Shown piece by piece: positions 1-64,000 of a stretch of DNA of 64,000 bases. The stretch comes from Bradyrhizobium sp. WSM1417 (GTDB lineage: Bacteria; Pseudomonadota; Alphaproteobacteria; Rhizobiales; Xanthobacteraceae). A program made the position numbers and the translations under genes. The notes beneath the pieces were generated by a model that made no database searches, had not been told where the DNA came from, and saw nothing but the letters and a program-made list of their open reading frames with translations. The stretch lies in assembly GCF_000515415.1 (NCBI RefSeq), contig NZ_KI911783.1, forward strand, positions 2,098,392 through 2,162,391, written 5' to 3'. Numbering within the stretch: position 1 is the first letter of the stretch; the number at the start of each line of letters is the position of its first letter.

Positions 1-1173
1 TGCGCATCTCTTGTCGCCGCTGGGTTCCCTCGACCTTGGTGGCGCTCGATCGTCGGCTGGACACAGCCGCGTGGAAAAATGCGCCGTTCACGGTGAGCTT
101 GCTGAGGCTCGTCAGCCTCTCACGGCAAAAATCGGCTAGCAGGACCTTAGAATCTAAACGGCCCTCCCGTGCGCGGAACCGGCAAGGGACCTTCGATCTT
201 GAAGTGATCGGAAGGTGTCTGGCTGTGGCTTGATCGCGGTGACGATACCTCCGTGCGTGCTGGTCTCGGATGCCGATGCTCAGATGTTCTGCAGAAGATT
301 CCGCCGCTTCGCTCGCGCTTTTCCGTGCGCCAGAGTCCAGTTTGCTGGACCCCGGTTATGCAGGTGTCATCGAGCGGGCGAATAGCGATTCTATCTGCTC
401 GACTGTGGAGGCATTCGCGCGGGGTCATCCGCGTATGCAGGCCGGCGACAATCGGACAACTCCGGGCCGGCAAGCCAGCTTGAGGAGTTGATAGCCGAAC
501 TGCAACCGATTCGCGCAATGATGATTTGGCGAACGCTAGTCGCCTGTCCCACTCTCCAGAGGGACCGCAACAGCTGATATGCAACTTCCAAACATCTAGC
601 GGGCCAAACAATAGGGGCCAATAGGTGACTGGCTGGAGGAGGACCTCGCTCGATACCGATCTGCGGGAGTATCTCGATGACCGTCGGCCCGGCAGTGTCG
701 TCCCGTCGGGTAAGCGCTCCTGCCGGGACGCTCGCCGCGTGAACCTTATGCTCCAACTCCGCGAACCCCGCCTCCGATCGATTTAGTCCGCGAACGTCCG
801 CCTCATCAACAAGGAGTTGTGGCACGCCGCACGATCTCTGGATCGCGCGCGCTTGACGGAGAGCTTTAGGGGAAGACGTGAGCTAGCCTTCGCAGGAATC
901 TATAACCCGGAGCGTCGCTTCGCGAAAGCCGGCCGGTTCGCCTCGAGCGGCAGCACGGTACGAGTTGATTCTGTCATTATCCAAGCGCCGATCACGCGAA
1001 GCTGGTTGGGACGGTTCGCTGAGGAAGCCTGCTCTAGGCCGAGCGAACTTTTTCGGCCCAAACGCCGCTTCCCGATCTGACCCGCCGATCCCTTCGCTAG
1101 GGTGCGCGCGACTACGAGAAGCGTAAGCCCCTGATTGTCGCCAACAGGTCAATGGTGTCGATATCCGCAAGCC
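1..1173. other. Gene-poor region upstream of traG
   Basis: Open frames on both strands here are short, overlap one another and resemble no family I recognise. In related conjugative elements a relaxase gene or the transfer origin often lies near traG, but I see neither relaxase motifs nor a convincing oriT. A short inverted repeat (GAGGCT, four bases, AGCCTC) lies at about 104-119. The stretch is best read as decayed or intergenic sequence that may contain the traG promoter. Confidence 0.4.
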
Positions 1174-3153
1174 ATGACTGCGACAAAAATCATTTGGCAT
1201 CAGGTCATCCTGGTTTGCCTGATCGCGTTCACCTTCATGTGGGCAGCGACCCAATGGACCGCCCATCAGCTTGCGTACCAGCCGCAGCTTGGACCGGCCT
1301 GGTTCATGTTAGGGGCTTGGCCCATCTACCAGCCGTTTGCCTTCTTCATCTGGTGGTTCGAATTCGACGCTTACGCCCCCACGATATTCCTCCAGGGGGG
1401 CGCCATCGCCGGAAGTGGTGGGATCGCGGCAGTCGCCGCAGCAATGGTGCTTTCGGTCTTGCGCGCGCATGAGGCTCGCGATGTCACGACTTACGGATCA
1501 GCGCGTTGGGCCGATACGCGCGAGGTCAAACGGGCGGGGCTGCTAGGCGGCGATGGCCTCGTGCTCGGGCGTTTCGATGGTCGATATCTTCGCCATGATG
1601 GGCCTGAGCACGTGCTCTGCTTTGCGCCTACCCGTTCGGGCAAGGGGGTCGGCCTGGTTGTTCCAACTCTTTTGACTTGGCCGCGCTCGGTGATCGTCCA
1701 CGATATCAAGGGCGAAAATTTCCAGTTGACCTCGGGATGGCGCGCGCGCCTTGGAGATGTACTCTTGTTCGACCCGACAAACGCGGCAAGCGCGGCTTAC
1801 AATCCCCTTCTTGAGATTCGGTGTGGTGATTGCGAAGTCCGAGACGCCCAAAACGTGGCGGATATCCTGGTCGATCCCGAAGGAGCGCTCGAGCGCCGCA
1901 ATCATTGGGAAAAAACCAGCCATTCTCTGCTCGTCGGCGCTATCCTGCATGTCCTCTACGCTGAAGCTGACAAGACACTTGCCGGCGTTGCCAGATTCCT
2001 GTCGGACCCGTGCCGCCCGATCGAGACCACGCTGAATGCCATGCTTGCGACCCCTCATCTTGGCGATCGCGTTCATCCCGTCGTCGCTTCAGCTGCGCGA
2101 GAGTTGCTCAACAAGAGCGAGAACGAGCGGTCGGGCGTGCTGTCGACCACAATGAGTTTCCTGGGCCTTTATCGCGATCCGGTCGTCGCCAAGGTCACCG
2201 CGCGGAGCGACTGGCGGATTCGCGATCTCGTCGACCGACCGCAGCCCGTTTCACTCTATCTCGTCGTACCGCCATCCGACATCGTCCGCACAAAACCGCT
2301 GATGCGGCTCATCCTCAATCAGATCGGACGGCGCCTGACCGAGAGCCTTGATCCCGATCATCACCGCCAAAAGCTCCTCCTGATGCTCGACGAGTTTGCA
2401 GCCCTTGGCCGGCTCGACTTCTTCGAGAGCCAGCTTGCCTTCATGGCGGGCTATGGCATTCGGAGTTTCCTGATCACTCAGAGCTTGAATCAATTAGAAC
2501 GCGCCTATGGGCCGAACCACGCGATCCTCGACAATTGCCACATCCGGATCGCCTTCTCCACGAATGACGAGCGCACCGCTAAGCGCGTCTCGGACGCGCT
2601 GGGGACCGCGACCGAACTGCGCGCCATGAAAAACTATGCCGGGCACCGCTTAAGCCCCTGGCTTGGACACTTGATGGTGAGCCGCCAAGAGACGTCCCGT
2701 CCGCTCCTGACGCCCGGCGAAGTCATGCAGCTCTCATCGAAGGAGGCGATTGTGATGGTGTCGGGCCTCCATCCCCTGCGGGCCACTAAGGTTCGCTACT
2801 ATGAGGACCCGCAATTTCAGAAGCGAATCTTTAAGCCCGCTAACACAGGGACGATTCTCTTGTCTACGCGCCAGGATGAGGACTGGTTAGGGCACACGAC
2901 CGCTGCACCCTCGATCGAATTGGTTGCGCCTCGGCAGCGAAAGCGTAGCGACCCGAACGGGGGGCTGCGGCGCGAGCCAGAATTGCCGCAGCACGAGGAG
3001 ATCGAAATCAAGGCGCCGCTCGCGGAACATGAGTTCGATACTGGTCCCGATGAGCCGGACGCAGATGCGGTCCAGGCACAAGCCCTAAGCCGCGCAATGC
3101 AGGGAGTAGCGCGCGCGACCAGCCTCGATTCTGACGATGGCATGGATCTGTGA
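1174..3153 (+). CDS. traG: TraG/VirD4-type conjugal coupling protein
   Basis: Type IV coupling protein: an inner-membrane ATPase that brings the relaxase-DNA complex to the mating-pair channel. The 659-residue product starts with hydrophobic membrane segments in roughly the first 100 residues. A Walker A motif PTRSGKG lies near residue 152 and a Walker B region LLMLDEFAALG near residue 406, followed by TraG/VirD4-type motifs such as FLITQSLNQLE. The C-terminal tail is acidic. The frame stays open from 1135, but I prefer the ATG at 1174 because the membrane segment starts just after it. The stop overlaps the GTG of the next gene by four bases, so the two are probably co-transcribed. Length and motifs look intact. 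In related rhizobial loci trbB follows closely; here it is about 12 kb away. Confidence 0.93.
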   Translation: MTATKIIWHQVILVCLIAFTFMWAATQWTAHQLAYQPQLGPAWFMLGAWPIYQPFAFFIWWFEFDAYAPTIFLQGGAIAGSGGIAAVAAAMVLSVLRAHEARDVTTYGSARWADTREVKRAGLLGGDGLVLGRFDGRYLRHDGPEHVLCFAPTRSGKGVGLVVPTLLTWPRSVIVHDIKGENFQLTSGWRARLGDVLLFDPTNAASAAYNPLLEIRCGDCEVRDAQNVADILVDPEGALERRNHWEKTSHSLLVGAILHVLYAEADKTLAGVARFLSDPCRPIETTLNAMLATPHLGDRVHPVVASAARELLNKSENERSGVLSTTMSFLGLYRDPVVAKVTARSDWRIRDLVDRPQPVSLYLVVPPSDIVRTKPLMRLILNQIGRRLTESLDPDHHRQKLLLMLDEFAALGRLDFFESQLAFMAGYGIRSFLITQSLNQLERAYGPNHAILDNCHIRIAFSTNDERTAKRVSDALGTATELRAMKNYAGHRLSPWLGHLMVSRQETSRPLLTPGEVMQLSSKEAIVMVSGLHPLRATKVRYYEDPQFQKRIFKPANTGTILLSTRQDEDWLGHTTAAPSIELVAPRQRKRSDPNGGLRREPELPQHEEIEIKAPLAEHEFDTGPDEPDADAVQAQALSRAMQGVARATSLDSDDGMDL

Positions 3154-3587
3154 GCGAGCCGAAATTGGTGAAAAAGATTCAGCTCAGCATCTACCTTGAT
3201 CCGCAGACATTCAGAACGCTTGATGTCTTCGCAGAGCGTCGCGGCCAGCCCAAGTCGCTGGTCGCAGAGGCCGCGATCGCGTCATTTCTCTCGCCCGACG
3301 ATTCCGACCGACGCGAGGCGGTTGTTGCCAAGCGGCTGGATCGGATCGCGCGGCTGCTCGAACGTCTCGAACGCAATGACACCATCATGCTGGAGACGCT
3401 CGCCCTGTTCATCCGCTTCTGGTTGACGTCGGTGCCAGCGTTACCAGAACAGTCTAGTCCAGCCGCCCGAGCCAAAGGCGCCGAACGCTACGATCGGTTC
3501 ATTGAAGCACTTGGCCGAAGGCTTTCTAGCGGATCAACCGTTCTGAAAGAGGTGAGCTTCGATTTGAACGCCGGAACTCCAGAGTGA
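3150..3587 (+). CDS. CopG-type ribbon-helix-helix protein of the traG locus
   Basis: A 145-residue protein whose N-terminus (QLSIYLDPQTFRTLDVFA, then GQPKSLVAEAAIASFL) has the beta-strand and two-helix pattern of a ribbon-helix-helix DNA-binding domain. A charged helical middle and a hydrophobic stretch (LETLALFIRFWLTSVPALP) follow. It begins at a GTG overlapping the traG stop by four bases, which supports translational coupling. CopG-like genes between traG and trbB are common in Ti/ICE-type loci. The role is probably autoregulation or DNA processing at transfer, but this is not shown by the sequence. It resembles the protein at 6693-7232 along most of its length. Confidence 0.82.
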   Translation: MSEPKLVKKIQLSIYLDPQTFRTLDVFAERRGQPKSLVAEAAIASFLSPDDSDRREAVVAKRLDRIARLLERLERNDTIMLETLALFIRFWLTSVPALPEQSSPAARAKGAERYDRFIEALGRRLSSGSTVLKEVSFDLNAGTPE

Positions 3588-4609
3588 TTCGATGGCCGGC
3601 GGGCGGACGATGCAGAAGGGAATTTGCGAGGGTGCTTGCGCCGAGACATTTCCGCCACAACAACGATAGGACCGAATCGAACAGAGCGAGCGCGTTAGAT
3701 CAGGGCCGGGGTAGATTTCTGAGCGGGCAGCATGACATGAATGCTGAATCTGAAGCGAGTTAAGAAAAGACTCGGCCTTGATTCGAGCTGCCGCTCAACC
3801 GAGTGAGGCCGCTTGCTTGAGCAAGCGCAAGCCTTTCCAGTCTTCGCAAGGTCTTCTCAATGGTTGCCGCTACCAGTCTTTGCGGATTGCACGGCAGTTC
3901 CTCTGTGTTAGCAATCCACATTGTCCGGCCTGACTTCGCGAACACGATATCGAAAAATGCGAAAACATACACTGCCCCAAAGCTCAGCGAATCGGTGCGA
4001 CGGATCCGTTTACGTCGGATAGCAATCAGGCGGTGCCTGAGACCGCCTGCAGTAAGTTTCCGCATTCAAAAGGCACGCGAACTAAATCACCCTGTTTCGA
4101 TGAAAGGGACAACTGGGCCCAAGAGAAGCACATCAGTTTGGAGCCGCTCAATGAGGCCCAATTCCCCCGGGTGGGACGATGGCCAAGCATCCTCGCACGA
4201 AGATCAATCTGATCAGCTCTTTCGCCTCGCGGCCAGACGGCCTACCCAAGCAGAGTGCGCAAGGCCACGGGATGGAAGCTTGTCCCGATGCCGCTGATCG
4301 CCAAGCCGTGCAAGGTGCAGCTGATTACCAACTTGAGAAGGGCAACGTCACTCGCAAGAATGGCAAGATCGCCAGCAAGAGCGGCCACTTCACCACGTAC
4401 TGCATGACGGCGCATCATTCGACTACGGGAGTAGCCGACGCGACTACCCACACGGCGGGCAGAAAGCCTTATCCCTCAATGCATAAGCCAAACGATGCGG
4501 AAAACACGTCATGAGCCATACTCCCGCAGGGCGTTGCGCAGCTATCCGGGACAGGGAAGTTTAGCTATTGCCTCTTTTCGCGCCGGCTATCCCGCTTCGA
4601 AGGAATGCG
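3588..4609. other. Region with no convincing gene
   Basis: About 1 kb after the copG-like gene. Frames on both strands are short and composition-driven. One plus frame (4179-4514) is open for 111 codons but matches no family I know and has no good ribosome site. It leads into the decayed dehydrogenase that follows and probably consists of old gene remnants. Confidence 0.35.
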
Positions 4610-5112
4610 CGAAACTATCATTTCGATGCCAATGCGGAAATCGCGAAACTCGGCTCGCTCGCGGAAGCAACGCAGCGGAGCTTTGACGTCTTGAACGTCA
4701 ATTTCCGCAGATCCTAGTCAACGTTCAAAAGGCATTGCGTCTGATGCGCAACGGCAGCGCGATTGTTTTCACGGCTTCTTTGTCCGATCAGGCCCGAAAT
4801 CGCGGCCACATCCACCGTGTCGGCAACGAAGGGTGTACGGCGCAACTTCACCCGAAGGCTTGGCGTCGAGCCGATCCGCCGAAGCGTCCGGGTAAACGCC
4901 GAGAGCTCGGGCGTCACCGAAGGCCCACTGTTTAGGAGGCTCAGCATTGCCGAAGTCAGCGTGCAAGAACACGGAAAGGCCCTGCTGGAGCAGATATCCG
5001 CGAAACGTTTCGGAACGCCGCGGAAGATCGCGGCGGGTGACTGTTCTCGCTTCCGACGACGCATCCTACATCACCGGCATCGACGTGGCTGTCAATGGCG
5101 GACGCAGCACAT
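4610..5112 (+). pseudogene. Decayed short-chain dehydrogenase/reductase (SDR)
   Basis: Remnant of an SDR oxidoreductase, readable only by switching frames. In order I see a segment ending FDANAEIAKLGSLAEAT, then VQKALRLMRNGSAIVFTAS, then VRNFTRR and VNAESSGVTEGPLF, then QEHGKALLEQISAKRFGTP, and last the typical SDR C-terminus LASDDASYITGIDVAVNGG ending at a stop at 5110-5112. These match SDR landmarks in the right order. The YxxxK active site and the N-terminal Rossmann glycines are missing or scrambled. Several frameshifts make a functional product very unlikely. The start coordinate is approximate. Confidence 0.75.
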
Positions 5113-5630
5113 AGCCCTGAGTCCAACAAGCCCTGCCGGTGTGCTCGAACCAGCCACTCCAGACGCCATCAAGACTCACTACTGTCACCACCTTACTCCG
5201 GCAGGTGCGGGCGCGCCCTCAGTAAACAACCGCAGTCTCAGGGCGCAGTATCCACGCCTATGCTGGCCGGGTGGAGCAATCAGTACCTTTTCACGTGCCG
5301 CGTACCGGCATGAACGGCAGCGCCTGCTGATAGGAGTGGAGCAGATCGGTCCCGACACTGATCTGCCGGTCGTTTGTCCGGCATGCTCGTTGGTCCATTT
5401 GGCGAATGCCTCCATCGGCAAGCTGCTCGGCGACCGCAGTGCTTTCGAAGTGCGGTGAGGCGGTCGACCGGTGACATCCGGCATGCTCACTCCGGTTTGG
5501 GTGCGCATCCTTTCCCGATGTAAGTCGCGTATCGTCCCCGGAAAAATCCAGCGCCTTGGAGTTACATGCGAGGGTCGATGCTTGCTGCCGCTGCAGACGT
5601 CGCAGCCGACCTCGCTGCCGGCGCTCTTCG
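5113..5630. other. Region with no convincing gene
   Basis: About 500 bases between the SDR remnant and the small minus-strand gene. The open frames, including one of about 150 codons on the minus strand, are rich in Arg, Cys and Pro, as expected of shadow frames in GC-rich DNA. No motif was recognised. Confidence 0.35.
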
Positions 5631-5846
5631 TCAAGCCTCGCCAGCATCGGAGACGGAGCTCACGGCTGGCACGGCGCGGGGAAGCGGCAGCGTGCGTTGA
5701 CGGTTGCGGCCGGCCGGCGAAGGCTTGCCGACGTTGGCATCGTATCCCTCGGCCAGCACCAGAAGCCGCTTTCGCGTGAACGGGTCGGCCTTATCGGCTA
5801 GATCGCGGGCCCGCTGTGCTAAGCCCCTGTAGAACTCGACATCCAT
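5631..5846 (-). CDS. Small conserved hypothetical protein
   Basis: A 71-residue frame that reads on from further upstream; the likely ATG at 5846 opens MDVEFYRGLAQRARDLADKA. The segment LADKADPFTRKRLLVLAEGYDA has the amphipathic, charged helical character of short rhizobial proteins of unknown function, which often contain phrases like RARELADKADPFTRKRLL. The tail is basic and low in complexity. No catalytic or membrane feature is visible. It lies alone among decayed sequence, so it may itself be a fragment. Confidence 0.5.
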   Translation of the reverse strand: MDVEFYRGLAQRARDLADKADPFTRKRLLVLAEGYDANVGKPSPAGRNRQRTLPLPRAVPAVSSVSDAGEA

Positions 5847-6692
5847 GATGTGCCCCCACTCAACGCTACCAAGGTCGCACTTAAGTACATCGACGGCTCC
5901 GACGTCAAGGCGGGCGAGCAGGGTGGGCGCGTCGCGGAATATTCTGCGACGAGCCTGTAGCAGCCGATCTGGCGCAACGAAGCTCGCCGTCGGCAGTGGG
6001 CAATTCAAATCGCAGTCCTGCATCGGATCCGGAAGGTGCCCGGAGTGCGGGGGACCGACGAATCTCCTGCCTGGTAAGGATGGGCACGAGGAGCGCTACG
6101 TCTGCAGCCACGCCGAGGGGGGCCCGCTGCGCGATCCAGCCGTCCGCGAATGGGGCCGACAGTCCCCCTGACGCCTCCCGAGAAGTGAGTGGTCGCACTG
6201 GGGTCAGCGGATACATTTTGATGATCCTGAGGGGGCTCGGCGCGCGGCGCGCGAACGGTTGTGCATACCGGAAATCGACAAGGCGGGTGTATTCCGTCGC
6301 GCGCGCATGAGCTGGTGCGCTTGGTATTGAGGCGCATTGGGTAGAAAGGGATGATGCCGGCGCATTTTCCGGGGTCGTTCCTTCTTTGTCCGATCGGTAG
6401 CTTTTTCGATCTCAAGCAAGGGTGCAGGTACCGTCCGCGAAATCGCTTGTCTGTCGGCGACCTCACTGTCTAGAGGGACAAGAGGCTACGAGACGTCTGG
6501 TCTTTCGGAGTCCGCCGTTTCTTTCTTTCGGTACACCAGACTGCGACCAGGATGTTCCCGCGGTTGAAGCGGCATGCGGTCTCGGCCCTTTTGTCGTGCG
6601 TCGTCGCAGGGAGATTCGTTTCGACCGAACATCCAGAGCACGCGCGTGCAAGCGCGGGCGGTGTGCAGTCGCAGAGAGAAGGAAGCCGGAGT
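5847..6692. other. Region with no recognised gene
   Basis: About 850 bases upstream of the second copG-like gene. A plus frame ending at 6171 contains CPECGGPTN and a following Cys/His pair that could be part of a zinc ribbon, but the rest of that frame is not protein-like. No remnant of a second traG was found here. Confidence 0.35.
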
Positions 6693-7232
6693 ATGCAGAT
6701 TAGCGGTGAGCGCCGGCAAGAACCGAGCTCAAGTCGGAATGAAGCTGAGGTGGACGCGCAGCCGAGCCCAAGCGAAGCTCAGCGCACCAGAAAGATAACG
6801 ATTCAAGTTTCGGAGAGCATCTTCCAGCGACTTGAAGCCGCGACTGACCGCCCAGGGATGGGCAAGAGCGTGGTCGTAGAGGCGGCTCTTGATCGCTTCC
6901 TAGATCCGGCGCCGCCTATAGAGGGTCTTGTTTACGAGGCCATCGATCGAACGAATGAGCAGGTGCTCGGTCTGCGTACGGACATCGCGAAGATCGCGGA
7001 AATAGTGGCCCTCCATGCGCGATACCATCTCACGCTGACGCCGCCGATGCCGCCATCAAAGCAGGACGAGGCGTGCGTACTCGGGCTTGAGCGCTTCAAG
7101 GCCTTTGCCGAGCAGGTCGACTGTCGGGTACGGCTTGGCCGGCCGTTGCTGCAGGAGACAATTGATCGCGCTGGAAATTCCAGGCGATCCGGGTCTGAAA
7201 CGGGCGGCGGGGCGTGCACGGGCGCCAGTTGA
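6693..7232 (+). CDS. Second CopG-type ribbon-helix-helix protein
   Basis: A 179-residue protein starting at ATG 6693, with AAGGAAG eight bases upstream as ribosome site; the frame is open further upstream but that part is not protein-like. After a polar N-terminus, KITIQVSESIFQRLEAAT and GKSVVVEAALDRFL give the ribbon-helix-helix pattern. A helical segment and ALHARYHLTLTPPMPP follow. The layout parallels the protein at 3150-3587: DNA-binding fold, helix, hydrophobic LT-P-P segment, then a stretch with GLERFKAFAEQVDCRVRLG against GAERYDRFIEALGRRLSSG. The two are paralogues by eye. It may belong to a second, mostly lost conjugation locus. Its DNA target is unknown. Confidence 0.72.
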   Translation: MQISGERRQEPSSSRNEAEVDAQPSPSEAQRTRKITIQVSESIFQRLEAATDRPGMGKSVVVEAALDRFLDPAPPIEGLVYEAIDRTNEQVLGLRTDIAKIAEIVALHARYHLTLTPPMPPSKQDEACVLGLERFKAFAEQVDCRVRLGRPLLQETIDRAGNSRRSGSETGGGACTGAS

Positions 7233-7261
7233 AGAAGAACGCCACTGTGTGGCCGCCGTAG

Positions 7262-8743
7262 GTGAAAAATCGGAAGCGTGTGCTGTCGCCGAGGAGGGCG
7301 GCAGCAAGATCAACTTTCGACAGTTGCCAAACGCCTTCTGCTAGCGCCAAAAGCCGCGCTCGCAGATGCACGCGCAGCGATGCCGCCGGGCGGATATCAC
7401 GCGAAAAGCTGGTCATCCGGCCTTGGAGCTGGCGGATCATCTCTTACGTGTTCCTTCCCTTTGCCGCGGGATATTATCTTTCCTACCTGTTTCGGATGAT
7501 CAATACGCTCATTTGTGGCCGCCTCGCCTCTGAATTCGAGCTTGGTACAGCCGATTTGGGTTTGTTGGCCTCGATCTACTTTCTGATCGTTACCGGCAGC
7601 CAGATCCCGCTCGGCATACTCTTGGATCGCTTTGGTCCGCGCCGGGTCCAAAGTGCGCTCTTGCTGCTGGCCGCCGCAGGCGCTGCACTTTTCGGATTAT
7701 CGAGCGGATTCCTGTCGCTTCTGCTTGGTCGCGCGATGATAGCGTTTGGCACCGCAGCTTCCCTCATGTCTGGCCTGAAAACAATTGTCCTCTGGTTTCC
7801 GAGAGAGCGCGTGGCGCTCGTCAATGGCTATATGATCATGCTGGGTGCACTGGGCGCGGTGACGGCAACCGCACCAGCCGAGGCATTGCTTAACTGGATA
7901 GGCTGGCGCGGTCTATTTGAGGTGCTTGCCGCATCCAGTGCCACCGCAGCCGCTGTGATCTATTTTTTAGTTCCAGAGCAAGACGCAGCTACGACGAGTC
8001 CTCGAGGGATAGTCAGTCTGAAGACCGTCTATACGGATGGGCGGTTCTGGAGAATTGCGCCGATTTCTTCAACATGTATCGGATCCGCATGGGCCCTGCA
8101 GTCCTTGTGGGCAGCGTCTTGGCTGAGCGATGTGGAAGGGTTGGATCGAGCAAGCCTTGTCACACAATTGCTCATCATGGCGATAGCCCTAAGCATTGGC
8201 GCATTGCTGCTCGGTGCAATCGCCGATTCGCTGCGCCGGCATGGCAAGAACATTGAAACGTTGCTCGCGATCATAGCTGCTGTGTTCATTGCAGCCGAAC
8301 TCGCGCTGATCTTGCATCCACCTTTCCTGTCGCTTCCGTCATGGATCATTGTGGCGGTGGTGGGATCAGCAATCGCCCTCAGCTACGCGATCATCGGAGA
8401 TTACTTTCCGGCCGAATTGATCGCCCGCGCAAACGGCGTGCTCAACGTTCTGCATTTCGGATGGGCTTTCCTGGTCCAGTACGGGACGGGGTTAATTCTC
8501 GAGCAATGGCCGGCAAAGGACGGACATTACCCCTCAATCGCGTATCAGACGGCGTTCAGTATCAATGTGCTGCTGCAGCTGGCCGCGCTGGTCTGGTTCA
8601 TCGCCCTTTGGCTCAAAAAGTTGAACTGGAAATCTCAAATCGCCCTCAAGCGCAAGTCGACGGACCAAAGCAGGTCAGTTCACGTCGTGATCCCGAGCGC
8701 TGAAATGGTCATCCTGGAAACCGATCAGGATGTGGAGTGGTGA
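7262..8743 (+). CDS. MFS transporter (start uncertain)
   Basis: Major facilitator superfamily permease of the inner membrane with about twelve hydrophobic segments. Recognisable parts are SYLFRMINTLICG in the first segment, the loop GILLDRFGPRRVQ (the MFS G-x-x-x-D-R-x-G-x-R/K motif) after the second, and a matching region ADSLRRHGK in the second half. The frame is open from GTG 7262, but its first roughly 60 codons are basic and unlike a transporter. The real N-terminus is probably near 7424-7448, where I see no ATG, so the 5' end may be altered. The substrate is unknown. The TlpA-like gene and dctA follow on the same strand after gaps. Confidence 0.75.
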   Translation: MKNRKRVLSPRRAAARSTFDSCQTPSASAKSRARRCTRSDAAGRISREKLVIRPWSWRIISYVFLPFAAGYYLSYLFRMINTLICGRLASEFELGTADLGLLASIYFLIVTGSQIPLGILLDRFGPRRVQSALLLLAAAGAALFGLSSGFLSLLLGRAMIAFGTAASLMSGLKTIVLWFPRERVALVNGYMIMLGALGAVTATAPAEALLNWIGWRGLFEVLAASSATAAAVIYFLVPEQDAATTSPRGIVSLKTVYTDGRFWRIAPISSTCIGSAWALQSLWAASWLSDVEGLDRASLVTQLLIMAIALSIGALLLGAIADSLRRHGKNIETLLAIIAAVFIAAELALILHPPFLSLPSWIIVAVVGSAIALSYAIIGDYFPAELIARANGVLNVLHFGWAFLVQYGTGLILEQWPAKDGHYPSIAYQTAFSINVLLQLAALVWFIALWLKKLNWKSQIALKRKSTDQSRSVHVVIPSAEMVILETDQDVEW

Positions 8744-8910
8744 ACTCGGCCTTGCTGCCTGTCTTCCCGCCTCGTCGGTCTACAGGTGCGTCAAGAACGT
8801 TCGGCCGACTGATTGCCTGAGATGCCCCAAACAGCTGGTCGGATATGCGACATGCGTCGCGAGGTCGACAGGAATGATACGAAAAATGTGCAATATCAAT
8901 GAGCGCTGAC

Positions 8911-8926
8911 TGGCATGCGACTTGCT
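8911..8926 (+). promoter_or_regulatory. Putative sigma-54 (RpoN) -24/-12 promoter
   Basis: TGGCATGCGACTTGCT matches the RpoN consensus TGGCAC-N5-TTGC at all but one base, with exactly ten bases between the GG and GC. It ends about 40 bases before the ATG of the TlpA-like gene, the right distance for a short leader. In rhizobial symbiosis islands such promoters usually act with NifA, but I found no TGT-N10-ACA upstream site in the preceding 150 bases. Confidence 0.65.
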
Positions 8927-8965
8927 ATTTTTTCTCGGCAGAGCCAGGTAAAGCGAGTTTGAGCA

Positions 8966-10141
8966 ATGACCAGTCTGAGCGAGAGCGCAAGTCAAGTCGG
9001 TGCGGCGAATGTGCTGAGTGTCGGTTCGCGGGCCCCCTTGATCAAAGTTGAGGACTGGCTACGTGGCCAGCCGGTTACAAAGTTCGAGCCTGGGAAAGTA
9101 TACATCGTCGAATTATGGGCGACGTGGTCCGGAATATGTATCGCCTCGATGGCGAATTTGGTGATCCTGCAAGACAAATACAGGAACAATGGAGTTGAGG
9201 CGGTGGGCATCGCGGCTCACGAACAAGCTTTGACGGCAGATGAAGCGCGAGCCAGCCTGGACGCCTGGTTGACGAAGAACGTGCCGAATCTGAACTACGC
9301 GATCGCATTCGACTACGCGGACGAAATGAACAAGCTTTGGATGGATCCCAGCTTTTCTGTCGGGATTCCCACGTCATTCGTGGTCGACCGTGACGGCCGC
9401 TTGGCCTTTATCGGCCATCCGACGCAACTCGATAACGCGTTGCCCAAAATTATGAACGGCTCCTGGGTAGTGAGCGATGAAGCCAAAGCGCTGGATGCGG
9501 AGAGGATAAACACGGGCCGACGCAGAAAGCGCGAACTATCGCAGAAGCGAGCGCTGGTGGAGCCGATCTTTGCCAGACTTGAACCCGCCGTGAAAAGTAA
9601 GGATTGGGCGGCAGCCCTTTCGGCGGTTGAGGAGGCACTCGCTGCGATGCCGGACGAGGTCACCTTCCGCGGGCTTCATGCGGAATTGTTGCTTCACAAG
9701 ATGCGCGACATGGGGGCCGGCCTGCCGGTATTGCGCCAATTGGTTCGCGAGGCGATCGACAAGAAATCGGTGGTTTGGATGAGCGTGGCCATCCGCCAAC
9801 TGTTCGACCCAGCGAAAGACTACTCCGGTTTCCCACATGCAGAGCGCTTCGCCATGGGCAAGGACCTCTCCGAACACATCCTGGCGGCGAACGGGGCGGT
9901 CGCTCAGTACTATTACGAGGCCGGTAAGAGGGATCGCGCGATCGAATTGGTCGAGGTGGCGCTGCAGTGGCTGGATGCAGCGCCTGCCTCGGATCGTGCG
10001 AAACGTGACGTCGTGCACGGCTCTCTCCAGGCCTTGGCGAGCTACAGGAGTGAGAAGCTCTCACACGAGGAGTGCTGTTCAGCGCCGCAAAACACGGCTC
10101 CCGAAAAACCGGAATCGAGATCGCCAAGGGAAGCAGCGTGA
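8966..10141 (+). CDS. TlpA/redoxin-like protein with degenerate active site
   Basis: A 391-residue protein. Residues about 20-160 resemble a TlpA/thioredoxin domain: IVELWATWSGICIASM takes the place of the family's WATWCxxC motif, and IPTSFVVDRDGRLAFIGHP is the cis-proline strand and following hairpin. The first active-site Cys is Ser55; only Cys58 remains, so disulfide exchange is doubtful. There is no signal peptide, which suggests a cytoplasmic protein. Residues about 180-370 are helical and TPR-like. A good -24/-12 promoter lies 40 bases upstream, suggesting expression under nitrogen-fixing or low-oxygen conditions. The domain call is solid; the role (sensor, chaperone-like or peroxidase-like) is open. 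Confidence 0.72.
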   Translation: MTSLSESASQVGAANVLSVGSRAPLIKVEDWLRGQPVTKFEPGKVYIVELWATWSGICIASMANLVILQDKYRNNGVEAVGIAAHEQALTADEARASLDAWLTKNVPNLNYAIAFDYADEMNKLWMDPSFSVGIPTSFVVDRDGRLAFIGHPTQLDNALPKIMNGSWVVSDEAKALDAERINTGRRRKRELSQKRALVEPIFARLEPAVKSKDWAAALSAVEEALAAMPDEVTFRGLHAELLLHKMRDMGAGLPVLRQLVREAIDKKSVVWMSVAIRQLFDPAKDYSGFPHAERFAMGKDLSEHILAANGAVAQYYYEAGKRDRAIELVEVALQWLDAAPASDRAKRDVVHGSLQALASYRSEKLSHEECCSAPQNTAPEKPESRSPREAA

Positions 10142-10679
10142 GCAATGCTGCTTGGCATGTCTTTTCGGCCTCGTGGTTTTGCGATCGAAATCGATGCCGA
10201 TTGGGAATGTCGGTACATTCACCTTGAGGTGAGGACAAGACGAGTGAGCGGTTGAACGCGGGCGAGCCGACCACCACAAGATATTTACGGCGAATGTTTC
10301 TTCAAGATGCGCCGCGCTTGGGTGTGATAGGCGAGAGTGCCTGTCCAGGTGAAGAGTGGTCGCCGGCTGCTAAGGCTGGCGTCTTAGAAGATGCTGGATG
10401 GCATCTTCGAACAACAAAAAAATAGAAATGGGTGGTGACGCTGATGCTTTCCAGCTCTCAAGGAAGCTTTCTCAAGATTGCATCGCTGCTCTCAGAAGCG
10501 ATTCAGAACCTCGTTTCGCTTAGACGGCAAGCCGATTCGGGAGAGGTGCCAATCCGTGGCTCTGGACTGTGCTGTTCGGAGCCGTCAGATTCCCCTTCGC
10601 CCCGCACTCAAGGAACACTGAGCGAAGCTGTACCTTCATTGACACCCCTCTTTGCTACCACGGCCCCGGGGGGAGCGTG
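10142..10679. other. Intergenic region upstream of dctA
   Basis: About 540 bases with no convincing gene. The frame of dctA is open back to 10569, but its upstream part is not transporter-like. A hairpin-forming inverted repeat lies at 10387-10408. I looked for a -24/-12 promoter, as known for other dctA genes, and found none with correct spacing. Confidence 0.4.
10387..10408. repeat. Inverted repeat upstream of dctA
   Basis: GAAGATGC, six bases, GCATCTTC: a perfect 8-bp inverted repeat. It is followed by an A-rich rather than T-rich run on the plus strand, so it does not look like an intrinsic terminator. It could be an operator or a structure in the leader of dctA. Confidence 0.35.
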
Positions 10680-11975
10680 ATGTACAATCGCCGCCAGCGC
10701 CGCTCTGTCGAAGCCGCCGTCCTGTTCCAGCCATCTGGCCCCTGGTACAAAGTTCTTTACGTCCAGGTACTCATAGCGATCCTGATTGGCATTCTCGTTG
10801 GCTGGTTGTGGCCTGCTGTGGGGACGAGCAGCTGGGTCAAAGCACTTGGTGATGGCTTCATCAAGCTGATCAAGATGGTGATCGCGCCGATCATCTTCTG
10901 CACTGTTGTGTCCGGAATTGCGCATGTTCAGGATGCACGAAAGGTCGGCCGAGTCGGGGTCAAGGCGCTGCTTTACTTCGAGATCGTATCAACCTTCGCG
11001 CTTGTCCTGGGTCTCGTGATGGGCAATCTCGTTCAGGTAGGTCATGGGCTCGCTCCCAGGGCTGATGCCGCGGCGGTAGCCAACTACGTCAAGTCGGCGG
11101 AGGGGCAGAAGGCGGTCGATTTCCTCCTCAATATCATTCCTGATAGCGTGGTTGGCGCCCTGGCGCGAGGCGACGTGTTACAGGTGCTGCTGTTTGCCAT
11201 CCTATTCGGGTTCTCGTTGATGGCGCTTGGCGAGCGAGGTGAGCGGATGCGCGGTCTGGTTGACGATGCTGCGCACGCGGTGTTTGGTGTCATTAGGATC
11301 GTGATGAAGGCCGCGCCGATCGGAGCGTTCGGCGCGATGGCCTACACCATCGGCGAATTCGGCCCCTCCGCGCTCGGTAAACTCATCGGATTGGTTGCGC
11401 TGTTCTATGTGACAGCCGGGCTCTTCGTGCTCACTGTGCTTGGCCTGATCGCGCGCTTGGTCGGCTTTTCTATCCTAAAGTTCATCGTCTACATCAAGGA
11501 TGAGCTGCTGATCGTGCTCGGAACGTCGTCGTCCGAAAGCGCGCTGCCGCAGTTGATGGAAAAGCTCGAACGGCTGGGCTGTTCCAAGCCGGTCGTTGGC
11601 CTAGTGGTGCCGACAGGATACTCTTTCAATTTGGATGGGACCAACATTTACATGACGTTGGCGACCTTGTTCATCGCACAGGCGCTCGGGGTCGATCTCA
11701 ACTTTGGCCAGCAGCTCACGATACTGGTTGTGGCGATGCTCACCTCGAAGGGCGCAAGCGGTGTTACTGGTGCCGGCTTCGTCACCCTGGCCGCAACGTT
11801 GACGGTGGTCAGTCCTGAGCTTGTGCCGGGCATTGCGATCGTATTCTCGATCGACAAGTTCATGAGCGAGGTGCGCGCGCTTACGAACATCATCGGGAAC
11901 GGTGTTGCCGCGGTATTCGTGTCCTGGTGGGAAGGCGAACTCGACCATGTCTCGCTACACGCGCAGCTCAAGTAG
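10680..11975 (+). CDS. dctA: C4-dicarboxylate:cation symporter
   Basis: DctA-family inner-membrane symporter for succinate, fumarate and malate, the main carbon supply of bacteroids. The 431-residue product has the family's landmarks: an early GILVGWLWP helix, [21 protein letters not shown], the serine-rich hairpin [38 protein letters not shown], and [19 protein letters not shown] near the C-terminus. I chose ATG 10680, preceded by a GGGGGAGCG ribosome site; length then fits the family. No dctBD regulators are nearby. It is probably an extra, island-borne copy beside the usual chromosomal dctA, but that cannot be tested here. Confidence 0.9.
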
Positions 11976-12464
11976 ATGTGCGAGCTCAGCTCGGCCCGGC
12001 GACGGCCAATACCGTCGCCAACAGAATGCCGCGGGCCAGCAAAAGTCGCGGTTCAATCCTGTTCGGGAGCGCCAGCTAAAGGCGGCAAGATTTCCAGAAC
12101 TTGCTGCAATTGCGGACTAGAAATCACTCTTTGAACTCCTGCATTTTGCGTTGGCAATTCTCGTGCAGTAGTCGGCCGGCCTGAAAGAAATGGTCCTGCA
12201 GGGGCGCAACACTCGGGGTGGTATATTGGTGTTTGCGGCTGCCCGCCGGCTGGTGTGGTTCATTATCCCCGGGCTGAGCTTCCTCAAAAAGAAGCGGGAT
12301 CTCAATCGTGCCCACGTGGGCGAGCGGCACTGGTTCAGGAGAAGCAACGGAGCCTGGGGAAACATCGCTACCGCACGAGAGGCAAATAGCGAAGCCGGGT
12401 CATGGGGCATTGCTGATTTCTCGCCTCGTCGTCGACGGGGCGTGGCGTCAAGCTAGCTCTTTCA
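11976..12464. other. Region with no recognised gene
   Basis: About 490 bases between dctA and the trbB remnant. A minus-strand frame (12124-12410) is open for up to 97 codons but matches nothing I recognise. No hairpin with a T-run follows dctA. Confidence 0.3.
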
Positions 12465-12615
12465 AATGTTTCTTCTTCTACGCTAGGCTACGAACGGCAT
12501 ATTCCCTTTGTTGCTGTCATCAGGTGCTGCCTCTTATTGCCTCCCGATGAAGCTCCGAAGCGGCCTCAGCAGCTTGTGGCAATTGTGGCGGTCCATTCTT
12601 TTGATTCAGAAGCGA
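12465..12615 (+). pseudogene. Decayed duplicate of the trbB 5' region
   Basis: This stretch parallels 15352-15520. Both share a run starting TTTCTTCTTCTACG and, after a diverged middle, an in-frame segment: VAVHSFDSEANLRG here against [14 protein letters not shown] at the start of intact trbB. The match ends soon after, where IS701-like sequence begins. It is therefore a fragment of a second trbB start with its upstream region, cut off by an insertion or rearrangement. It supports either a tandem duplication or a second trb locus. Confidence 0.65.
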
Positions 12616-12619
12616 ACTT

Positions 12620-12905
12620 GCGCGGCTGGGTACCACGCGACTCCGGATTGTCGGTCCATTCCTTCGATAGATGCAGCACGAGGTCGATGAGCGCATGACC
12701 ATGACGCCAAACATAGGTAGCGAAGACTCCGATCTGGCTATTTGTAATATTGACTACCGAACCATTGTATTGTCGCGCCACTTCGCACGACGCGTTGCCC
12801 TGTCTGAGAACCGGTCTTGTCGATCACCAGCACGTCATCGTCATCCGCCAAATGCTCGACATCGTCGCGCACGATATCGCGCAGGGACTCAGCGTCTCAA
12901 TCCCA
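12620..12905 (-). pseudogene. IS701-family transposase fragment
   Basis: On the minus strand VARQYNGSVVNITNSQIG, then FATYVWRHGHALIDLVLHL and KEWTDNPES, match the core of IS701-family DDE transposases, whose usual form is GxxxNCQIGVFAAYVSxxGHAFIDRALYLPKEWTDDP. Just upstream, in a shifted frame, lie the remains of VRDDVEHLADDDDVLVIDKTG, the region around the first catalytic Asp. Frameshifts and missing ends make it a dead scar. It joins the trbB remnant on one side and the ABC exporter region on the other. Confidence 0.72.
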
Positions 12906-13090
12906 ATGGCCCAGAATTGCCAGTTGCCGTCAGGGGCCTGGATCGCCAGCCGCCTCCGCCCGTATCCAACTGGTGTTGCGCTGGTGATCTCCGAGCAGAC
13001 CTTCCAGAAACAGGCCTGCATTCGTCGCGCGCGCTCTTGCGCAGAAAAGCACCATAGAAGCAACTGTAATGCTATAGCACGTGCACCCAC

Positions 13091-14893
13091 CTACTCCACG
13101 GCCGAGATTATGCGGTCCAATTCAGTCGTCTGGCGCTCGAACAGGCCTCGATAGATGCCGCCGGGCTTGCCAGCGAGCGTGGCATGGGTGCCCTGCTCGA
13201 CGATCTCGCCGCGGTCGAACACCAGGATGCGATCGAAGCTGCGCACCGTCGACAGCCGGTGCGCAATCACGATCGAGGTGCGGCCCTTCATCAGCCGCTC
13301 CATCGCCTGCTGGATCAGTGCCTCCGATTCCGAATCGAGGCTCGATGTCGCCTCGTCCAGGATCAGCACCGGCGCATTGGCCAGGAAAGCGCGCGCCAGC
13401 GCCACGCGCTGCCGCTCGCCGCCCGACAGCTTGACGCCACGCTCGCCGACCAGCGTGCCGTAGCCCTTCGGCAGGCGCAGGATGAAGTCGTGCGCACTCG
13501 CCAGCCGCGCCGCCTGCCCGATCGCTTCGAGGCTGGCACCGGGCCGGCCATAGGCGATGTTCTCGGCGAGCGAACGGTGAAACAGGATCGGATCCTGCTG
13601 CACGATCGCGATCTGGCTGCGCAGCGATTGCTGCGTGGCCAGCGCGATATCCTGCCCGTCGATCAGGACGCGGCCGCCGGTGACGTCGTAGAGCCGCTGC
13701 ACCAGCTTGACGAACGTCGTCTTGCCGGACCCGGAGCGGCCGACGAGGCCGACACGCTCGCCGGCGCGGATCCTGACCGACAGCCCGTCATACAGCGGCG
13801 CGCGATGGCCGCCATAGTGGAACGTGACGTCGTCGAACACGATCTCGCCGCCCTCGATCGCGATCGGCCGCGCGTCGGCGGCATCGGCGATGCCGATCGG
13901 CTCGTCATGGATCGCCACCAGTTCCTCCATGTCGTTGACCGAGCGCTGGAGGTTGTTGATGTGCATGCCGACATCACGCAGATAAGCGTGGATGACGTAA
14001 TAACTCGTCAGCACATAGGTGACGTCGCCGGGCGAGGCATGGCCGTACATCCACAGCAGCACCGAACCGCCGATCACCGACCCCCGCAGGCATAGCAGCA
14101 GCGAGAGCTGCGCCATGGCGGTGTAGTTGTAGCGGAACCAGGTCCGCCGCACCCGCACGCGCCAGCGTTTGATGACGCGCCCAAGCCGCGCATCCTCGCG
14201 CGCTTCCGCGCCGAACGATTTCACCACCGCATTGCATGTCAGCGCATCCGCCAGCGTGCCGCCGACCTTGGTGTCCCAGGCATTGGACACACGCGCAGCC
14301 GGCGCGATGTAGCGCGTCGAGAACAGCACCGTCATCGTGACATAGATAGCCGCACCGAGCGCGATCACCGCGCCGAGCGAGGCCCAGTGCACGCCGAGCA
14401 GGATCATCGATCCGATCAGCACCGCCAGCGACGGCAGCAGCGCCAGGAGGATAGTCTCGTTCAACAGATCGAGCGCCCACATGCCGCGCGTGATCTTGCG
14501 CACGGTCGAGCCCGCGAAGGAGTTGGCGTGCCAGTCGGTCGAGAAGCGCTGCACGCGCAGAAATGCGTCCTGCGCCACGTCGGACATGATCTTCAGCGTG
14601 AACGGCACGATCACTTGCAGCCCGGTCAGGCGCAACACCATCGACACCGCGCCCAACACCACGATGCCGCCCAGCGCCACCAGCGCGGCGTGGCGGGCGG
14701 CAGGATCGGTCGGGCCACGCGTCAGCGCGTCGACCAGATGTCCTGAAAACACCGGCATGAACAAATCGGCGACGGTCGCACCGAGCAGACCTACGGCAAT
14801 AGCGAACGTGCGCCCCGGCTGATTCAGCCAGTGCCGGAACACGAAGGGCAGGACCACGCGGATAGCCGCGGGCTTCTTTGACAAAGCGGTCAT
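13091..14893 (-). CDS. ABC exporter half-transporter (TMD-NBD fusion)
   Basis: A 600-residue MsbA/LmrA-type exporter: an N-terminal membrane domain of about six helices (residues ~20-320) fused to a C-terminal ATPase. The ATPase has Walker A GRSGSGKTTF, Q-loop IVQQDPILF, signature LSGGERQRVALARAF, Walker B VLILDEATSSLDSESE and switch His in IVIAHRLSTV. It should act as a dimer, exporting a lipid, peptide or drug-like substrate that the sequence does not identify. The gene faces against its neighbours, and its DNA is clearly richer in GC, with mostly G/C third positions. That suggests a separate origin, perhaps core chromosome, and it lies next to an IS scar. Confidence 0.87.
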   Translation of the reverse strand: MTALSKKPAAIRVVLPFVFRHWLNQPGRTFAIAVGLLGATVADLFMPVFSGHLVDALTRGPTDPAARHAALVALGGIVVLGAVSMVLRLTGLQVIVPFTLKIMSDVAQDAFLRVQRFSTDWHANSFAGSTVRKITRGMWALDLLNETILLALLPSLAVLIGSMILLGVHWASLGAVIALGAAIYVTMTVLFSTRYIAPAARVSNAWDTKVGGTLADALTCNAVVKSFGAEAREDARLGRVIKRWRVRVRRTWFRYNYTAMAQLSLLLCLRGSVIGGSVLLWMYGHASPGDVTYVLTSYYVIHAYLRDVGMHINNLQRSVNDMEELVAIHDEPIGIADAADARPIAIEGGEIVFDDVTFHYGGHRAPLYDGLSVRIRAGERVGLVGRSGSGKTTFVKLVQRLYDVTGGRVLIDGQDIALATQQSLRSQIAIVQQDPILFHRSLAENIAYGRPGASLEAIGQAARLASAHDFILRLPKGYGTLVGERGVKLSGGERQRVALARAFLANAPVLILDEATSSLDSESEALIQQAMERLMKGRTSIVIAHRLSTVRSFDRILVFDRGEIVEQGTHATLAGKPGGIYRGLFERQTTELDRIISAVE

Positions 14894-15488
14894 GGCGTCA
14901 TCCGGCCGCGTCTGACGCAGGGAGCCGTTCCTGGGTGGAAGCTAGAGCACCGTCTAATGGCCAAGTTTGTCGCGTACACCTCTGAACCTTTGATTTGTAC
15001 CCCAGTCCAAAAACATGGGAGGCCATAAATCTTGTAGGCCATTATTAAGGATCCTTGAGCAAGCGCTGCTGAACCACAGCTCTCCTTCAATGCTCGTGCC
15101 AGTCGCAATAGCTTGACTTTTGGGACATTTTCGAACGGACGTGTCGTGTCCCCGCCGGCCTGTCGCGGACCCGACAGTCGGCCTTCTGTGAAACGGTGGA
15201 GCTTCGGTCAAAGGTGCCCCGGCGCGCCGCTGGAGCTCGGCTGAAGCCGTTATTCCGCCGGCCGAGCGTTCCATCCTGGAGCTGGACGAATGCGTCGGCT
15301 GGTGAGACCGGCTTTCTTGCCGAGTAGCGTTTGCAGCGCATCGATAGCAGTCTCTTCGAAACTTTCTTCTTCTACGCCGGACTACGATCCATTCGATTAC
15401 ATTGTTGCGATAGCTTACGTTCTGCTTTTTCTACTTGTCCCCATGGAGGCCGCTGAACGGCAGCTGCCTCAATCATCTGGGGGCAGTC
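14894..15488. other. Intergenic region upstream of trbB
   Basis: About 600 bases between the start of the ABC exporter gene and trbB. It should hold the promoter of the trb operon, since traG is 12 kb away. I found no lux-box-like palindrome. The last 140 bases parallel the trbB remnant at 12465-12615. Confidence 0.4.
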
Positions 15489-16457
15489 GTGGCGATCCAT
15501 TCATTTCATTCGGAAGCCGAGCTGCGCGGGGCGCGCATGCTGCGCACAGCACTGGGCTCGGCCATCGCAGGTTTTTTGGAAGATCCGTCGGTCGTTGAGG
15601 TGATGCTCAATCCAGATGGCCGGCTGTGGATCGACCGGCTATCGAGCGGCCTTACCGAAACCGGCGAGAGCCTTTCCGCGGCCGACGGCGAGCGAATTGT
15701 CCGGCTGGTCGCGCACTATGTGGGCGCTGAGGTTCATGCCGGCTCGCCCCGAATCTCGGCTGAGCTGCCGGAGACCGGGGAACGCTTCGAAGGGCTGCTG
15801 CCGCCGGTGGTTGCAGCGCCCGCCTTCGCGATCCGCAAACCCGCCGTCGCTGTCTTCGGCTTGGACGACTATGTCGCTGCCGGCATCATGAATTTGGAGC
15901 AGGCGAACGCGCTCCGCGATGCGGTTGCCGCGCGAAAGAACATCCTGGTCGCCGGCGGCACCTCAACCGGCAAGACGACGCTGACGAATGCGCTTCTGGC
16001 GGAAGTGGCCAAAGGTTCGGATCGCGTCGTTCTCATTGAAGATACGCGGGAGCTTCAGTGCAGGGCACCGAACCTCGTGGCGCTGCGGACCAAGGACGGC
16101 GTCATCTCGCTGTCCGAACTTGTGCGCTCGTCACTTCGTCTGCGCCCTGATCGTATCCCGATTGGCGAGGTGCGCGGCGCCGAGGCGCTCGACTTGCTCA
16201 AAGCCTGGGGGACGGGCCATCCCGGCGGTGTCGGCACGATCCACGCCGGCACCGCGCTTGGCGCGCTCCGCCGGCTCGAGCAGCTCATCCAGGAGGCGGT
16301 CGTCGCGGTCCCGCGCGCGCTGATCGCCGAGACCATCAACGTCATCGTCGTGCTCTCTGGCCGCGGTGCGGAACGGCGATTGAGCGAACTCGCGTCTGTC
16401 ACCGGGCTTGGGCCATCAGGCGACTACACCCTTTCGAAAATCGGAGATCAGTCATGA
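15489..16457 (+). CDS. trbB: TrbB, VirB11-like conjugation ATPase
   Basis: Cytoplasmic hexameric secretion ATPase of the trb mating-pair system. The 322-residue product shows the N-terminal region ([20 protein letters not shown]), Walker [10 protein letters not shown] near residue 156, an Asp box IEDTRELQ, and the VirB11 His box [12 protein letters not shown]. The frame is open from 15435, but I chose GTG 15489 because the product then begins [14 protein letters not shown], a segment also kept in the decayed copy at 12465-12615, and because length fits TrbB. It overlaps trbC by four bases. Confidence 0.92.
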
Positions 16458-16780
16458 ACGTACGATCATCTTTCGGGCGAGATTTCACATCAATTGCGGC
16501 ATTCGCTTGTCTGTACCTGGCCAGCGTGCCGGCCTGGGCCGCCGGGTCGAACATGCCCTGGGAGCAGCCCCTCAACCAGATCCTGCAATCGGTCGAAGGA
16601 CCCGTGGCCAAGATCATCGCGGTCATCATCATCATCGTGACAGGTCTCTCGCTCGCATTCGGCGACACGTCGGGCGGCTTCCGGCGGCTGATCCAGATCG
16701 TGTTTGGTCTGTCGATCGCATTTGCCGCCTCGAGCTTCTTCCTGTCGTTCTTCTCGTTCGGCGGTGGGGTGGTGATCTGA
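16454..16780 (+). CDS. trbC: TrbC, conjugal pilin precursor
   Basis: Pilin subunit precursor of the conjugative pilus. The 108-residue protein has a signal sequence ending near VPAWAAG, a short polar segment NMPWEQPLNQILQSVEGP, and two strongly hydrophobic helices (KIIAVIIIIVTGLSLAFG and LIQIVFGLSIAFAASSFFL), as expected for TrbC/VirB2. In the IncP system TrbC is trimmed and cyclised; whether that happens here cannot be read from the sequence. ATGA overlap with trbB, and the stop overlaps the trbD start. Confidence 0.9.
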   Translation: MNVRSSFGRDFTSIAAFACLYLASVPAWAAGSNMPWEQPLNQILQSVEGPVAKIIAVIIIIVTGLSLAFGDTSGGFRRLIQIVFGLSIAFAASSFFLSFFSFGGGVVI

Positions 16781-17043
16781 TGGATGAGCCAGTCCCGGGC
16801 TTTGTCGCCCCTGTCCACCGTGCGCTGACCGAGCCGATCCTGATGGGCGGGGCACCGCGATCGGTTGCCATTCTCAACGGCACATTGGCTGCAGCACTCG
16901 GCCTCGGGCTGCGCTTGTGGCTGGCCGGTCTTCTCCTCGCCTTCATAGGCCACATGGCCGCGGTCTGGGCCGCAAAACGCGATCCGGAATTCGTCGAAGT
17001 CGTGCGCCGGCACGTTCGTGTTCCCGGTCACCTCAGCGATTGA
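16780..17043 (+). CDS. trbD: TrbD, conjugal transfer membrane protein
   Basis: An 87-residue VirB3-like protein that helps assemble the inner-membrane complex with TrbE. It contains PGFVAPVHRALTEPILMGG, typical of TrbD, and a hydrophobic segment (AALGLGLRLWLAGLLLAF) and ends in a charged tail. The frame reads back to 16408 inside trbB, but the start is ATG 16780, overlapping the trbC stop by one base. Confidence 0.9.
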   Translation: MDEPVPGFVAPVHRALTEPILMGGAPRSVAILNGTLAAALGLGLRLWLAGLLLAFIGHMAAVWAAKRDPEFVEVVRRHVRVPGHLSD

Positions 17044-17053
17044 GAATAGTCCC

Positions 17054-19495
17054 ATGATGAATCTTGCCGAATACCGCCGCTCGAATACGCGCCTTGCCGA
17101 CTTCCTCCCCTGGGCCGCGCTCGTCGACGAGGGAATTGTATTGAACAAGGATGGCTCGTTTCAGCGGACGGCGAGATTCAGGGGGCCGGATCTCGACAGT
17201 TCCGTGCCGGCTGAGCTCGTTGCGGTCGCAAGCCGGCTGAACAACGCGCTCCGGCGTCTCGGATCGGGATGGGCCATCTTCGTCGAGGCGCAACGGCATT
17301 CGGCAGGGCGCTATCCGCCCGACACATTCCCCGATGTCGCATCCGCCCTGGTGGATGCGGAGCGCAAAGCGCAATTCGAGGAGGCCGGCAGCCATTATGA
17401 ATCGAGCTACTACCTGACCTTCCTTTATCTGCCACCCGCAGAGAGTGCAGCTGTCGCAGAGCATCTCCTGTACGAGGGCAGCCATCGCAGCCCCGGGGCG
17501 GATGCGCGCGAGGTGCTGAGTGGCTTCGTCGACCGGACCAAGCGCGTGCTGCAGCTCGTGGAGGGCTTTATGCCGGAATGCGGCTGGCTCGATGACGAGG
17601 CAACGCTCACCTACCTGCACTCGACGGTCTCGACCAAGCGGCATCGTGTCAGGGTGCCGGAAATCCCGATATATCTCGATGCGCTGCTTGCCGATCAGCC
17701 GCTGACCGGCGGGCTTGAGCCGATGCTGGGTGAGGCGCATTTGCGCGTTCTGACCGTCGTGGGGTTCCCGACGGCAACCACGCCCGGCATCCTCGATGAT
17801 CTGAACCGGCTGGCGTTCCCGTACCGCTGGTCGACTCGGGCGATCATGCTCGACAAGACCGATGCTCTAAAGCTCCTGACCAAGATCAGGCGGCAATGGT
17901 TTGCCAAGCGCAAGTCGATTGCCGCGATCCTGAAGGAGGTGATGACCAACGAGGCGTCCACGCTTCTGGATACCGACGCCCACAACAAGGCGATGGATGC
18001 AGATCACGCGCTCCAGGAGCTCGGCTCGGATCAGATTGGAGAGGCCTTTGTGACGGCAACCGTCACGGTCTGGGACAGGGATCCGCACGCGGCCGACGAA
18101 AAGCTCCGCCTCGTCGAAAAGGTGATCCAGGGCCGGGACTTCACCTGCATGGCCGAGACGGTGAATGCCGTCGAAGCCTGGCTCGGCAGCCTGCCGGGAC
18201 AAACTTACGCCAATGTCCGCCAGCCTCCGGTCTCGACGTTGAACCTCGCCCACATGATCCCGCTCTCTGCAGTCTGGGCAGGAGAGGTGAGGGATCATCA
18301 CTTGCACGCGTCTCCGTTGTTCTTTGGCAAGACGGAAGGATCGACCCCTTTCCGCTTCTCGCTGCATGTCGGCGATGTCGGACACACTCTGATCGTTGGA
18401 CCGACCGGCGCCGGGAAATCGGTGCTGCTCGCGCTGATGGCGCTGCAGTTCCGGCGATATCCGCAAGCGCAGATCTTTGCCTTCGATTTCGGTGGGTCGA
18501 TCCGTGCGGCGGCGATCGCCATGGGTGGCGACTGGCATGATCTTGGCGGCGCGGTTGGTGGAGACTCGGCAGAGTTCGTGGCGCTCCAGCCGCTTGCGCG
18601 CATCGATGATGTCGCGGAGCGCGGTTGGGCAGCGGATTGGATCGCATCGATCCTTGCGCGCGAGCGAATCGAGGTGACGCCCGAGACGAAGGATCATGTC
18701 TGGTCGGCATTGACCTCGCTCGCCTCGGCGCCAGTTGGGGAGCGGACGCTGACTGGCTTGTCCGTTCTTCTGCAATCCAATGCCCTGAAGCGCGCGCTGC
18801 AACCCTATTGCCTCGGCGGTCCGTTTGAGCGGCTGCTGGATGCGGAAGGTGAGCGGCTGGGAGAGGGCTCCGTCCAGGTGTTTGAGACCGACGGGTTGAT
18901 CGGGACCGGTGTCGCGCCGGCTGTTCTTTCCTATTTGTTCCACCGGATTGAGGATCGGTTCGACGGCCGTCCGACCCTGCTCATCATCGATGAGGGCTGG
19001 CTTGCGCTGGACGATGCCGATTTTTCCGGCAAGCTCCGCGAATGGCTGAAGACGCTGCGCAAGAAGAACGCCTCCGTCGTGTTTGCGACCCAGTCGCTGG
19101 CTGATATCGATGGCTCCGCAATTGCGCCCGCCATTATCGAGAGCTGCCCGACCCGGATCCTTCTTCCCAATGACCGCGCGATCGAGCCGCAGATCTTAGG
19201 CGTCTACCGGCGCTTTGGACTGAATGACCGGCAGATCGAGATCCTCGCTCGCGCGACGCCAAAGCGCGACTACTACTGCCAGTCGCGCCGGGGCAACCGC
19301 CTGTTCGAGCTTGGTCTTGGCGAAATCGCGCTGGCCTTTGCGGCCGCGTCTTCCAAGACCGACCAGACTCTCATCGAGCGGGTTCTTGAGGAGCACGGAA
19401 GGGACTATTTCGTCACCGGCTGGCTCAAGGCGCGCGACCTCGGCTGGGCCTGCAATCTCATTCCGCAGCTTGCCAAGGAAGGAGGCTTGTCATGA
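17054..19495 (+). CDS. trbE: TrbE, VirB4-like conjugation ATPase
   Basis: Largest ATPase of the mating-pair channel, 813 residues, VirB4/TrbE family. It begins MMNLAEYRRSNTRLADFLPW, a typical TrbE N-terminus. Walker A GPTGAGKS lies near residue 449, Walker B LLIIDEGWLALDD near 646, followed by VVFATQSLADIDGS. The frame is open from 17018 inside trbD, but ATG 17054 (or 17057) fits the family start. The four-base overlap with trbJ keeps the operon tight. No frameshift or internal deletion is visible. Confidence 0.94.
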   Translation: MMNLAEYRRSNTRLADFLPWAALVDEGIVLNKDGSFQRTARFRGPDLDSSVPAELVAVASRLNNALRRLGSGWAIFVEAQRHSAGRYPPDTFPDVASALVDAERKAQFEEAGSHYESSYYLTFLYLPPAESAAVAEHLLYEGSHRSPGADAREVLSGFVDRTKRVLQLVEGFMPECGWLDDEATLTYLHSTVSTKRHRVRVPEIPIYLDALLADQPLTGGLEPMLGEAHLRVLTVVGFPTATTPGILDDLNRLAFPYRWSTRAIMLDKTDALKLLTKIRRQWFAKRKSIAAILKEVMTNEASTLLDTDAHNKAMDADHALQELGSDQIGEAFVTATVTVWDRDPHAADEKLRLVEKVIQGRDFTCMAETVNAVEAWLGSLPGQTYANVRQPPVSTLNLAHMIPLSAVWAGEVRDHHLHASPLFFGKTEGSTPFRFSLHVGDVGHTLIVGPTGAGKSVLLALMALQFRRYPQAQIFAFDFGGSIRAAAIAMGGDWHDLGGAVGGDSAEFVALQPLARIDDVAERGWAADWIASILARERIEVTPETKDHVWSALTSLASAPVGERTLTGLSVLLQSNALKRALQPYCLGGPFERLLDAEGERLGEGSVQVFETDGLIGTGVAPAVLSYLFHRIEDRFDGRPTLLIIDEGWLALDDADFSGKLREWLKTLRKKNASVVFATQSLADIDGSAIAPAIIESCPTRILLPNDRAIEPQILGVYRRFGLNDRQIEILARATPKRDYYCQSRRGNRLFELGLGEIALAFAAASSKTDQTLIERVLEEHGRDYFVTGWLKARDLGWACNLIPQLAKEGGLS

Positions 19496-20226
19496 AACGT
19501 CTCCGTCCGCTGCTGGCAGCAAGTATCATCGCAATTAGCCTGACCCAAGGGCCCCGGGAAGGGAAGGCACAGTGGATCGTGTTCGATCCCAACAACTACG
19601 TGCAGAATGTGCTGACGGCCGCGCGCGAGCTGCAGCAGATCAACAACCAGATCACCTCGCTGCAAAACGAAGCGCAGATGTTGATCAATCAGGCGAAGAA
19701 CCTGGCGAGCCTGCCGTACTCGTCGTTGCAGCAGTTCGAGCAATCGATTCAGCGTACCCAACAATTGCTCTCGCAGGCGCAGCGGATCGCCTACGATGTC
19801 CAGCAGATCGATCGCGCGTTCTCCACCACTTACGCGCCCGCATCCGCGAGCATGTCCAATGGGCTCCTCGTCGCCAACGCCCAGACACGCTGGCAGAATG
19901 CGGTTGCCGGCCTGCAGGACGCCATGCGGGTGCAGGCAACCGTCGTCGGCAATCTAGATACCAACCGCACCCAGATGTCGGCCCTGGTCACGGCAAGCCA
20001 GGGCGCGTCAGGTGCTCTGCAGGCAAGTCAGGCCGGCAACCAGCTCCTTGCGCTGCAAGCAAAGCAGCTTTCTGATCTCACCGCGACCGTGGCCGCGCAG
20101 GGGCGCGCACAAACGCTCGAAGCCGCGCAAAGAGCAAGTGCCCAGGATCAGGGCAGGGAGCAGCTGCGGCGCTTTCTGACCCAAGGTCAGGGCTATCAAC
20201 CGACAACCGTGCAGATGTTCCACTGA
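19492..20226 (+). CDS. trbJ: TrbJ, periplasmic conjugation protein
   Basis: A 244-residue VirB5-like minor pilus component. It has a signal peptide (about residues 1-26), then WIVFDPNNYVQNVLTAARELQQINNQI, characteristic of TrbJ. Long glutamine-rich coiled-coil segments follow (QLLSQAQRIAYDVQQIDRAF and later). Start and stop overlap trbE and trbK. Related TrbJ proteins act in pilus tip assembly and cell contact. Confidence 0.91.
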   Translation: MKRLRPLLAASIIAISLTQGPREGKAQWIVFDPNNYVQNVLTAARELQQINNQITSLQNEAQMLINQAKNLASLPYSSLQQFEQSIQRTQQLLSQAQRIAYDVQQIDRAFSTTYAPASASMSNGLLVANAQTRWQNAVAGLQDAMRVQATVVGNLDTNRTQMSALVTASQGASGALQASQAGNQLLALQAKQLSDLTATVAAQGRAQTLEAAQRASAQDQGREQLRRFLTQGQGYQPTTVQMFH

Positions 20227-20600
20227 TGATGAAGAACAGATTTGAACGGCTGCCGATGGCAGTGGCAGTTAGCCTCACAGTCCTGGTCGTCGCCGCCTGC
20301 GCCATTCGCCTGCGCGGCGACGACAGCGCGACTCAACCTTCCGCCTCGCTCGCGGCGAAGCCCGATCCGACGGCGGCAAAGCTCGAGCAATGCCGCACCG
20401 TCACCTACGAGCAGAAAGAGGCTCTGCTTGAATGCCAAAGGATCTGGGCGGAACGGCGCAGCCAGTTCTTGGGGAAAAGCGGATCGGTAAACGGTTCGGA
20501 TAGCAATGCGGGTACGGCGCCATTTTCCTCGCCTGTGCCGCGTAAGGACGAAAGCCGCCTCCCGTCCCTCTCACCCTCCATTCCAAGCCAAAGCGAGTAA
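20226..20600 (+). CDS. trbK: TrbK-like lipoprotein, putative entry exclusion
   Basis: A 124-residue protein in the usual trbK slot between trbJ and trbL. The N-terminus ends in a lipobox (LVVAAC), so it is probably a lipoprotein. A central stretch KLEQCRTVTYEQKEALLECQRIWAERR is the most conserved-looking part and fits the TrbK alternate family. IncP TrbK blocks uptake of the same element from other donors; that role is by analogy. The C-terminal third is low in complexity. It overlaps the trbJ stop. Confidence 0.83.
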   Translation: MMKNRFERLPMAVAVSLTVLVVAACAIRLRGDDSATQPSASLAAKPDPTAAKLEQCRTVTYEQKEALLECQRIWAERRSQFLGKSGSVNGSDSNAGTAPFSSPVPRKDESRLPSLSPSIPSQSE

Positions 20601-20603
20601 GCA

Positions 20604-21839
20604 ATGGGCGGCACCTCCGTCATCGACCAGTTCCTGGAAACCTTCACCCGCTATATCGATACCGGATTCGGCCTGGTCGGGGGCGAAGTCGGCTATCTCG
20701 CGACCACCTTGGCTGCAATCGACCTCACGCTTGCGGGCCTGTTCTGGTCCCTCGGAAGTGATGAGGAGATTCTTGCCCGGCTCGTCAAGAAAACCTTGTT
20801 CGTCGGTGTCTTTGCCTACCTGATCGGTAATTGGAACCGCCTCGCCCGCATCGTCTTCGAGAGCTTTGCTGGTCTTGGCCTCAAGGCCTCGGGCACGAGC
20901 CTGTCATCGGCAGATTTCTTGCGGCCAGGTCGGATCGCGCAAGTGGGGCTCGATGCCGGCCGTCCGATCCTTGACTCCATCTCGGGCCTGATGGGGTATG
21001 TCAGCTTTTTCGAAAATTTCGTCCAGATCGCGGTCCTGCTGTTCGCCTGGATCGTGGTGCTGCTCGCCTTCTTTATTCTCGCCATCCAGCTCTTCGTCAC
21101 GCTGATCGAGTTCAAGCTGACGACGCTTGCAGGTTTCGTCCTGATTCCCTTCGGTCTGTTCGGGAAGACCGCCTTCGCGGCCGAACGGGTGCTGGGCAAC
21201 GTCATCTCCTCCGGCATCAAGGTTTTGGTCCTCGCCGTCATCGTCGGCATTGGATCGACCTTATTCTCGCAGTTCACGGCAGGTTTCGGCGGCAATCAGC
21301 CGACCATCGAGAACGCGATGGCGCTGGTGCTCGGCGCACTCGCCTTGTTGGGCCTCGGCATTTTCGGACCCGGGATTGCCAACGGCATCGTCTCCGGAGG
21401 TCCGCAGCTCGGCGCAGGCAGCGCCGTTGGGACGGGACTTGCCGCCGGTGGAGTCGTCGCGGCTGGCGCTGGCGTTGCAGCCGGTGCTGCCGGTCTCGCC
21501 GGCGGCGCGATTGCAGGCTCGCTACGAGGCGGAAGTGCGATTGCAAGCGGCACCATGAGCGTGTTTCGGGCGGGGAGTCAGTCCGGCTCCGAGGCGAGCG
21601 CGTCCGGTGCTGCAAGTCCCTTGCGCTCGGTCGCGGCTGGGCTTGGTGGAGCGGCGAGCGATGCCGGCAAGGGGGAAGGGGACGCCTCGAGACCTTCCGA
21701 CAGTGTGCCCGCTTGGGTTCGGCGCATGAAGAGAGCGCAGACGATCAGCCATGGCGCATCAGCGGCAACCCACGCGATCCGTTCGGGTGATCCCGGCGGG
21801 GGCGGCGGATCTGTCGACCTCTCCCAACATGACCGCTGA
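20604..21839 (+). CDS. trbL: TrbL, VirB6-like channel protein
   Basis: A 411-residue polytopic inner-membrane protein of the conjugation channel. It begins GGTSVIDQFLETFTRYIDTGFGLVGGEV cut across typical TrbL sequence, with five or six hydrophobic helices up to about residue 270. A Gly/Ala/Ser-rich hydrophilic tail follows, with blocks such as GAGVAAGAAGLAGG, as in other TrbL proteins. The gene starts three bases after trbK. A 51-base gap follows before trbF, the widest gap inside the operon. Confidence 0.91.
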   Translation: MGGTSVIDQFLETFTRYIDTGFGLVGGEVGYLATTLAAIDLTLAGLFWSLGSDEEILARLVKKTLFVGVFAYLIGNWNRLARIVFESFAGLGLKASGTSLSSADFLRPGRIAQVGLDAGRPILDSISGLMGYVSFFENFVQIAVLLFAWIVVLLAFFILAIQLFVTLIEFKLTTLAGFVLIPFGLFGKTAFAAERVLGNVISSGIKVLVLAVIVGIGSTLFSQFTAGFGGNQPTIENAMALVLGALALLGLGIFGPGIANGIVSGGPQLGAGSAVGTGLAAGGVVAAGAGVAAGAAGLAGGAIAGSLRGGSAIASGTMSVFRAGSQSGSEASASGAASPLRSVAAGLGGAASDAGKGEGDASRPSDSVPAWVRRMKRAQTISHGASAATHAIRSGDPGGGGGSVDLSQHDR

Positions 21840-21890
21840 CTCTTCTGATCGACCAAATCCGTTTTCTCACCCGTCACTTGAGGTCTAGCA

Positions 21891-22571
21891 ATGTTCAAAC
21901 GATCGGCCGTTCACTATGGCCGCACGCCAGAAGCCGTCACCCCCTATCAACGCGCAGCTCAAGTCTGGGATGATCGCATTGGGTCCGCGCGCGTGCAGGC
22001 CAAGAACTGGCGCCTGATGGCCTTTGGCTGCCTCTTCTTATCCGCTGGTTTCGCCGGCACCCTGGTCTGGCAATCGGCGCATGGGACGATCACGCCCTGG
22101 GTGGTCGAAGTCGATCAATTGGGGGAGGCGAAAGCCGTTGCTCCCGCAAACGCCAGCTATCAACCGACCGATCCGCAAGTAGCTTTTCACCTGGCGCGCT
22201 TCATCGAGCATGTGCGCGGCCTGCCGATGGACGCCATTGTCCTTCGCGAAAACTGGCTACGCGCCTACGACTTTACAACCGATCGCGGCGCGGCCGCACT
22301 GAATGACTACGCCCGCAACAACGATCCCTTCGCCAAGCTCGGCAAGACGCAAATTGCGATCGAGGTCTCGAGCGTCATCCGGGCTTCGCCTGAGAGCTTT
22401 CGCCTCGCCTGGGTCGAGCGGCGCTACGACAACGGTCAGCTTGCCGCAACCGAGCGGTGGAGCGCGATTGTCAGCATCATCGTGGAGATGCCTCGCGATC
22501 TCGATCGCCTCCGCAAGAATCCGCTTGGCATCTATGTCAACGCCATCAACTGGTCGAAGGAGCTGGGCTAG
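21891..22571 (+). CDS. trbF: TrbF, VirB8-like protein
   Basis: A 226-residue bitopic inner-membrane protein with one membrane helix (LMAFGCLFLSAGFAGTLVW) and a periplasmic domain of the VirB8/TrbF fold. Family features include NPYQRAAQ-type N-terminal sequence (here TPYQRAAQVWDDRIG), WVVEVDQLGEA and PLGIYVNAINWSKELG at the end. It nucleates the channel between inner and outer membrane parts. The start at ATG 21891 has a GAGG ribosome site. Confidence 0.92.
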   Translation: MFKRSAVHYGRTPEAVTPYQRAAQVWDDRIGSARVQAKNWRLMAFGCLFLSAGFAGTLVWQSAHGTITPWVVEVDQLGEAKAVAPANASYQPTDPQVAFHLARFIEHVRGLPMDAIVLRENWLRAYDFTTDRGAAALNDYARNNDPFAKLGKTQIAIEVSSVIRASPESFRLAWVERRYDNGQLAATERWSAIVSIIVEMPRDLDRLRKNPLGIYVNAINWSKELG

Positions 22572-22573
22572 TC

Positions 22574-23548
22574 ATGCTGTCAGGTCTCGTTATTGCGTCA
22601 CAGAGGGTCCGCCCGAGCCTGGCTCTGGCTCTCGTCATTGGTGTGTCCACCCTTGGCGGGTGCACCACGTTCAAGCCGCCGCAAATCAGTTACGATAGCG
22701 ATGTCCCGCCGGCTCCAGATCTGCCGGCGCTTGCCGACGATCGGCCGCGGCCGCTGCATGTGCCACCGGCCTGGAAGGCTGCGCGCGGCGGCAAGAACGC
22801 GGAAGCCAAGGAGCCGATTGAACGGATTGAGACCGCGAATGACGCTGCACGTGTGCAGCCGAGAAAGGCTGGCTACTTCAATGCGGTGCAGGTGTTTTCG
22901 TATAGTCCGGGCGCTCTCTATCAAATCTATGCCGCTCCGGGTCAGATCACGGACATTGCGCTGGAGCCCGGCGAGCAGCTGATCGGCTCGGGACCGGTCG
23001 CCGCCGGTGACACCGCCCGCTGGGTGGTCGGCGACACCGAGAGCGGCAGCGGCGACACGCGACGTGTGCACATCATGGTGAAGCCGACTCGTCCGGCGAT
23101 CGAGACCAATCTCGTCGTCAACACGGATCGGCGTACTTACCTGGTCGAGCTCCGGTCCCGCGAAAAGCCCTACATGCCACAGGTCGCGTGGTTCTATCCG
23201 GAGGATCGGACCGCGCGTGGTCGAGCTCTGCCGCCCACACCCGTCATCCCGGACCAGGCGCAGCGCCGTTACCGCTACGCCATCGAGGGAGACAGCCCAC
23301 CCTGGCGTCCTGTCAATGCCTATGACGATGGGCGCAAGGTCTACATCGAGTTTTCGCCCGGCGTCGGCCAGGGCGAGATGCCGCCGCTGTTCGTGATCGG
23401 GCCTGATGGCAAGACCGAGCTCGTCAACTATCGCGCTTACAGCAATGTGCTGATCGTCGATCGGCTGTTCGCGGCCGCGGAACTGAGGCTGGGCGAGGAG
23501 CGCCAGCAGAAGGTCAGAATCGTCCGAACCGACGGGAGGTCGCTGTGA
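22574..23548 (+). CDS. trbG: TrbG, VirB9-like protein
   Basis: A 324-residue periplasmic/outer-membrane channel protein, VirB9/TrbG family. The N-terminus has a hydrophobic signal ending in a lipobox-like LGGC. Later segments are typical: VFSYSPGALYQIYAAPGQIT, LEPGEQLIG, VVGDTESG, HIMVKPTRP and MPPLFVIGPDGKTELVNYR. The frame is open upstream into trbF, but ATG 22574, two bases after the trbF stop, gives the signal sequence and family length. Confidence 0.91.
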   Translation: MLSGLVIASQRVRPSLALALVIGVSTLGGCTTFKPPQISYDSDVPPAPDLPALADDRPRPLHVPPAWKAARGGKNAEAKEPIERIETANDAARVQPRKAGYFNAVQVFSYSPGALYQIYAAPGQITDIALEPGEQLIGSGPVAAGDTARWVVGDTESGSGDTRRVHIMVKPTRPAIETNLVVNTDRRTYLVELRSREKPYMPQVAWFYPEDRTARGRALPPTPVIPDQAQRRYRYAIEGDSPPWRPVNAYDDGRKVYIEFSPGVGQGEMPPLFVIGPDGKTELVNYRAYSNVLIVDRLFAAAELRLGEERQQKVRIVRTDGRSL

Positions 23549-24750
23549 CAGATACTGGCCAGCCCAATGACACACCCAAGGACGCTCCTCGGGTTAAGCC
23601 GCCGGAAAATATCACCGAAACCCTTCGGCTCCGGCCAGATCGGCCGCAAGTTACGCGCCTGTCGCGCAAGGTGCTTGCGGGTGGCAGCGCCCTTTTGCTG
23701 GTGCTCATCTCTGGTGCGGTCTTCTGGGCTCTGCAGGAGAAGCGATCGCGCTCGCCGGCCGCCAAGGAGCTTTACGCGACCGACCACCACAATGTCGCCG
23801 ATCAGCTCGCAACCTTGCCGAAGGATTATGCTGAGATCCCGAAGGAGGTGCCGCGTCTTGGACCACCTTTACCCGGCGATCTTGGTCGGCCGATCATTGC
23901 AGCACAGGGCTCTTCGACGCTCAGCCCACTCGGTGTTGACGCTGAACAGCAGCGCGTCAATCAGGAGAGCGAGGCGGCACGCACCAGCAAGGTGTTTGCC
24001 AGCACGAACGTCCGCGCACAGGCCCCTGTCACATCGCCAAGTGAAGTCCCATCAAATGCGGCGCCATCATCTGACGAAGCATTTGCCCAGAACGGCCAGG
24101 ATCGAAAACTTGCGTTCGTCAGTGCTTCCGTTGACCGTCGAACTACCAGTCCCGATCGCCTGGCAAGACCGGTCTCTCCCTTTGTGGTCCAGGCGGGAAC
24201 GGTCATTCCGGCTGCTCTTATCACGGGGATTCGGTCCGACCTGCCTGGGCAGATCACGGCCCAAGTCACAGAAGCGGTATATGATTCCCCTACCGGGCGA
24301 GCTCGCCTTATCCCGCAAGGAGCCCGGTTGATCGGGACGTATGATAGCCAAGTCGCATTTGGCCAATCGCGCGTGCTCCTGGTGTGGACGCGCCTCATCA
24401 TGCCAAATGGGCGGTCGATCGTGCTGGAGCGGCAGCCGGGCGCAGATGCCGCGGGCTACTCTGGGCTTGAGGATGAGGTCGACAACCATTGGAAGGAGCT
24501 GTTGGGGGCCGCTGCGCTTTCGACGCTGCTCGCCGTCGGCACCGAGGTGAATTCCGGATCGGATACGGGTAGCACCAACAGCGACCTCATCGCTGCGCTC
24601 CGCCGCGGGGCGGGGGACTCGATGAACCAGACGGGCCAGCAGGTGGTCCGCCGCAATCTCAACATCCAGCCGACTTTGACGATTCGTCCGGGATTTCCGG
24701 TGCGGGTGATCGTCAACCGTGACCTGGTGCTCGAACCGTACAGAGGCTGA
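23545..24750 (+). CDS. trbI: TrbI, VirB10-like protein
   Basis: A 401-residue protein bridging the two membranes, VirB10/TrbI family. It has a short cytoplasmic part, one helix (VLAGGSALLLVLISGAVFWAL), a proline- and serine-rich periplasmic linker, and a C-terminal TrbI domain containing VIPAALITGIRSDLPGQI, IPQGARLIGTYDSQVAFGQ and PGFPVRVIVNRDLVL. It starts at a GTG overlapping trbG by four bases. This closes the B-C-D-E-J-K-L-F-G-I order. There is no trbH, as in other rhizobial elements of this type. Confidence 0.93.
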   Translation: MTDTGQPNDTPKDAPRVKPPENITETLRLRPDRPQVTRLSRKVLAGGSALLLVLISGAVFWALQEKRSRSPAAKELYATDHHNVADQLATLPKDYAEIPKEVPRLGPPLPGDLGRPIIAAQGSSTLSPLGVDAEQQRVNQESEAARTSKVFASTNVRAQAPVTSPSEVPSNAAPSSDEAFAQNGQDRKLAFVSASVDRRTTSPDRLARPVSPFVVQAGTVIPAALITGIRSDLPGQITAQVTEAVYDSPTGRARLIPQGARLIGTYDSQVAFGQSRVLLVWTRLIMPNGRSIVLERQPGADAAGYSGLEDEVDNHWKELLGAAALSTLLAVGTEVNSGSDTGSTNSDLIAALRRGAGDSMNQTGQQVVRRNLNIQPTLTIRPGFPVRVIVNRDLVLEPYRG

Positions 24751-24755
24751 AGACG

Positions 24756-24998
24756 ATGACAAAGCTTAAACTTAGAGCGATCGAAGACGATAAGCCGATC
24801 AAGATTACGCATGAACTCCCGGCGAGCGTGCACAGGGATCTCGTGGCATATTCCGAAATCCTTGCACAAGAGAGCGGACAGCCGATCGGGGAGCCGGCGA
24901 AACTGATTGCACCCATGTTGGCACGGTTCATGGCAGCGGACAGAAGTTTTCGGAAGGCTCGACGTGCCCGTCAACATCCGAGCGGAGGCGAGGGATAG
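24756..24998 (+). CDS. DUF2274 protein downstream of trbI
   Basis: An 80-residue protein beginning TKLKLRAIEDDKPIKITHELPA and continuing VHRDLVAYSEILAQESGQP, then LIAPMLARFMAADRSFRK. This fits the small DUF2274 family commonly encoded just after trbI in rhizobial and other proteobacterial elements. The fold may be ribbon-helix-helix-like, but that is inference. It starts five bases after trbI and its end overlaps the convergent lysR gene by 28 bases, so the operon ends here. Confidence 0.85.
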   Translation: MTKLKLRAIEDDKPIKITHELPASVHRDLVAYSEILAQESGQPIGEPAKLIAPMLARFMAADRSFRKARRARQHPSGGEG

Positions 24999-25957
24999 CG
25001 CTCAGAAAGCAAGTTCAAGAAGGCCGCCAACGCAGGGTTTTCGTTGTCGTCTCGCCAGTATGCCGAAAAGTCGAATCGGCTCGGACCGGCTCCATCGCGC
25101 AATTCGCGGTAGACGAGGCCCGCATAGTTGATGCCCATGTCGGATTCCAGCACCAGGCTGATTCCTGTGTTCATCCTGATCAGGCTCTTGATGATACCGC
25201 GGCTGACGTCGTGACGCTCGAGTTTAGGAAGGTCCTCAGGCGACACGAGCTTGGAAATGAGAAGATCTTCAAACTCTTTTCCCGGATCGTAATGGCTCAG
25301 CAGGACCGTCTCACCGCGCAGGTCAGTCCAATAGACTGTCTCGCGCGCGGTGAGGGGATGATCATGGGGTAAGGCGACCAGAACACGTTCGCTCCACAGC
25401 GGCATCACCCGGTTGTCGAGTAACGGCAGGTTCCCAGTGACGATCAGGATATCGAGAACGCCGTTGCGAAGTGCAGTCGCGAGGCGTGTTCGCGATTTCT
25501 CGATCGTCACAAGCTCGATTTGCGGGAATCGCTGCTTGAAATCCAACAAGGACGTCTGCAGGTTTCCAATTGAAAGTGAGGTGCAGAGCCCGACACTCAG
25601 CCGGCCAGCCTCGCTGTTCCGTACAGCCTTCGCGGTCGCGATGAGCGCATCGAACTCCTCCAGAATTGTCCTTGCCAAGCGAAGAACACTGCGGCCTGCC
25701 TGCGTGGGGCGCACACCACCGCTGAAGCGCTCAAAAACCGCAATTCCCAGGTGATATTCGATCTCGCTGATTCTTCGGCTGAGACTCGATTGTTGGGTTC
25801 TCAGCAATTCCGCCGCTTGACGGAGGCTGCCACAATCAGCCGCAGCCACGACCGATTGCAGGTGTTTCAGTTCGATTGCCTTGCTGGCTTGAACGGAGGG
25901 TGTTGATCGACGTGGTTTGTGCATCGTAAGTCTTAAGCAGATGGGTTTCCGCTCCAT
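24971..25957 (-). CDS. LysR-family transcriptional regulator
   Basis: A 328-residue LysR-type regulator. The winged helix (IELKHLQSVVAAADCGSLRQAAELL, QSSLSRRISEIEYHLGIAVFER) occupies about residues 28-90; the rest is a periplasmic-binding-like effector domain. The N-terminal 25 residues are extra, so the true start may be an internal Met, such as the one before HKPRR. It lies downstream of luxI on the same strand with a gap of 36 bases, and converges on the trb operon. Its ligand and targets are unknown; regulation of transfer or of the trb operon is possible from position alone. Confidence 0.87.
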   Translation of the reverse strand: MERKPICLRLTMHKPRRSTPSVQASKAIELKHLQSVVAAADCGSLRQAAELLRTQQSSLSRRISEIEYHLGIAVFERFSGGVRPTQAGRSVLRLARTILEEFDALIATAKAVRNSEAGRLSVGLCTSLSIGNLQTSLLDFKQRFPQIELVTIEKSRTRLATALRNGVLDILIVTGNLPLLDNRVMPLWSERVLVALPHDHPLTARETVYWTDLRGETVLLSHYDPGKEFEDLLISKLVSPEDLPKLERHDVSRGIIKSLIRMNTGISLVLESDMGINYAGLVYRELRDGAGPSRFDFSAYWRDDNENPALAAFLNLLSERYPSPPLGC

Positions 25958-25993
25958 GCGCAGCGATACCCCGATTGTACTTGCTTCCAGATC

Positions 25994-26626
25994 CTAGGCG
26001 GCCGCTCGGATGACTGGAGCCCAGAGCACCGGACCTGAGATGTGTCCTGCTTTGAGGATGCGACGCAACGCATCGGGCGAGACCTCCAGGTATCCAGCAA
26101 TGGCCGTGGTGTTGCCGAGAGGACGAGCTTTTCCGATTTTGCGGAGCGGCCAGCCCGCGCGCCGAAGAATGCGTTCCATCCGGGCGTCAGTGACGGTAAC
26201 GATTTCGGTCAATTCAATCGAAAGGCCGAATTCAATCATGCCCGCAAATAGCTCGTAAGTAGCAGTAGCAAGTCCACCACTTGACTTCGGCGCATCCAGA
26301 GGAACATCGAGCGCGAATCGACTGCTCTCCCAAATCCGGTCGCTTCGTGGCGCCGGCTGCCCGTCCAGAAGGATCGGGAAGGTGTCTCTCAGCATGGTTG
26401 GGCCGGTCGAAGGCAGAAGTCGGACGCAACCCTGAATACGTCCAGCGTTCGAGCGGTTCAGGAGGTGCGCGGGTCGAAGGACATCAAACTCGTCGACTTC
26501 CATCTCGCCGCTGACCTCGACGTTCCAGTCCAGGCGCTGTTTGAAAACGCGATACCGCAGCCGGTGCATCTCGGTGAGATCGTCGACGAACTCGCCGTAG
26601 TACTCTGGCCTGATGAGCTGCATCAT
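25994..26626 (-). CDS. traI: LuxI/TraI-type acyl-homoserine lactone synthase
   Basis: Makes the acyl-homoserine lactone signal from S-adenosylmethionine and an acyl carrier. The 210-residue product has the LuxI landmarks: MHRLRYRVFKQRLDW near the N-terminus, the acidic MEVDEFD segment, GCVRLLPSTGP, and WESSRFALD. It starts with tandem ATGs at 26626/26623. A perfect lux/tra box lies 54 bases upstream, so it is probably activated by its own LuxR partner in a positive loop. The luxR gene is just upstream on the same strand. The acyl chain cannot be predicted. Confidence 0.9.
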   Translation of the reverse strand: MMQLIRPEYYGEFVDDLTEMHRLRYRVFKQRLDWNVEVSGEMEVDEFDVLRPAHLLNRSNAGRIQGCVRLLPSTGPTMLRDTFPILLDGQPAPRSDRIWESSRFALDVPLDAPKSSGGLATATYELFAGMIEFGLSIELTEIVTVTDARMERILRRAGWPLRKIGKARPLGNTTAIAGYLEVSPDALRRILKAGHISGPVLWAPVIRAAA

Positions 26627-26679
26627 TCTTGCCTCCCTGATTATGGTGGCAATGAAGCAGAGAAGCCGAAGCAGCGCAT

Positions 26680-26697
26680 CCTGTGCAGTTGCACAGG
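26680..26697. promoter_or_regulatory. Lux/tra box upstream of traI
   Basis: CCTGTGCAGTTGCACAGG is an 18-bp sequence with perfect 8-bp arms around a GT centre. Size and symmetry fit LuxR-type operators such as tra boxes, and it stands 54 bases before the traI start. No second copy was seen before traG or trbB. Confidence 0.82.
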
Positions 26698-26717
26698 TGC
26701 TTATGAAGTGTCGTCGC

Positions 26718-27440
26718 TTATCTTCGAAATTTAGATTCGGCTAACAGCACGGCGGCTTGACGAAGCGAGCGAACCCCGAGCTTCGCTCGAGCGTTATCCA
26801 AGTGAAAGCCAGCGGTTCGCTCCGAGATGCCGAGAATAATCCCGATGTCCCCGGCAGATTTGCCGCGAGAAGACCATTCGAGACATTCGAACTCGCGAGG
26901 AGACAAGACAACCCCACCCACAACGCGATCGGACGTCCAGAAACGTCTCGCATTTGCATGGAAAAAAATCGCGATTAGTCGCAGGTTCTGGGCGTGCTTG
27001 ACTATCGAGCGTTCGAAAGCAGTTCGACGCGCATCAGTCGCAAAGGTCAGCGCGGCGGTTGCGCCCTTGTTATCGTGGATTGGAAAGGTGATCCCACACC
27101 GAATGCCGAATTCGGCAGCTTCTTCGAACAGCTCACGCTCAGATTCCGGCCGATTTCGCGCTTCGAAATTAAGCCCCCAGCGGAAGGGATCAGACTGGCG
27201 GATCGCCCGACGTACTACCGGATCGATGGATTCGTAGCCGCGCTTCAAATAAAGGGCGGTCCAAGAGGATGGATATGTCGATATTAGGTTGGGGTTGCTC
27301 CCTCGTCTTTGAGGAAGAGCAAGATAGGCGAAGCAAGACAAGTTCAGCGCAGCGGTGACATCGGCCATGCTCTGCTGAGCTACATCTGGGTGTCTGCTTT
27401 CCGTTAGTCGCTCAGCAAAAATTTGAAAAACCCGATCCAT
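26718..27440 (-). CDS. traR: LuxR/TraR-type quorum-sensing activator
   Basis: A 240-residue LuxR-family protein. The N-terminal half is an autoinducer-binding domain with the conserved aromatic/acidic set in YPSSWTALYLKRGYESIDPVVRRA and FRWGLNF. The C-terminal 65 residues are a GerE-type helix-turn-helix (LSPREFECLEWSSRGKSAGDIG then SERTAGFHLDNARAKLG). It stands 91 bases upstream of traI, with the lux box between them. By analogy with TraR of Agrobacterium and Mesorhizobium elements it would control transfer genes. No antiactivator gene (traM or qseM type) was recognised nearby. Confidence 0.89.
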   Translation of the reverse strand: MDRVFQIFAERLTESRHPDVAQQSMADVTAALNLSCFAYLALPQRRGSNPNLISTYPSSWTALYLKRGYESIDPVVRRAIRQSDPFRWGLNFEARNRPESERELFEEAAEFGIRCGITFPIHDNKGATAALTFATDARRTAFERSIVKHAQNLRLIAIFFHANARRFWTSDRVVGGVVLSPREFECLEWSSRGKSAGDIGIILGISERTAGFHLDNARAKLGVRSLRQAAVLLAESKFRR

Positions 27441-27772
27441 CGTTGATGAACCCGCGGGCCTCCCTCGTAAGCGCTACTCGTATTGCCGAATTGAGCATCC
27501 CTGCGAATGGGGCAAAACAACGAACAAGTCGACCGATTGCCGCTAGATCAAACTCACTACAATTGCTTGGATTGGTGTTAAGGCCGCATCGGTCAGCGGA
27601 CCTCATGATCACTCAGTTGTATCATCCCCGCAACTCGGGTCCTCGCTTCTCCCGTTCTAAATCCTGCAAGCAGGCCGCGAAGATCGCCGGATTAATGCGC
27701 CATTTGGCTCTCCGCGGTGCAGGTTTGTACCGCATTTCCGATTACAAGGAGCCGCGCACCACGGAGATTGCA
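27441..27772. other. Divergent intergenic region traR / ald
   Basis: About 330 bases between the divergent traR and alanine dehydrogenase genes. The ald frame is open through it, but its upstream residues are not enzyme-like. It must hold promoters for both directions. No palindrome like the lux box and no copy of the Lrp-associated motif was seen. Confidence 0.4.
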
Positions 27773-28885
27773 ATGAAGGTCGGCGTTCCCAAGGAAATAA
27801 AAACACACGAATACCGCGTGGGGCTGACGCCCGGGGCCGTTCGCGAATACGTGGCCGCTGGCCACAGCGTCTTGGTCGAGACGAATGCCGGTGCGGGCAT
27901 TGGCGCTACAGATGATGCCTATCGCAAAGCTGGCGCTAACATCGCGGCATCTGCTCGCGAGGTGTTCGCGTCGAGCGAAATGGTAGTGAAGGTCAAGGAA
28001 CCACAACCGTCCGAATGGACAGAATTGCGCGAAAACCAGATCCTCTTCACTTACCTCCATCTAGCTCCAGATCCGGAGCAGGCCAAAGGGCTCATCAAAT
28101 CGGGCTGCACCGCAATTGCTTATGAAACGGTCACTGACGCGCAGGGTGGGCTTCCGTTGCTTGCTCCGATGAGTGAGGTTGCGGGGAGGCTTGCGATCGA
28201 GGCAGCGGGTGCGGCGCTGAAGCGGTCCGCTGGCGGACGAGGATTGCTGATTGGCGGCGTGCCCGGGGTGCAACCCGCGCGCATCGTGGTGATCGGAGGG
28301 GGAGTTGTCGGCACTCACGCGGCCCGGATGGCAGTGGGGCTCGGAGCTGAGGTTACTATCCTGGACCGTTCGATTCCTCGGCTTCGCGAACTTGACGAGG
28401 TGTTCAACGGGCGAGTTCGTACCAGATTCTCAACTATAGAATCTCTTGAACAGGAGGTATTTGCGGCAGACGTCGTCATCGGTGCCGTTCTCGTTCCGGG
28501 CGCGAGCGCGCCGAAGCTTGTAAGCCGGAACATGTTGAGCTCGATGCGCAAAGGTTCCGTAATGGTTGATGTGGCTATCGATCAGGGCGGCTGCTTCGAG
28601 ACATCGCGCCCGACGACGCACGCCGATCCAACCTATGAGGTGGATGGCGTGATTCACTACTGCGTCGCAAACATGCCGGGAGCTGTTCCACTCACCTCAA
28701 GCCAAGCGCTGAACAATGCGACGCTGCCTTTTGGCCTGGCTCTCGCCAACCGGGGATTCTCAGCCGTGCTCGAAAGTCCGCACCTGCGCTCAGGGCTCAA
28801 TGTTTATCGTGGGCGGCTCACTTACAGGGCCGTGGCAGAGAGCCTCGGTTTGCCCTTCTCACCGATCGATCAGGCCGCAGCCTGA
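27773..28885 (+). CDS. ald: Alanine dehydrogenase
   Basis: NAD-dependent enzyme interconverting L-alanine with pyruvate and ammonium. The 370-residue product begins MKVGVPKEIKTHEYRVGLTP, the family start, with the conserved E-x-R-V of substrate binding. The middle has the nucleotide-binding fold IVVIGGGVVGTHAARMAVGLGA, then VVIGAVLVPG and VMVDVAIDQGGC. The frame is open from 27443, but ATG 27773 with a GGAGA ribosome site gives the right length. An intrinsic terminator follows at 28926. In bacteroids such enzymes have been linked to alanine export; here it may complete amino-group handling for the catabolic genes that follow. Confidence 0.93.
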   Translation: MKVGVPKEIKTHEYRVGLTPGAVREYVAAGHSVLVETNAGAGIGATDDAYRKAGANIAASAREVFASSEMVVKVKEPQPSEWTELRENQILFTYLHLAPDPEQAKGLIKSGCTAIAYETVTDAQGGLPLLAPMSEVAGRLAIEAAGAALKRSAGGRGLLIGGVPGVQPARIVVIGGGVVGTHAARMAVGLGAEVTILDRSIPRLRELDEVFNGRVRTRFSTIESLEQEVFAADVVIGAVLVPGASAPKLVSRNMLSSMRKGSVMVDVAIDQGGCFETSRPTTHADPTYEVDGVIHYCVANMPGAVPLTSSQALNNATLPFGLALANRGFSAVLESPHLRSGLNVYRGRLTYRAVAESLGLPFSPIDQAAA

Positions 28886-28925
28886 TCCCAGAGGTCCCTC
28901 CTTGGGACATTTCCTCCCTGACTTG

Positions 28926-28960
28926 ATGGGGCCACTCTTCGGGGTGGCCCCATTCTTTCT
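28926..28960 (+). terminator. Intrinsic terminator after ald
   Basis: ATGGGGCCAC, an eight-base loop and GTGGCCCCAT form a perfect 10-bp stem followed by TCTTTCT. It lies 41 bases after the ald stop, so ald is probably a single-gene unit. Confidence 0.85.
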
Positions 28961-29204
28961 GTTCGATGCGTCCGCAAGGCGGCTGGCCTCAAACGGGCCG
29001 TGGTCGCCGCTCGGTCGGACCCATTTTTGCGCAGTCTAGAGGGTAGGATGTGCTGGGAGAGGTGTCGCTCCTGCCACGCTCTTGGCTGACTTCCGCATCG
29101 CCGCGGTCCTCAGTGGCGAAAGCGAGAACTGGCTGAAATTCAAAGCATGGAGCGAGGCGCTTTGCTGCAAGCGCAATTATTCCCTCTGTGGCTCTAAACG
29201 CCCG

Positions 29205-30890
29205 CTACCTCGACAGCCTCCCGGGGAGGACATGGTTTACATCTCTGTCCGGAGTGTCTTCCTTCCAGCGAACAGATCCGAATGGGCGATCCAGCATGCG
29301 TCGGACGCGCACCGGTTCGGGACCCATGTGGAAAGCCAAAGCTTTCTCGTCCAGCGCGCGTTCCGACTGAGTCGCGCGGTTACGCTGGCGCAAATAGTCA
29401 AACCAGGTTGGGCACTGATAGCGCTCAGTCCACGATTCGGGATCAGCGATGTCGCGAGCAATCGACCAGCCGTACGCACCGTTCCGCTTGCGAAACAGCT
29501 GAATGTCCTGCATCAGGATGTGGAATGCGCGCGCATTCTCCTGCGCGATCCGATACTCGATCTCCACAACAAGCGGGCCACTGCGGCCAGTCAGCGCCAG
29601 CCGCACCTGAGGATCGTCAAGCATCTCGGCCTCTTCGCTCCGAGCGCTGATACGCGGCATAGGTAGCCAAAGCCCCAAGAGCGGAGAAGCGAACATCAGG
29701 CCAGCCGAGATCAAAAGCGTAGTATCAACTCCGACGACATCCGTCAGATGGCCCCAGCCCCAGCTACCGAGGGCAACCCCGCCCGAACTCGCTGCCTGGT
29801 ACGCCGCGAGCGACCGCCCTGCGACCCATCGTGGGGCCGACAGTTGCACGCCTATGCTAAAAAGAACCCAGGCCATCATCCACACCGCTCCCGCCAAGAC
29901 CAGTGCGACCGCGGTCATAGCGGAGTCGCGACTAAGAGCGACTGCGGCAACCGCTCCGCCCATAGACAGTGAACAGGCGCGGATCGCTGCCTCTCCACTC
30001 ATGCGCTTACGTACCTCAGTGATGTTGAGCGCACTTACCACCGCGCCCAAACCAAAGGCGCTGAGCATAAGGCCATAAGTCTCGGCGCCACCGCCCAGGA
30101 GATCGCGCGTGACTAGCGGCATCAGTGCAAAAATCGCGCCGCCAAACACGCCCATGACCATGGATCGGGTGAGCACGATCCTTATCGCGGGCGAATTGAC
30201 GATATAGCGCACGCCTGAAACGATGGCGCGGCTGAGCTTCTCAGGAGGCAAACGAGAGGGTTCGGAGATGCGCTTCCACATGAAGAGTGCGAACATCAGC
30301 GGCAGATAGAGCAGTGCATTGAGCGCGAAGGCAGCTACCGCGCCGGCCGCCGCAACGACAATGCCGCCGACGGCCGGCCCTATACTGCGCGCTATATTGT
30401 AGCTAATGCCATTCAGCGCCACGGCGGCAGGAAGTGCTTCGGAGGGCACCTGCTCGCTCACGGAGGATTGCCAAGCGGGCCCCATCAGCGCCATGCCGCT
30501 GCCGACCGCAAAGCAAAGCACCAGCAAGAGATTTGGAGTGGTGAGATCGAACCAGTCGAGCACGCTCAGCGCGGTTGCGCCGCAAAGCTCAATCGAGAGT
30601 GCAACGAGCCCCACGATCCGACGGTCATACATGTCAGCGACCGCTCCAGCCGGCATCGAAATCAGCATCACGGGCAGCAAGAGCGCGGTCTGCACCAGCG
30701 CGACTTGATCCGCGGAAGATGTCATCTGTGTCATCGCCCAGGCTGCGGCTACGCCTTGGATCAGGATCCCGAGATTGGTGAGCAAGCTCGCAAGCCAAAT
30801 TCGACGAAAGGCAGGATAGCGCAACGGCGCGGTGATGCCGTCGCTACTGGCCGGCACGGACTTGGACGAATGCGTCACTTCTGCTCCCAT
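29205..30890 (-). CDS. MFS_3 family exporter with C-terminal extra domain
   Basis: A 561-residue MFS permease of the EntS-like/transmembrane secretion effector group. The first ~415 residues hold about twelve helices with landmarks FRRIWLASLLTNLGILIQG, the loop GAVADMYDRRIVG and GPAVGGIVVAAAGAVAAFALNALL. Residues about 430-550 are soluble: GPLVVEIEYRIAQENARAF, then SIARDIADPESWTERY and DYLRQRNRAT, resembling a small ferredoxin-like monooxygenase/dimerisation domain found at the end of many proteobacterial MFS_3 proteins. The substrate is unknown. The upstream Lrp gene has the same orientation after a 426-base gap. Confidence 0.85.
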   Translation of the reverse strand: MGAEVTHSSKSVPASSDGITAPLRYPAFRRIWLASLLTNLGILIQGVAAAWAMTQMTSSADQVALVQTALLLPVMLISMPAGAVADMYDRRIVGLVALSIELCGATALSVLDWFDLTTPNLLLVLCFAVGSGMALMGPAWQSSVSEQVPSEALPAAVALNGISYNIARSIGPAVGGIVVAAAGAVAAFALNALLYLPLMFALFMWKRISEPSRLPPEKLSRAIVSGVRYIVNSPAIRIVLTRSMVMGVFGGAIFALMPLVTRDLLGGGAETYGLMLSAFGLGAVVSALNITEVRKRMSGEAAIRACSLSMGGAVAAVALSRDSAMTAVALVLAGAVWMMAWVLFSIGVQLSAPRWVAGRSLAAYQAASSGGVALGSWGWGHLTDVVGVDTTLLISAGLMFASPLLGLWLPMPRISARSEEAEMLDDPQVRLALTGRSGPLVVEIEYRIAQENARAFHILMQDIQLFRKRNGAYGWSIARDIADPESWTERYQCPTWFDYLRQRNRATQSERALDEKALAFHMGPEPVRVRRMLDRPFGSVRWKEDTPDRDVNHVLPGRLSR

Positions 30891-31316
30891 GGCGAGACCA
30901 CATCAGCCATGCCCAGGCAGAGTTGGATTCTCATACCGGCCAACGTTTCTTGTCAGATTTCGTTTTTGCGCACCACGTTTCCGGGCGCTTATTGATTCCG
31001 CCAAGCTCCCGAGGACCAGATCGAGGTTCGGAATTAGGGCCCGGCGCGATGGAATTTGACTCTCGGCCTGTGGCCGGACATTCCACGCGCTCCCCGGACT
31101 GTGTCGGCATGGCAACTCCGTTCCCGCGGGCGAGGATGCGGCGACGTCCACTAATTCCCTTTTGGAAGTTGCTGCGTCGCGCTTCGGTGCGCAAGCCCCG
31201 CCTCGATTCTCTGATCGAGAACAGTGTAAAGGAGGAACCTTGCCTGTTTTCTGCATTTCGCGCGGGCGAGCGAGGAAAAACACACATGTGCCCGCTTTGT
31301 GAACCGTGCACTCGTA
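30891..31316. other. Intergenic region between lrp copy 1 and the MFS exporter
   Basis: About 425 bases. Open frames on both strands are short and overlap; none resembles a family I know. It should hold the MFS promoter. No terminator-like hairpin with a T-run was found after the lrp gene. Confidence 0.35.
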
Positions 31317-31793
31317 TCAAGCTTCAGGCGGAATCTCTATGGGGACGGCAAAACCTGCCTTTGCTCGATCCATTATGACTATGGTCTTAAATCCCTTGAT
31401 GTCCGGTTTGTCATAGAAGAAGCGTCGGGTAAACTGCTCATATTCTTCCATGCTGCGCGTAGTGATGTAGAGAACAAAGTCAGCGTCCCCTGTAACGTAG
31501 AATCCGCTGACCACTTCGGCTGACGATTTGATTGCCTTCTTGAAGTTATCGATGATTTCTAAGCGTTCCCGCTCGAGACTCACGAGAACGAGCATTTGAA
31601 CAGGACGTCCTATCGCTTTCGTCGACACGACGGATACATCCGCCTCGATGATGCCCTCCGAACGGAGCCTCTTTAGCCGTCGCTGACACGCGGTAGCAGA
31701 AAGCCCCGCCAATTCGCCAATCATCCCAGAAGTCAGCCTATTATTTTTTTGCACGATTTTCAGGATCTGGGCATCTATTCGATCGTACGGCAT
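31317..31793 (-). CDS. Lrp/AsnC-family regulator, copy 1
   Basis: A 158-residue Lrp/AsnC regulator: helix-turn-helix (RIDAQILKIVQKNNRLT, GLSATACQRRLKRLRSEGII) followed by the RAM effector domain (MLVLVSLERE, GFYVTGDADFVLYI). Lrp proteins sense amino acids and often control divergent genes; here the divergent gene is succinate-semialdehyde dehydrogenase. The protein differs by roughly 25 residues from copy 3 (counted by eye) and is likewise close to copy 2. A shared motif lies about 77 bases upstream of the start. Confidence 0.92.
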   Translation of the reverse strand: MPYDRIDAQILKIVQKNNRLTSGMIGELAGLSATACQRRLKRLRSEGIIEADVSVVSTKAIGRPVQMLVLVSLERERLEIIDNFKKAIKSSAEVVSGFYVTGDADFVLYITTRSMEEYEQFTRRFFYDKPDIKGFKTIVIMDRAKAGFAVPIEIPPEA

Positions 31794-31869
31794 AATTGGC
31801 TCCCAGCTTTCAGCTGCATTCCATCACAAACGCCTGCGTCTTGCAGAAAATCCTCGAAATGGCCGGAAA

Positions 31870-31906
31870 ATGCGACGCAAATATCTCTGCGACAACAGTA
31901 TTCTGC
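31870..31906. promoter_or_regulatory. Conserved motif upstream of lrp copy 1
   Basis: ATGCGACGCAAA, a variable middle and CAGTATTCTG match the sequences in the same place before lrp copies 2 and 3. Position in a divergent promoter suggests an Lrp binding site or a shared promoter. Confidence 0.55.
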
Positions 31907-31942
31907 ACCGGAGATTTCACCACGCGACCGCATGGAGTTCAA

Positions 31943-33457
31943 ATGGACTTTCAAGCTGCTCGTCACAAGGGTCCGGATTTGATCGGCATTGCTGCTAGGC
32001 ACCTGCAAAATCTCCGTCGTCGCGATTTTCTGGCGGGGAACGCGCTCATCGACGGCCGCTGGATTGCGAGCGATGAGAGGGATTCTGTGGTGGATCCCGC
32101 TACTGGCGAAGGGATCGCGGAGGTTGTTCGTTGCAACCCTACGCACATGGATCTGGCCATCGCTGCCGCCGAACGATCTTTCCAGACGTGGCGAGGACTA
32201 TTGCCGACCCAGCGCGGAGCGTTTCTTCGGTCTTGGGCGTCATTGATGAACGAGCACTCAGAAGAGCTTGCTATCCTGATTACGAGCGAGCAGGGAAAGC
32301 CACTCGATGAGGCGCGCTACGAGATTAAGTACAGTGCTGGCTTTCTTGAGTGGTTTGCGGCCGAGGGCGAGCGTGCATATGGCGAGACGATTCCCAGTCA
32401 TAAAGATGGAAGTCTGCTTCAAGTCAGAATGCAGCCCATCGGTGCCGCTGCGGCGATCACGCCATGGAATTTTCCGGTCGCTATGATCACCCGAAAGGCG
32501 GGTGCGGCTCTTGCGGCCGGTTGTCCGATAATTGTAAAGCCTGCTCCGGAGACGCCGCTTTCTGCTCTCGCCTTGGCTCGGTTGGCCGAAGAGGCTGGCG
32601 TGCCGCGCGGCGTACTCCAGGTGCTCGTTGGCGATCCAGTCGATCTCTCGACTCCGCTTTTGCGTGATCCAAGAATACGCGCTCTCTCGTTTACAGGGTC
32701 GACCGAAGTTGGACGTCTGCTTCTTGGGGGCAGCGCGCAGACGGTGAAAAAGGTCTCGCTCGAGCTCGGAGGGCATGCCCCGTTCCTCATCTTTGATGAC
32801 GTTGATCTTGACAAGGCCGTCAAAGGCGTGATGGCCGCAAAATTTGCGACTTCCGGTCAGGACTGCCTAGCGGCTAACCGCATCTATGTGCAAAGGGGTC
32901 TCTACGCTGCTTTTGTCGAGGCGCTTGGTAGGACGGTGGCGCAACTCAGGGTCGGCCATGGTCTGGAACCGGCCACTGAAATTGGTCCGATGACTAAGTT
33001 GTCGGTCGCCAACAAGTGTAGGGCACAAATCGACGATGCAGTGAAGAGGGGCGCGCGAGCTATTTCCGCAACCCGCGGAGTTGCTATGGGACCGAATTTC
33101 GTTCCGCCGACGTTGCTAAGTGATGTCACCGAAGACATGCTGATTGCACGTGAGGAAACATTTGGGCCTGTAGCTGCTGTGCTTCCGTTCGACTCTGAAG
33201 AAGAGGTCATCGCCCGAGCCAATGCCAGCGAAATGGGTTTGGCGGCGTACATTTACACCGATAGCTTGCGTCGCGCGCTCCGGCTTTCAGAGCAGATCGA
33301 GTACGGCATGGTCGGCGTCAATACGGCTTCATTCACAGGGCCTCCTATTCCGTTCGGAGGTTGGAAACAGTCTGGGCTCGGTCGCGAAGGGTCGCGGCAC
33401 GGATTGGCGGAGTATATGGAGCTGAAATATGTCTGCTTTGGCGATTTGGCGGCTTAG
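31943..33457 (+). CDS. gabD: Succinate-semialdehyde dehydrogenase family enzyme
   Basis: NAD(P)-dependent aldehyde dehydrogenase of 504 residues, closest in feel to GabD. Motifs: PIGAAAAITPWNFPVAMITRK (cofactor site), FTGSTEVGR, catalytic Glu in LELGGHAP, catalytic Cys in TSGQDCLAANR, and EETFGPVAAVLPF. The frame reads back to 31796, but ATG 31943 with a GGAG ribosome site gives a normal length with about 15 extra N-terminal residues. Likely reaction: succinate semialdehyde to succinate, the last step of GABA or putrescine breakdown; glutarate semialdehyde is an alternative. The aminotransferase starts 11 bases downstream, so they form an operon divergent from lrp copy 1. Confidence 0.87.
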   Translation: MDFQAARHKGPDLIGIAARHLQNLRRRDFLAGNALIDGRWIASDERDSVVDPATGEGIAEVVRCNPTHMDLAIAAAERSFQTWRGLLPTQRGAFLRSWASLMNEHSEELAILITSEQGKPLDEARYEIKYSAGFLEWFAAEGERAYGETIPSHKDGSLLQVRMQPIGAAAAITPWNFPVAMITRKAGAALAAGCPIIVKPAPETPLSALALARLAEEAGVPRGVLQVLVGDPVDLSTPLLRDPRIRALSFTGSTEVGRLLLGGSAQTVKKVSLELGGHAPFLIFDDVDLDKAVKGVMAAKFATSGQDCLAANRIYVQRGLYAAFVEALGRTVAQLRVGHGLEPATEIGPMTKLSVANKCRAQIDDAVKRGARAISATRGVAMGPNFVPPTLLSDVTEDMLIAREETFGPVAAVLPFDSEEEVIARANASEMGLAAYIYTDSLRRALRLSEQIEYGMVGVNTASFTGPPIPFGGWKQSGLGREGSRHGLAEYMELKYVCFGDLAA

Positions 33458-33468
33458 GGAGAAGCGAT

Positions 33469-34866
33469 ATGGTAGACATTAAGACCATCTCCGAACGAGA
33501 CCGGGCGAGTGTTTTGCATCCTTTCACGCAGCTGAAGGATTTCGCTAGCGGCAAAAGTGGCGATCCCACGATCGTTACAGGAGGGAAAGGTATTCGAATC
33601 GAAGACGCCCAGGGGCGCACCTACATAGACGGCTTTGCCGGCCTCTACTGTGTAAATATCGGCTACGGTCGCACCGAGGTGGCCGAGGCAATTGCGCGAC
33701 AGGCCTACAAGCTGGCATACTATCACACGTACGCGGCCCACACGACCGAAGAGCTCGCCATTTTGTCGGATCGTCTCGTGCGCATGGCACCTGGCAAGCC
33801 CAGCAAAGTGTTCTTCGGGTTATCCGGCTCGGATGCTAATGAAACCCAAGCCAAGCTCGTCTGGTACTACAACAATCTACGTGGTCAGCCCAAGAAGAAG
33901 AAGATCATCTCGCGCGAACGAGGCTATCATGGCTGTTCGGTAGTCTCCGGCTCGATGACCGGCATGTCGTTCTACCATGATCACATGGATCTCCCCTTTG
34001 CCGGGATTCTGCATACGGGCGCCCCGCACCATTATTGGGGCGCAGAGCCAGGTGAGACAGAGGACTCCTTTTCTCGGCGCCGTGCAGCGGAGCTTGAAGC
34101 ACTGATCCTGCGAGAGGGGCCGGAAACGATCGGCGCGTTCATTGCCGAGCCGGTGCTGGGTACGGGGGGCATCACACCGCCCCCGACCGGTTATTGGCGT
34201 GAAATTCAGGCCGTGCTCAGGCGCTACGACATTCTTCTCATCGCCGACGAGGTAATTTGTGGATTTGGCCGAACCGGCGCCGATTTCGGGAGCACGCTGT
34301 ACGAGATCGAGCCAGACTTGGTTACGGTCGCCAAAGGCCTGACTTCCGGCTATGTGCCGCTCTCGGGAGCCATCGTTGGCGAGAGAGTTTACGCTGTCAT
34401 GGAGGAAGCTGCGGAACGAGTAGGGGCATTCTCGCATGGGTACACCTATTCGGGCCATCCGATTGCGGCAGCAGCTGCCAATGCAGTGCTTGATATCGTC
34501 CAGAAGGAACAACTAAGCGAGCGCGCCAGGATCGTCGGCTCGCATTTCCAGAAGCGACTCAAGGAACGATTCGCTCAGCTCGAGATCGTCGGGGAAGTTC
34601 GTGGGGTGGGCTTACTTGGCGCCGTTGAGTTCGTTGCAGATCGCCAGACGAAAAGACGATTTGACCCGCACCACAAAGTAGGGGCACGCATTTCGAAAGC
34701 TGCCCGTGATCGGGGGCTAATTGCACGAGCGATGCCACACGGAGACATTCTTGGTTTTGCACCACCTCTAGTCGTATCCGAAGCTGAGATAGACGAGATT
34801 GTTGATCTAGCGTATCGAGCGACCAAGCAGGTTATGGACGAACTCGCCAAGGAATCTGCTGCTTGA
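33469..34866 (+). CDS. Class III omega-aminotransferase
   Basis: A 465-residue PLP-dependent aminotransferase. Landmarks: GKGIRIEDAQGRTYIDGFAG, FFGLSGSDANETQAKL (cofactor phosphate site), RERGYHGCS, the PLP Asp in LLIADEVICGFGRTG, and the Schiff-base Lys in VTVAKGLTSGYVPLSGAI. Relatives use pyruvate as acceptor for GABA, beta-alanine, putrescine or taurine; sequence alone does not decide. With GabD just upstream, GABA or a diamine is the likeliest donor: the aminotransferase gives a semialdehyde, GabD oxidises it, and alanine formed from pyruvate can be recycled by alanine dehydrogenase. ATG 33469 has a GGGAGAAG ribosome site. Confidence 0.88.
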   Translation: MVDIKTISERDRASVLHPFTQLKDFASGKSGDPTIVTGGKGIRIEDAQGRTYIDGFAGLYCVNIGYGRTEVAEAIARQAYKLAYYHTYAAHTTEELAILSDRLVRMAPGKPSKVFFGLSGSDANETQAKLVWYYNNLRGQPKKKKIISRERGYHGCSVVSGSMTGMSFYHDHMDLPFAGILHTGAPHHYWGAEPGETEDSFSRRRAAELEALILREGPETIGAFIAEPVLGTGGITPPPTGYWREIQAVLRRYDILLIADEVICGFGRTGADFGSTLYEIEPDLVTVAKGLTSGYVPLSGAIVGERVYAVMEEAAERVGAFSHGYTYSGHPIAAAAANAVLDIVQKEQLSERARIVGSHFQKRLKERFAQLEIVGEVRGVGLLGAVEFVADRQTKRRFDPHHKVGARISKAARDRGLIARAMPHGDILGFAPPLVVSEAEIDEIVDLAYRATKQVMDELAKESAA

Positions 34867-35115
34867 AAGACTCTCGTTACGTCGCGCCCGAGACGGCTAA
34901 CTCGTAAGCCATGTTCGACGGCCCCGCGACGCCCCAACTGACAGACTTTCGTTCAGGCCGATACTGCTCTCGAGGCCGGGATCTGTACGGCGCACAAAAG
35001 TGGGCCTAATGGCGTGCATTAGCTCCAGCGGGCCTGAAGTTGCATTGAATGTCGCTTGGAGAGACAAATCAGGCGCGTCCACAAGCTGCCCAATTTCCTC
35101 TCTCAGGAACTAACC

Positions 35116-36099
35116 ATGGATGCCATCAAGATCGATGGAAAAGCTATTGCTGAGGCTATTCGGGCTCGTGTCACGCAGAATGTGGCATTGCTGCAATCCA
35201 GGTGTGATGTCACCCCTGGTTTGGCTGTGGTGCTAGTCGGTACAGATCCGGCGAGTTCGATTTATGTAAAGACCAAGGCAAGACAGGCGCAGGCGGTAGG
35301 CTTCAACTCGCAACAACTGGTGCTGCCGAGTCATATTGGTGAAGACGAGCTGTTGAAATTAATCCAGGAGCTTAACGCCAACGATTCCATCGATGGCATA
35401 CTCGTTCAGCTTCCGCTCCCCGGCCATATCGACCACTGGCGCGTCCTAGAAACCATTGATCCGGCCAAGGATGTCGATGGCTTTCATCCGTATAACATTG
35501 GAAGACTATCAGCGGGTCGGCCCGCTCTCGCCCCTTGCACTCCGCTCGGTGTTGTTCATCTTATTAAGACCGTTGTCAGCGATTTAAATGGAATGGACGT
35601 TGTTGTCATCGGTCGCTCGAATGTCGTTGGAAAGCCCCTGGCGCTTTTGCTTGGCGATGCTGGATGCACAGTTACAGGTGCACAACTCCAGACGCGAAAC
35701 CTACCCGATCTCTGTCGAAGGGCCGACATTGTCGTCGCCGCCGCCGGGTGCGCGGGACTGGTTCGGGGCGATTGGCTTAAACCAGGCGCAATCGTCATTG
35801 ATGTAGGTATCAACCGTACAATCGATTCGAACGGCACTGCCAGACTTATTGGAGATGTCGCTTTCGTCGAAGCGAGTAAGCGCGCAAGCTACATAACCCC
35901 AGTGCCCGGGGGCGTTGGGCCTATGACTGTCGCCTACTTGCTCGCGAACACCATCACTGCGGCAGTTTCGCGCAGAGGACTGTCCCTGCTGACGAATGCT
36001 GGGGTTTTTACATTCGACCAGCCCGAGCTGGAGAATCGGCCGGCGACAATCAACCCGCACCGGGAATCACGTAGGGTGCTGGACATCACCGCCGGTTGA
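35116..36099 (+). CDS. folD: Methylene-THF dehydrogenase / methenyl-THF cyclohydrolase
   Basis: Bifunctional FolD converts 5,10-methylene-THF to 10-formyl-THF with NADP. Signatures: ASSIYVKTKARQAQAVG with the catalytic Lys, DGILVQLPLPGHID, VIGRSNVVGKPLALLL and YITPVPGGVGPMTVAYL. The 327-residue product is about 30 residues longer than usual; the extra part is a C-terminal tail after AAVSRRGLSLL. Start ATG 35116 fits the family. It is probably an extra copy beside the housekeeping folD. With the dimethylglycine dehydrogenase-like enzyme and PurU downstream it suggests a THF-dependent demethylation route. Confidence 0.91.
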   Translation: MDAIKIDGKAIAEAIRARVTQNVALLQSRCDVTPGLAVVLVGTDPASSIYVKTKARQAQAVGFNSQQLVLPSHIGEDELLKLIQELNANDSIDGILVQLPLPGHIDHWRVLETIDPAKDVDGFHPYNIGRLSAGRPALAPCTPLGVVHLIKTVVSDLNGMDVVVIGRSNVVGKPLALLLGDAGCTVTGAQLQTRNLPDLCRRADIVVAAAGCAGLVRGDWLKPGAIVIDVGINRTIDSNGTARLIGDVAFVEASKRASYITPVPGGVGPMTVAYLLANTITAAVSRRGLSLLTNAGVFTFDQPELENRPATINPHRESRRVLDITAG

Positions 36100-36624
36100 C
36101 GGCGCTTTAGGCAATCGCTTCTGAATGCGAAGGTTCATGAAGCGAAACCCCTTGTCACTGGCGCGGCACAGATGCTCTCGGTCGGCGATAAGGGCTAATG
36201 CCCAATCCGCGTTCCAATACGTTCGCCCTCAACTTCGCAGGAAAGCTTCATCTTTACGAGACGGAGCGCGCAATTTATGCGCAAAAGGCGCAATTTTGGT
36301 TATATTCGAGCGGATCGCCCGATACTATTTCCACGAAATAGATCAAAGCGGCGGAGTCGCGCGGATCTCGTTAGCGAAGCCGGGGGCGTTCGCCGCATGC
36401 TGCGGCGGCGAACTTCGCTCGAAATTGCTCCGGACTGAGGCGCAAGGAAATGAGCAAAGAGGCTTGGAGCGAGTTGCGTACAAACCGACCAGTGATCTTC
36501 TGCTCGAGAACGGCTCAATACTTAAATTGGAGGCCCATTCTCCACGGTATTGAAGGCCAACGTAAAGACTGAGGGACAACCACTCATCATCTGTTGAGGG
36601 GAACAAAGGAGAGGAGATCCGGCA
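36100..36624. other. Promoter region of the PotABCD-like operon
   Basis: About 525 bases. Open frames are short and not protein-like. It contains the palindrome at 36325-36341, which is repeated with its flank upstream of the dehydrogenase at 41246, and a GGAGAGGAG ribosome site just before the binding protein. No terminator-like hairpin follows folD. Confidence 0.45.
36317..36342. promoter_or_regulatory. CTATTTC/GAAATAG palindrome, copy 1
   Basis: GCCCGATACTATTT, then CCAC, then GAAATAGA. The core CTATTTC-CAC-GAAATAG is a perfect 7-bp inverted repeat. The 14-base left part and 8-base right part recur at 40965-40991. It lies about 280 bases before the binding-protein gene. Probable operator; the regulator is unknown. 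Confidence 0.62.
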
Positions 36625-37677
36625 ATGAAAAGACGAGCTTTTTTGAGATTTGCTACTACGGCTGCCGCTGGCGTGCTGGCCGCTCCCTACGTCCAGGCTC
36701 AGACGAAAAAATTCGCCAATGTTACGTTGCGCGTGAACGGGTTCGGCGGCGCGTTCGACGAAGCTCTTAGAAAAGGCGTGGCCGGGCCGCTAGAAGAAAA
36801 GTACGGGCTAAAAGTCCAATTTACCGCTGGCGCGACGCAAGCAGACCTCGTCAAACTGATCGCGAATAAGAGCAGCCCGCCGTACGACTTGTTTATGTGC
36901 GACAGCTCTTACGTCGTCGAGCTTCTTAAGGCCGACATCGTCGAAGAAATCAAGGTGTCAGACGTTCCCAACATCAAACGTGTTCTTCCGGGGTTTCGCG
37001 AATTCGGTGACTATGGTGTTCCGTTTAACGTTTCGTCCGTCGTACCGGTTTTCAATTCCAAATATATCAAGCGGCCTCTTACGTCATACTCAGATATCGC
37101 CCGGTCCGACCTGACCGGACGCGTGATCCTACCTGCCCCGGACCAAATCGCCAGCAGCTTATATCTTCTGGGCATGGCTGAGGAGAATGGAGGTTCGATT
37201 TCGGAAATGGAGCCTGCGATGAAGATACTAAGTGCCGCGAAGCCCAACATTGTTGCGCTAGCACAAACGAACGTCGCCGAACTGCAGATGTTTCAAAGCG
37301 AAGAGGGCTACGCCGGTATTTTTTGGGACGGCCGCGCTCACGAATTGCGCACCAAGGGCATTCCTATCGTCACGGTTTTTCCCTCCCAAGGCGTTTACTC
37401 CACAATCAGTTATATCAACGTCGTCAAGGGCATGAAGTATCCGGAAGCCGCGTACGCCTTTGCTGACCAGCTGCTCTCGGATCAAGGCATGCTCGCGATA
37501 CCTGAGGCGCTCCGGTATGGAGTAACGACGGATGTCAAACTGCCCGAAGATCTTCGCAGAGATCTCCTGTTCAATTCTCCTGAGCGCAATGCCCTGAGAA
37601 AGCAGATCGATTGGCAACAGCTCTGGGCAAACCGCAGCGGTTGGATCGAACGGGTCAATAAAACGATCCGGAACTAG
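36625..37677 (+). CDS. ABC transporter substrate-binding protein (PotD-like)
   Basis: A 350-residue periplasmic binding protein of the spermidine/putrescine-type group. The N-terminus MKRRAFLRFATTAAAGVLAA has twin arginines and a hydrophobic stretch, so Tat export is possible. The mature part has VNGFGGAFDEALRKGVAGP, PYDLFMCDSSYV and GVYSTISYINVVKGMKYPEAAYAFAD, typical of this fold. It is the first gene of a four-gene importer operon. The ligand is uncertain: a polyamine by family, or an N-methylated amine given the neighbouring genes. Confidence 0.86.
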   Translation: MKRRAFLRFATTAAAGVLAAPYVQAQTKKFANVTLRVNGFGGAFDEALRKGVAGPLEEKYGLKVQFTAGATQADLVKLIANKSSPPYDLFMCDSSYVVELLKADIVEEIKVSDVPNIKRVLPGFREFGDYGVPFNVSSVVPVFNSKYIKRPLTSYSDIARSDLTGRVILPAPDQIASSLYLLGMAEENGGSISEMEPAMKILSAAKPNIVALAQTNVAELQMFQSEEGYAGIFWDGRAHELRTKGIPIVTVFPSQGVYSTISYINVVKGMKYPEAAYAFADQLLSDQGMLAIPEALRYGVTTDVKLPEDLRRDLLFNSPERNALRKQIDWQQLWANRSGWIERVNKTIRN

Positions 37678-37768
37678 GAGTGTTTCATCTCGGTGTGGCG
37701 CGGATTCTCGGGAGTACGCAAACGCCGGGCCAACCTAGAACGCTCGATCGAAGTACGAAGGGTACGCC

Positions 37769-38635
37769 GTGAAGCAGTCATTGCTCAAGCGCCGAAGCCT
37801 AACTCTGGTGATCTTGCTGACCCCAATGGTCTTGCTTCTTGCAGGCTTTTTGGTGCTTCCAGTCCTAGGATTGCTGCGATCGAGCTTCTTGCCAAGTACC
37901 CATCTCCTAGATGGTACGGGTTTCAGCCTTAAGCACTACGTGCATTTCTTCTCAGATACTTACTACTCGTCTGTTCTGGTGGAGACGTTCGTCGACGGAC
38001 TTATCGTCAGTCTGGTCTGCTTGTTGATCGGCTTTCCCACCGGATATTCGCTCGCCCGTCTAACGTCTGCGGCGCGGAGGTGGCGGATGATTGTTGTGAT
38101 CCTCCCGTTGACGCTCAGTCTCGTCGTCGTTGTATTTGGCTGGCTGATCATTCTTGGTCGTAATGGTCTCCTCAATTCGCTATTCGTTTACCTTGGCATT
38201 TTCTCCTCGCCAAAAACGCTCCTCTTTAGTCGACCTGCGGTGCTGATCGTTTTGGTACAGCAGTTCCTCCCATTCATGATCTTGTCGGTCATGAGCGTAG
38301 TCACCCAAATACATCCAGTATTGGAGCAGGCAGCTTCGAATCTGCGTGCCAACCGCTTCGTGACTTTTCGAAAGGTCATTCTTCCACTTGCCGTGCCTGG
38401 AATTCTCATTGGCTTTAACATTGTATTCGTTCTCTCGATTTCGGCGTTCATAACGCCTCGTCTAATCGGCGGAGCACGCGTCGCGATGCTCGGAAGCCTG
38501 ATCTATGAGACCATTATGGCGCAACTGAATTGGCCGTTTGGTGCGGCAATGGCTTTCGTACTTTTCGTGAGCGGACTTGCCTTCACAGTGGCGCTCAATG
38601 CGTTGGTTGCTTCGCGTTTCACCGTCAGGGGATGA
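37769..38635 (+). CDS. ABC transporter permease (PotB-like)
   Basis: A 288-residue inner-membrane permease with about six helices. Typical PotB features are GFLVLPVLGLLRSSFLP, IGFPTGYSLARLTSAAR and the coupling EAA-type loop around LEQAASNLRANRFVTFRKVILPLAVPG. It starts at GTG 37769 after a 91-base gap from the binding protein. It would form a heterodimer with the next permease. Confidence 0.87.
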   Translation: MKQSLLKRRSLTLVILLTPMVLLLAGFLVLPVLGLLRSSFLPSTHLLDGTGFSLKHYVHFFSDTYYSSVLVETFVDGLIVSLVCLLIGFPTGYSLARLTSAARRWRMIVVILPLTLSLVVVVFGWLIILGRNGLLNSLFVYLGIFSSPKTLLFSRPAVLIVLVQQFLPFMILSVMSVVTQIHPVLEQAASNLRANRFVTFRKVILPLAVPGILIGFNIVFVLSISAFITPRLIGGARVAMLGSLIYETIMAQLNWPFGAAMAFVLFVSGLAFTVALNALVASRFTVRG

Positions 38636-38639
38636 ATCT

Positions 38640-39440
38640 ATGCGCGCTGATCTAATTGATCGTCTGATGGCCGTGTCCGGCACGCTTATTCGTGCGCTCG
38701 TTTACTTGATGCTTGCCTCGCCCGCGATCCTGGTGGTTCTATCATCGTTCACCAGCAGCGACACCATGAACTTCCCTCCCATGGGGTTTTCTCTACGATG
38801 GTATAAAGTCGCATTTGCAAACGAATTATTTATGGCCGCGCTCTGGACGAGTACCTACGTGGCTGTGCTAGTTGCCATCGTCGCGCTGTTGGTCGGCTTT
38901 GCCGGCGCATTCGCCATGAACCGGTTTTCTTTTCGAGGAAAGGCATTCTTGCAAGGCCTGGCGTTCTCGCCGCTGGTGGTCCCGGCTGTCGTGCTCGGAA
39001 TCGGATTGTTGCAGCTGTTCGCGTGGCTCGATCTTACACAGACAATGTATCCGTTACTTCTGGGACACCTAGTTCTTACGATACCATACGTCGTACGTAC
39101 GATCCTCGCGAGCCTTACTTTGCACGACCAGCAACTCGAACAGGCCGCAATGAACCTCCGAGCTACACCATTCCGAGTCATTCGACGCATTACGCTGCCG
39201 CTGATCATGCCCGGCTTACTCTCTGCTTCGATCTTTGCTTTCGTGACATCGTTTGGAAACGTGACCGTTTCCTCATTTCTCACCTACGGCGGCCACGTTA
39301 CTCTGCCGGTACAAATCTTTGCGTACGTCGATACCAGCTATGACCCACTAGTGGCGGCCGTCTCTAGCCTCATGATCGTCGTAACATTGGTCGTTATCCT
39401 AACAATTGAACGTCTGATTGGCGCGGAAAGACTTGCGTAG
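38640..39440 (+). CDS. ABC transporter permease (PotC-like)
   Basis: A 266-residue permease, second half of the membrane channel. Features: SSFTSSDTMNFPPMGFSLRWY, FAGAFAMNRFSFRGKA, SPLVVPAVVLGIGLLQLF and the EAA loop LEQAAMNLRATPFRVIRRITLPLIMPG. The frame is open from 38577, but ATG 38640, five bases after the potB-like stop, fits the family. Confidence 0.87.
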   Translation: MRADLIDRLMAVSGTLIRALVYLMLASPAILVVLSSFTSSDTMNFPPMGFSLRWYKVAFANELFMAALWTSTYVAVLVAIVALLVGFAGAFAMNRFSFRGKAFLQGLAFSPLVVPAVVLGIGLLQLFAWLDLTQTMYPLLLGHLVLTIPYVVRTILASLTLHDQQLEQAAMNLRATPFRVIRRITLPLIMPGLLSASIFAFVTSFGNVTVSSFLTYGGHVTLPVQIFAYVDTSYDPLVAAVSSLMIVVTLVVILTIERLIGAERLA

Positions 39441-39446
39441 ATAGGA

Positions 39447-40553
39447 GTGAATATGCTGGCTTTATCGAAAGAGCGTGACAACTTCGTGCCTGAAGCAGAT
39501 GATCTTGTCGTCGAATTGCGCTCTGTTTCCAAATACTACGGTGAAGTTGCTGCAGTTTCGAACACTTCGATTGGGGTCCGTCGTGGCGAACTACTTTGCC
39601 TGCTTGGACCGTCAGGCTGCGGCAAGACAACAACGCTGCGCATGGTGGCGGGATTTGTAGAACCGACGTCAGGTAGCATTACGATAAATGGCGTCGACAT
39701 GACGCGCCAGCCACCCTATCGGCGAGATACCGGAATGGTATTTCAGAGCTACGCCTTATTCCCGCATATGACGGTCGCGCAAAATATTGAATTTGGCCTC
39801 GAAAATCTCAAATGGCCGCGTGACAAGCGCAAAGCGCGGGTTGAGGAAATGCTCAGGCTGGTGGAGCTGCCTCATTTAGCTGACCGTCTTCCGGCGCAAC
39901 TTTCGGGCGGGCAGCAGCAACGGATCGCGCTTGCGCGTGCTCTTGCGATGCGACCAGCAGTACTGCTTCTTGATGAACCGTTCTCAAATCTCGATGCGCA
40001 GCTGCGCCTACGCATGCGAGAAGAGTTGCGGGAAGTAGTGCGGAGCGTCAACGTCACGACCCTGTTTGTGACGCATGATCAGGAAGAAGCACTGGCTATG
40101 TCGGACCGCATCGTCGTCATGAATGCCGGTCAGGTTGAGCAGATAGGCACGCCTGGCGAGATTTACGAGTCGCCGGAAACGCCTTTCGTTGCCAAATTTA
40201 TTGGCTGGTGCTCTCTTTTGAAGGGAGCCGTAGGGGCTGATGGCAGTTTCACGTCGACGGCTGGATTGCGCCTCGGTGGAAATTGGAGTGCTGGTTCTGC
40301 TACAGCGGTGATCCGGCCGGAGCACGTCCGGCTATCGACCGATGGCGGTAGCGGACCATCCTATCAAGGGCGCGTCTTGCAGGCGCACTACTACGGTGGG
40401 GCGACGCGAATCGTGCTTGACCTTAATGGAGAGCAGCTGACGATGCAGGAGCGCTTTCCGTTTGGGCAACATCCGAAAACCGGCGATCGTCTCAACGTCG
40501 CAATAAGCACGGACGACATTCGCGTTATTCCCGCGGGAGAAGATCGTCGATAG
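39447..40553 (+). CDS. ABC transporter ATPase (PotA-like)
   Basis: A 368-residue ATPase energising the importer. Walker A GPSGCGKTT, Q-loop MVFQSYALFPHM, signature LSGGQQQRIALARALAM, Walker B LLLDEPFSNLD and switch FVTHDQEEALAM are intact. The C-terminal ~120 residues form a TOBE-type regulatory domain (AVIRPEHVRLS). It begins at GTG 39447 or ATG 39453, following the permease closely. Last gene of the operon. Confidence 0.9.
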   Translation: MNMLALSKERDNFVPEADDLVVELRSVSKYYGEVAAVSNTSIGVRRGELLCLLGPSGCGKTTTLRMVAGFVEPTSGSITINGVDMTRQPPYRRDTGMVFQSYALFPHMTVAQNIEFGLENLKWPRDKRKARVEEMLRLVELPHLADRLPAQLSGGQQQRIALARALAMRPAVLLLDEPFSNLDAQLRLRMREELREVVRSVNVTTLFVTHDQEEALAMSDRIVVMNAGQVEQIGTPGEIYESPETPFVAKFIGWCSLLKGAVGADGSFTSTAGLRLGGNWSAGSATAVIRPEHVRLSTDGGSGPSYQGRVLQAHYYGGATRIVLDLNGEQLTMQERFPFGQHPKTGDRLNVAISTDDIRVIPAGEDRR

Positions 40554-41245
40554 GCAATCATCGCACGAGGTATACCGTGGTCTTTGTTGCTGCGTGCAAG
40601 CAAGGGCCCTGTTGTGCCATTCAGAGGGACAGATATGCGGTGGGGGACGGGTAGTCTGAACAACTCGCCTCCGGTTCATCGGCGGCACGGCCCCATGTTC
40701 GCCTAGACGCCCGTAAACTCGTGCGTGAAGCGAACGCCGCGCTGCACAATCTCATCGCCGTTTTGCACTGGCCGGCCAGGTTCCGTTCTCATCAGGATGA
40801 TCTCTCACAGCGAAACTGTGGCAGCCAACATGGCATGCTACACGCGCCGGATCTGATGTGCTCAGGTAAGGTCAGGTCGACAGAATAAAATCGCCGGACC
40901 TTGCGGAGAGTGTGCAGTATTTCTGCTTTGAGAACGTCATTTCAGTTTAATTCAACTCCATCAGCCCGATACTATTTGCGTGAGAAATAGAACGCTCCGG
41001 CTGACCAAGTCCGAATTACAACGCGCGGGAGGGGGACCGAATTTGCAAAGCTCAAGATAGCCGACCGTTATCGCGCATAGCTGCACGCTCGGCATCAGCC
41101 ATCAGACACAAGATACAGCGACGTTTGATTTCGCGCATGTGCAGATCGGCTCCCACAGCCCAAGCCTCCAAACATCCCGCGCTATTCACCTGCTGATCCC
41201 GCGCAAGGCGCGGGCAGCCAGCGGTCATTTCTCTGAGTCGTTCAA
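40554..41245. other. Promoter region of the dehydrogenase gene
   Basis: About 690 bases without a credible gene. The second copy of the GCCCGATACTATTT motif is here. A weak -24/-12-like sequence near 40834 (TGGCATGCTACACGC) has correct spacing but a poor -12 box, so I do not call it. Confidence 0.4.
40965..40991. promoter_or_regulatory. CTATTT/AAATAG palindrome, copy 2
   Basis: GCCCGATACTATTT, then GCGTGA, then GAAATAGA. The flank and half-sites match copy 1, with a spacer two bases longer. It lies about 255 bases before the dehydrogenase start, much as copy 1 lies about 280 bases before the importer operon, suggesting shared control. Confidence 0.6.
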
Positions 41246-43753
41246 ATGCAAAGCAAACTGCCTTCCCAAGCTGAATACGTCATCGTCGGTGGTGGCATCA
41301 TTGGCCTATCCATCGCCTATCATCTCACCCGACTTGGACATCGCGACGTTTTGCTGCTCGAACGAGACCAGCTCACCTGCGGTACTACGTGGCACGCGGC
41401 GGGGCTCGTTACCCAGCTGCGCGCCAGCGAAAACATGGCGAAGCTGGCGCAGTATACCGCAGGCCTATTCCGAGAGCTTGAGCAGGTGACTGGTCAGCAC
41501 ACCGGGTTTCGGCAATGTGGGTCGATTACTGTCGCCGCGACGCCTGCGCGTTTCGAGGAGCTGAGGCGAGGCGCGTCGATGGGGCGCTCCTTTGGTCTCG
41601 ATGTTGAGATCATCGACGCTGCGGAGGCTAGGCGACGGGTACCCTTGCTCGACGTAACCGACGTGCTTGGCGCGGCATGGATTGCCTCCGATGGAAAGAC
41701 GAATCCGGTGGACACGGCGCGCGCGTTCGCCACTGGCGCGCGGCAGGGAGGAGCAAAAGTCCTGGAACGCACGCCGGTGACCCGTATCCTGGTCGAGAAG
41801 GGGCGAATCGCCGGCGTCGAAACTGCCGAGGGCGTCGTGCGTACCGAAAAGGTGGTTATCTGCGCAGGGATGTGGACCCGGACGCTGGCTGCTGACCTTA
41901 ATTGGACCGTGCCGCTTCATGCGGCAGAACATTTCTACGTGGTGACCGAGGCCATTTCAGGCTTGCTGCCTGATACTCCCACAGTGCGCGATCTTGATGC
42001 GTGCTTCTATGCCAAGGAGGATGCAGGAAAATTGCTGGTGGGCTTCTTCGAACCGAAGGGCAAGCCGTGGGGCATGGAAGGCATTCCCTCAAAGTTCAGT
42101 TTTGAGTCTCTGCCTGACGATCTCGATCACATGGAGCCTCACCTCATCAATGCAATGCGGCGTATGCCGGCGCTTGCGGATGTGGGACTGCAACTGAACT
42201 TCAACGGACCGGAGAGTTTCACGCCCGACAATCGATTTTTGCTAGGGCCTGCGCCCGATATCGCCGGCCTCTATGTTGCTTCGGGCTTCAACTCGTGTGG
42301 CATCGAATCCTCCGGCGGGGCGGGCAAAGTGATGGCCGACTGGATGTCGACCGGTATGCCGGCGGCTGACTATTGGGAAATGGACGTCCGACGCGCCATG
42401 CCCTTCCAGCGCAACCGTCGATATTTGCGCGACCGAACAGGCGAAGCTGTTGGACTCCTTTACGCCCTTCACTGGCCTCACAAATCCCCCATGACAGCTC
42501 GCAACGTGCGAGTGTCGCCGCTGCATGATCGACTAGCTGCCGCAGGTGCGATCTTCGGCGAGGCCGCGGGGTGGGAGCGAGCGCAGTGGTTTGGTACTCC
42601 CGGGATGGAGGCGAGCGGCCACGGCACATTTGCTCGCGATGATTGGTTCAAGGCAAGCGGGGCGGAACATGAGGCGGCTCGTTCCGGAGTTGCACTCTTC
42701 GATCAGACGTCATTCGCACATCTCCTTGTGCAGGGCCGCGATGCACCTACGTTTCTTCAACGCCTTTCGACTAACAACATTGATGCTCCGGTGGGGCGTG
42801 TCGTCTATACGCCGTGGCTCAATGACCGCGGCGGCATGGAGTCAGACGTCACGATCGCACGAACCGGCGAGAACGAATTCCTCATCGTAACTGCAGCCGT
42901 TCAGCGCATTCGAGATCTTGCGTGGTTGCGGACCCATGCCAAAGATGCAGGCCACGTGTTCGTCACCGACGTGTCATCGGGCTACACATGTCTGTCGGTC
43001 ATGGGGCCGCGTTCACGAGATCTGCTCATGCGCGTCAGCCCAGCTGATTTTTCAGACGCTGCGTTTCCGTTCGCCACGGCCCGAGAAATCGAAATTGGTT
43101 ATGGCATGGCGCTCGCGTTCCGCATGACCTTCGTGGGCGAACTCGGGTGGGAGCTCCATATTCCTGCCGAGCAGGCGTTGGGTGTCTACGATGCACTTAT
43201 CGTTGCTGGGCGCGATCTCAATCTGCAACACGCGGGCTACGTGGCACTAAATACGCTGCGCCTCGAGGCGGGTTACCGCGACTGGGGGGCAGACGTAAGT
43301 GATGAAGACACACCGATCGAAGCAGGACTGGGCTTCACCATCGCTTGGGACAAGGGGGAGGATTTCATCGGCCGCGCGGCTCTCGAGTCTCAGCGCGGCC
43401 AAATCCCGCACCGACGCCTTGTCCAGCTAGCTGCGCCCCGCGCGGTGCCGCTCATGTTTGGAACAGAGCCCGTTTGGCGCAATGGTTCTCTCGTTGGTTA
43501 CCTGCGGTCAGCGGGATTCGGCCATACTCTTGGCTGCGGTATCGGCATGGGATATTTGCATTGCGCGAGTGGGGTAAGTGCCAAATGGCTGTCTGACGGA
43601 GACTTCGAAATAGAGATCGCCGGCCAAAGGCACGCTGCCATCGCATCGCTTCGTCCTTTCTACGATTCGAATCGCACTCGAGTGAAAGGCGAATTGCGAA
43701 AGGCCGAAGATTTAATCGCCCCGGAGCTGCTCATGGCACGCTCTAAAAAATGA
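41246..43753 (+). CDS. Dimethylglycine/sarcosine dehydrogenase-like flavoprotein
   Basis: An 835-residue two-domain enzyme. The N-terminal half is an FAD oxidoreductase (DAO fold): dinucleotide motif [17 protein letters not shown] near residue 12, then [11 protein letters not shown], whose His is the covalent FAD anchor in dimethylglycine and sarcosine dehydrogenases. The C-terminal half is a GcvT-like THF-binding domain ([55 protein letters not shown]). Such enzymes demethylate N-methyl amino acids and pass formaldehyde to THF as methylene-THF. Candidate substrates are dimethylglycine, sarcosine or a plant betaine derivative. purU follows 46 bases on. Confidence 0.87.
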
Positions 43754-43799
43754 CTTTCAGCTCTGTGTTTTACGAGGGCCGCCGCTGGCGGCGACTGCC

Positions 43800-44663
43800 A
43801 TGTCCGACCGTTCCATGATTCTTACCTTGTCTTGCCCTGATCGCCCGGGAATCGTTTCGGCAGTCTCGCGGATCCTATTCGAAGCTGGTTGCAACATCAT
43901 CGATGCTCAGCAATTTGATGATAACGAGACCGGTCGATTCTTCATGCGCGTTGTCTTCAATCGCCTCGAGCATGCGAACTCGGAAGCCGACATCGCTGCC
44001 TCAATCGACGAACTCGCTGGGCGTCTTTCCATGACATTTAATCTGCGGCAGAGCTCCGTAAAGAAACGTGTGATGCTGCTCGTCTCTAAAGTCGACCATT
44101 GTCTGGCCGATTTACTTTACCGTTGGCGAATCGGTGAACTGCCGATGGAACTAACCGCGATCGTTTCCAATCATGACCGCGAGCACTTAGCTTCCACAGA
44201 TCTAGGCCAGCTGCCCTTCTATCATTTCCCGGTTAGCAAGCAGACCAAAATGGAGCAGGAGGCGCGGATTTGGGGACTCGTGCAGGAGACCAACACAGAG
44301 CTTGTTGTCCTCGCCCGTTACATGCAGATTCTGTCAGACGGCTTTTCGGCCAAGCTGTCGGGTCGCTGCATAAACATCCACCACTCCTTTTTGCCAGGCT
44401 TCAAAGGCGCCAAGCCGTATCACCAAGCCTACGAACGAGGAGTCAAATTGATCGGAGCGACAGCGCACTATGTGACTTCTGATCTCGACGAGGGACCGAT
44501 CATCGAGCAGGATGTCGAACGGATTTCGCATCGCGATACGCCAGAAGATCTCGTCCGGAAGGGCCGTGATATTGAACGGCGCGTTCTCGCCCGCGCGGTG
44601 AGGCATCACCTCGAGGATCGCGTGTTGATGAACGGAAAGAAAACTGTCGTATTCACCGGCTGA
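43800..44663 (+). CDS. purU: Formyltetrahydrofolate deformylase
   Basis: A 287-residue PurU: an N-terminal ACT domain ([33 protein letters not shown]) and a C-terminal formyltransferase-like hydrolase with [29 protein letters not shown] and the catalytic region [18 protein letters not shown]. It splits 10-formyl-THF into formate and THF. Downstream of a methylene-THF-producing flavoprotein, and with an island folD nearby, it would regenerate THF during demethylation. It is probably co-transcribed with the dehydrogenase. Confidence 0.93.
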
Positions 44664-45174
44664 CCGGGACGTCTGATGGTCTGATGCAACGCACACTGGC
44701 GTCTACTCAGCTGTCACCGACTGAAAATCCTTTGGAGCTGCCGCAGACCCTCGCTCCAGTACTTTTGTCATTCCTGCAGACTGAATGAGTGACGAAGCGC
44801 CATATCCCTTGCGAGCACCAAAGGAAAAGTTCCTGATCCTCGTTGCAAGCGGCACGGCAAGCGAAAGTGACAACTTTTGTGTTTCGGCATGGAATAAGGG
44901 CTCTGACTCATATGTGGAACGGCCCGGGCTGCAAGATCTTTTTCTGGTAGAACAAGGGATGACGGTGCGGTCATATGTTCGGCCTGTGAGTGCGGCGCCT
45001 GGCCGCTGGCCACGATGATATCCGCGGAAGCAATCGCCCAATCAATTTCTCGCGCGCGAAGCGCAGTGAGTCAGGCGGTCTGATTGCTACCGGGCATGAC
45101 GTCATTCGAGGTTCATCCAGATTTGCACCTTGCCTCCTCGGCGGATTTCTTCTTCCGCCGGAGAGCTCTTGAGA
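44664..45174. other. Region between purU and the IS110 element
   Basis: About 510 bases. A plus frame at 44785-45018 opens MSDEAPYPLRAPKEKFLILV and runs 77 codons with fairly natural composition, but I recognise no family and it may be the stub of a gene cut by the insertion that follows. No other gene is visible. Confidence 0.35.
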
Positions 45175-46206
45175 TTAGGATTTCAGCATTGCGGCCGGCG
45201 CCTGATAGATGCCTCCTCTGACCAGCAAGGCCCAGATCGTGCGCGCAATCTTATTAGCGAGCGCGACAGATACGACCTTGACCGGCCGTCTTTGCAGCAT
45301 GGTCCGAATCCAGAGCGGGACTTTCAAGCCTCGTTTAGCAAGCTTGATGATAGAGGTCGCACCAACGATCAAGAGCGTCCGTAGTTGCCGATTTTCACGC
45401 TTTGATATCGCGCCGAGCCTTTCTTTCCCGCCGCTCGATTGTGCCCTCGGTGTTAGCCCCGTCCAAGCGGCAAAATCTCGTGCAGTCGCAAAATCGCGAG
45501 CATCCAAGACCGATGTTCGAACGGTAGCGGCGATGAGAGGACCGACACCCGGAATGCTCATCAGACGCCTTGCATCGGGGTCCTGTCTGACGGCAACCAA
45601 AATCTCTCTGTCGAGCTTCTCTATGCGGGTTGTAAGCAGCTCAATCTGTTCGGCAAATAGGATCAGGGCAATGCGGGCGGCGCCGGGGATCCTGTTGTCT
45701 TTTTCGTCCCGGAGAAGCACCAGGAGTTTTGCGATGCTTGCCATGCCCGTGCCAGCGATAATGCCCAATTCGGCCACATGAGCCCGCAGAGCATTTGCAG
45801 TCTGGCTGCGCTGCCTCATCAGCATCTCTCGCGTTCGCAAAATCATGCTGGCTGCTTGTTGTTCGGCAGTCTTCACCGGTACGAACCGCATTGTCGGGCG
45901 GGTGACCGCCTCACAAATGGCTTCAGCATCCGCCACGTCGGTCTTGTTACGTTTGACGTAAGGCTTCACGTAGGCTGGCGGCATCATGCGGACAGAGTGG
46001 CCCAGCGCCGCTATCTCGCGCGCCCAGTGATGGGCACTCGCGCAGGCCTCCATACCTACGAAGCAAGCTGGAAGGCTCCGAAAGAAGGGCAGAACCTGCG
46101 ATCGCCGCAATGTGCGACGAACCAAGACTTTCCCGTCTTCGGCGGTGCCGTGAACTCGAAAGATCGACTTGGCCAAATCCAAACCCACTGTGATAATTTT
46201 CTCCAT
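45175..46206 (-). mobile_element. IS110-family transposase
   Basis: A 343-residue IS110-type DEDD transposase. The N-terminal RuvC-like domain shows TVGLDLAKSIFRVHG with the first Asp, MEACASAHHW and KNKTD-like KRNKTDVADAEAICEA. The C-terminal transposase_20 region has LMSIPGVGPLIAATVRTSV, FAAWTGLTPRAQSSGGKERLG and the conserved Ser. The frame reads on to 46293, but ATG 46206 is the family start. It appears intact. IS110 elements lack typical terminal repeats, so I do not set outer limits; they probably extend some tens of bases past the gene. Confidence 0.9.
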
Positions 46207-46344
46207 GGAACGGTCCTTCCTTTGTGGCGCCTCTCTACGCGACCACGTTAGGCACTTTTGATGCCGGTTCGAAGGGCCGGTCCACACCATCACTTTTAAT
46301 GAAGTTCAAGCGCCAGCTCGCGTTGGTTTCACAAAGGAATCAAT

Positions 46345-47574
46345 ATGATGCAGCGAGCCCTACGTCCGTCGGTCTTGGTCCCTCGCGGATTTGACGTGGA
46401 AAGCGCCTTTTGTAGTGGCGCTACAACCGTGATCACCGTACATCCCACGAGCAGGACGAGTCTCTGTCCCGGTTGCGGGACCAGTTCAGAGAGGATTCAT
46501 AGCCGATATCAGCGGCGCCTCACCGATCTGCCGCTGGCGGGGCGGCAGGTTCGCCTGGTGGTCGTGGCGCGCTGCTTCCGCTGCGTTACTGTTTTGTGCG
46601 ATCGGCGCATTTTCACCGAGCGCTTCGATGACGGAGCTCTGGCACCGTGGGCGCGGCGAACGACCCGGCTCGATCTAATCGTCCATCACCTTGGCCTTGC
46701 TTTGGGGGGCCGCCCGGCGGCGAGTTTTGCCCGTCGACTTATGCTGCCCGTAAGCAACGACACATTGCTTCGGGTGGTTAGAAGGCGCGGGTGTCCGCCC
46801 TTTGCTCCGCCGAGCGTGATCGGAATCGACGATTGGGCCTGGCGGCGCAATCAGAGGTACGGAACGATCATCTGCGACCTCGAGCGGCGACGACCAATCA
46901 CTCTCTTACCCGACAGAGAGCCAGCCACTGCGCAGGTTTGGCTCGCGGGCCAGCCACAGATCGCTGTGGTCTCGCGCGACCGCGGCTGTGGTTACGCCCT
47001 TGCTGCGGCCAAGGCACTCCCGCACGCCACCCAGGTCGCCGACCGTTGGCACCTCATGGAGAACGCCAGCCACGACTTCCTGGATGCGGTTCGCAAATCC
47101 ATGCGCCAGGTCTGCATCGCGGTCGGCTCCGCCACTATAATCCCAGCTTGTTGACCGCCGCCGAGCGCATTCAATATGAGGGCTATCTTCGGCGAGAAGA
47201 CACCAACGCGGCAATCCTCAAACAGGCTGAGACGGGCATCTCCATAAAGGAGATCGTACGGCTCACCGGCCATAGCCGGGGCCTCATCCGCAGGGTATTG
47301 CGAGGTCAGCGATCCGACGTGTTCAGGGTCCGCGAGAGCTCGCTCGAGCACTACCTGCCGTGGCTCGACGCTCAGTGGGCTGCTGGCCATTGAAATGGCG
47401 CCGACCTTTGGCGTTGCCTCAAGGCGCAGGGATTTAGAGGCTCGCTGCGGGTCGTTACCGAATGGACGACACGCCGTCGACGTGCCGAAATGCCCGATGC
47501 TGAGAGCCTGCAGCGCATACCGTCCGCGAGAACGATCGCCCGCCTGATGACCAATGGCCGCGATACGCTATCAA
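46345..47574 (+). pseudogene. ISL3-family transposase, 5' part (interrupted)
   Basis: N-terminal and central part of an ISL3 transposase: zinc-finger region SLCPGCGTSSERIHSRYQRR, then LPLAGRQVRLVV, FTERF, and the catalytic-domain start PSVIGIDDWAWRRNQRYGTII. A frameshift near 47145 moves the frame; it continues LTAAERIQYEGYLRREDTN to WLDAQWAAGH, where an in-frame TGA at 47391 breaks it. It then reads on to ARLMTNGRDTLS, where the IS21-family element enters. The remaining C-terminus is at 50201-50532. Dead by at least two lesions besides the insertion. Confidence 0.85.
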
Positions 47575-47696
47575 ATGCGGATTCCGGGGATTGCGGCCAG
47601 AGATTCCGATTGAACGCGACCATGCATTCCGATCGAAGGCGGCCACCTGTTCCGACGAAGGCGGCCGGGGTGTCGTTGCCGGCATGAGGAGTTGGG

Positions 47697-48458
47697 TCAG
47701 GTTTTCTTCGCGGCGTCAAGATTGGCGCGTTGGGCAGTTATTTTCCGCATGCTGTCTCCTTTGAGGATGAGGCGGTGAGCGTTGTGGACGAGGCGGTCGA
47801 GGACGGCGTCGGCGATGGTCGGGTCGGCGATGATCTCATGCCAATTTTCGATCGGTACCTGGCTGGTGATGATGGTCGATCCGCGCTGGTGACGATCGTC
47901 GACGACTTCGAGGAGATCGCGACGCTGCTCGCCGGTAATCGGAGCGAGGCCCCAGTCGTCGAGGATGAGCAAATCGACCCTCGATAACGTCTTGAGAAGC
48001 CGCGCATAGCGTCCGTCGCCGCGGGCGAGCGCAAGAGCTTCGAACAGCCTTGGCAGGCGATGGTATAAGACCGATCGATTATCGCGGCATGCCTTGTGAC
48101 CGAGCGCGCAGGCGATCCAGCTCTTGCCGACGCCGGTCGGCCCGGTGATGAGCAAATTTTGCTTGCGGCCGATCCAATCGCCATCGACGAGCTTGGCAAA
48201 GAAGGCGCGGTCGATGCCGCGCGGAGCGCGCAGATCGACATCTTCGACGATTGCGGCCTGCCGTAGCGAGGCAAACTTCAGGCGTACGATGAGCCTTTTG
48301 TTCTCTCGCTCAGTTGCTTCGCGATCGATCATCAGGCCGAGGCGCTGCTCGAAGGTCAGCGCGGTGACGTCCGGTTGGCGTTGCTGATCATCGAAGGCCT
48401 TGGCCATTCCGGCGAGCCCGAGAGCGGCGAGACGTTCGTGGGTATGATTGCTGAGCAT
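47697..48458 (-). CDS. istB: IstB-like helper ATPase
   Basis: A 253-residue AAA+ ATPase that assists IstA in target selection. It begins MLSNHTHERLAALGLAGMAK and has Walker A GPTGVGKSWIACALG and Walker B LLILDDWGLAPI, then ITSQVPIENWHEII. The frame is open beyond the start to 48656, but ATG 48458 with a GGAGGCA ribosome site fits IstB length. It lies 19 bases after istA, as usual. Intact. Confidence 0.93.
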   Translation of the reverse strand: MLSNHTHERLAALGLAGMAKAFDDQQRQPDVTALTFEQRLGLMIDREATERENKRLIVRLKFASLRQAAIVEDVDLRAPRGIDRAFFAKLVDGDWIGRKQNLLITGPTGVGKSWIACALGHKACRDNRSVLYHRLPRLFEALALARGDGRYARLLKTLSRVDLLILDDWGLAPITGEQRRDLLEVVDDRHQRGSTIITSQVPIENWHEIIADPTIADAVLDRLVHNAHRLILKGDSMRKITAQRANLDAAKKT

Positions 48459-48477
48459 AATGCCTCCTTGTTGCTGG

Positions 48478-50031
48478 TCAGTGGTAGTAGTCGCGGCCAC
48501 GGATGTTACCGTGCTGGATGGGATCGGCGTCGGGGGTGGTGTCGGGAAGGAAGGACTTGTCCAGGCCGGTCTTGAGGATCGAGGCAATCGACCGATAGCT
48601 CGCTGAGCCGATGCTGATCCCGCGGCGGCAAGCGGCTTCGAGACGTTGCGTCCCATAGGTCTTTTCCAACCGCAGGATGCCGAGACAGGATCGGAAGCCC
48701 TGCTCGGGATGCGGCTTTGTCCGCATGATCGCCTCGCACAGCGCGATTGTGGACGGACCGACTTTCTCAGCGGCGGCCAGCAGACGCGCCGGCGTCCAGA
48801 AGGCGTATCGGCGATGCGCGCTCGGCATGTGCTCGGGGATCGTGGTGTGGCGGCGCTTCACCCCCGAGCGTGCATGGCTGGCGATGCGGGTGCCGCGATG
48901 GAACACCTCGATGGTGGCTTCGGTGGCCCGAACCTCGACAACCTGGCGGATCATGCGGGATGGCACCGAGTAGAAGTGTCCCTGAACTTCGACATGGTAA
49001 TCCGGCGCCACACGGGCACGACGCCATTCGGCGTACTGATAGGCCTCGGCCGGCAGCGGCATCAGGGCCGGACGATCGATGGTGTCGAAGAACTCGCGGC
49101 GGCTGGCACCGAGCTTGCGCATCAGGCGGGCGTTGAGTTGGTCGACCAGGATGCGGATCGCAACATTCAACTCGGCGAGCGAGAAGAAGCGCCGGTTGCG
49201 CAGCCGCGCCAAAATCCATCGCTGGACGATAAGAACCGCCGCCTCCACCTTGGCCTTGTCGCGCGGCTTGCGGGGCCGCGCCGGCATAATGGTGGTGCCG
49301 TAATGGGCGGCAAGATCTTGGTAGGTCCGGTTGACGCCTGGCTCGTAGCGGCTCACCACCGTCACCCCGGCCTTCAGATTGTCGCAGACGAGCGCCTTCG
49401 GCACCCCGCCCAGGAAGGTGAGCGCATCCACATGGGCGCCGATCCAGTCGGGCAGCGCCTCGCTGAACCGGGCTTGGGCAAAGGTGTAATTCGACGCTCC
49501 CATGACCGCGACGAAGATCTTGGCGGCGCGCACCTCCCCGGTGAGCCCGTCGAACACCGGCATGGTATCGCCGGCGAAGTCCACGAACAGCTTTTCGCCG
49601 GCCGCGTGGGTCTGCCGCATGGTCGCCGTGATGCCGTGGCGCCATTCGACGTAGAGGTCGCAGAACCGGCTGTAGCCGTAGCCGTCGGGATGATGGCCGC
49701 GGTATTCCTCCCACAGCAGTGCCAGCGTTACGCTGCGGCGGCGCAACTCGGCATGGACATGCCCCCAATCCGGAAGCGGCTTCGATCGTGGCGGGTTGTA
49801 GCCGGCCGGCGCAAACAGCTTGCGCTCCAGGGCTGTGTCGTCGAGCTCCTCCGGGATCGGCCAGGTGATGCCGATCACCGCGGCCCGGCGGACATACTCC
49901 GCGATCGCCGTGCGACCGATCCCGACCGATCGGGAGATCACCCGATCGCTCACCCCACAGGCATACTTCAGGCGTAGAACTTCTCGAATCTTCCGCATCG
50001 GCAATCTCTCGGCGAGCATCGGACCTCCCAT
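48478..50031 (-). CDS. istA: IstA-type transposase
   Basis: A 517-residue IS21-family DDE transposase: N-terminal helix-turn-helix (KIREVLRLKYACGVSDRVISRSVG), then the rve integrase core with LFVDFAGDTMPVF, ALVCDNLKAGV and a later catalytic Glu near KAKVEAAVLIVQRWI. The C-terminus contains HFYSVPSRMIRQVVEVRAT. A shorter start at the Met before RKIREV is possible. Intact, so the element is probably a recent arrival. Confidence 0.92.
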   Translation of the reverse strand: MGGPMLAERLPMRKIREVLRLKYACGVSDRVISRSVGIGRTAIAEYVRRAAVIGITWPIPEELDDTALERKLFAPAGYNPPRSKPLPDWGHVHAELRRRSVTLALLWEEYRGHHPDGYGYSRFCDLYVEWRHGITATMRQTHAAGEKLFVDFAGDTMPVFDGLTGEVRAAKIFVAVMGASNYTFAQARFSEALPDWIGAHVDALTFLGGVPKALVCDNLKAGVTVVSRYEPGVNRTYQDLAAHYGTTIMPARPRKPRDKAKVEAAVLIVQRWILARLRNRRFFSLAELNVAIRILVDQLNARLMRKLGASRREFFDTIDRPALMPLPAEAYQYAEWRRARVAPDYHVEVQGHFYSVPSRMIRQVVEVRATEATIEVFHRGTRIASHARSGVKRRHTTIPEHMPSAHRRYAFWTPARLLAAAEKVGPSTIALCEAIMRTKPHPEQGFRSCLGILRLEKTYGTQRLEAACRRGISIGSASYRSIASILKTGLDKSFLPDTTPDADPIQHGNIRGRDYYH

Positions 50032-50200
50032 TGCGTCAACCGCAAAAGGGACCTTGCCCCGTTCAGATTGCCGACAACGCCCCCCGTCTCACCCTATCAA
50101 CAGGGTGGCCGCATTCGTTCGGATCGAATGGCCGCTTTCGATCGGAATCGGTGGCCGCCTTCCGTCGGAATCGGTGGCCGCTTTGCCCCGGATTCCGCAT

Positions 50201-50532
50201 TCAAAGTCAGAAACCGTCACCATTGCGGCGATCGAGCAAGGCGTTCCTCTTTTGGTGGAAGCTCGAGAGATCATAGCCGCTTTCCATGCGATGATCCGCA
50301 AGAAGGCTCACGTAGAGCTTGAACCATGGTTGGAACGAGGCGCGCAAGCCTCGTCATGTCTTTCGCCAATGGCGTCATCAAGGACAAGGCCGCTGTCAGC
50401 GCAGCGATCGCGACGTCATGGTCCAACGGACAGACCGAGGGCCAGATCACCAAGCTCAAACTGGTCAAACGCCAAATGTACGGACGCGCCAAGCTCGACT
50501 TGCTACAGGCTCGGCTAATCGGCGCCACGTGA
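50201..50532 (+). pseudogene. ISL3-family transposase, 3' part
   Basis: C-terminal remainder of the transposase at 46345-47574, displaced by the IS21 element. It reads SKSETVTIAAIEQGVPLLVEAREIIAAFHAM and KAHVELEPWLERG, then, after a one-frame shift, FANGVIKDKAAVSAAIATSWSNGQTEGQ and LLQARLIGAT up to the stop. These are typical ISL3 C-terminal sequences. Just after, CAAAAATGCGTCAGAGCC at about 50547 could be the right terminal repeat; no matching left copy was seen. Confidence 0.82.
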
Positions 50533-50672
50533 CCAGTGCTGCACCAAAAATGCGTCAGAGCCCCTTTTGGATGCCGATAGGGGGGCCCGGTCGAACGCCG
50601 ATTGACAACTTTTGAGGCGTCTGGACCGAACTACCGCCAAAAAGTGCACAGCGGGCAGAAGCCCACGCGAGA

Positions 50673-51149
50673 TCAATCGTCTGTTGGAGTTTCAATGGGC
50701 ATGGCAAAGCCCGCCTTTACGCGGTCCATGATAACCATCGTTTTGACCGCCTTGATATCCGGGTTCTCGTAGAAGAAATGTCGCGTAAACTGCTCATAGT
50801 CTTCCATACTCCGCGCAGTTATGTAGAGCACGAAGTCGGCGTCGCCGGTGACATAAAATCCATTGACGACTTCCGCTGAGGCTTTGATCGCCTTCTTGAA
50901 CCTGTCGACAATATCTGAACGCTCCCGCTCCAACGTTACTAGCACGAGCATTTGAATCGGGTTTCCTACCGCCTTGGGTGAAACGATGGAGACATCCGCT
51001 TCGATGATGCCTTCCGCACGAAGCCTCTTCAGTCGTCGTTGACACGCCGTCGCTGAAAGTCCTGCTAGTTCCCCGATTACGTCAGTAGTTAAGCGGTTGT
51101 TCTTTTGCACGATTTCGAGGATGCGGGCGTCTATTCGATCGTATTGCAT
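50673..51149 (-). CDS. Lrp/AsnC-family regulator, copy 2
   Basis: A 158-residue Lrp/AsnC protein, about 18 residues different from copy 3 by eye count. HTH: RIDARILEIVQKNNRLT and GLSATACQRRLKRLRAEGII; RAM domain: MLVLVTLERE and GFYVTGDADFVLYI. It is divergent from the FAD oxidoreductase with a 142-base gap that contains the shared motif. It probably regulates that gene in response to an amino acid or amine-derived ligand. Confidence 0.92.
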   Translation of the reverse strand: MQYDRIDARILEIVQKNNRLTTDVIGELAGLSATACQRRLKRLRAEGIIEADVSIVSPKAVGNPIQMLVLVTLERERSDIVDRFKKAIKASAEVVNGFYVTGDADFVLYITARSMEDYEQFTRHFFYENPDIKAVKTMVIMDRVKAGFAMPIETPTDD

Positions 51150-51222
51150 GTCGGCTCAGGCCTCAGGTGAATTTCACCGCGGTATGTCTGCATGATGCAG
51201 GAAATGGTCCAAACGGCAAGAA

Positions 51223-51262
51223 AGTGCGACGCAAAAAGTCCAACAAACGCATTATTCTGAAT
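51223..51262. promoter_or_regulatory. Conserved motif upstream of lrp copy 2
   Basis: AGTGCGACGCAAA, a middle stretch with CAACAAACGC, then ATTATTCTGAAT. It corresponds to the sites at 31870 and 54210, and lies 74 bases from the lrp start and 30 bases from the FAD oxidoreductase ATG. Confidence 0.55.
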
Positions 51263-51291
51263 GTAAATGCAATTTCAATAGGCTCTGGAGA

Positions 51292-52683
51292 ATGGACAAT
51301 TTTTGGTTAAAACAGGCGTTCGACCGGTTAGGGACGCCTCGAGTGCAGTCCTTATCGGCACACGTCACGGCCGACGTGACGATCGTCGGCGGCGGTTATC
51401 TGGGTCTCTGGACGGCAATCCGGATCAAAGAGCGGTCGCCCTCGTTAAAAGTCGCGGTAGTGGAGAGAGACCTGTGCGGGTCGGGCGCCAGCGGCCGCAA
51501 TGGCGGATTTGTCACCAGCTTCTGGGCTAAGTATCTCTCGTTGCACAAGCTTTGCGGTACAGCTGAAGCAACCCGGATTGCGAAAAGCTCAGCGGAAGCA
51601 GTATTGGAAATTGGAGCTTTCTGTCGGGATAATGGCGTAAATGCAGATTTCCGAGCCGATGGTTGGCTTTGGACCGCTACTTCCCCTCCGCAAATTGGCT
51701 GCTGGAACGTCCTGATCGATGAACTAGGCAAACACAACGTGCGGCCCTTCGAGGTGGTCGACAACGCGGATGTGGCGCGGCTAAGCGGCACTAGTCGCAA
51801 TTTGGCTGGCGTGTTCGAACCAGATGCCGCCACAGTGCAGCCAGCCATCCTTGCCTTCGGCCTTCGACGGCACGCTCAGAAGCTGGGTGTGACAATCTAC
51901 GAGCATTCACCCATGGTGAGATTGGAACGGACCAAAACACCAAAGGTGATCACGCACCAAGGCTCAATTGCAAGCAAGAAAGTCATTCTTGCCATGAACG
52001 CCTGGGGAGCGAAGTTCTCTTATCTTCGGCGTAAGGTGGCGATCGTTTCCAGTGACATGATCGCGACAACGGCTAACCCCGGCAAGCTGAGAGAGATTGG
52101 ATTCGAAAACGGTATGGCAATATGTGATTCTCGCATGTTCCTGAACTATTATCGGAACACGCCTGATGGTCGTATCGTTTTCGGCAAATCGCTAGGACAC
52201 TTCGCATTTGCAGGACAGGTCGCCAACTACTATGAGGGGCCGTCGCATAGGGCTGGCGAAGTCGAGGAAAGCTTCCGCAAGCTTTACCCGATGCTTGATG
52301 ACATGGATATCGAATCGTCCTGGACTGGCCCGATTGATCGGTCCGTCGACGGACTGCCATTCTTCGGCCGTCTAGACAATCACCCCGACATTCTTTTCGG
52401 GATTGGCTTTTCTGGGCAGGGGGTCGGGCCCACTGTTCTGGGTGGAAAAATACTTGCGTCGCTCGCGCTTGACCAAAACGACCACTGGTCCAACTGCGGA
52501 TTGGTTCGTGAGCGCGTAGACAATTTCCCGATCGAGCCCTTCCGATATGTTGGCTCCGTTCTTGTCCGCGAAGCGTTGCGTCGCAAAGAGGGCCTGGAAG
52601 ATCATTCCCGGCGCCCCGATCCGCTTACTCTTGCGATCTCGAACCTTGCTCCCGTCGGCTATGTGCCATCGAAGCGTGACTGA
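51292..52683 (+). CDS. FAD-dependent amine oxidoreductase (PuuB-like)
   Basis: A 463-residue DAO-fold flavoprotein similar in plan to gamma-glutamylputrescine oxidase and related amine oxidases. The FAD motif is DVTIVGGGYLGLWTAIRI near residue 28, followed by VVERDLCGSGASGRNGGFV, typical of the PuuB-like group. Near the C-terminus PIDRSVDGLPFFGRLD and GIGFSGQGVGPTVLGG complete the FAD site. The likely reaction is oxidative deamination of an amine or amino acid; the substrate is open. It is transcribed away from lrp copy 2 and followed 26 bases on by a cupin gene. Confidence 0.85.
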   Translation: MDNFWLKQAFDRLGTPRVQSLSAHVTADVTIVGGGYLGLWTAIRIKERSPSLKVAVVERDLCGSGASGRNGGFVTSFWAKYLSLHKLCGTAEATRIAKSSAEAVLEIGAFCRDNGVNADFRADGWLWTATSPPQIGCWNVLIDELGKHNVRPFEVVDNADVARLSGTSRNLAGVFEPDAATVQPAILAFGLRRHAQKLGVTIYEHSPMVRLERTKTPKVITHQGSIASKKVILAMNAWGAKFSYLRRKVAIVSSDMIATTANPGKLREIGFENGMAICDSRMFLNYYRNTPDGRIVFGKSLGHFAFAGQVANYYEGPSHRAGEVEESFRKLYPMLDDMDIESSWTGPIDRSVDGLPFFGRLDNHPDILFGIGFSGQGVGPTVLGGKILASLALDQNDHWSNCGLVRERVDNFPIEPFRYVGSVLVREALRRKEGLEDHSRRPDPLTLAISNLAPVGYVPSKRD

Positions 52684-52709
52684 AATTAAGATACGAACAG
52701 GAACCAATC

Positions 52710-53084
52710 ATGACCCCAGTTGTCCTCAAAGCGTCCGCGAATCTTCCCACCAATGAGCTCGATAGCATCAGCCCGGTTGCCCGGCCGATCGGCGAGCCAG
52801 TCTCCATTATGCGCAGTAAAGTCGCGTTCAAGTCTTCGAGCGACTCAACCAGTGCCGGCGTTTGGGAATGCTCGCCTGGAAAATGGCGCCGTCAGGTCGC
52901 TGAGGCGGAATTCTCAACGTTTCTGTCAGGACGCTGTACGTTCACGCCGGACTGCGGGCCAACGATTGTCCTCGAAGCCGGCGATTCCATATATTTTCAC
53001 CCGAATACCAACGGTGAATGGAAAATCATTGAAACGGTTCGGAAGGCCTTTGTCATTCTTCCAACAGCACATCAGCCGGTGTGA
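52710..53084 (+). CDS. Cupin-domain protein
   Basis: A 124-residue single-cupin protein of the DUF861 type. The barrel is suggested by GVWECSPGKWRRQVAEAEFSTFLSG, CTFTPDCGPTIVLEAGDSIYFHP and GEWKIIETVRKAFVI. The usual metal-binding His residues are mostly absent from the first motif, so it may be non-metal. Such cupins are often next to PuuB-like oxidases; function is unproven. Confidence 0.78.
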   Translation: MTPVVLKASANLPTNELDSISPVARPIGEPVSIMRSKVAFKSSSDSTSAGVWECSPGKWRRQVAEAEFSTFLSGRCTFTPDCGPTIVLEAGDSIYFHPNTNGEWKIIETVRKAFVILPTAHQPV

Positions 53085-53673
53085 TCGCTCACTGGACGAA
53101 GAGCTAGAATCCACGTCGGGATCGTGCGCCCTTCGCTTAGTCGCTTCCATAAGAGTTCGGCTGCGTCTCGAATCAAACAGGTGACCGGCTTCTCTAACCG
53201 ACACCTGTTCACCAACAGAGTGCATGAAAAGTTCCGATTGCGCGCACGGTATGAGCGCTATAGTAGGCGGCGCTCGGCACATCCGCTTTACCTAAGCCTC
53301 GATCTCGCGGCGCATGCTGTCCATTGTTGGTCTCCGCTTGGGCGTCTAGTCGCAACGCGTCGTGCGTAAGCTTGAGACCTCTCCGTGCTCCCGGCGTATT
53401 CGAGTTACGGGTCTCGGTCACCAGCATTATGCAATGCACGTGGCCACGGACACTACCCTCCGTTAGTTAGCATTCAGCTCCCGGGCAGAGCCTACTGTCG
53501 AGACAGACTACCGTTTGGGGCTTGAGGTCGAATACCCATTCGTGACCGAACCGCCGCCAGCCCGCCCGCAGCTGTAAAATAGACGTTCGAGCGCTTCAAG
53601 TTTAGTCAATCTCTTACGAGGGACTGACGAAAAAAGCGTGTAGACGCGCGGATTTGCAAGCTGAAATTTCACA
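53085..53673. other. Region with no recognised gene
   Basis: About 590 bases between the cupin gene and the 3' end of lrp copy 3. Frames are short on both strands. No terminator hairpin with a T-run and no gene remnant was recognised. Confidence 0.35.
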
Positions 53674-54150
53674 CTAATCTTCTGATGGAGCCTCAATGGG
53701 GACGGCAAACCCTGCCTTGACGCGGTCCATAATGACCATCGTTTTGATTCCCTTAATATCTGAGTTCTCATAGAAGAACCGGCGGGTGAACTGTTCATAG
53801 TCTTCCATACTACGCGCAGTGATGTAGAGGACGAAGTCAGCGTCCCCTGTAACGTAAAATCCATTCACGACTTCAACTGATGATTTGATCGCCTTCTTGA
53901 ACTTGTCGATGATATCTGAACGCTCGCGCTCGAGACTCACCAGCACGAGCATTTGAATAGGCCGTCCGACTGCCTTGGGCGAAACGATGGAAACATCAGC
54001 CTCGATGATGCCTTCCGAACGGAGCCTCTTCAATCTTCGTTGACACGCGGTAGCGGAAAGCCCAGCCAACTCACCGATCACCTCAGAAGTTAAGCGGTTG
54101 TTCTTTTGCACAATCTCAAGGATCCGGGCGTCAATTCGATCGTATTCCAT
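53674..54150 (-). CDS. Lrp/AsnC-family regulator, copy 3
   Basis: A 158-residue Lrp/AsnC protein with the same domains as copies 1 and 2 (RIDARILEIVQKNNRLT; GLSATACQRRLKRLRSEGII; GFYVTGDADFVLYI). The frame is open to 54225, but ATG 54150 matches the other copies' starts. Unlike them it has no intact divergent gene: only a short frame ending at 54530 is present. It may therefore act on targets elsewhere or be left over from a duplication. Confidence 0.91.
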   Translation of the reverse strand: MEYDRIDARILEIVQKNNRLTSEVIGELAGLSATACQRRLKRLRSEGIIEADVSIVSPKAVGRPIQMLVLVSLERERSDIIDKFKKAIKSSVEVVNGFYVTGDADFVLYITARSMEDYEQFTRRFFYENSDIKGIKTMVIMDRVKAGFAVPIEAPSED

Positions 54151-54209
54151 ATCCGCTCCAGAGTTCAGGTCTATTTCGCCGCAATATGCCCGCCCGATGC
54201 AGGCAATAA

Positions 54210-54249
54210 AGTGCAGCGCAAACATCTGTGTGATAGCAGTATCCTGAAT
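54210..54249. promoter_or_regulatory. Conserved motif upstream of lrp copy 3
   Basis: AGTGCAGCGCAAA, a middle stretch, then CAGTATCCTGAAT, matching the sites at 31870 and 51223. It is 60 bases from the lrp start. A preceding GATGCAGG is also shared with copy 2. Confidence 0.52.
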
Positions 54250-54301
54250 AGGCGAGCAATTTCAACCAACCGCATGCGCTTTCAAATCGACTTTTAAGTC
54301 G

Positions 54302-54530
54302 GTCATTCCAGACGCTGGCACTGCTCGGTGCTGCTACGTACGTGCAAGATGTTCTGCGGCGCGAAGGAAAGGCAGCTGAGGCGGCGCTCGTCATCGGCAA
54401 CTCGACTTCAAAGACGAAAGAAATCTGGTCTTCAACGCCTCAGGATCAGCCTGCCAACGAAATGGCCAACGTTTTGGACGTCAGCGGGGCGGTGGCTGCC
54501 GGTGTTGCGCTCGCTGCGTACTGCGCCTAA
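54302..54530 (+). pseudogene. Possible remnant of the gene once divergent from lrp copy 3
   Basis: A frame open from upstream contains ALLGAATYVQDVLRREGKA and ends VSGAVAAGVALAAYC before a TAA at 54528-54530. The amino-acid composition is protein-like, but I recognise no family, and the unit is too short for an enzyme. Position suggests the stub of a gene that lrp copy 3 once regulated. Confidence 0.35.
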
Positions 54531-54690
54531 CGACCGAAATTCTCACGTTGTCGTCACTCTGCGTTGATAAGATTTTGGAAATCCTTCCTGCCGGCCCTCG
54601 CCCAGCACCGCAACTATACGGCTTCAGGTCATGAGCCATTGGAGTGACAAGTGGGTTGAACGACTGTCCACGGGAGCGCGAATGTCCGCT

Positions 54691-56100
54691 TCAGCGTGCA
54701 GATCCCCCCAACGTATCCAACAGGGCCGCTCCGGTGCGAACGCCATTCAGAAAGCAGCGAATCTCGATGTTCTCGTTCGGAGCGTGATTGGCTTCATCGG
54801 CATTGGCATAAGGCACCACAAAGGACGGTGTGCCTAGAATCTTTGTAAAGACGTAGTCGGGCAGGGTTGCTCCAAGCGAGGGATAGACCAGAGGTTCTAC
54901 GCCGTGTGCAATCTGTACCGCGGACTGAATAGCTCTTGAGAACGGTGCGTCGAGGCGGGTTTTTGATGGAGGCGTCGACTCTATGCGTACGAACTCCACG
55001 TCCGGAGCATGGCTCTTAACGTGAGCCTCTATCTTCCTAAGGATGTCATCGGGATCTTGCCGATCGACAAGCCGAGCGTCGCACTTCACGACGGCCTCAT
55101 TCGGCACGATTGTTTTCGATCCGGGCCCGCCGTACCCGCCGTGGAGTCCGTTAATGGTCAATGTCGGGCGAAACATAAGCCTGTCCGCGAGCGGCAGATC
55201 TGTTGGGTTATCGAGCTTTGCGAGGCCGAGAGCCCGCTGGACGTCCTCAGCATTTAGAGGCAATCGCGCTGCGGCGGTGCGCTCAAGCTCTGTTGGTGCG
55301 ACCACATCATCGTAAAAGCCATCAATCGTAATGTTTCCGTCTGCATTTTTCATGGTCGCTAGCAAGTGCACAAGCGTCCAAATCGGGTTCGGCACAAGGC
55401 CACCGAAATTGCCTGAATGAACATCCGATCTGGCTGCACGAGCCCGCAGTTCGAACGCTACGATTCCACGGACTCCGTATGTAATAATCGGGCGTCCCGA
55501 CTCGTGGAGAGGCCCATCTGCCGTGATCACTAAGTCCGCCTTGAGTAGATCCCGATGAGCGTCAACGAACTCGGCAATGTGCGGACTTCCTATCTCCTCT
55601 TCACCTTCTAGCAAAACTAATACGTTGCATGGCAAGGAGCCATGTACGGCCAAATGTGACTCTAAGGCTAGGATCTGAGCGAAGTGTTGACCCTTGTTGT
55701 CGCCGGCACCGCGCGCATAGACGCGTTCTTCCCGAACCACCGGTTCAAATGGAGGGCTAATCCAGGCTTCCAGGGGATCTGGAGGTTGGACGTCATAGTG
55801 CCCGTAGAGCAAGACCGTCGGCGCTCCCGGCGCGCGTTCCCACCTTGCCATGACCACAGGATACCCTGCGGTGGGGATTGCGCTCGCTTCGAGCCCCAGT
55901 CTGCGCAGCATGCTCACGAGGAGCTCGACGACCTCTCCCATTCCCACGTTCTGGGCGCTAATACTGGGATGTCTCAAATACTCAAGCAAACGGCTGACGA
56001 ACTTGTCCTTGTTCGTCTCAATATGATCAAACACTCTGGACAGTTCCGGGCCGACCGTCATTGCTGGGCGCGCATTCATGAGCGGCGATGGCTTTCTCAA
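54691..56100 (-). CDS. M20-family metallopeptidase
   Basis: A 469-residue M20 dipeptidase/deacylase-like protein. Metal ligands lie in LLYGHYDVQPPDP (His and Asp), GAGDNKGQ (Asp) and LLEGEEEIGSP (Glu), and VITADGP follows. The central dimerisation lid is visible around RSDVHSGNFGGLVPNP. The C-terminal His is in DEANHAPNENI. No signal peptide, so it is probably cytoplasmic and hydrolyses an imported peptide or N-acyl amino acid. The peptide-type importer 2 kb away would supply such a substrate. The first Met may be a later one (after RKPSPL). Confidence 0.87.
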   Translation of the reverse strand: MRKPSPLMNARPAMTVGPELSRVFDHIETNKDKFVSRLLEYLRHPSISAQNVGMGEVVELLVSMLRRLGLEASAIPTAGYPVVMARWERAPGAPTVLLYGHYDVQPPDPLEAWISPPFEPVVREERVYARGAGDNKGQHFAQILALESHLAVHGSLPCNVLVLLEGEEEIGSPHIAEFVDAHRDLLKADLVITADGPLHESGRPIITYGVRGIVAFELRARAARSDVHSGNFGGLVPNPIWTLVHLLATMKNADGNITIDGFYDDVVAPTELERTAAARLPLNAEDVQRALGLAKLDNPTDLPLADRLMFRPTLTINGLHGGYGGPGSKTIVPNEAVVKCDARLVDRQDPDDILRKIEAHVKSHAPDVEFVRIESTPPSKTRLDAPFSRAIQSAVQIAHGVEPLVYPSLGATLPDYVFTKILGTPSFVVPYANADEANHAPNENIEIRCFLNGVRTGAALLDTLGGSAR

Positions 56101-56768
56101 AGTTGTAAATTCGACCGCAACTTTGCTTAAATAGGAGATCCATCATAAGGGCAATCACGCGGTGAAAATCATCTCGTTGGCGCGATATAAAGCGACATTT
56201 ATGCACCTTCGAGCGGACTTTCGCCGTTTTTCGGTGTTGCTGACCGAGATGCTATCGAACGTAGATGGGCGGGCTGACTGTCTCTGATTTAGCAGGTGCC
56301 CACTCAGGTGATTGATCCGAAGCGCCTGGAGCATCGTTCGGAGATCGGACCCTAAGTTCTTCAACGGATCTGCCTTAAGCTCGTCCCGCGCGCGTGGTTT
56401 TTGCATTTGGCGTACGCCGCGAACACTGCGCTGGTTGCCGCCCATAGCGAGTTTGCTGGCGACCATAGCCACTGTTGACTACACGCAAGCCTCTGATTTT
56501 AAATCGCGGGTGCGATCTCATGAGGTCTTCGCGTTTTCGAGAACTGGTGCGGGATTTCGGCGCTAATGTAGATTGATTCGACAGAAAAGCACCTCCGGTC
56601 GGCAATATGCTTTCTTGAGATCCGTGCCCGAATCTTGTGAATTGGCCAAGCTGATTCCAGGCGGGTGTTTCACGGATGGACAACAGGAAGATAACTGCCG
56701 CTTGGCTAGATGGCTGGTGACGTGGAAGTCGGCAATGAATTCCAGGGTTCAGGGAGGCAGATTCTGAC
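56101..56768. other. Region with no recognised gene
   Basis: About 670 bases between the divergent peptidase and racemase-like genes. Frames up to about 156 codons occur on the minus strand but look like shadows. A strong GGGAGG ribosome site precedes the ATG at 56769. Promoters for both neighbours must lie here. Confidence 0.38.
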
Positions 56769-57458
56769 ATGGCGCAGAAAAGTGGGGCGCTTGGCGTGTT
56801 GCAGTTACAGAATACGCCACAGACCATGGCGGGATCGCTCAGCAATCCTGCTACCTTCCCGTTTCCTACGCTTTATCGCCAAGCTCCAGGCGCATGGACG
56901 AAGAATGTCGTTTTCGGTGGCGAGGACGACAAAATGGAAGCCGCATTCATAAGCGCAGCGAAGGATTTGGTGCGTGAGGGGGCGGTCGCGATCACGAGCA
57001 ATTGCGGATTCACGATTAAGTACCAGAAGGCTATGGCGCGGGCCCTAACTGTGCCTGTTTCGATGTCCTCTTTGCTGCTCCTGCCGTATCTTATGGCCAC
57101 GATCAAGGGGCGAGTCGGCGTAATGACGTTCGATTCAAGGCCCCTGAGCACTGATCTGCTAAAACTCGCCGGTGTCGTGTCGCTCGATCGTGTGGTGGTT
57201 GCTGGCATTGAAAATTCTGAGACCTGGCGCATCATGTCGGGGCCTGAGAATAATTACACCATTCCACAAGTCGCCAGAGACGTGGGAGCCGCAATCGCAC
57301 TTATGCGAAAGCAACACGACGATATCGAGGCCGTCCTGTTCGAATGTGCGGGGTTTCCAATAGTGACGCAGCAGGTGCGTGAGCAGACCGGCCTGCCGGT
57401 ATATGACGCCGTTACCAACGCGAAGCTATTGATGAGTAGATACAACGTCCCAGTCTAA
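56769..57458 (+). CDS. Asp/Glu/hydantoin racemase-family protein
   Basis: A 229-residue protein of the Asp/Glu racemase superfamily. The two catalytic Cys regions are visible as AITSNCGF (about residue 78) and LFECAGFPIVTQQV (about residue 195). Relatives include amino-acid racemases, hydantoin racemase and maleate cis-trans isomerase; sequence alone does not choose. Near a peptidase and a peptide importer, racemisation of a D-amino acid or hydantoin is a fair guess. It is preceded by a good ribosome site, about ten bases from the start. Confidence 0.78.
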   Translation: MAQKSGALGVLQLQNTPQTMAGSLSNPATFPFPTLYRQAPGAWTKNVVFGGEDDKMEAAFISAAKDLVREGAVAITSNCGFTIKYQKAMARALTVPVSMSSLLLLPYLMATIKGRVGVMTFDSRPLSTDLLKLAGVVSLDRVVVAGIENSETWRIMSGPENNYTIPQVARDVGAAIALMRKQHDDIEAVLFECAGFPIVTQQVREQTGLPVYDAVTNAKLLMSRYNVPV

Positions 57459-58082
57459 GTCTCACCCGACCCTTCAACCACGTTCGTAAGCGAACTCTGA
57501 GTTGTCAAGGCGGTATGGGGGGGGCGAGCGGGTCGGTCGCTCTGGCTGTTCCCGGCCATCGATTTGGCGGCGTGAAGCTCTTGTGGTTGACCTACCACGA
57601 GAGCTGCGCGCATGCCAATCTCCTTGCGACTCAGAAAGCCATCTGCACCCACGCGATTTCATGAGGCCTCCTCTGGAGCCAGCGAGGCGTGTTGTGCGTG
57701 CCTTCGGAATGAAGTTTCCGTCGGTCGGAGATGAGTGCTCTGAATAAAAGTAAACCCGTTTATCACACGTTCGCGTTCAGATAATTGGAAGCACCGAGGA
57801 AGATCAAAAACCCAAACCTTGCCGCCTTTCCGCGCTCCGTTTCGAGATGGAGCGGCAATTATGCGTGCCAACGCCTGAATTCGCATGATTCAGGCGTAAG
57901 CGTCGGGTTAATCTTAAACTAGCACGGTTCCGGGCCCTTAGTCGGGTCGCTTTACCCAATTCGCCGTCACGCCGAAGTCGAGGGCAGAGATCGAAAAGTT
58001 CGGTCGAAAGGCTCTCTTCGCCCGATGCTGCGTATCTCATATGCATGACGCGTAGCGCATTCTGTCAGAAAGGGGAATCGCC
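57459..58082. other. Promoter region of the peptide-type importer
   Basis: About 620 bases between the racemase-like gene and the importer operon. No credible gene. It contains a 10-bp perfect inverted repeat at 57871-57897, and an AGAAAGGGG ribosome site just before 58083. Confidence 0.42.
57871..57897. repeat. Perfect 10-bp inverted repeat upstream of the importer
   Basis: ACGCCTGAAT, loop TCGCATG, ATTCAGGCGT. No T-run follows, so an intrinsic terminator is unlikely. It lies 186 bases before the binding-protein gene and could be an operator. Confidence 0.45.
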
Positions 58083-59747
58083 ATGACCCGAGCTATCACC
58101 ACGCTCGACGATCTTCGCTCCGGCCTCACGCCTCTCGAGAACCATTTGATTGACGGTTTTGTTGATGGCCGCGTGAGCCGTCGAGAGCTTTTGCGGCACG
58201 GCAGCTTACTTGGCCTGTCGCTGCCGTTCCTTGGGCGGGTAGCATTGGCGGCTGGCTTCGGTGTAGCGCCGACGGCAGCCGGCGCCCTCCCTCAGCCAGG
58301 TGCCACCATTCGGGTCGCATGCTACCCCCCGTCGACGGCCGTCGACCCTGTGAAGGCTTCCAACGCCCCCTTGTACCTGATGCTTCAGCAGGTCGGTGAG
58401 TATCTCTGCATCGATGGACCGGACCTGCTGCCGAAGCCTTGTCTTGCGAAAAGCTGGAAGCCTAACGAGGATGGCACCGTCTGGACCTTCGCGCTGCGCA
58501 AAGGGGTCAAATTCCATTCGGGCGGCGAAATGAAGGCCGACGACGTCGTTGCGACCTTCGACCGGCTGACCGATCCGAAAAATTCCTCAGGCGCGCTCTC
58601 GGCGTTCAAGGGAATCCTCCAGAACGGCGGTGCCAGGAAGGTGGAAGACTACACCGTAGAATTTCATCTCGACAGTCCGAACGGCAACTTCCCCTACTTG
58701 GTCTCGTCTGACACCCCCAATGCTATTATCCTGCCCGCGAGCTACTCCGGCAATTTTGAGGAGACGTGGGACGGTACTGGTCCGTTCAAGATCGACAAGT
58801 ACACCCGGAACGTTGGTGCGAGTTTTGTGCGCAATGAAGATTACTGGGGCGCGCAGGCGCTGCCAGCGCGGACAGAATTCACGTTCTTTGCTGATATCCA
58901 GCCGCAAATCGTTGCTCTTCAGGCCGGACAGGTCGATATCATTAATACGGTTTCCGCGCTTGCCGGTGTAGCGCTGCTGGACGATCCGACGGTGGATGTC
59001 ATGAGTCTACATTCCGTTGCGCATCAGCCGGTTAATATGCGGTGCGACAGCGAATTCTTCAAAGATCCGCGTGTCCGTCAGGCCGTTGCGCTATGCCTGG
59101 ATCGCGAAAAACTTACAAAAGGTCTATTGAAGGGGCGCGGCGTGGTCGGCAATGACAGCCCGTTCGCCTCCATCTATCCCTCGATGGACCCGACGGTCCG
59201 GCAACGCAATCAGGACATCAGCAAGGCAAAAGAGCTGATGAAGGCGGCGGGGATGGAGAAGGGTTTCCAGGTCACACTCACCACGATGCAATATCTTGAA
59301 ATCCCGGCTTACGCACAGCTCATCCAGAGTTGGGTGAAGGAGATCGGCATCGAGCTAAAGCTCGAAATCATGGACCGGGCCTCCTTTTACGGCAGTCTTG
59401 TCCCCGGCAAATCGCCATACTTGGACTCAGCAATGAGCATCTCCGACTTCGGCCACCGCGGCGTCCCAAACGTCTACCTCACATCATCGTTGATGAGCAG
59501 TGGCCCTTGGAATCCGGCACACTTCAAGAACACCGAGTTTGACACCCTGGCCAACAGTTATATCGCCGCACTTGACCTCGATGCGCAGCGAGCTGCCGCA
59601 GGGAAAATCCAGCGGCTACTGCTGCAAGAAACACCGGTGCTCTACGGTTATTTCTACGACAAATTGACCGTGGTGAAGCGCGGCATCACCGGGGTCCAGC
59701 CGACCGGCATGATGCAGCTCTTCCTTCAGAATGCGGGAAAGCTATAA
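58083..59747 (+). CDS. Peptide-type ABC substrate-binding protein
   Basis: A 554-residue family 5 (DppA/OppA-like) binding protein. An N-terminal extension is followed by SRRELLRHGSLLGLSLPFLG, a possible Tat signal. Family segments include LAKSWKPNEDGTVWTFALRKGVKFHSGG, MKADDVVATFDRLTDP, GTGPFKIDKYTRN and RQAVALCLDREKL. It delivers a peptide or other small nitrogen compound. First gene of a four-gene operon. Confidence 0.88.
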   Translation: MTRAITTLDDLRSGLTPLENHLIDGFVDGRVSRRELLRHGSLLGLSLPFLGRVALAAGFGVAPTAAGALPQPGATIRVACYPPSTAVDPVKASNAPLYLMLQQVGEYLCIDGPDLLPKPCLAKSWKPNEDGTVWTFALRKGVKFHSGGEMKADDVVATFDRLTDPKNSSGALSAFKGILQNGGARKVEDYTVEFHLDSPNGNFPYLVSSDTPNAIILPASYSGNFEETWDGTGPFKIDKYTRNVGASFVRNEDYWGAQALPARTEFTFFADIQPQIVALQAGQVDIINTVSALAGVALLDDPTVDVMSLHSVAHQPVNMRCDSEFFKDPRVRQAVALCLDREKLTKGLLKGRGVVGNDSPFASIYPSMDPTVRQRNQDISKAKELMKAAGMEKGFQVTLTTMQYLEIPAYAQLIQSWVKEIGIELKLEIMDRASFYGSLVPGKSPYLDSAMSISDFGHRGVPNVYLTSSLMSSGPWNPAHFKNTEFDTLANSYIAALDLDAQRAAAGKIQRLLLQETPVLYGYFYDKLTVVKRGITGVQPTGMMQLFLQNAGKL

Positions 59748-59815
59748 CTTCGCTCGGCTCGCTTGAATTGGTCCAGCGGCGATCAATTGTTCCACCGACT
59801 TAGCCAAAGAACATC

Positions 59816-60772
59816 ATGAAGCGCTTCCTTGCTCGACGATTCGCGTTTTCATTGATGACTCTCTTCTTACTGAGCCTGCTCGTTTTCTTTGCCGGACAGG
59901 TTCTGCCTGGCAACGTTGGACGAGCTATCCTCGGGCCCTTCGCCGATCAGCTTGCGGTAGATGAGCTGAACCACCAGCTCGGCGTCGATCGACCGTTCCT
60001 CGTACAATATGGCACGTGGCTCTGGCATCTTATTCAAGGCGACATGGGGGAGTCGTACATCTATCGGACCCCGGTCGCGCCCTTCGTAATGCAGGCGCTT
60101 GGTCATTCACTGAAACTTGCGACGCTGGCCTTTCTGTTCGTCGTGCCGCTCGGCATATTCGGTGGGGTGCTGGCTGCGCTGAACTTGAACCGGCCAATTG
60201 ATCGCATTATCAGCGTCGCGGGTGTGTCGATGACGGCACTACCCGAGTTCGTCACCGGCATCGTGCTGATCCTGCTCTTCGGCGTCTGGCTGCGCTGGCT
60301 GCCAATCTCCGCCGCCTGGCCGGATGGCGCGGGGCCCTTGGTCCAAGTCTACTATCTGATCTTGCCCGCGATGCCGCTCGTCCTTGTCCTGTTTGGGTAC
60401 ATTGCCCGAATGGCACGTGCAGGAATGATCGAGGCGCTCGACTCTGACTACACCCGCACCGCCGTCCTGAAGGGCCTTCCTTGGCGAGGGGTCATCTGGC
60501 GGCACGTCCTCAGGAACGCCCTACTGCCGACAATCACTGTCATCGCCAGCCAAACAGGCTACCTCATTGGCGGACTTGTGGTGGTGGAGACATTGTTCCG
60601 ATACCAGGGAATCGGATCGTTGATCTTCAACGCGGCCAAGAGCAAGGATTTCCCGATGCTTGAGGCGTGCGTACTGACTATTGGCATTATCTATGCCGCA
60701 GCGACTTTGATCGCCGATCTCCTCTACTCTCTTCTCAACCCGCGCATTCGGATTGGGAATGCCAATGACTAA
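59816..60772 (+). CDS. ABC permease (DppB-like)
   Basis: A 318-residue inner-membrane permease with six helices. Typical features: RRFAFSLMTLFLLSLLVFF at the N-terminus, GPFADQLAVDELNHQLGVDRPF, LPAMPLVLVLFGYIARMARAGMIEALDSDY and the EAA loop TAVLKGLPWRGVIWRHVLRNALLP. It overlaps the next gene by eight bases. Confidence 0.9.
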   Translation: MKRFLARRFAFSLMTLFLLSLLVFFAGQVLPGNVGRAILGPFADQLAVDELNHQLGVDRPFLVQYGTWLWHLIQGDMGESYIYRTPVAPFVMQALGHSLKLATLAFLFVVPLGIFGGVLAALNLNRPIDRIISVAGVSMTALPEFVTGIVLILLFGVWLRWLPISAAWPDGAGPLVQVYYLILPAMPLVLVLFGYIARMARAGMIEALDSDYTRTAVLKGLPWRGVIWRHVLRNALLPTITVIASQTGYLIGGLVVVETLFRYQGIGSLIFNAAKSKDFPMLEACVLTIGIIYAAATLIADLLYSLLNPRIRIGNAND

Positions 60773-61622
60773 CCTCGCCGCCGCTGTACCATCGAGCAGG
60801 CGCCAGGAGATTTTCTCCGGGCTGTTCCGCTCCAGCTCGTTTCTGGTTGGCATGACCATCGTGCTTTTCTGGGTGATCTGCGCCCTTTTCGGGCCCAGCT
60901 TCGTACCCTACGATCCCTTAGCCGAGGACATCCTGAATGCGCTCGGGCGCCCCTCGCAAGAACACTGGTTCGGCACCGATCAGCTCGGCCGCGATATCTT
61001 TTCCCGCGTCATTGTTGGCTCGCGCGACATCCTCGCCGTCGCGCCTCTCGCCACGATCCTGGCCACCGTTGTTGGAACCGTGCTTGGCCTTCTGGCCGGC
61101 TATTTCCGAGGCATCGTCGATGACCTCGTCTCGCGACTGATCGAGGCGAAGATGGCAATCCCGTCGGTCATTGTCGCGCTAATTGCGATCGTCGCGCTCG
61201 GGACTTCCAATATGACAGTCATCATCGTCATCGGCCTCTCCTTCGGTACTCTCATCGCCCGCACCGTTCGCTCTGCCGTCCTATCGGAACGGGAGCTCGA
61301 CTACGTCGCTGCGGCCGCTCTCCGCCGAGAGAATGCCGCACACATCATGTTCTTCGAAATTCTACCCAACATAATCCCGCCCATTCTCGTGGAATCAACG
61401 GTGCGCCTCGGTTATGCGATCTTCGCCGTCGCCACGCTGAGCTTCATCGGATTTGGCCTGCAGCCACCCTCGCCGGATTGGGGATTGTCGATCTCGACCA
61501 ACTACGGGATGACCAGCGGGGGATATTGGTGGACGGTGCTTTTCGACGCGCTGGCCATTGCTAGCCTCGTAGTTGGGGTAAATTTGCTAGCCGACGGGCT
61601 GCATGGAGCCCTCGATGGTTGA
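60765..61622 (+). CDS. ABC permease (DppC-like)
   Basis: A 285-residue permease and partner of the preceding one. Family marks: HWFGTDQLGRDIFSRVIVGSRD, LGLLAGYFRGIVDDLVSRLI, IARTVRSAVLSERELDYVAAA and PPSPDWGLSISTNYG. ATG 60765 is chosen; a TTG at 60753 and an ATG at 60759 are alternatives. It overlaps the ATPase gene start. Confidence 0.89.
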   Translation: MTNLAAAVPSSRRQEIFSGLFRSSSFLVGMTIVLFWVICALFGPSFVPYDPLAEDILNALGRPSQEHWFGTDQLGRDIFSRVIVGSRDILAVAPLATILATVVGTVLGLLAGYFRGIVDDLVSRLIEAKMAIPSVIVALIAIVALGTSNMTVIIVIGLSFGTLIARTVRSAVLSERELDYVAAAALRRENAAHIMFFEILPNIIPPILVESTVRLGYAIFAVATLSFIGFGLQPPSPDWGLSISTNYGMTSGGYWWTVLFDALAIASLVVGVNLLADGLHGALDG

Positions 61623-63732
61623 GCCTGCGTTTCGCCTGGACCGACTGTCGGTAGCCTATCGCGCTGGCGGGCAAAGCCGTGCGGTGCTGCGCGACGTAAG
61701 TTTCGAGATCGCTTGCGGCGAGGCATACGGGCTGGTCGGGGAGTCAGGCTGCGGCAAATCTACTGTGGCGTTCACAGCGGTGCGCTATCTGCCCCGGAAT
61801 GGCCGAATTACCGGCGGGTCAGTTATACTCGACGGCGCGGAGGTGATGCGGCTCGGGCCCGACGCGCTTAGGGACTTGCGAGCAAAAAAAATCTCGATGG
61901 TTTATCAGGACCCTGGCAAAGCGCTGAACCCTTCCCTGAAGGTCGGGCGGCAGTTGGTCGAGGTATTCGAGGTGGCGGGCATCCCGCCGGCACAACGCGA
62001 AACTCGTGCACTCGAGATGCTGAAAAAGGTGCGAATCGCTGATCCCAGCTCGGTCATGCAACGCTATCCGCATCAGCTCTCAGGCGGAATGCTGCAGCGT
62101 GTATTGATCGCGATGGCGTTGGCGAACGATCCCGCAATGCTTATTCTGGACGAGCCCACGACCGGTCTGGACGCTACCGTGGAGGCCGAGGTCCTCGACC
62201 TCATCACCGATCTTCGGCGCGAGTTTGGTACCTCGATCCTGTTCATCAGCCATAACCTCGCGGTTGTGGCGAAGACGTGCGACCGCATCGGTGTCCTTTA
62301 TGCGGGGATGCTGGTCGAGGAAGGGCCGACGCAAGAGATCCTGGGTTCACCGCGCCATCCGTACACTCGGGCGCTTCTGCGGTGCCTGCCGCGAGGCGGG
62401 CAGCGCAAGGACCATGGACGGCTCGACACGATTCCTGGCTTTCTACCCTTGCCCGGCGCGCTGCTGCCGGGATGCCCCTTCGCCGAACGCTGTTTGCTCG
62501 CCGACGATCGCTGCAGAACGGAAATTCCTGAGCTGCGAGATTCTAACGGTCGGCTCGTGCGTTGCCACTACTCGGATCGGACCGCTGATCACCCCCCTGC
62601 CGCGCCGGCCGATGCGCCGGTACCAAAGCCCACATTGGCGGCAGCCCCGGTCCTGCGGATTGCCAATCTTTCGAAGACTTATGGCCAAGGCAACCATGCG
62701 GTCCGCGCGGTTGTCGATGTTTCCCTAAGCCTGCTCCAGGGAGAAACACTAGGTCTGGTCGGCGAGTCCGGCTCAGGCAAAACCACCCTGGCCCGGATGC
62801 TTTTGGGCCTCGTGCGTCCCGATTCCGGCGGAACGATCGAGCTCGACGGCAAGCCCCTCGCTGCCAGTCTCGACCGCAGAACGGATCAAGAGGTGAAGGC
62901 GGTACAGATCATCTTCCAAAATCCAGACGCGGCGCTGAATCGCTCCCACTCTGTCGGCCGCATCATTCGTCGCGCATTGCGCAAGCTCGGGGGCTTTCGC
63001 GGTACCGAGTTTGCGGACCGGCTCGATGCACTCGTAGCGGCGGTCCGGCTGACTACCCGACACCTAGCTCTCCGGCCGCGGCAGCTCTCAGGCGGGCTTA
63101 AACAGCGGGTGGCAATAGCCAGAAGCTTTGCCGGCGATCCTCGCGTGGTGGTCTGCGACGAACCCACCTCGGCGCTTGACGTCTCAGTTCAGGCTGCGAT
63201 CTTGAATCTTCTCGCCGACCTTCAGACCGCCCGCGCTACCAGCTACCTTTTCATATCGCACGATCTCGGCGTCGTGCGCTATCTCTCCGACAGAATTGCC
63301 GTGCTTTATCTCGGACGCATCATGGAGCTGGGCCCATCAGAGCAGGTTTTCGAAGGTCCAAGCCATCCTTACACGGAAGCTCTTCTTTCAGCTGCCCCCG
63401 ACCTTGACGGGACCATCAAATCGCGCATCCGTCTGACGGGCGAAATCCCCTCCGCCGCGAATCCGCTATCGGGCTGCGTCTTTCAGAGCCGATGTCCGCG
63501 TAAGATCGGAGCGATCTGTGAGATCATCGAGCCGCCGCTGATAGAAGCGGGGTCCGGCCACGCGATCCGCTGCCACATCAGCCCCACAGACCTCGAGCGC
63601 CTTCAACAGCAAACAAAGGCGGCGCAAAGTCGAGAGCAAGGTTTCTCTGGATCGGCTCAGGTCGATCTAGCTCGCACTGCCAGACATAGACCCGAACCCG
63701 ATGGCTGCACTAAGACGAGGTTGAGCGAATAG
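61615..63732 (+). CDS. Fused double ABC ATPase (DppD-DppF type)
   Basis: A 705-residue protein with two complete ABC ATPase domains in tandem, doing the work of separate DppD and DppF. First: Walker A GESGCGKST, signature LSGGMLQRVLIAMAL, Walker B LILDEPTTGLD. Second: GESGSGKTT, LSGGLKQRVAIARSF, VVCDEPTSALD. Each is followed by an oligopeptide-transporter C-terminal segment with Cys clusters (GCPFAERCLLADDRC; GCVFQSRCPRKIGAIC). Start ATG 61615 overlaps the permease stop; ATG 61603 is also possible. It ends the operon. Confidence 0.91.
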   Translation: MVEPAFRLDRLSVAYRAGGQSRAVLRDVSFEIACGEAYGLVGESGCGKSTVAFTAVRYLPRNGRITGGSVILDGAEVMRLGPDALRDLRAKKISMVYQDPGKALNPSLKVGRQLVEVFEVAGIPPAQRETRALEMLKKVRIADPSSVMQRYPHQLSGGMLQRVLIAMALANDPAMLILDEPTTGLDATVEAEVLDLITDLRREFGTSILFISHNLAVVAKTCDRIGVLYAGMLVEEGPTQEILGSPRHPYTRALLRCLPRGGQRKDHGRLDTIPGFLPLPGALLPGCPFAERCLLADDRCRTEIPELRDSNGRLVRCHYSDRTADHPPAAPADAPVPKPTLAAAPVLRIANLSKTYGQGNHAVRAVVDVSLSLLQGETLGLVGESGSGKTTLARMLLGLVRPDSGGTIELDGKPLAASLDRRTDQEVKAVQIIFQNPDAALNRSHSVGRIIRRALRKLGGFRGTEFADRLDALVAAVRLTTRHLALRPRQLSGGLKQRVAIARSFAGDPRVVVCDEPTSALDVSVQAAILNLLADLQTARATSYLFISHDLGVVRYLSDRIAVLYLGRIMELGPSEQVFEGPSHPYTEALLSAAPDLDGTIKSRIRLTGEIPSAANPLSGCVFQSRCPRKIGAICEIIEPPLIEAGSGHAIRCHISPTDLERLQQQTKAAQSREQGFSGSAQVDLARTARHRPEPDGCTKTRLSE

Positions 63733-64000
63733 GTTGATCATAAGGGCCGCCGTTTGACCGCTCTCGCGAGATAATGCGATGTTTCGATGCTTCTGAGGTC
63801 GCCGCGCCAGCTCGGCGAGGCGGTCCGACGAAGGCATCGTTATATCATGTTGTCACTTCAATTCGCGCGCAGATGGCGAGCAACACGTTCCGATTCATGC
63901 TCACTCCGCTTTGAGAACTCGTTGACTTGTTCCCGGATCGCGCATTGGGCCGGCCCGTCGCTCCTATAACAGTCTCTAGATGCGTTCTGAGCGCATCGCA
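63733..64000. other. Right edge of window, no gene seen
   Basis: The last 268 bases follow the importer operon. No frame longer than about 60 codons, no hairpin with a T-run and no known gene start were seen. A gene beginning beyond the window cannot be excluded. Confidence 0.35.

Follow-up and report, generated by a model that had tools for sequence, protein, structure and literature searches.

An approximately 80-bp Promoter Module Predicted to Join Uptake and Degradation Genes for Carnitine- and Betaine-like Solutes in nifH-carrying Bradyrhizobium

Results

The DNA analysed here (the window) is a stretch of 64,000 nucleotides from Bradyrhizobium sp. WSM1417. It contains an importer operon on the forward strand (36625-40553) for a solute-binding protein, two permeases and an ATPase. 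The first gene matched SBP_bac_8 and the last ABC_tran in Pfam, and the permeases were assigned by reading. It is followed on the same strand by a gene for an FAD/folate demethylating dehydrogenase resembling dimethylglycine dehydrogenase (41246-43753; DAO, FAO_M, GCV_T and GCV_T_C domains) and, 3' of it, a formyltetrahydrofolate deformylase-like gene (purU; 43800-44663, forward strand) with ACT and formyl transferase domains. Three genes for Lrp/AsnC-family regulators lie on the reverse strand, designated regulator 1 (31317-31793), regulator 2 (50673-51149) and regulator 3 (53674-54150). Regulator 2 is 80% identical to regulator 1 and 89% identical to regulator 3. All three proteins matched HTH_AsnC-type and AsnC_trans_reg above cut-off, with an N-terminal HTH and a C-terminal AsnC/RAM ligand domain, and the nearest solved structures of protein 1 belong to the AsnC/Lrp family. 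Regulator 1 adjoins a semialdehyde dehydrogenase (ssd-like) and a class III aminotransferase (atf-like) gene on the forward strand (31943-34866, starts assumed). SSADH was the best NCBIfam model for the ssd-like gene, under its cut-off, and an aminotransferase subfamily model matched the atf-like gene above cut-off.

A palindromic site occurs before both the importer operon and the dehydrogenase gene. As determined by motif search and pairing statistics, and for site 1 also by the two-box scan, it reads GCCCGATACTATTT-N4-GAAATAGA at 36317-36342 (site 1) and GCCCGATACTATTT-N6-GAAATAGA at 40964-40991 (site 2), both on the forward strand. A preliminary description had given the same coordinates except that site 2 began at 40965, one base too late. 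It had also held the site to occur nowhere else in the window, and CTATTTN{2,8}AAATAG indeed matched there exactly twice, with no match in 100 dinucleotide shuffles; every other match to the 14-mer has at least three mismatches. In the genome-wide search that it had proposed, the CTATTT/AAATAG palindrome was found three times, and the third copy, at 2501473, lacks the GATA flank that only the two window copies carry. GATACTATTTN{2,8}AAATAG was likewise found only at these two places in the genome and in none of the 40 relatives searched, which include 24 from the same genus. The distances to the start codons, 282 bases for the importer and 254 for the dehydrogenase, agree with the earlier estimate of about 255-285.

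The earlier view that the surrounding sequence is not alike did not hold. Both copies have an upstream box, GCGCAATTTATGC in copy 1 and GCAGTATTTCTGC in copy 2, which precedes GATACT by 53 and 54 bases, respectively; between the two lies a second element that has diverged. At site 1, the upstream box GCGCGCAATTTATGCGC, the first predicted operator site of the importer leader, lies at 36266-36282 (forward strand; second-best two-box match), and the second predicted operator element GGTTATATTCGAG was placed at 36298-36310 (forward strand) by the two-box scan. At site 2, the upstream box GCAGTATTTCTGC lies at 40914-40926 (forward strand; R1 genome search and two-box scan) and the second predicted element GTTTAATTCAAC at 40945-40956 (forward strand; orthologue comparison and two-box scan). 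The similarity of the two copies fades outside this region. In both sites the palindrome itself comprises a -10-like core and a right arm.

On sequence grounds, the repeated site is the likely promoter end of a longer module of about 80 bp before importer and breakdown genes. From 5' to 3', the module consists of a 13-bp palindrome GCAGAATTTCTGC (consensus GCAGAATTTC[T/G]GC), a GAAATTC site some 31 bp further along, and the -10-like CCGATANTATTT. The spacing from palindrome to GAAATTC was 31 bp in 40 of 56 non-redundant leaders, 30 in 13 and 29 in three. Across these leaders, A/T autocorrelation peaked at lag 31 (0.52), and palindromy peaked at +8 (z 21), at +39 (z 9.5) and weakly at +69 (z 3.1). 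No -35 element was recognised by eye in the module. The CTATTT-N-AAATAG palindrome of the preliminary description covers the -10-like GATANTATTT and is not supported as the main element, although there is some conservation of its right arm. The conserved operator is predicted to be the upstream 13-bp palindrome together with the second site about 31 bp on. A known riboswitch was rejected, as no Rfam match at gathering score was obtained between window positions 31000 and 44800. No earlier description of the motif or regulon was found in the literature searched, which comprised open-licence papers.

A model of the leader, R1, was trained on 16 dehydrogenase leaders only, leaving out G128 (a near-duplicate) and G070 (poorly aligned); its E-values are rough owing to shortened calibration. 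R1 found at least six matches at E<0.02 in the WSM1417 genome, all within 137 kb (150 of 1144 candidates scored). These leaders stand before genes of coherent function: the window importer, the dehydrogenase, two operons with a cleavage enzyme and a carnitine-dehydrogenase-like gene, another ABC importer, and a gene of unknown function. The leader targets matched carnitine dehydrogenase at 585 and 395 bits, the cut-off being 592; their cleavage enzymes stayed far under every specific NCBIfam cut-off. From the enzyme families, the substrates are predicted to be carnitine, betaine and related compatible solutes. Importer leaders outside the training set were also recognised by R1, with 44.3 bits in B. 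iriomotense, 43.5 in strain Ghvi and 17.8 at site 1. Comparison of orthologues, a check proposed earlier, showed conservation before the dehydrogenase, and before the importer in 9 of the 19 genomes read; such a layout was absent in the seven dehydrogenase homologues at the 54-56% level. With an apparently common control element that recurs before orthologues and whose copies are not scattered at random, the importer and the dehydrogenase probably belong to one regulon, as was first suggested, and that regulon appears to be larger, with at least six leaders in the genome.

The leader was carried by at least 72 of 265 Bradyrhizobium genomes. In this genus search, 17 candidates were scored per genome, and the strict filters recovered only four of the six leaders of WSM1417 itself, so leaders were missed. 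All leader genomes carry nifH (72 of 158 nifH-positive genomes versus 0 of 107 nifH-negative ones), and no leader was found in 335 genomes of other genera from a sample of 347. These results give good support for a predicted regulon for carnitine- and betaine-like solutes that is found, among the genomes searched, only in nifH-carrying Bradyrhizobium. Judged from its relatives, the leader cluster of WSM1417 may lie on a symbiosis island. Targets were read in 40 stretches and 20 longer ones, a non-random set hand-picked from the listed matches and mostly from complete contigs. Sixty-eight of 71 matches were used, after removal of a duplicate (L139) and of a contig-end site that was present twice. 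An ORF of at least 110 aa, with its start set mechanically, followed the leader in 63 of the 68, among which six came from WSM1417 and four were dehydrogenase leaders of the training set. Genes behind leaders elsewhere included one for hydroxyectoine dehydratase, EutB (L168), which exceeded its cut-off, and genes resembling ectoine hydrolase, which did not reach theirs.

The regulator, left as unknown in the preliminary description, is probably of the Lrp/AsnC family that the window encodes three times. A close Lrp was present in 66 of 72 leader genomes versus 45 of 193 other Bradyrhizobium, and within nifH-positive genomes in the same 66 of 72 versus 41 of 86 without a detected leader, these being raw counts across related genomes. 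The six leader genomes without a close Lrp were G005, G021, G051, G061, G084 and G129. Both positions were among the matches listed for 28 of the 72 leader genomes; in these, the nearest Lrp lay at a median of 6.0 kb from a leader, the position of regulator 1 being computed from the window. Leader neighbourhoods were queried for Lrp, LysR, LuxR and autoinducer synthase, and clusters in at least four regions were annotated. Lrp was the sole regulator recognised among clusters present in at least 4 of the 26 neighbourhoods, and was seen in nine; the 26 comprise 20 new and six earlier regions, of which several share a genome.

The 5' regions of two of the three Lrp/AsnC genes probably carry a similar, weaker operator. 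In a two-box scan for which no window sequences were used in training, the scores were 36.0 for site 2, 18.4 for site 1 and 15.7 for the region 5' of regulator 1 (31812-31857, reverse strand; third-best match, putative autoregulation), followed by 10.2 for the next match. A weaker operator-like element precedes regulator 2 (51165-51210, reverse strand; 7.1 bits) and is absent from the matches above 9 in that scan. The 5' region of regulator 3 (54167-54207, reverse strand) has a degenerate first box with the second, box-like GCGAAATAGACCT kept, and gave no two-box match (L085). Among 32 Lrp 5' regions, the best two-box match fell between -55 and -65 and was phased like the leaders in 26, with low scores and in related sequences, and six had none there. 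Eighteen exceeded 3.6, the best score of 90 control 250-mers, 17 of them at -55 to -65. On average the Lrp 5' regions scored 4 bits, compared with 38-49 bits in eight leaders. The highest score among 640 shuffles was 15.3, and the orthologues are non-independent, which makes the p-values of this comparison too favourable. R1 matched no Lrp 5' region in 30 Lrp loci, its one match being a leader (L091) that points away from an adjacent, divergently oriented Lrp gene. Lrp sites are described as AT-centred semi-palindromes of about 13-15 bp that are clustered with two- or three-helical-turn spacing (PMC2995911, PMC10201364), and one Lrp was co-crystallised on a 13-bp palindrome (PMC2995911). The leaders show this pattern of a candidate Lrp/AsnC operator, with a 13-bp palindrome and a second site about 31 bp on.

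Discussion

The module, its phasing and conservation, its targets, its restriction to nifH-positive genomes and its closeness to Lrp genes can all be read from sequence, and from them we infer a transcription start, Lrp binding, activation, substrates and an effector. We consider it likely that the module is an activator-dependent promoter of a carnitine, betaine and compatible-solute regulon, worked by an Lrp/AsnC protein. Dimers of a larger Lrp/AsnC oligomer would bind two phased sites at about -63 and -32, the GAAATTC site lying three helical turns downstream of the 13-bp palindrome, and transcription would start just downstream of GATANTAT. The presence of a pathway intermediate would lead to expression of the genes for import and catabolism. 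The Lrp/AsnC protein would also act as its own repressor, using a comparable pair of sites located between the promoter and the start codon of its gene.

The module could instead be the operator of another regulator, such as one of LysR type with binding positions around -65 and -35, which we regard as unlikely. LysR promoters have a similar layout, with a dyad near -63, a second site near -32 and no -35, and a LysR gene is located in the window at 24971-25957. However, LysR-like ORFs, sought with one LysR query, occurred in only 1 of 26 leader neighbourhoods versus nine for Lrp, and of 59 genome matches (150 of 182 candidates scored) one fell in 2.10-2.30 Mb, about 10 kb left of site 1. The LysR box is T-N11-A, and the consensus box GCAGAATTTCTGC does not have this form, with G and C at +/-6. 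LysR is rare near leaders, which speaks against control by this family. The AraC-type control was rejected, with no AraC gene near the regulon and none of 30 matches in 2.10-2.30 Mb.

A dedicated dimeric regulator with CTATTT-N-AAATAG as its operator seems very improbable to us. Both copies of the palindrome are perfect, the -10 region is followed by GAAA in 13 of 47 leaders versus 2.9 in shuffles, and arm pairing in the leaders is slightly over chance (3.5 versus 3.1 of 7, z 3.2). Against this, the spacer between the arms is 4 in one copy and 6 in the other, which argues against a rigid dimer site; several orthologues of the dehydrogenase gene have the upstream box but not the right arm (G018, G210, G002, G236); and the main palindromy peaks lie at the upstream box and +39, with only a weak one at +69. 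Orthologue footprints and pairing statistics thus do not support the simple palindrome as the main operator. Least probable of all, and barely credible in our judgement, is that the copies are non-regulatory boundary repeats left by recombination or duplication when insertion of an importer cassette separated folD from the dehydrogenase gene. The repeats do flank the importer in WSM1417, and in strain Ghvi folD is directly upstream of the dehydrogenase with the importer elsewhere, so that the gene order is not the same. However, the same leader stands before importer and dehydrogenase where these are apart and before many other genes, which weakens this explanation, and the likeness of the copies fades beyond the module.

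For the Lrp/AsnC-worked promoter preferred here, these results specify an operator and its phasing, the position of the promoter and the target genes of an AsnC-type regulon, all predicted and directly testable. They also suggest that, in Bradyrhizobium that fix nitrogen, a block of genes makes up a single pathway for osmolytes of plant origin. More tentatively, and with the balance somewhat against it, a duplicated AsnC branch, largely limited to nodulating Bradyrhizobium, might have been recruited as a master switch for the consumption of host-derived quaternary amines and ectoines (carnitine, betaine, dimethylglycine) in nodules, spread through ready-made, three-turn-phased copies of the module before unrelated operons.

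The AsnC (DoeX) protein of the ectoine/hydroxyectoine clusters of Sinorhizobium meliloti, Ruegeria pomeroyi and Halomonas elongata is also of the Lrp/AsnC family. The asnC-ssd-atf arrangement is described for ectoine clusters (PMC5924519), and window regulator 1 likewise adjoins ssd- and atf-like genes (31317-34866). In the same text, the AsnC of the Ruegeria cluster is reported as an activator, and for AsnC of ectoine clusters in general the metabolite sensed is called unclear and the role still to be illuminated (PMC5924519). The ectoine text available gives no AsnC/DoeX binding motif for comparison with the operator (PMC5924519). The predicted system differs in that its targets are carnitine-, betaine- and dimethylglycine-like, its regulator is present in three copies, and its leaders are dispersed rather than gathered in one operon; EutB above cut-off was not found in the WSM1417 genome. 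The metabolic theme is shared with CdhR and GbdR, AraC-family proteins through which Pseudomonas aeruginosa controls its catabolism of carnitine and glycine betaine. AraC-type regulators run carnitine and betaine breakdown in Pseudomonas and use direct-repeat half-sites (PMC5806209), whereas no AraC gene was found near the regulon here. BarR and other archaeal Lrp-type regulators combine self-repression with activation of a neighbouring aminotransferase gene, as proposed here, and three-helical-turn spacing, as in the module, is known in the Lrp family (PMC2995911, PMC10201364). These regulators are archaeal and have another motif, whereas the Bradyrhizobium regulator would serve many operons.

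Results

The palindromic sites GCCCGATACTATTT-N4-GAAATAGA (site 1, 36317-36342) and GCCCGATACTATTT-N6-GAAATAGA (site 2, 40964-40991) precede the importer operon and the FAD/folate demethylating dehydrogenase, respectively. CTATTTN{2,8}AAATAG occurred twice in the window and never in 100 shuffles. Of three copies in the 8.05 Mb genome, only sites 1 and 2 carried the GATA flank. Given these counts, the pair is far beyond chance, and the repeated site reported in the preliminary description is real. That description also took the palindrome as an operator joining importer and dehydrogenase in one regulon. Upstream comparison upheld a conserved module in close dehydrogenase orthologues, but the right arm was missing in several that kept the upstream box, so that the palindrome itself is only weakly indicated as the operator.

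The repeated pair is part of a larger module. Orthologues were found in 25 of 265 Bradyrhizobium genomes for both the importer binding protein (E<=1e-60) and the dehydrogenase (E<=1e-300), and 18 of the dehydrogenases were 79-100% identical. The aligned upstream regions of these 18, among which G070 and G260 aligned poorly, shared a single conserved block made up of CGCAGAATTTCTGC, AAATTC and GATANTATTT in that order, beginning about 280-480 bases ahead of the ATG. This layout was absent upstream of the remaining seven dehydrogenases (54-56% identical). It was present at site 1 and in the leaders that precede the importer in B. iriomotense and strain Ghvi. Reading the importer regions of 19 genomes showed a leader before an importer binding protein in 9 (weakest E 0.02) and none there in the other 10. 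The B. cytisi CTAW11 locus was near-identical to the window locus; its FAD oxidoreductase match was in two pieces (L006:19010-20397). The G210 dehydrogenase orthologue (G210:C1:6961258-6963759) had one internal TGA stop.

R1, a sequence-only model of 81 positions trained on 16 dehydrogenase leaders, detected importer leaders outside its training set in a held-out test. In the own genome, where 150 of 1144 candidates were scored, its matches comprised six at E<0.02 and one more at E 1.4. All six lay between 2,134,663 and 2,271,184: site 2 (E 2.9e-14), leaders 2163733 (3.4e-12), 2184928 (1.4e-8), 2262854 (0.004) and 2271141 (0.013), and site 1 (0.016), whose score benefits from the use of site 2 in training. 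For a two-box scan we took 54 leaders as training set, none from the window but four from elsewhere in this genome; across both window strands, site 2 still came first (36.0), followed by site 1 (18.4).

In 56 non-redundant leaders, A/T autocorrelation peaked at 31 bp (0.52). Palindromes were centred at +8, where mean pairing was 0.77 (z 21), and at +39, where it was 0.46 (z 9.5); a smaller peak stood at +34 (z 7.6). The two sites were spaced by 31 bp in 40 leaders, 30 in 13 and 29 in three. TANTAT started at about +58, with all five fixed letters in 21 of the 56 and at least four in 47.

The other four own-genome leaders preceded a beta-keto acid cleavage enzyme with a carnitine 3-dehydrogenase/thioesterase fusion (585 bits, cut-off 592), a second cleavage enzyme with a carnitine-dehydrogenase-like gene (395 bits), a PotA-type ABC importer (TIGR01187 above cut-off) and a 368-aa protein that matched no Pfam or NCBIfam model. 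We then read targets for 68 leaders (6 from this genome, 62 from relatives), and an ORF was present for 63. These were PotA-type importers (14), cleavage enzyme/carnitine dehydrogenase (10), the window's importer type (7), the 368-aa family (6), another binding protein (4), and two each of dehydrogenase, Rieske oxygenase, M24, M20 and, by reading only, aminotransferase-like and transposase-like proteins. The 10 single cases included folD and an EutB above its cut-off. The closest models were GbcA for the Rieske protein (391 bits vs cut-off 670) and the ectoine hydrolase DoeA for the M24 protein (278 vs 613). The common theme is uptake and breakdown of carnitine, betaine and dimethylglycine, plus ectoines in other strains, with exact substrates inferred.

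The 368-aa family had a leader ahead in six loci (L123:4961-6064, L144, L173, L186, L187, L192); the L123 member had no Pfam or NCBIfam match, and the family perhaps belongs to the pathway. Leaders mostly lay 250-560 bases before importer and dehydrogenase genes (here the gaps are 36342-36625 and 40991-41246), and at PotA-type importers and cleavage enzymes 12 of 17 lay 20-66 bases ahead of the first possible start; L042, L043 and L044 also bear on this contrast. No Rfam family matched in 31000-44800, which covers the two long leaders of the window. Near-identical leaders (32-33 bits) at L165, L166, L167 and L169, from G005, G061 and G051 (without a close Lrp) and G089 (with one), are possible orphan or decaying copies; transposase-like ORFs, by reading, lay downstream in L165-L167.

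A leader match at E<=0.01 was found in 72 of 265 Bradyrhizobium genomes, with about 2.7 false matches expected if the rough E-values hold; the stricter filters of this search recovered four of this genome's six leaders. All 72 were among the 158 nifH-positive genomes, and none of the 107 nifH-negative genomes had a match. Outside the genus, 335 genomes of the order gave no match at E<=0.001 either (sample of 347, 12 of this genus). In complete genomes with both in view, most listed leaders lay, by eye, about 20-600 kb from nifH (for example G276, G085, G009 and G231); G230:1393203 lay megabases away. These findings in relatives suggest that the leader is a symbiosis-genome trait.

The window encodes three Lrp/AsnC proteins, regulators 1 (31317-31793), 2 (50673-51149) and 3 (53674-54150), with mutual identity of 80-89%. 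The close Lrp family occurred in 111 of 265 genomes: 66 of 72 with a leader vs 45 of 193 others, and within nifH-positive genomes 66 of 72 vs 41 of 86, counts that ignore kinship. Six leader genomes had no close Lrp, and 41 nifH-positive genomes had Lrp with the leader undetected. Lrp, in 9 of 26 neighbourhoods (up to 20 kb), was the only recognised regulator among clusters present in at least four. The nearest leader-Lrp distance, measured in 28 of the 72 genomes, had a median of 6.0 kb (19 within 10 kb, maximum 112 kb).

In 26 of 32 Lrp 5' regions, the best two-box hit lay 55-65 bases ahead of the ATG, in the same phasing. Scores ranged from -11 to 18 (eight leaders: 38-49). The highest value among 90 control stretches, 3.6, was exceeded by 18 of the 32 regions, and that among 640 shuffles was 15.3. 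The regulator 1 region was the third-best hit in the window (15.7; next 10.2). R1 gave no match on Lrp 5' regions. Upstream of regulator 3 (54167-54207), the first operator box was lost and a second box-like stretch kept, so that regulator 3 may be autoregulated differently from regulators 1 and 2. Co-occurrence, closeness and the 5' hits together suggest that the Lrp protein may bind both the leaders and its own gene.

By reading, transposase-like ORFs lie at 45175-50031, between purU and regulator 2; in B. cytisi (L006), an Lrp gene follows purU by about 340 bases. At 24971-27440, LysR and LuxR genes enclose an acyl-homoserine-lactone synthase-like gene and adjoin a conjugation-like block; the synthase-like gene and this block were again identified by reading.

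Discussion

A regulon defined by the leader is strongly supported by these sequence comparisons, and an Lrp/AsnC protein as its candidate regulator moderately so. Speaking against Lrp are the six leader genomes without a close copy, the 41 nifH-positive genomes with Lrp but no leader detected, the lack of R1 matches on Lrp 5' regions and the lost first box of regulator 3. Taking TANTAT as the putative -10 would put the two sites near -63 and -32, which is the layout of an activator. This is in keeping with the leader of the first cleavage enzyme, which ends 35 bases before an ATG. Lrp binding would activate at the leaders and repress at its own gene, where the site would lie between the inferred promoter and the start codon. 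Lrp-family sites are described as AT-centred and clustered, with spacing of two or three turns, in PMC2995911.

The known carnitine and betaine regulators CdhR and GbdR are AraC proteins, according to PMC5806209, and none of 30 AraC matches here lay between 2.10 and 2.30 Mb. In PMC5924519, the AsnC gene of ectoine clusters adjoins ssd and an aminotransferase, and in S. meliloti also an oxidoreductase; the protein is an activator in Ruegeria, and its effector is described as unclear. The same neighbours occur at regulator 1 (31317-34866), and regulator 2 is divergent from a FAD oxidoreductase (51292). We set aside assignment as an ectoine regulator because no EutB above cut-off was found in this genome. 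By analogy of gene order, the window regulator is best read as a branch of the ectoine AsnC family that would have been recruited for other osmolytes.
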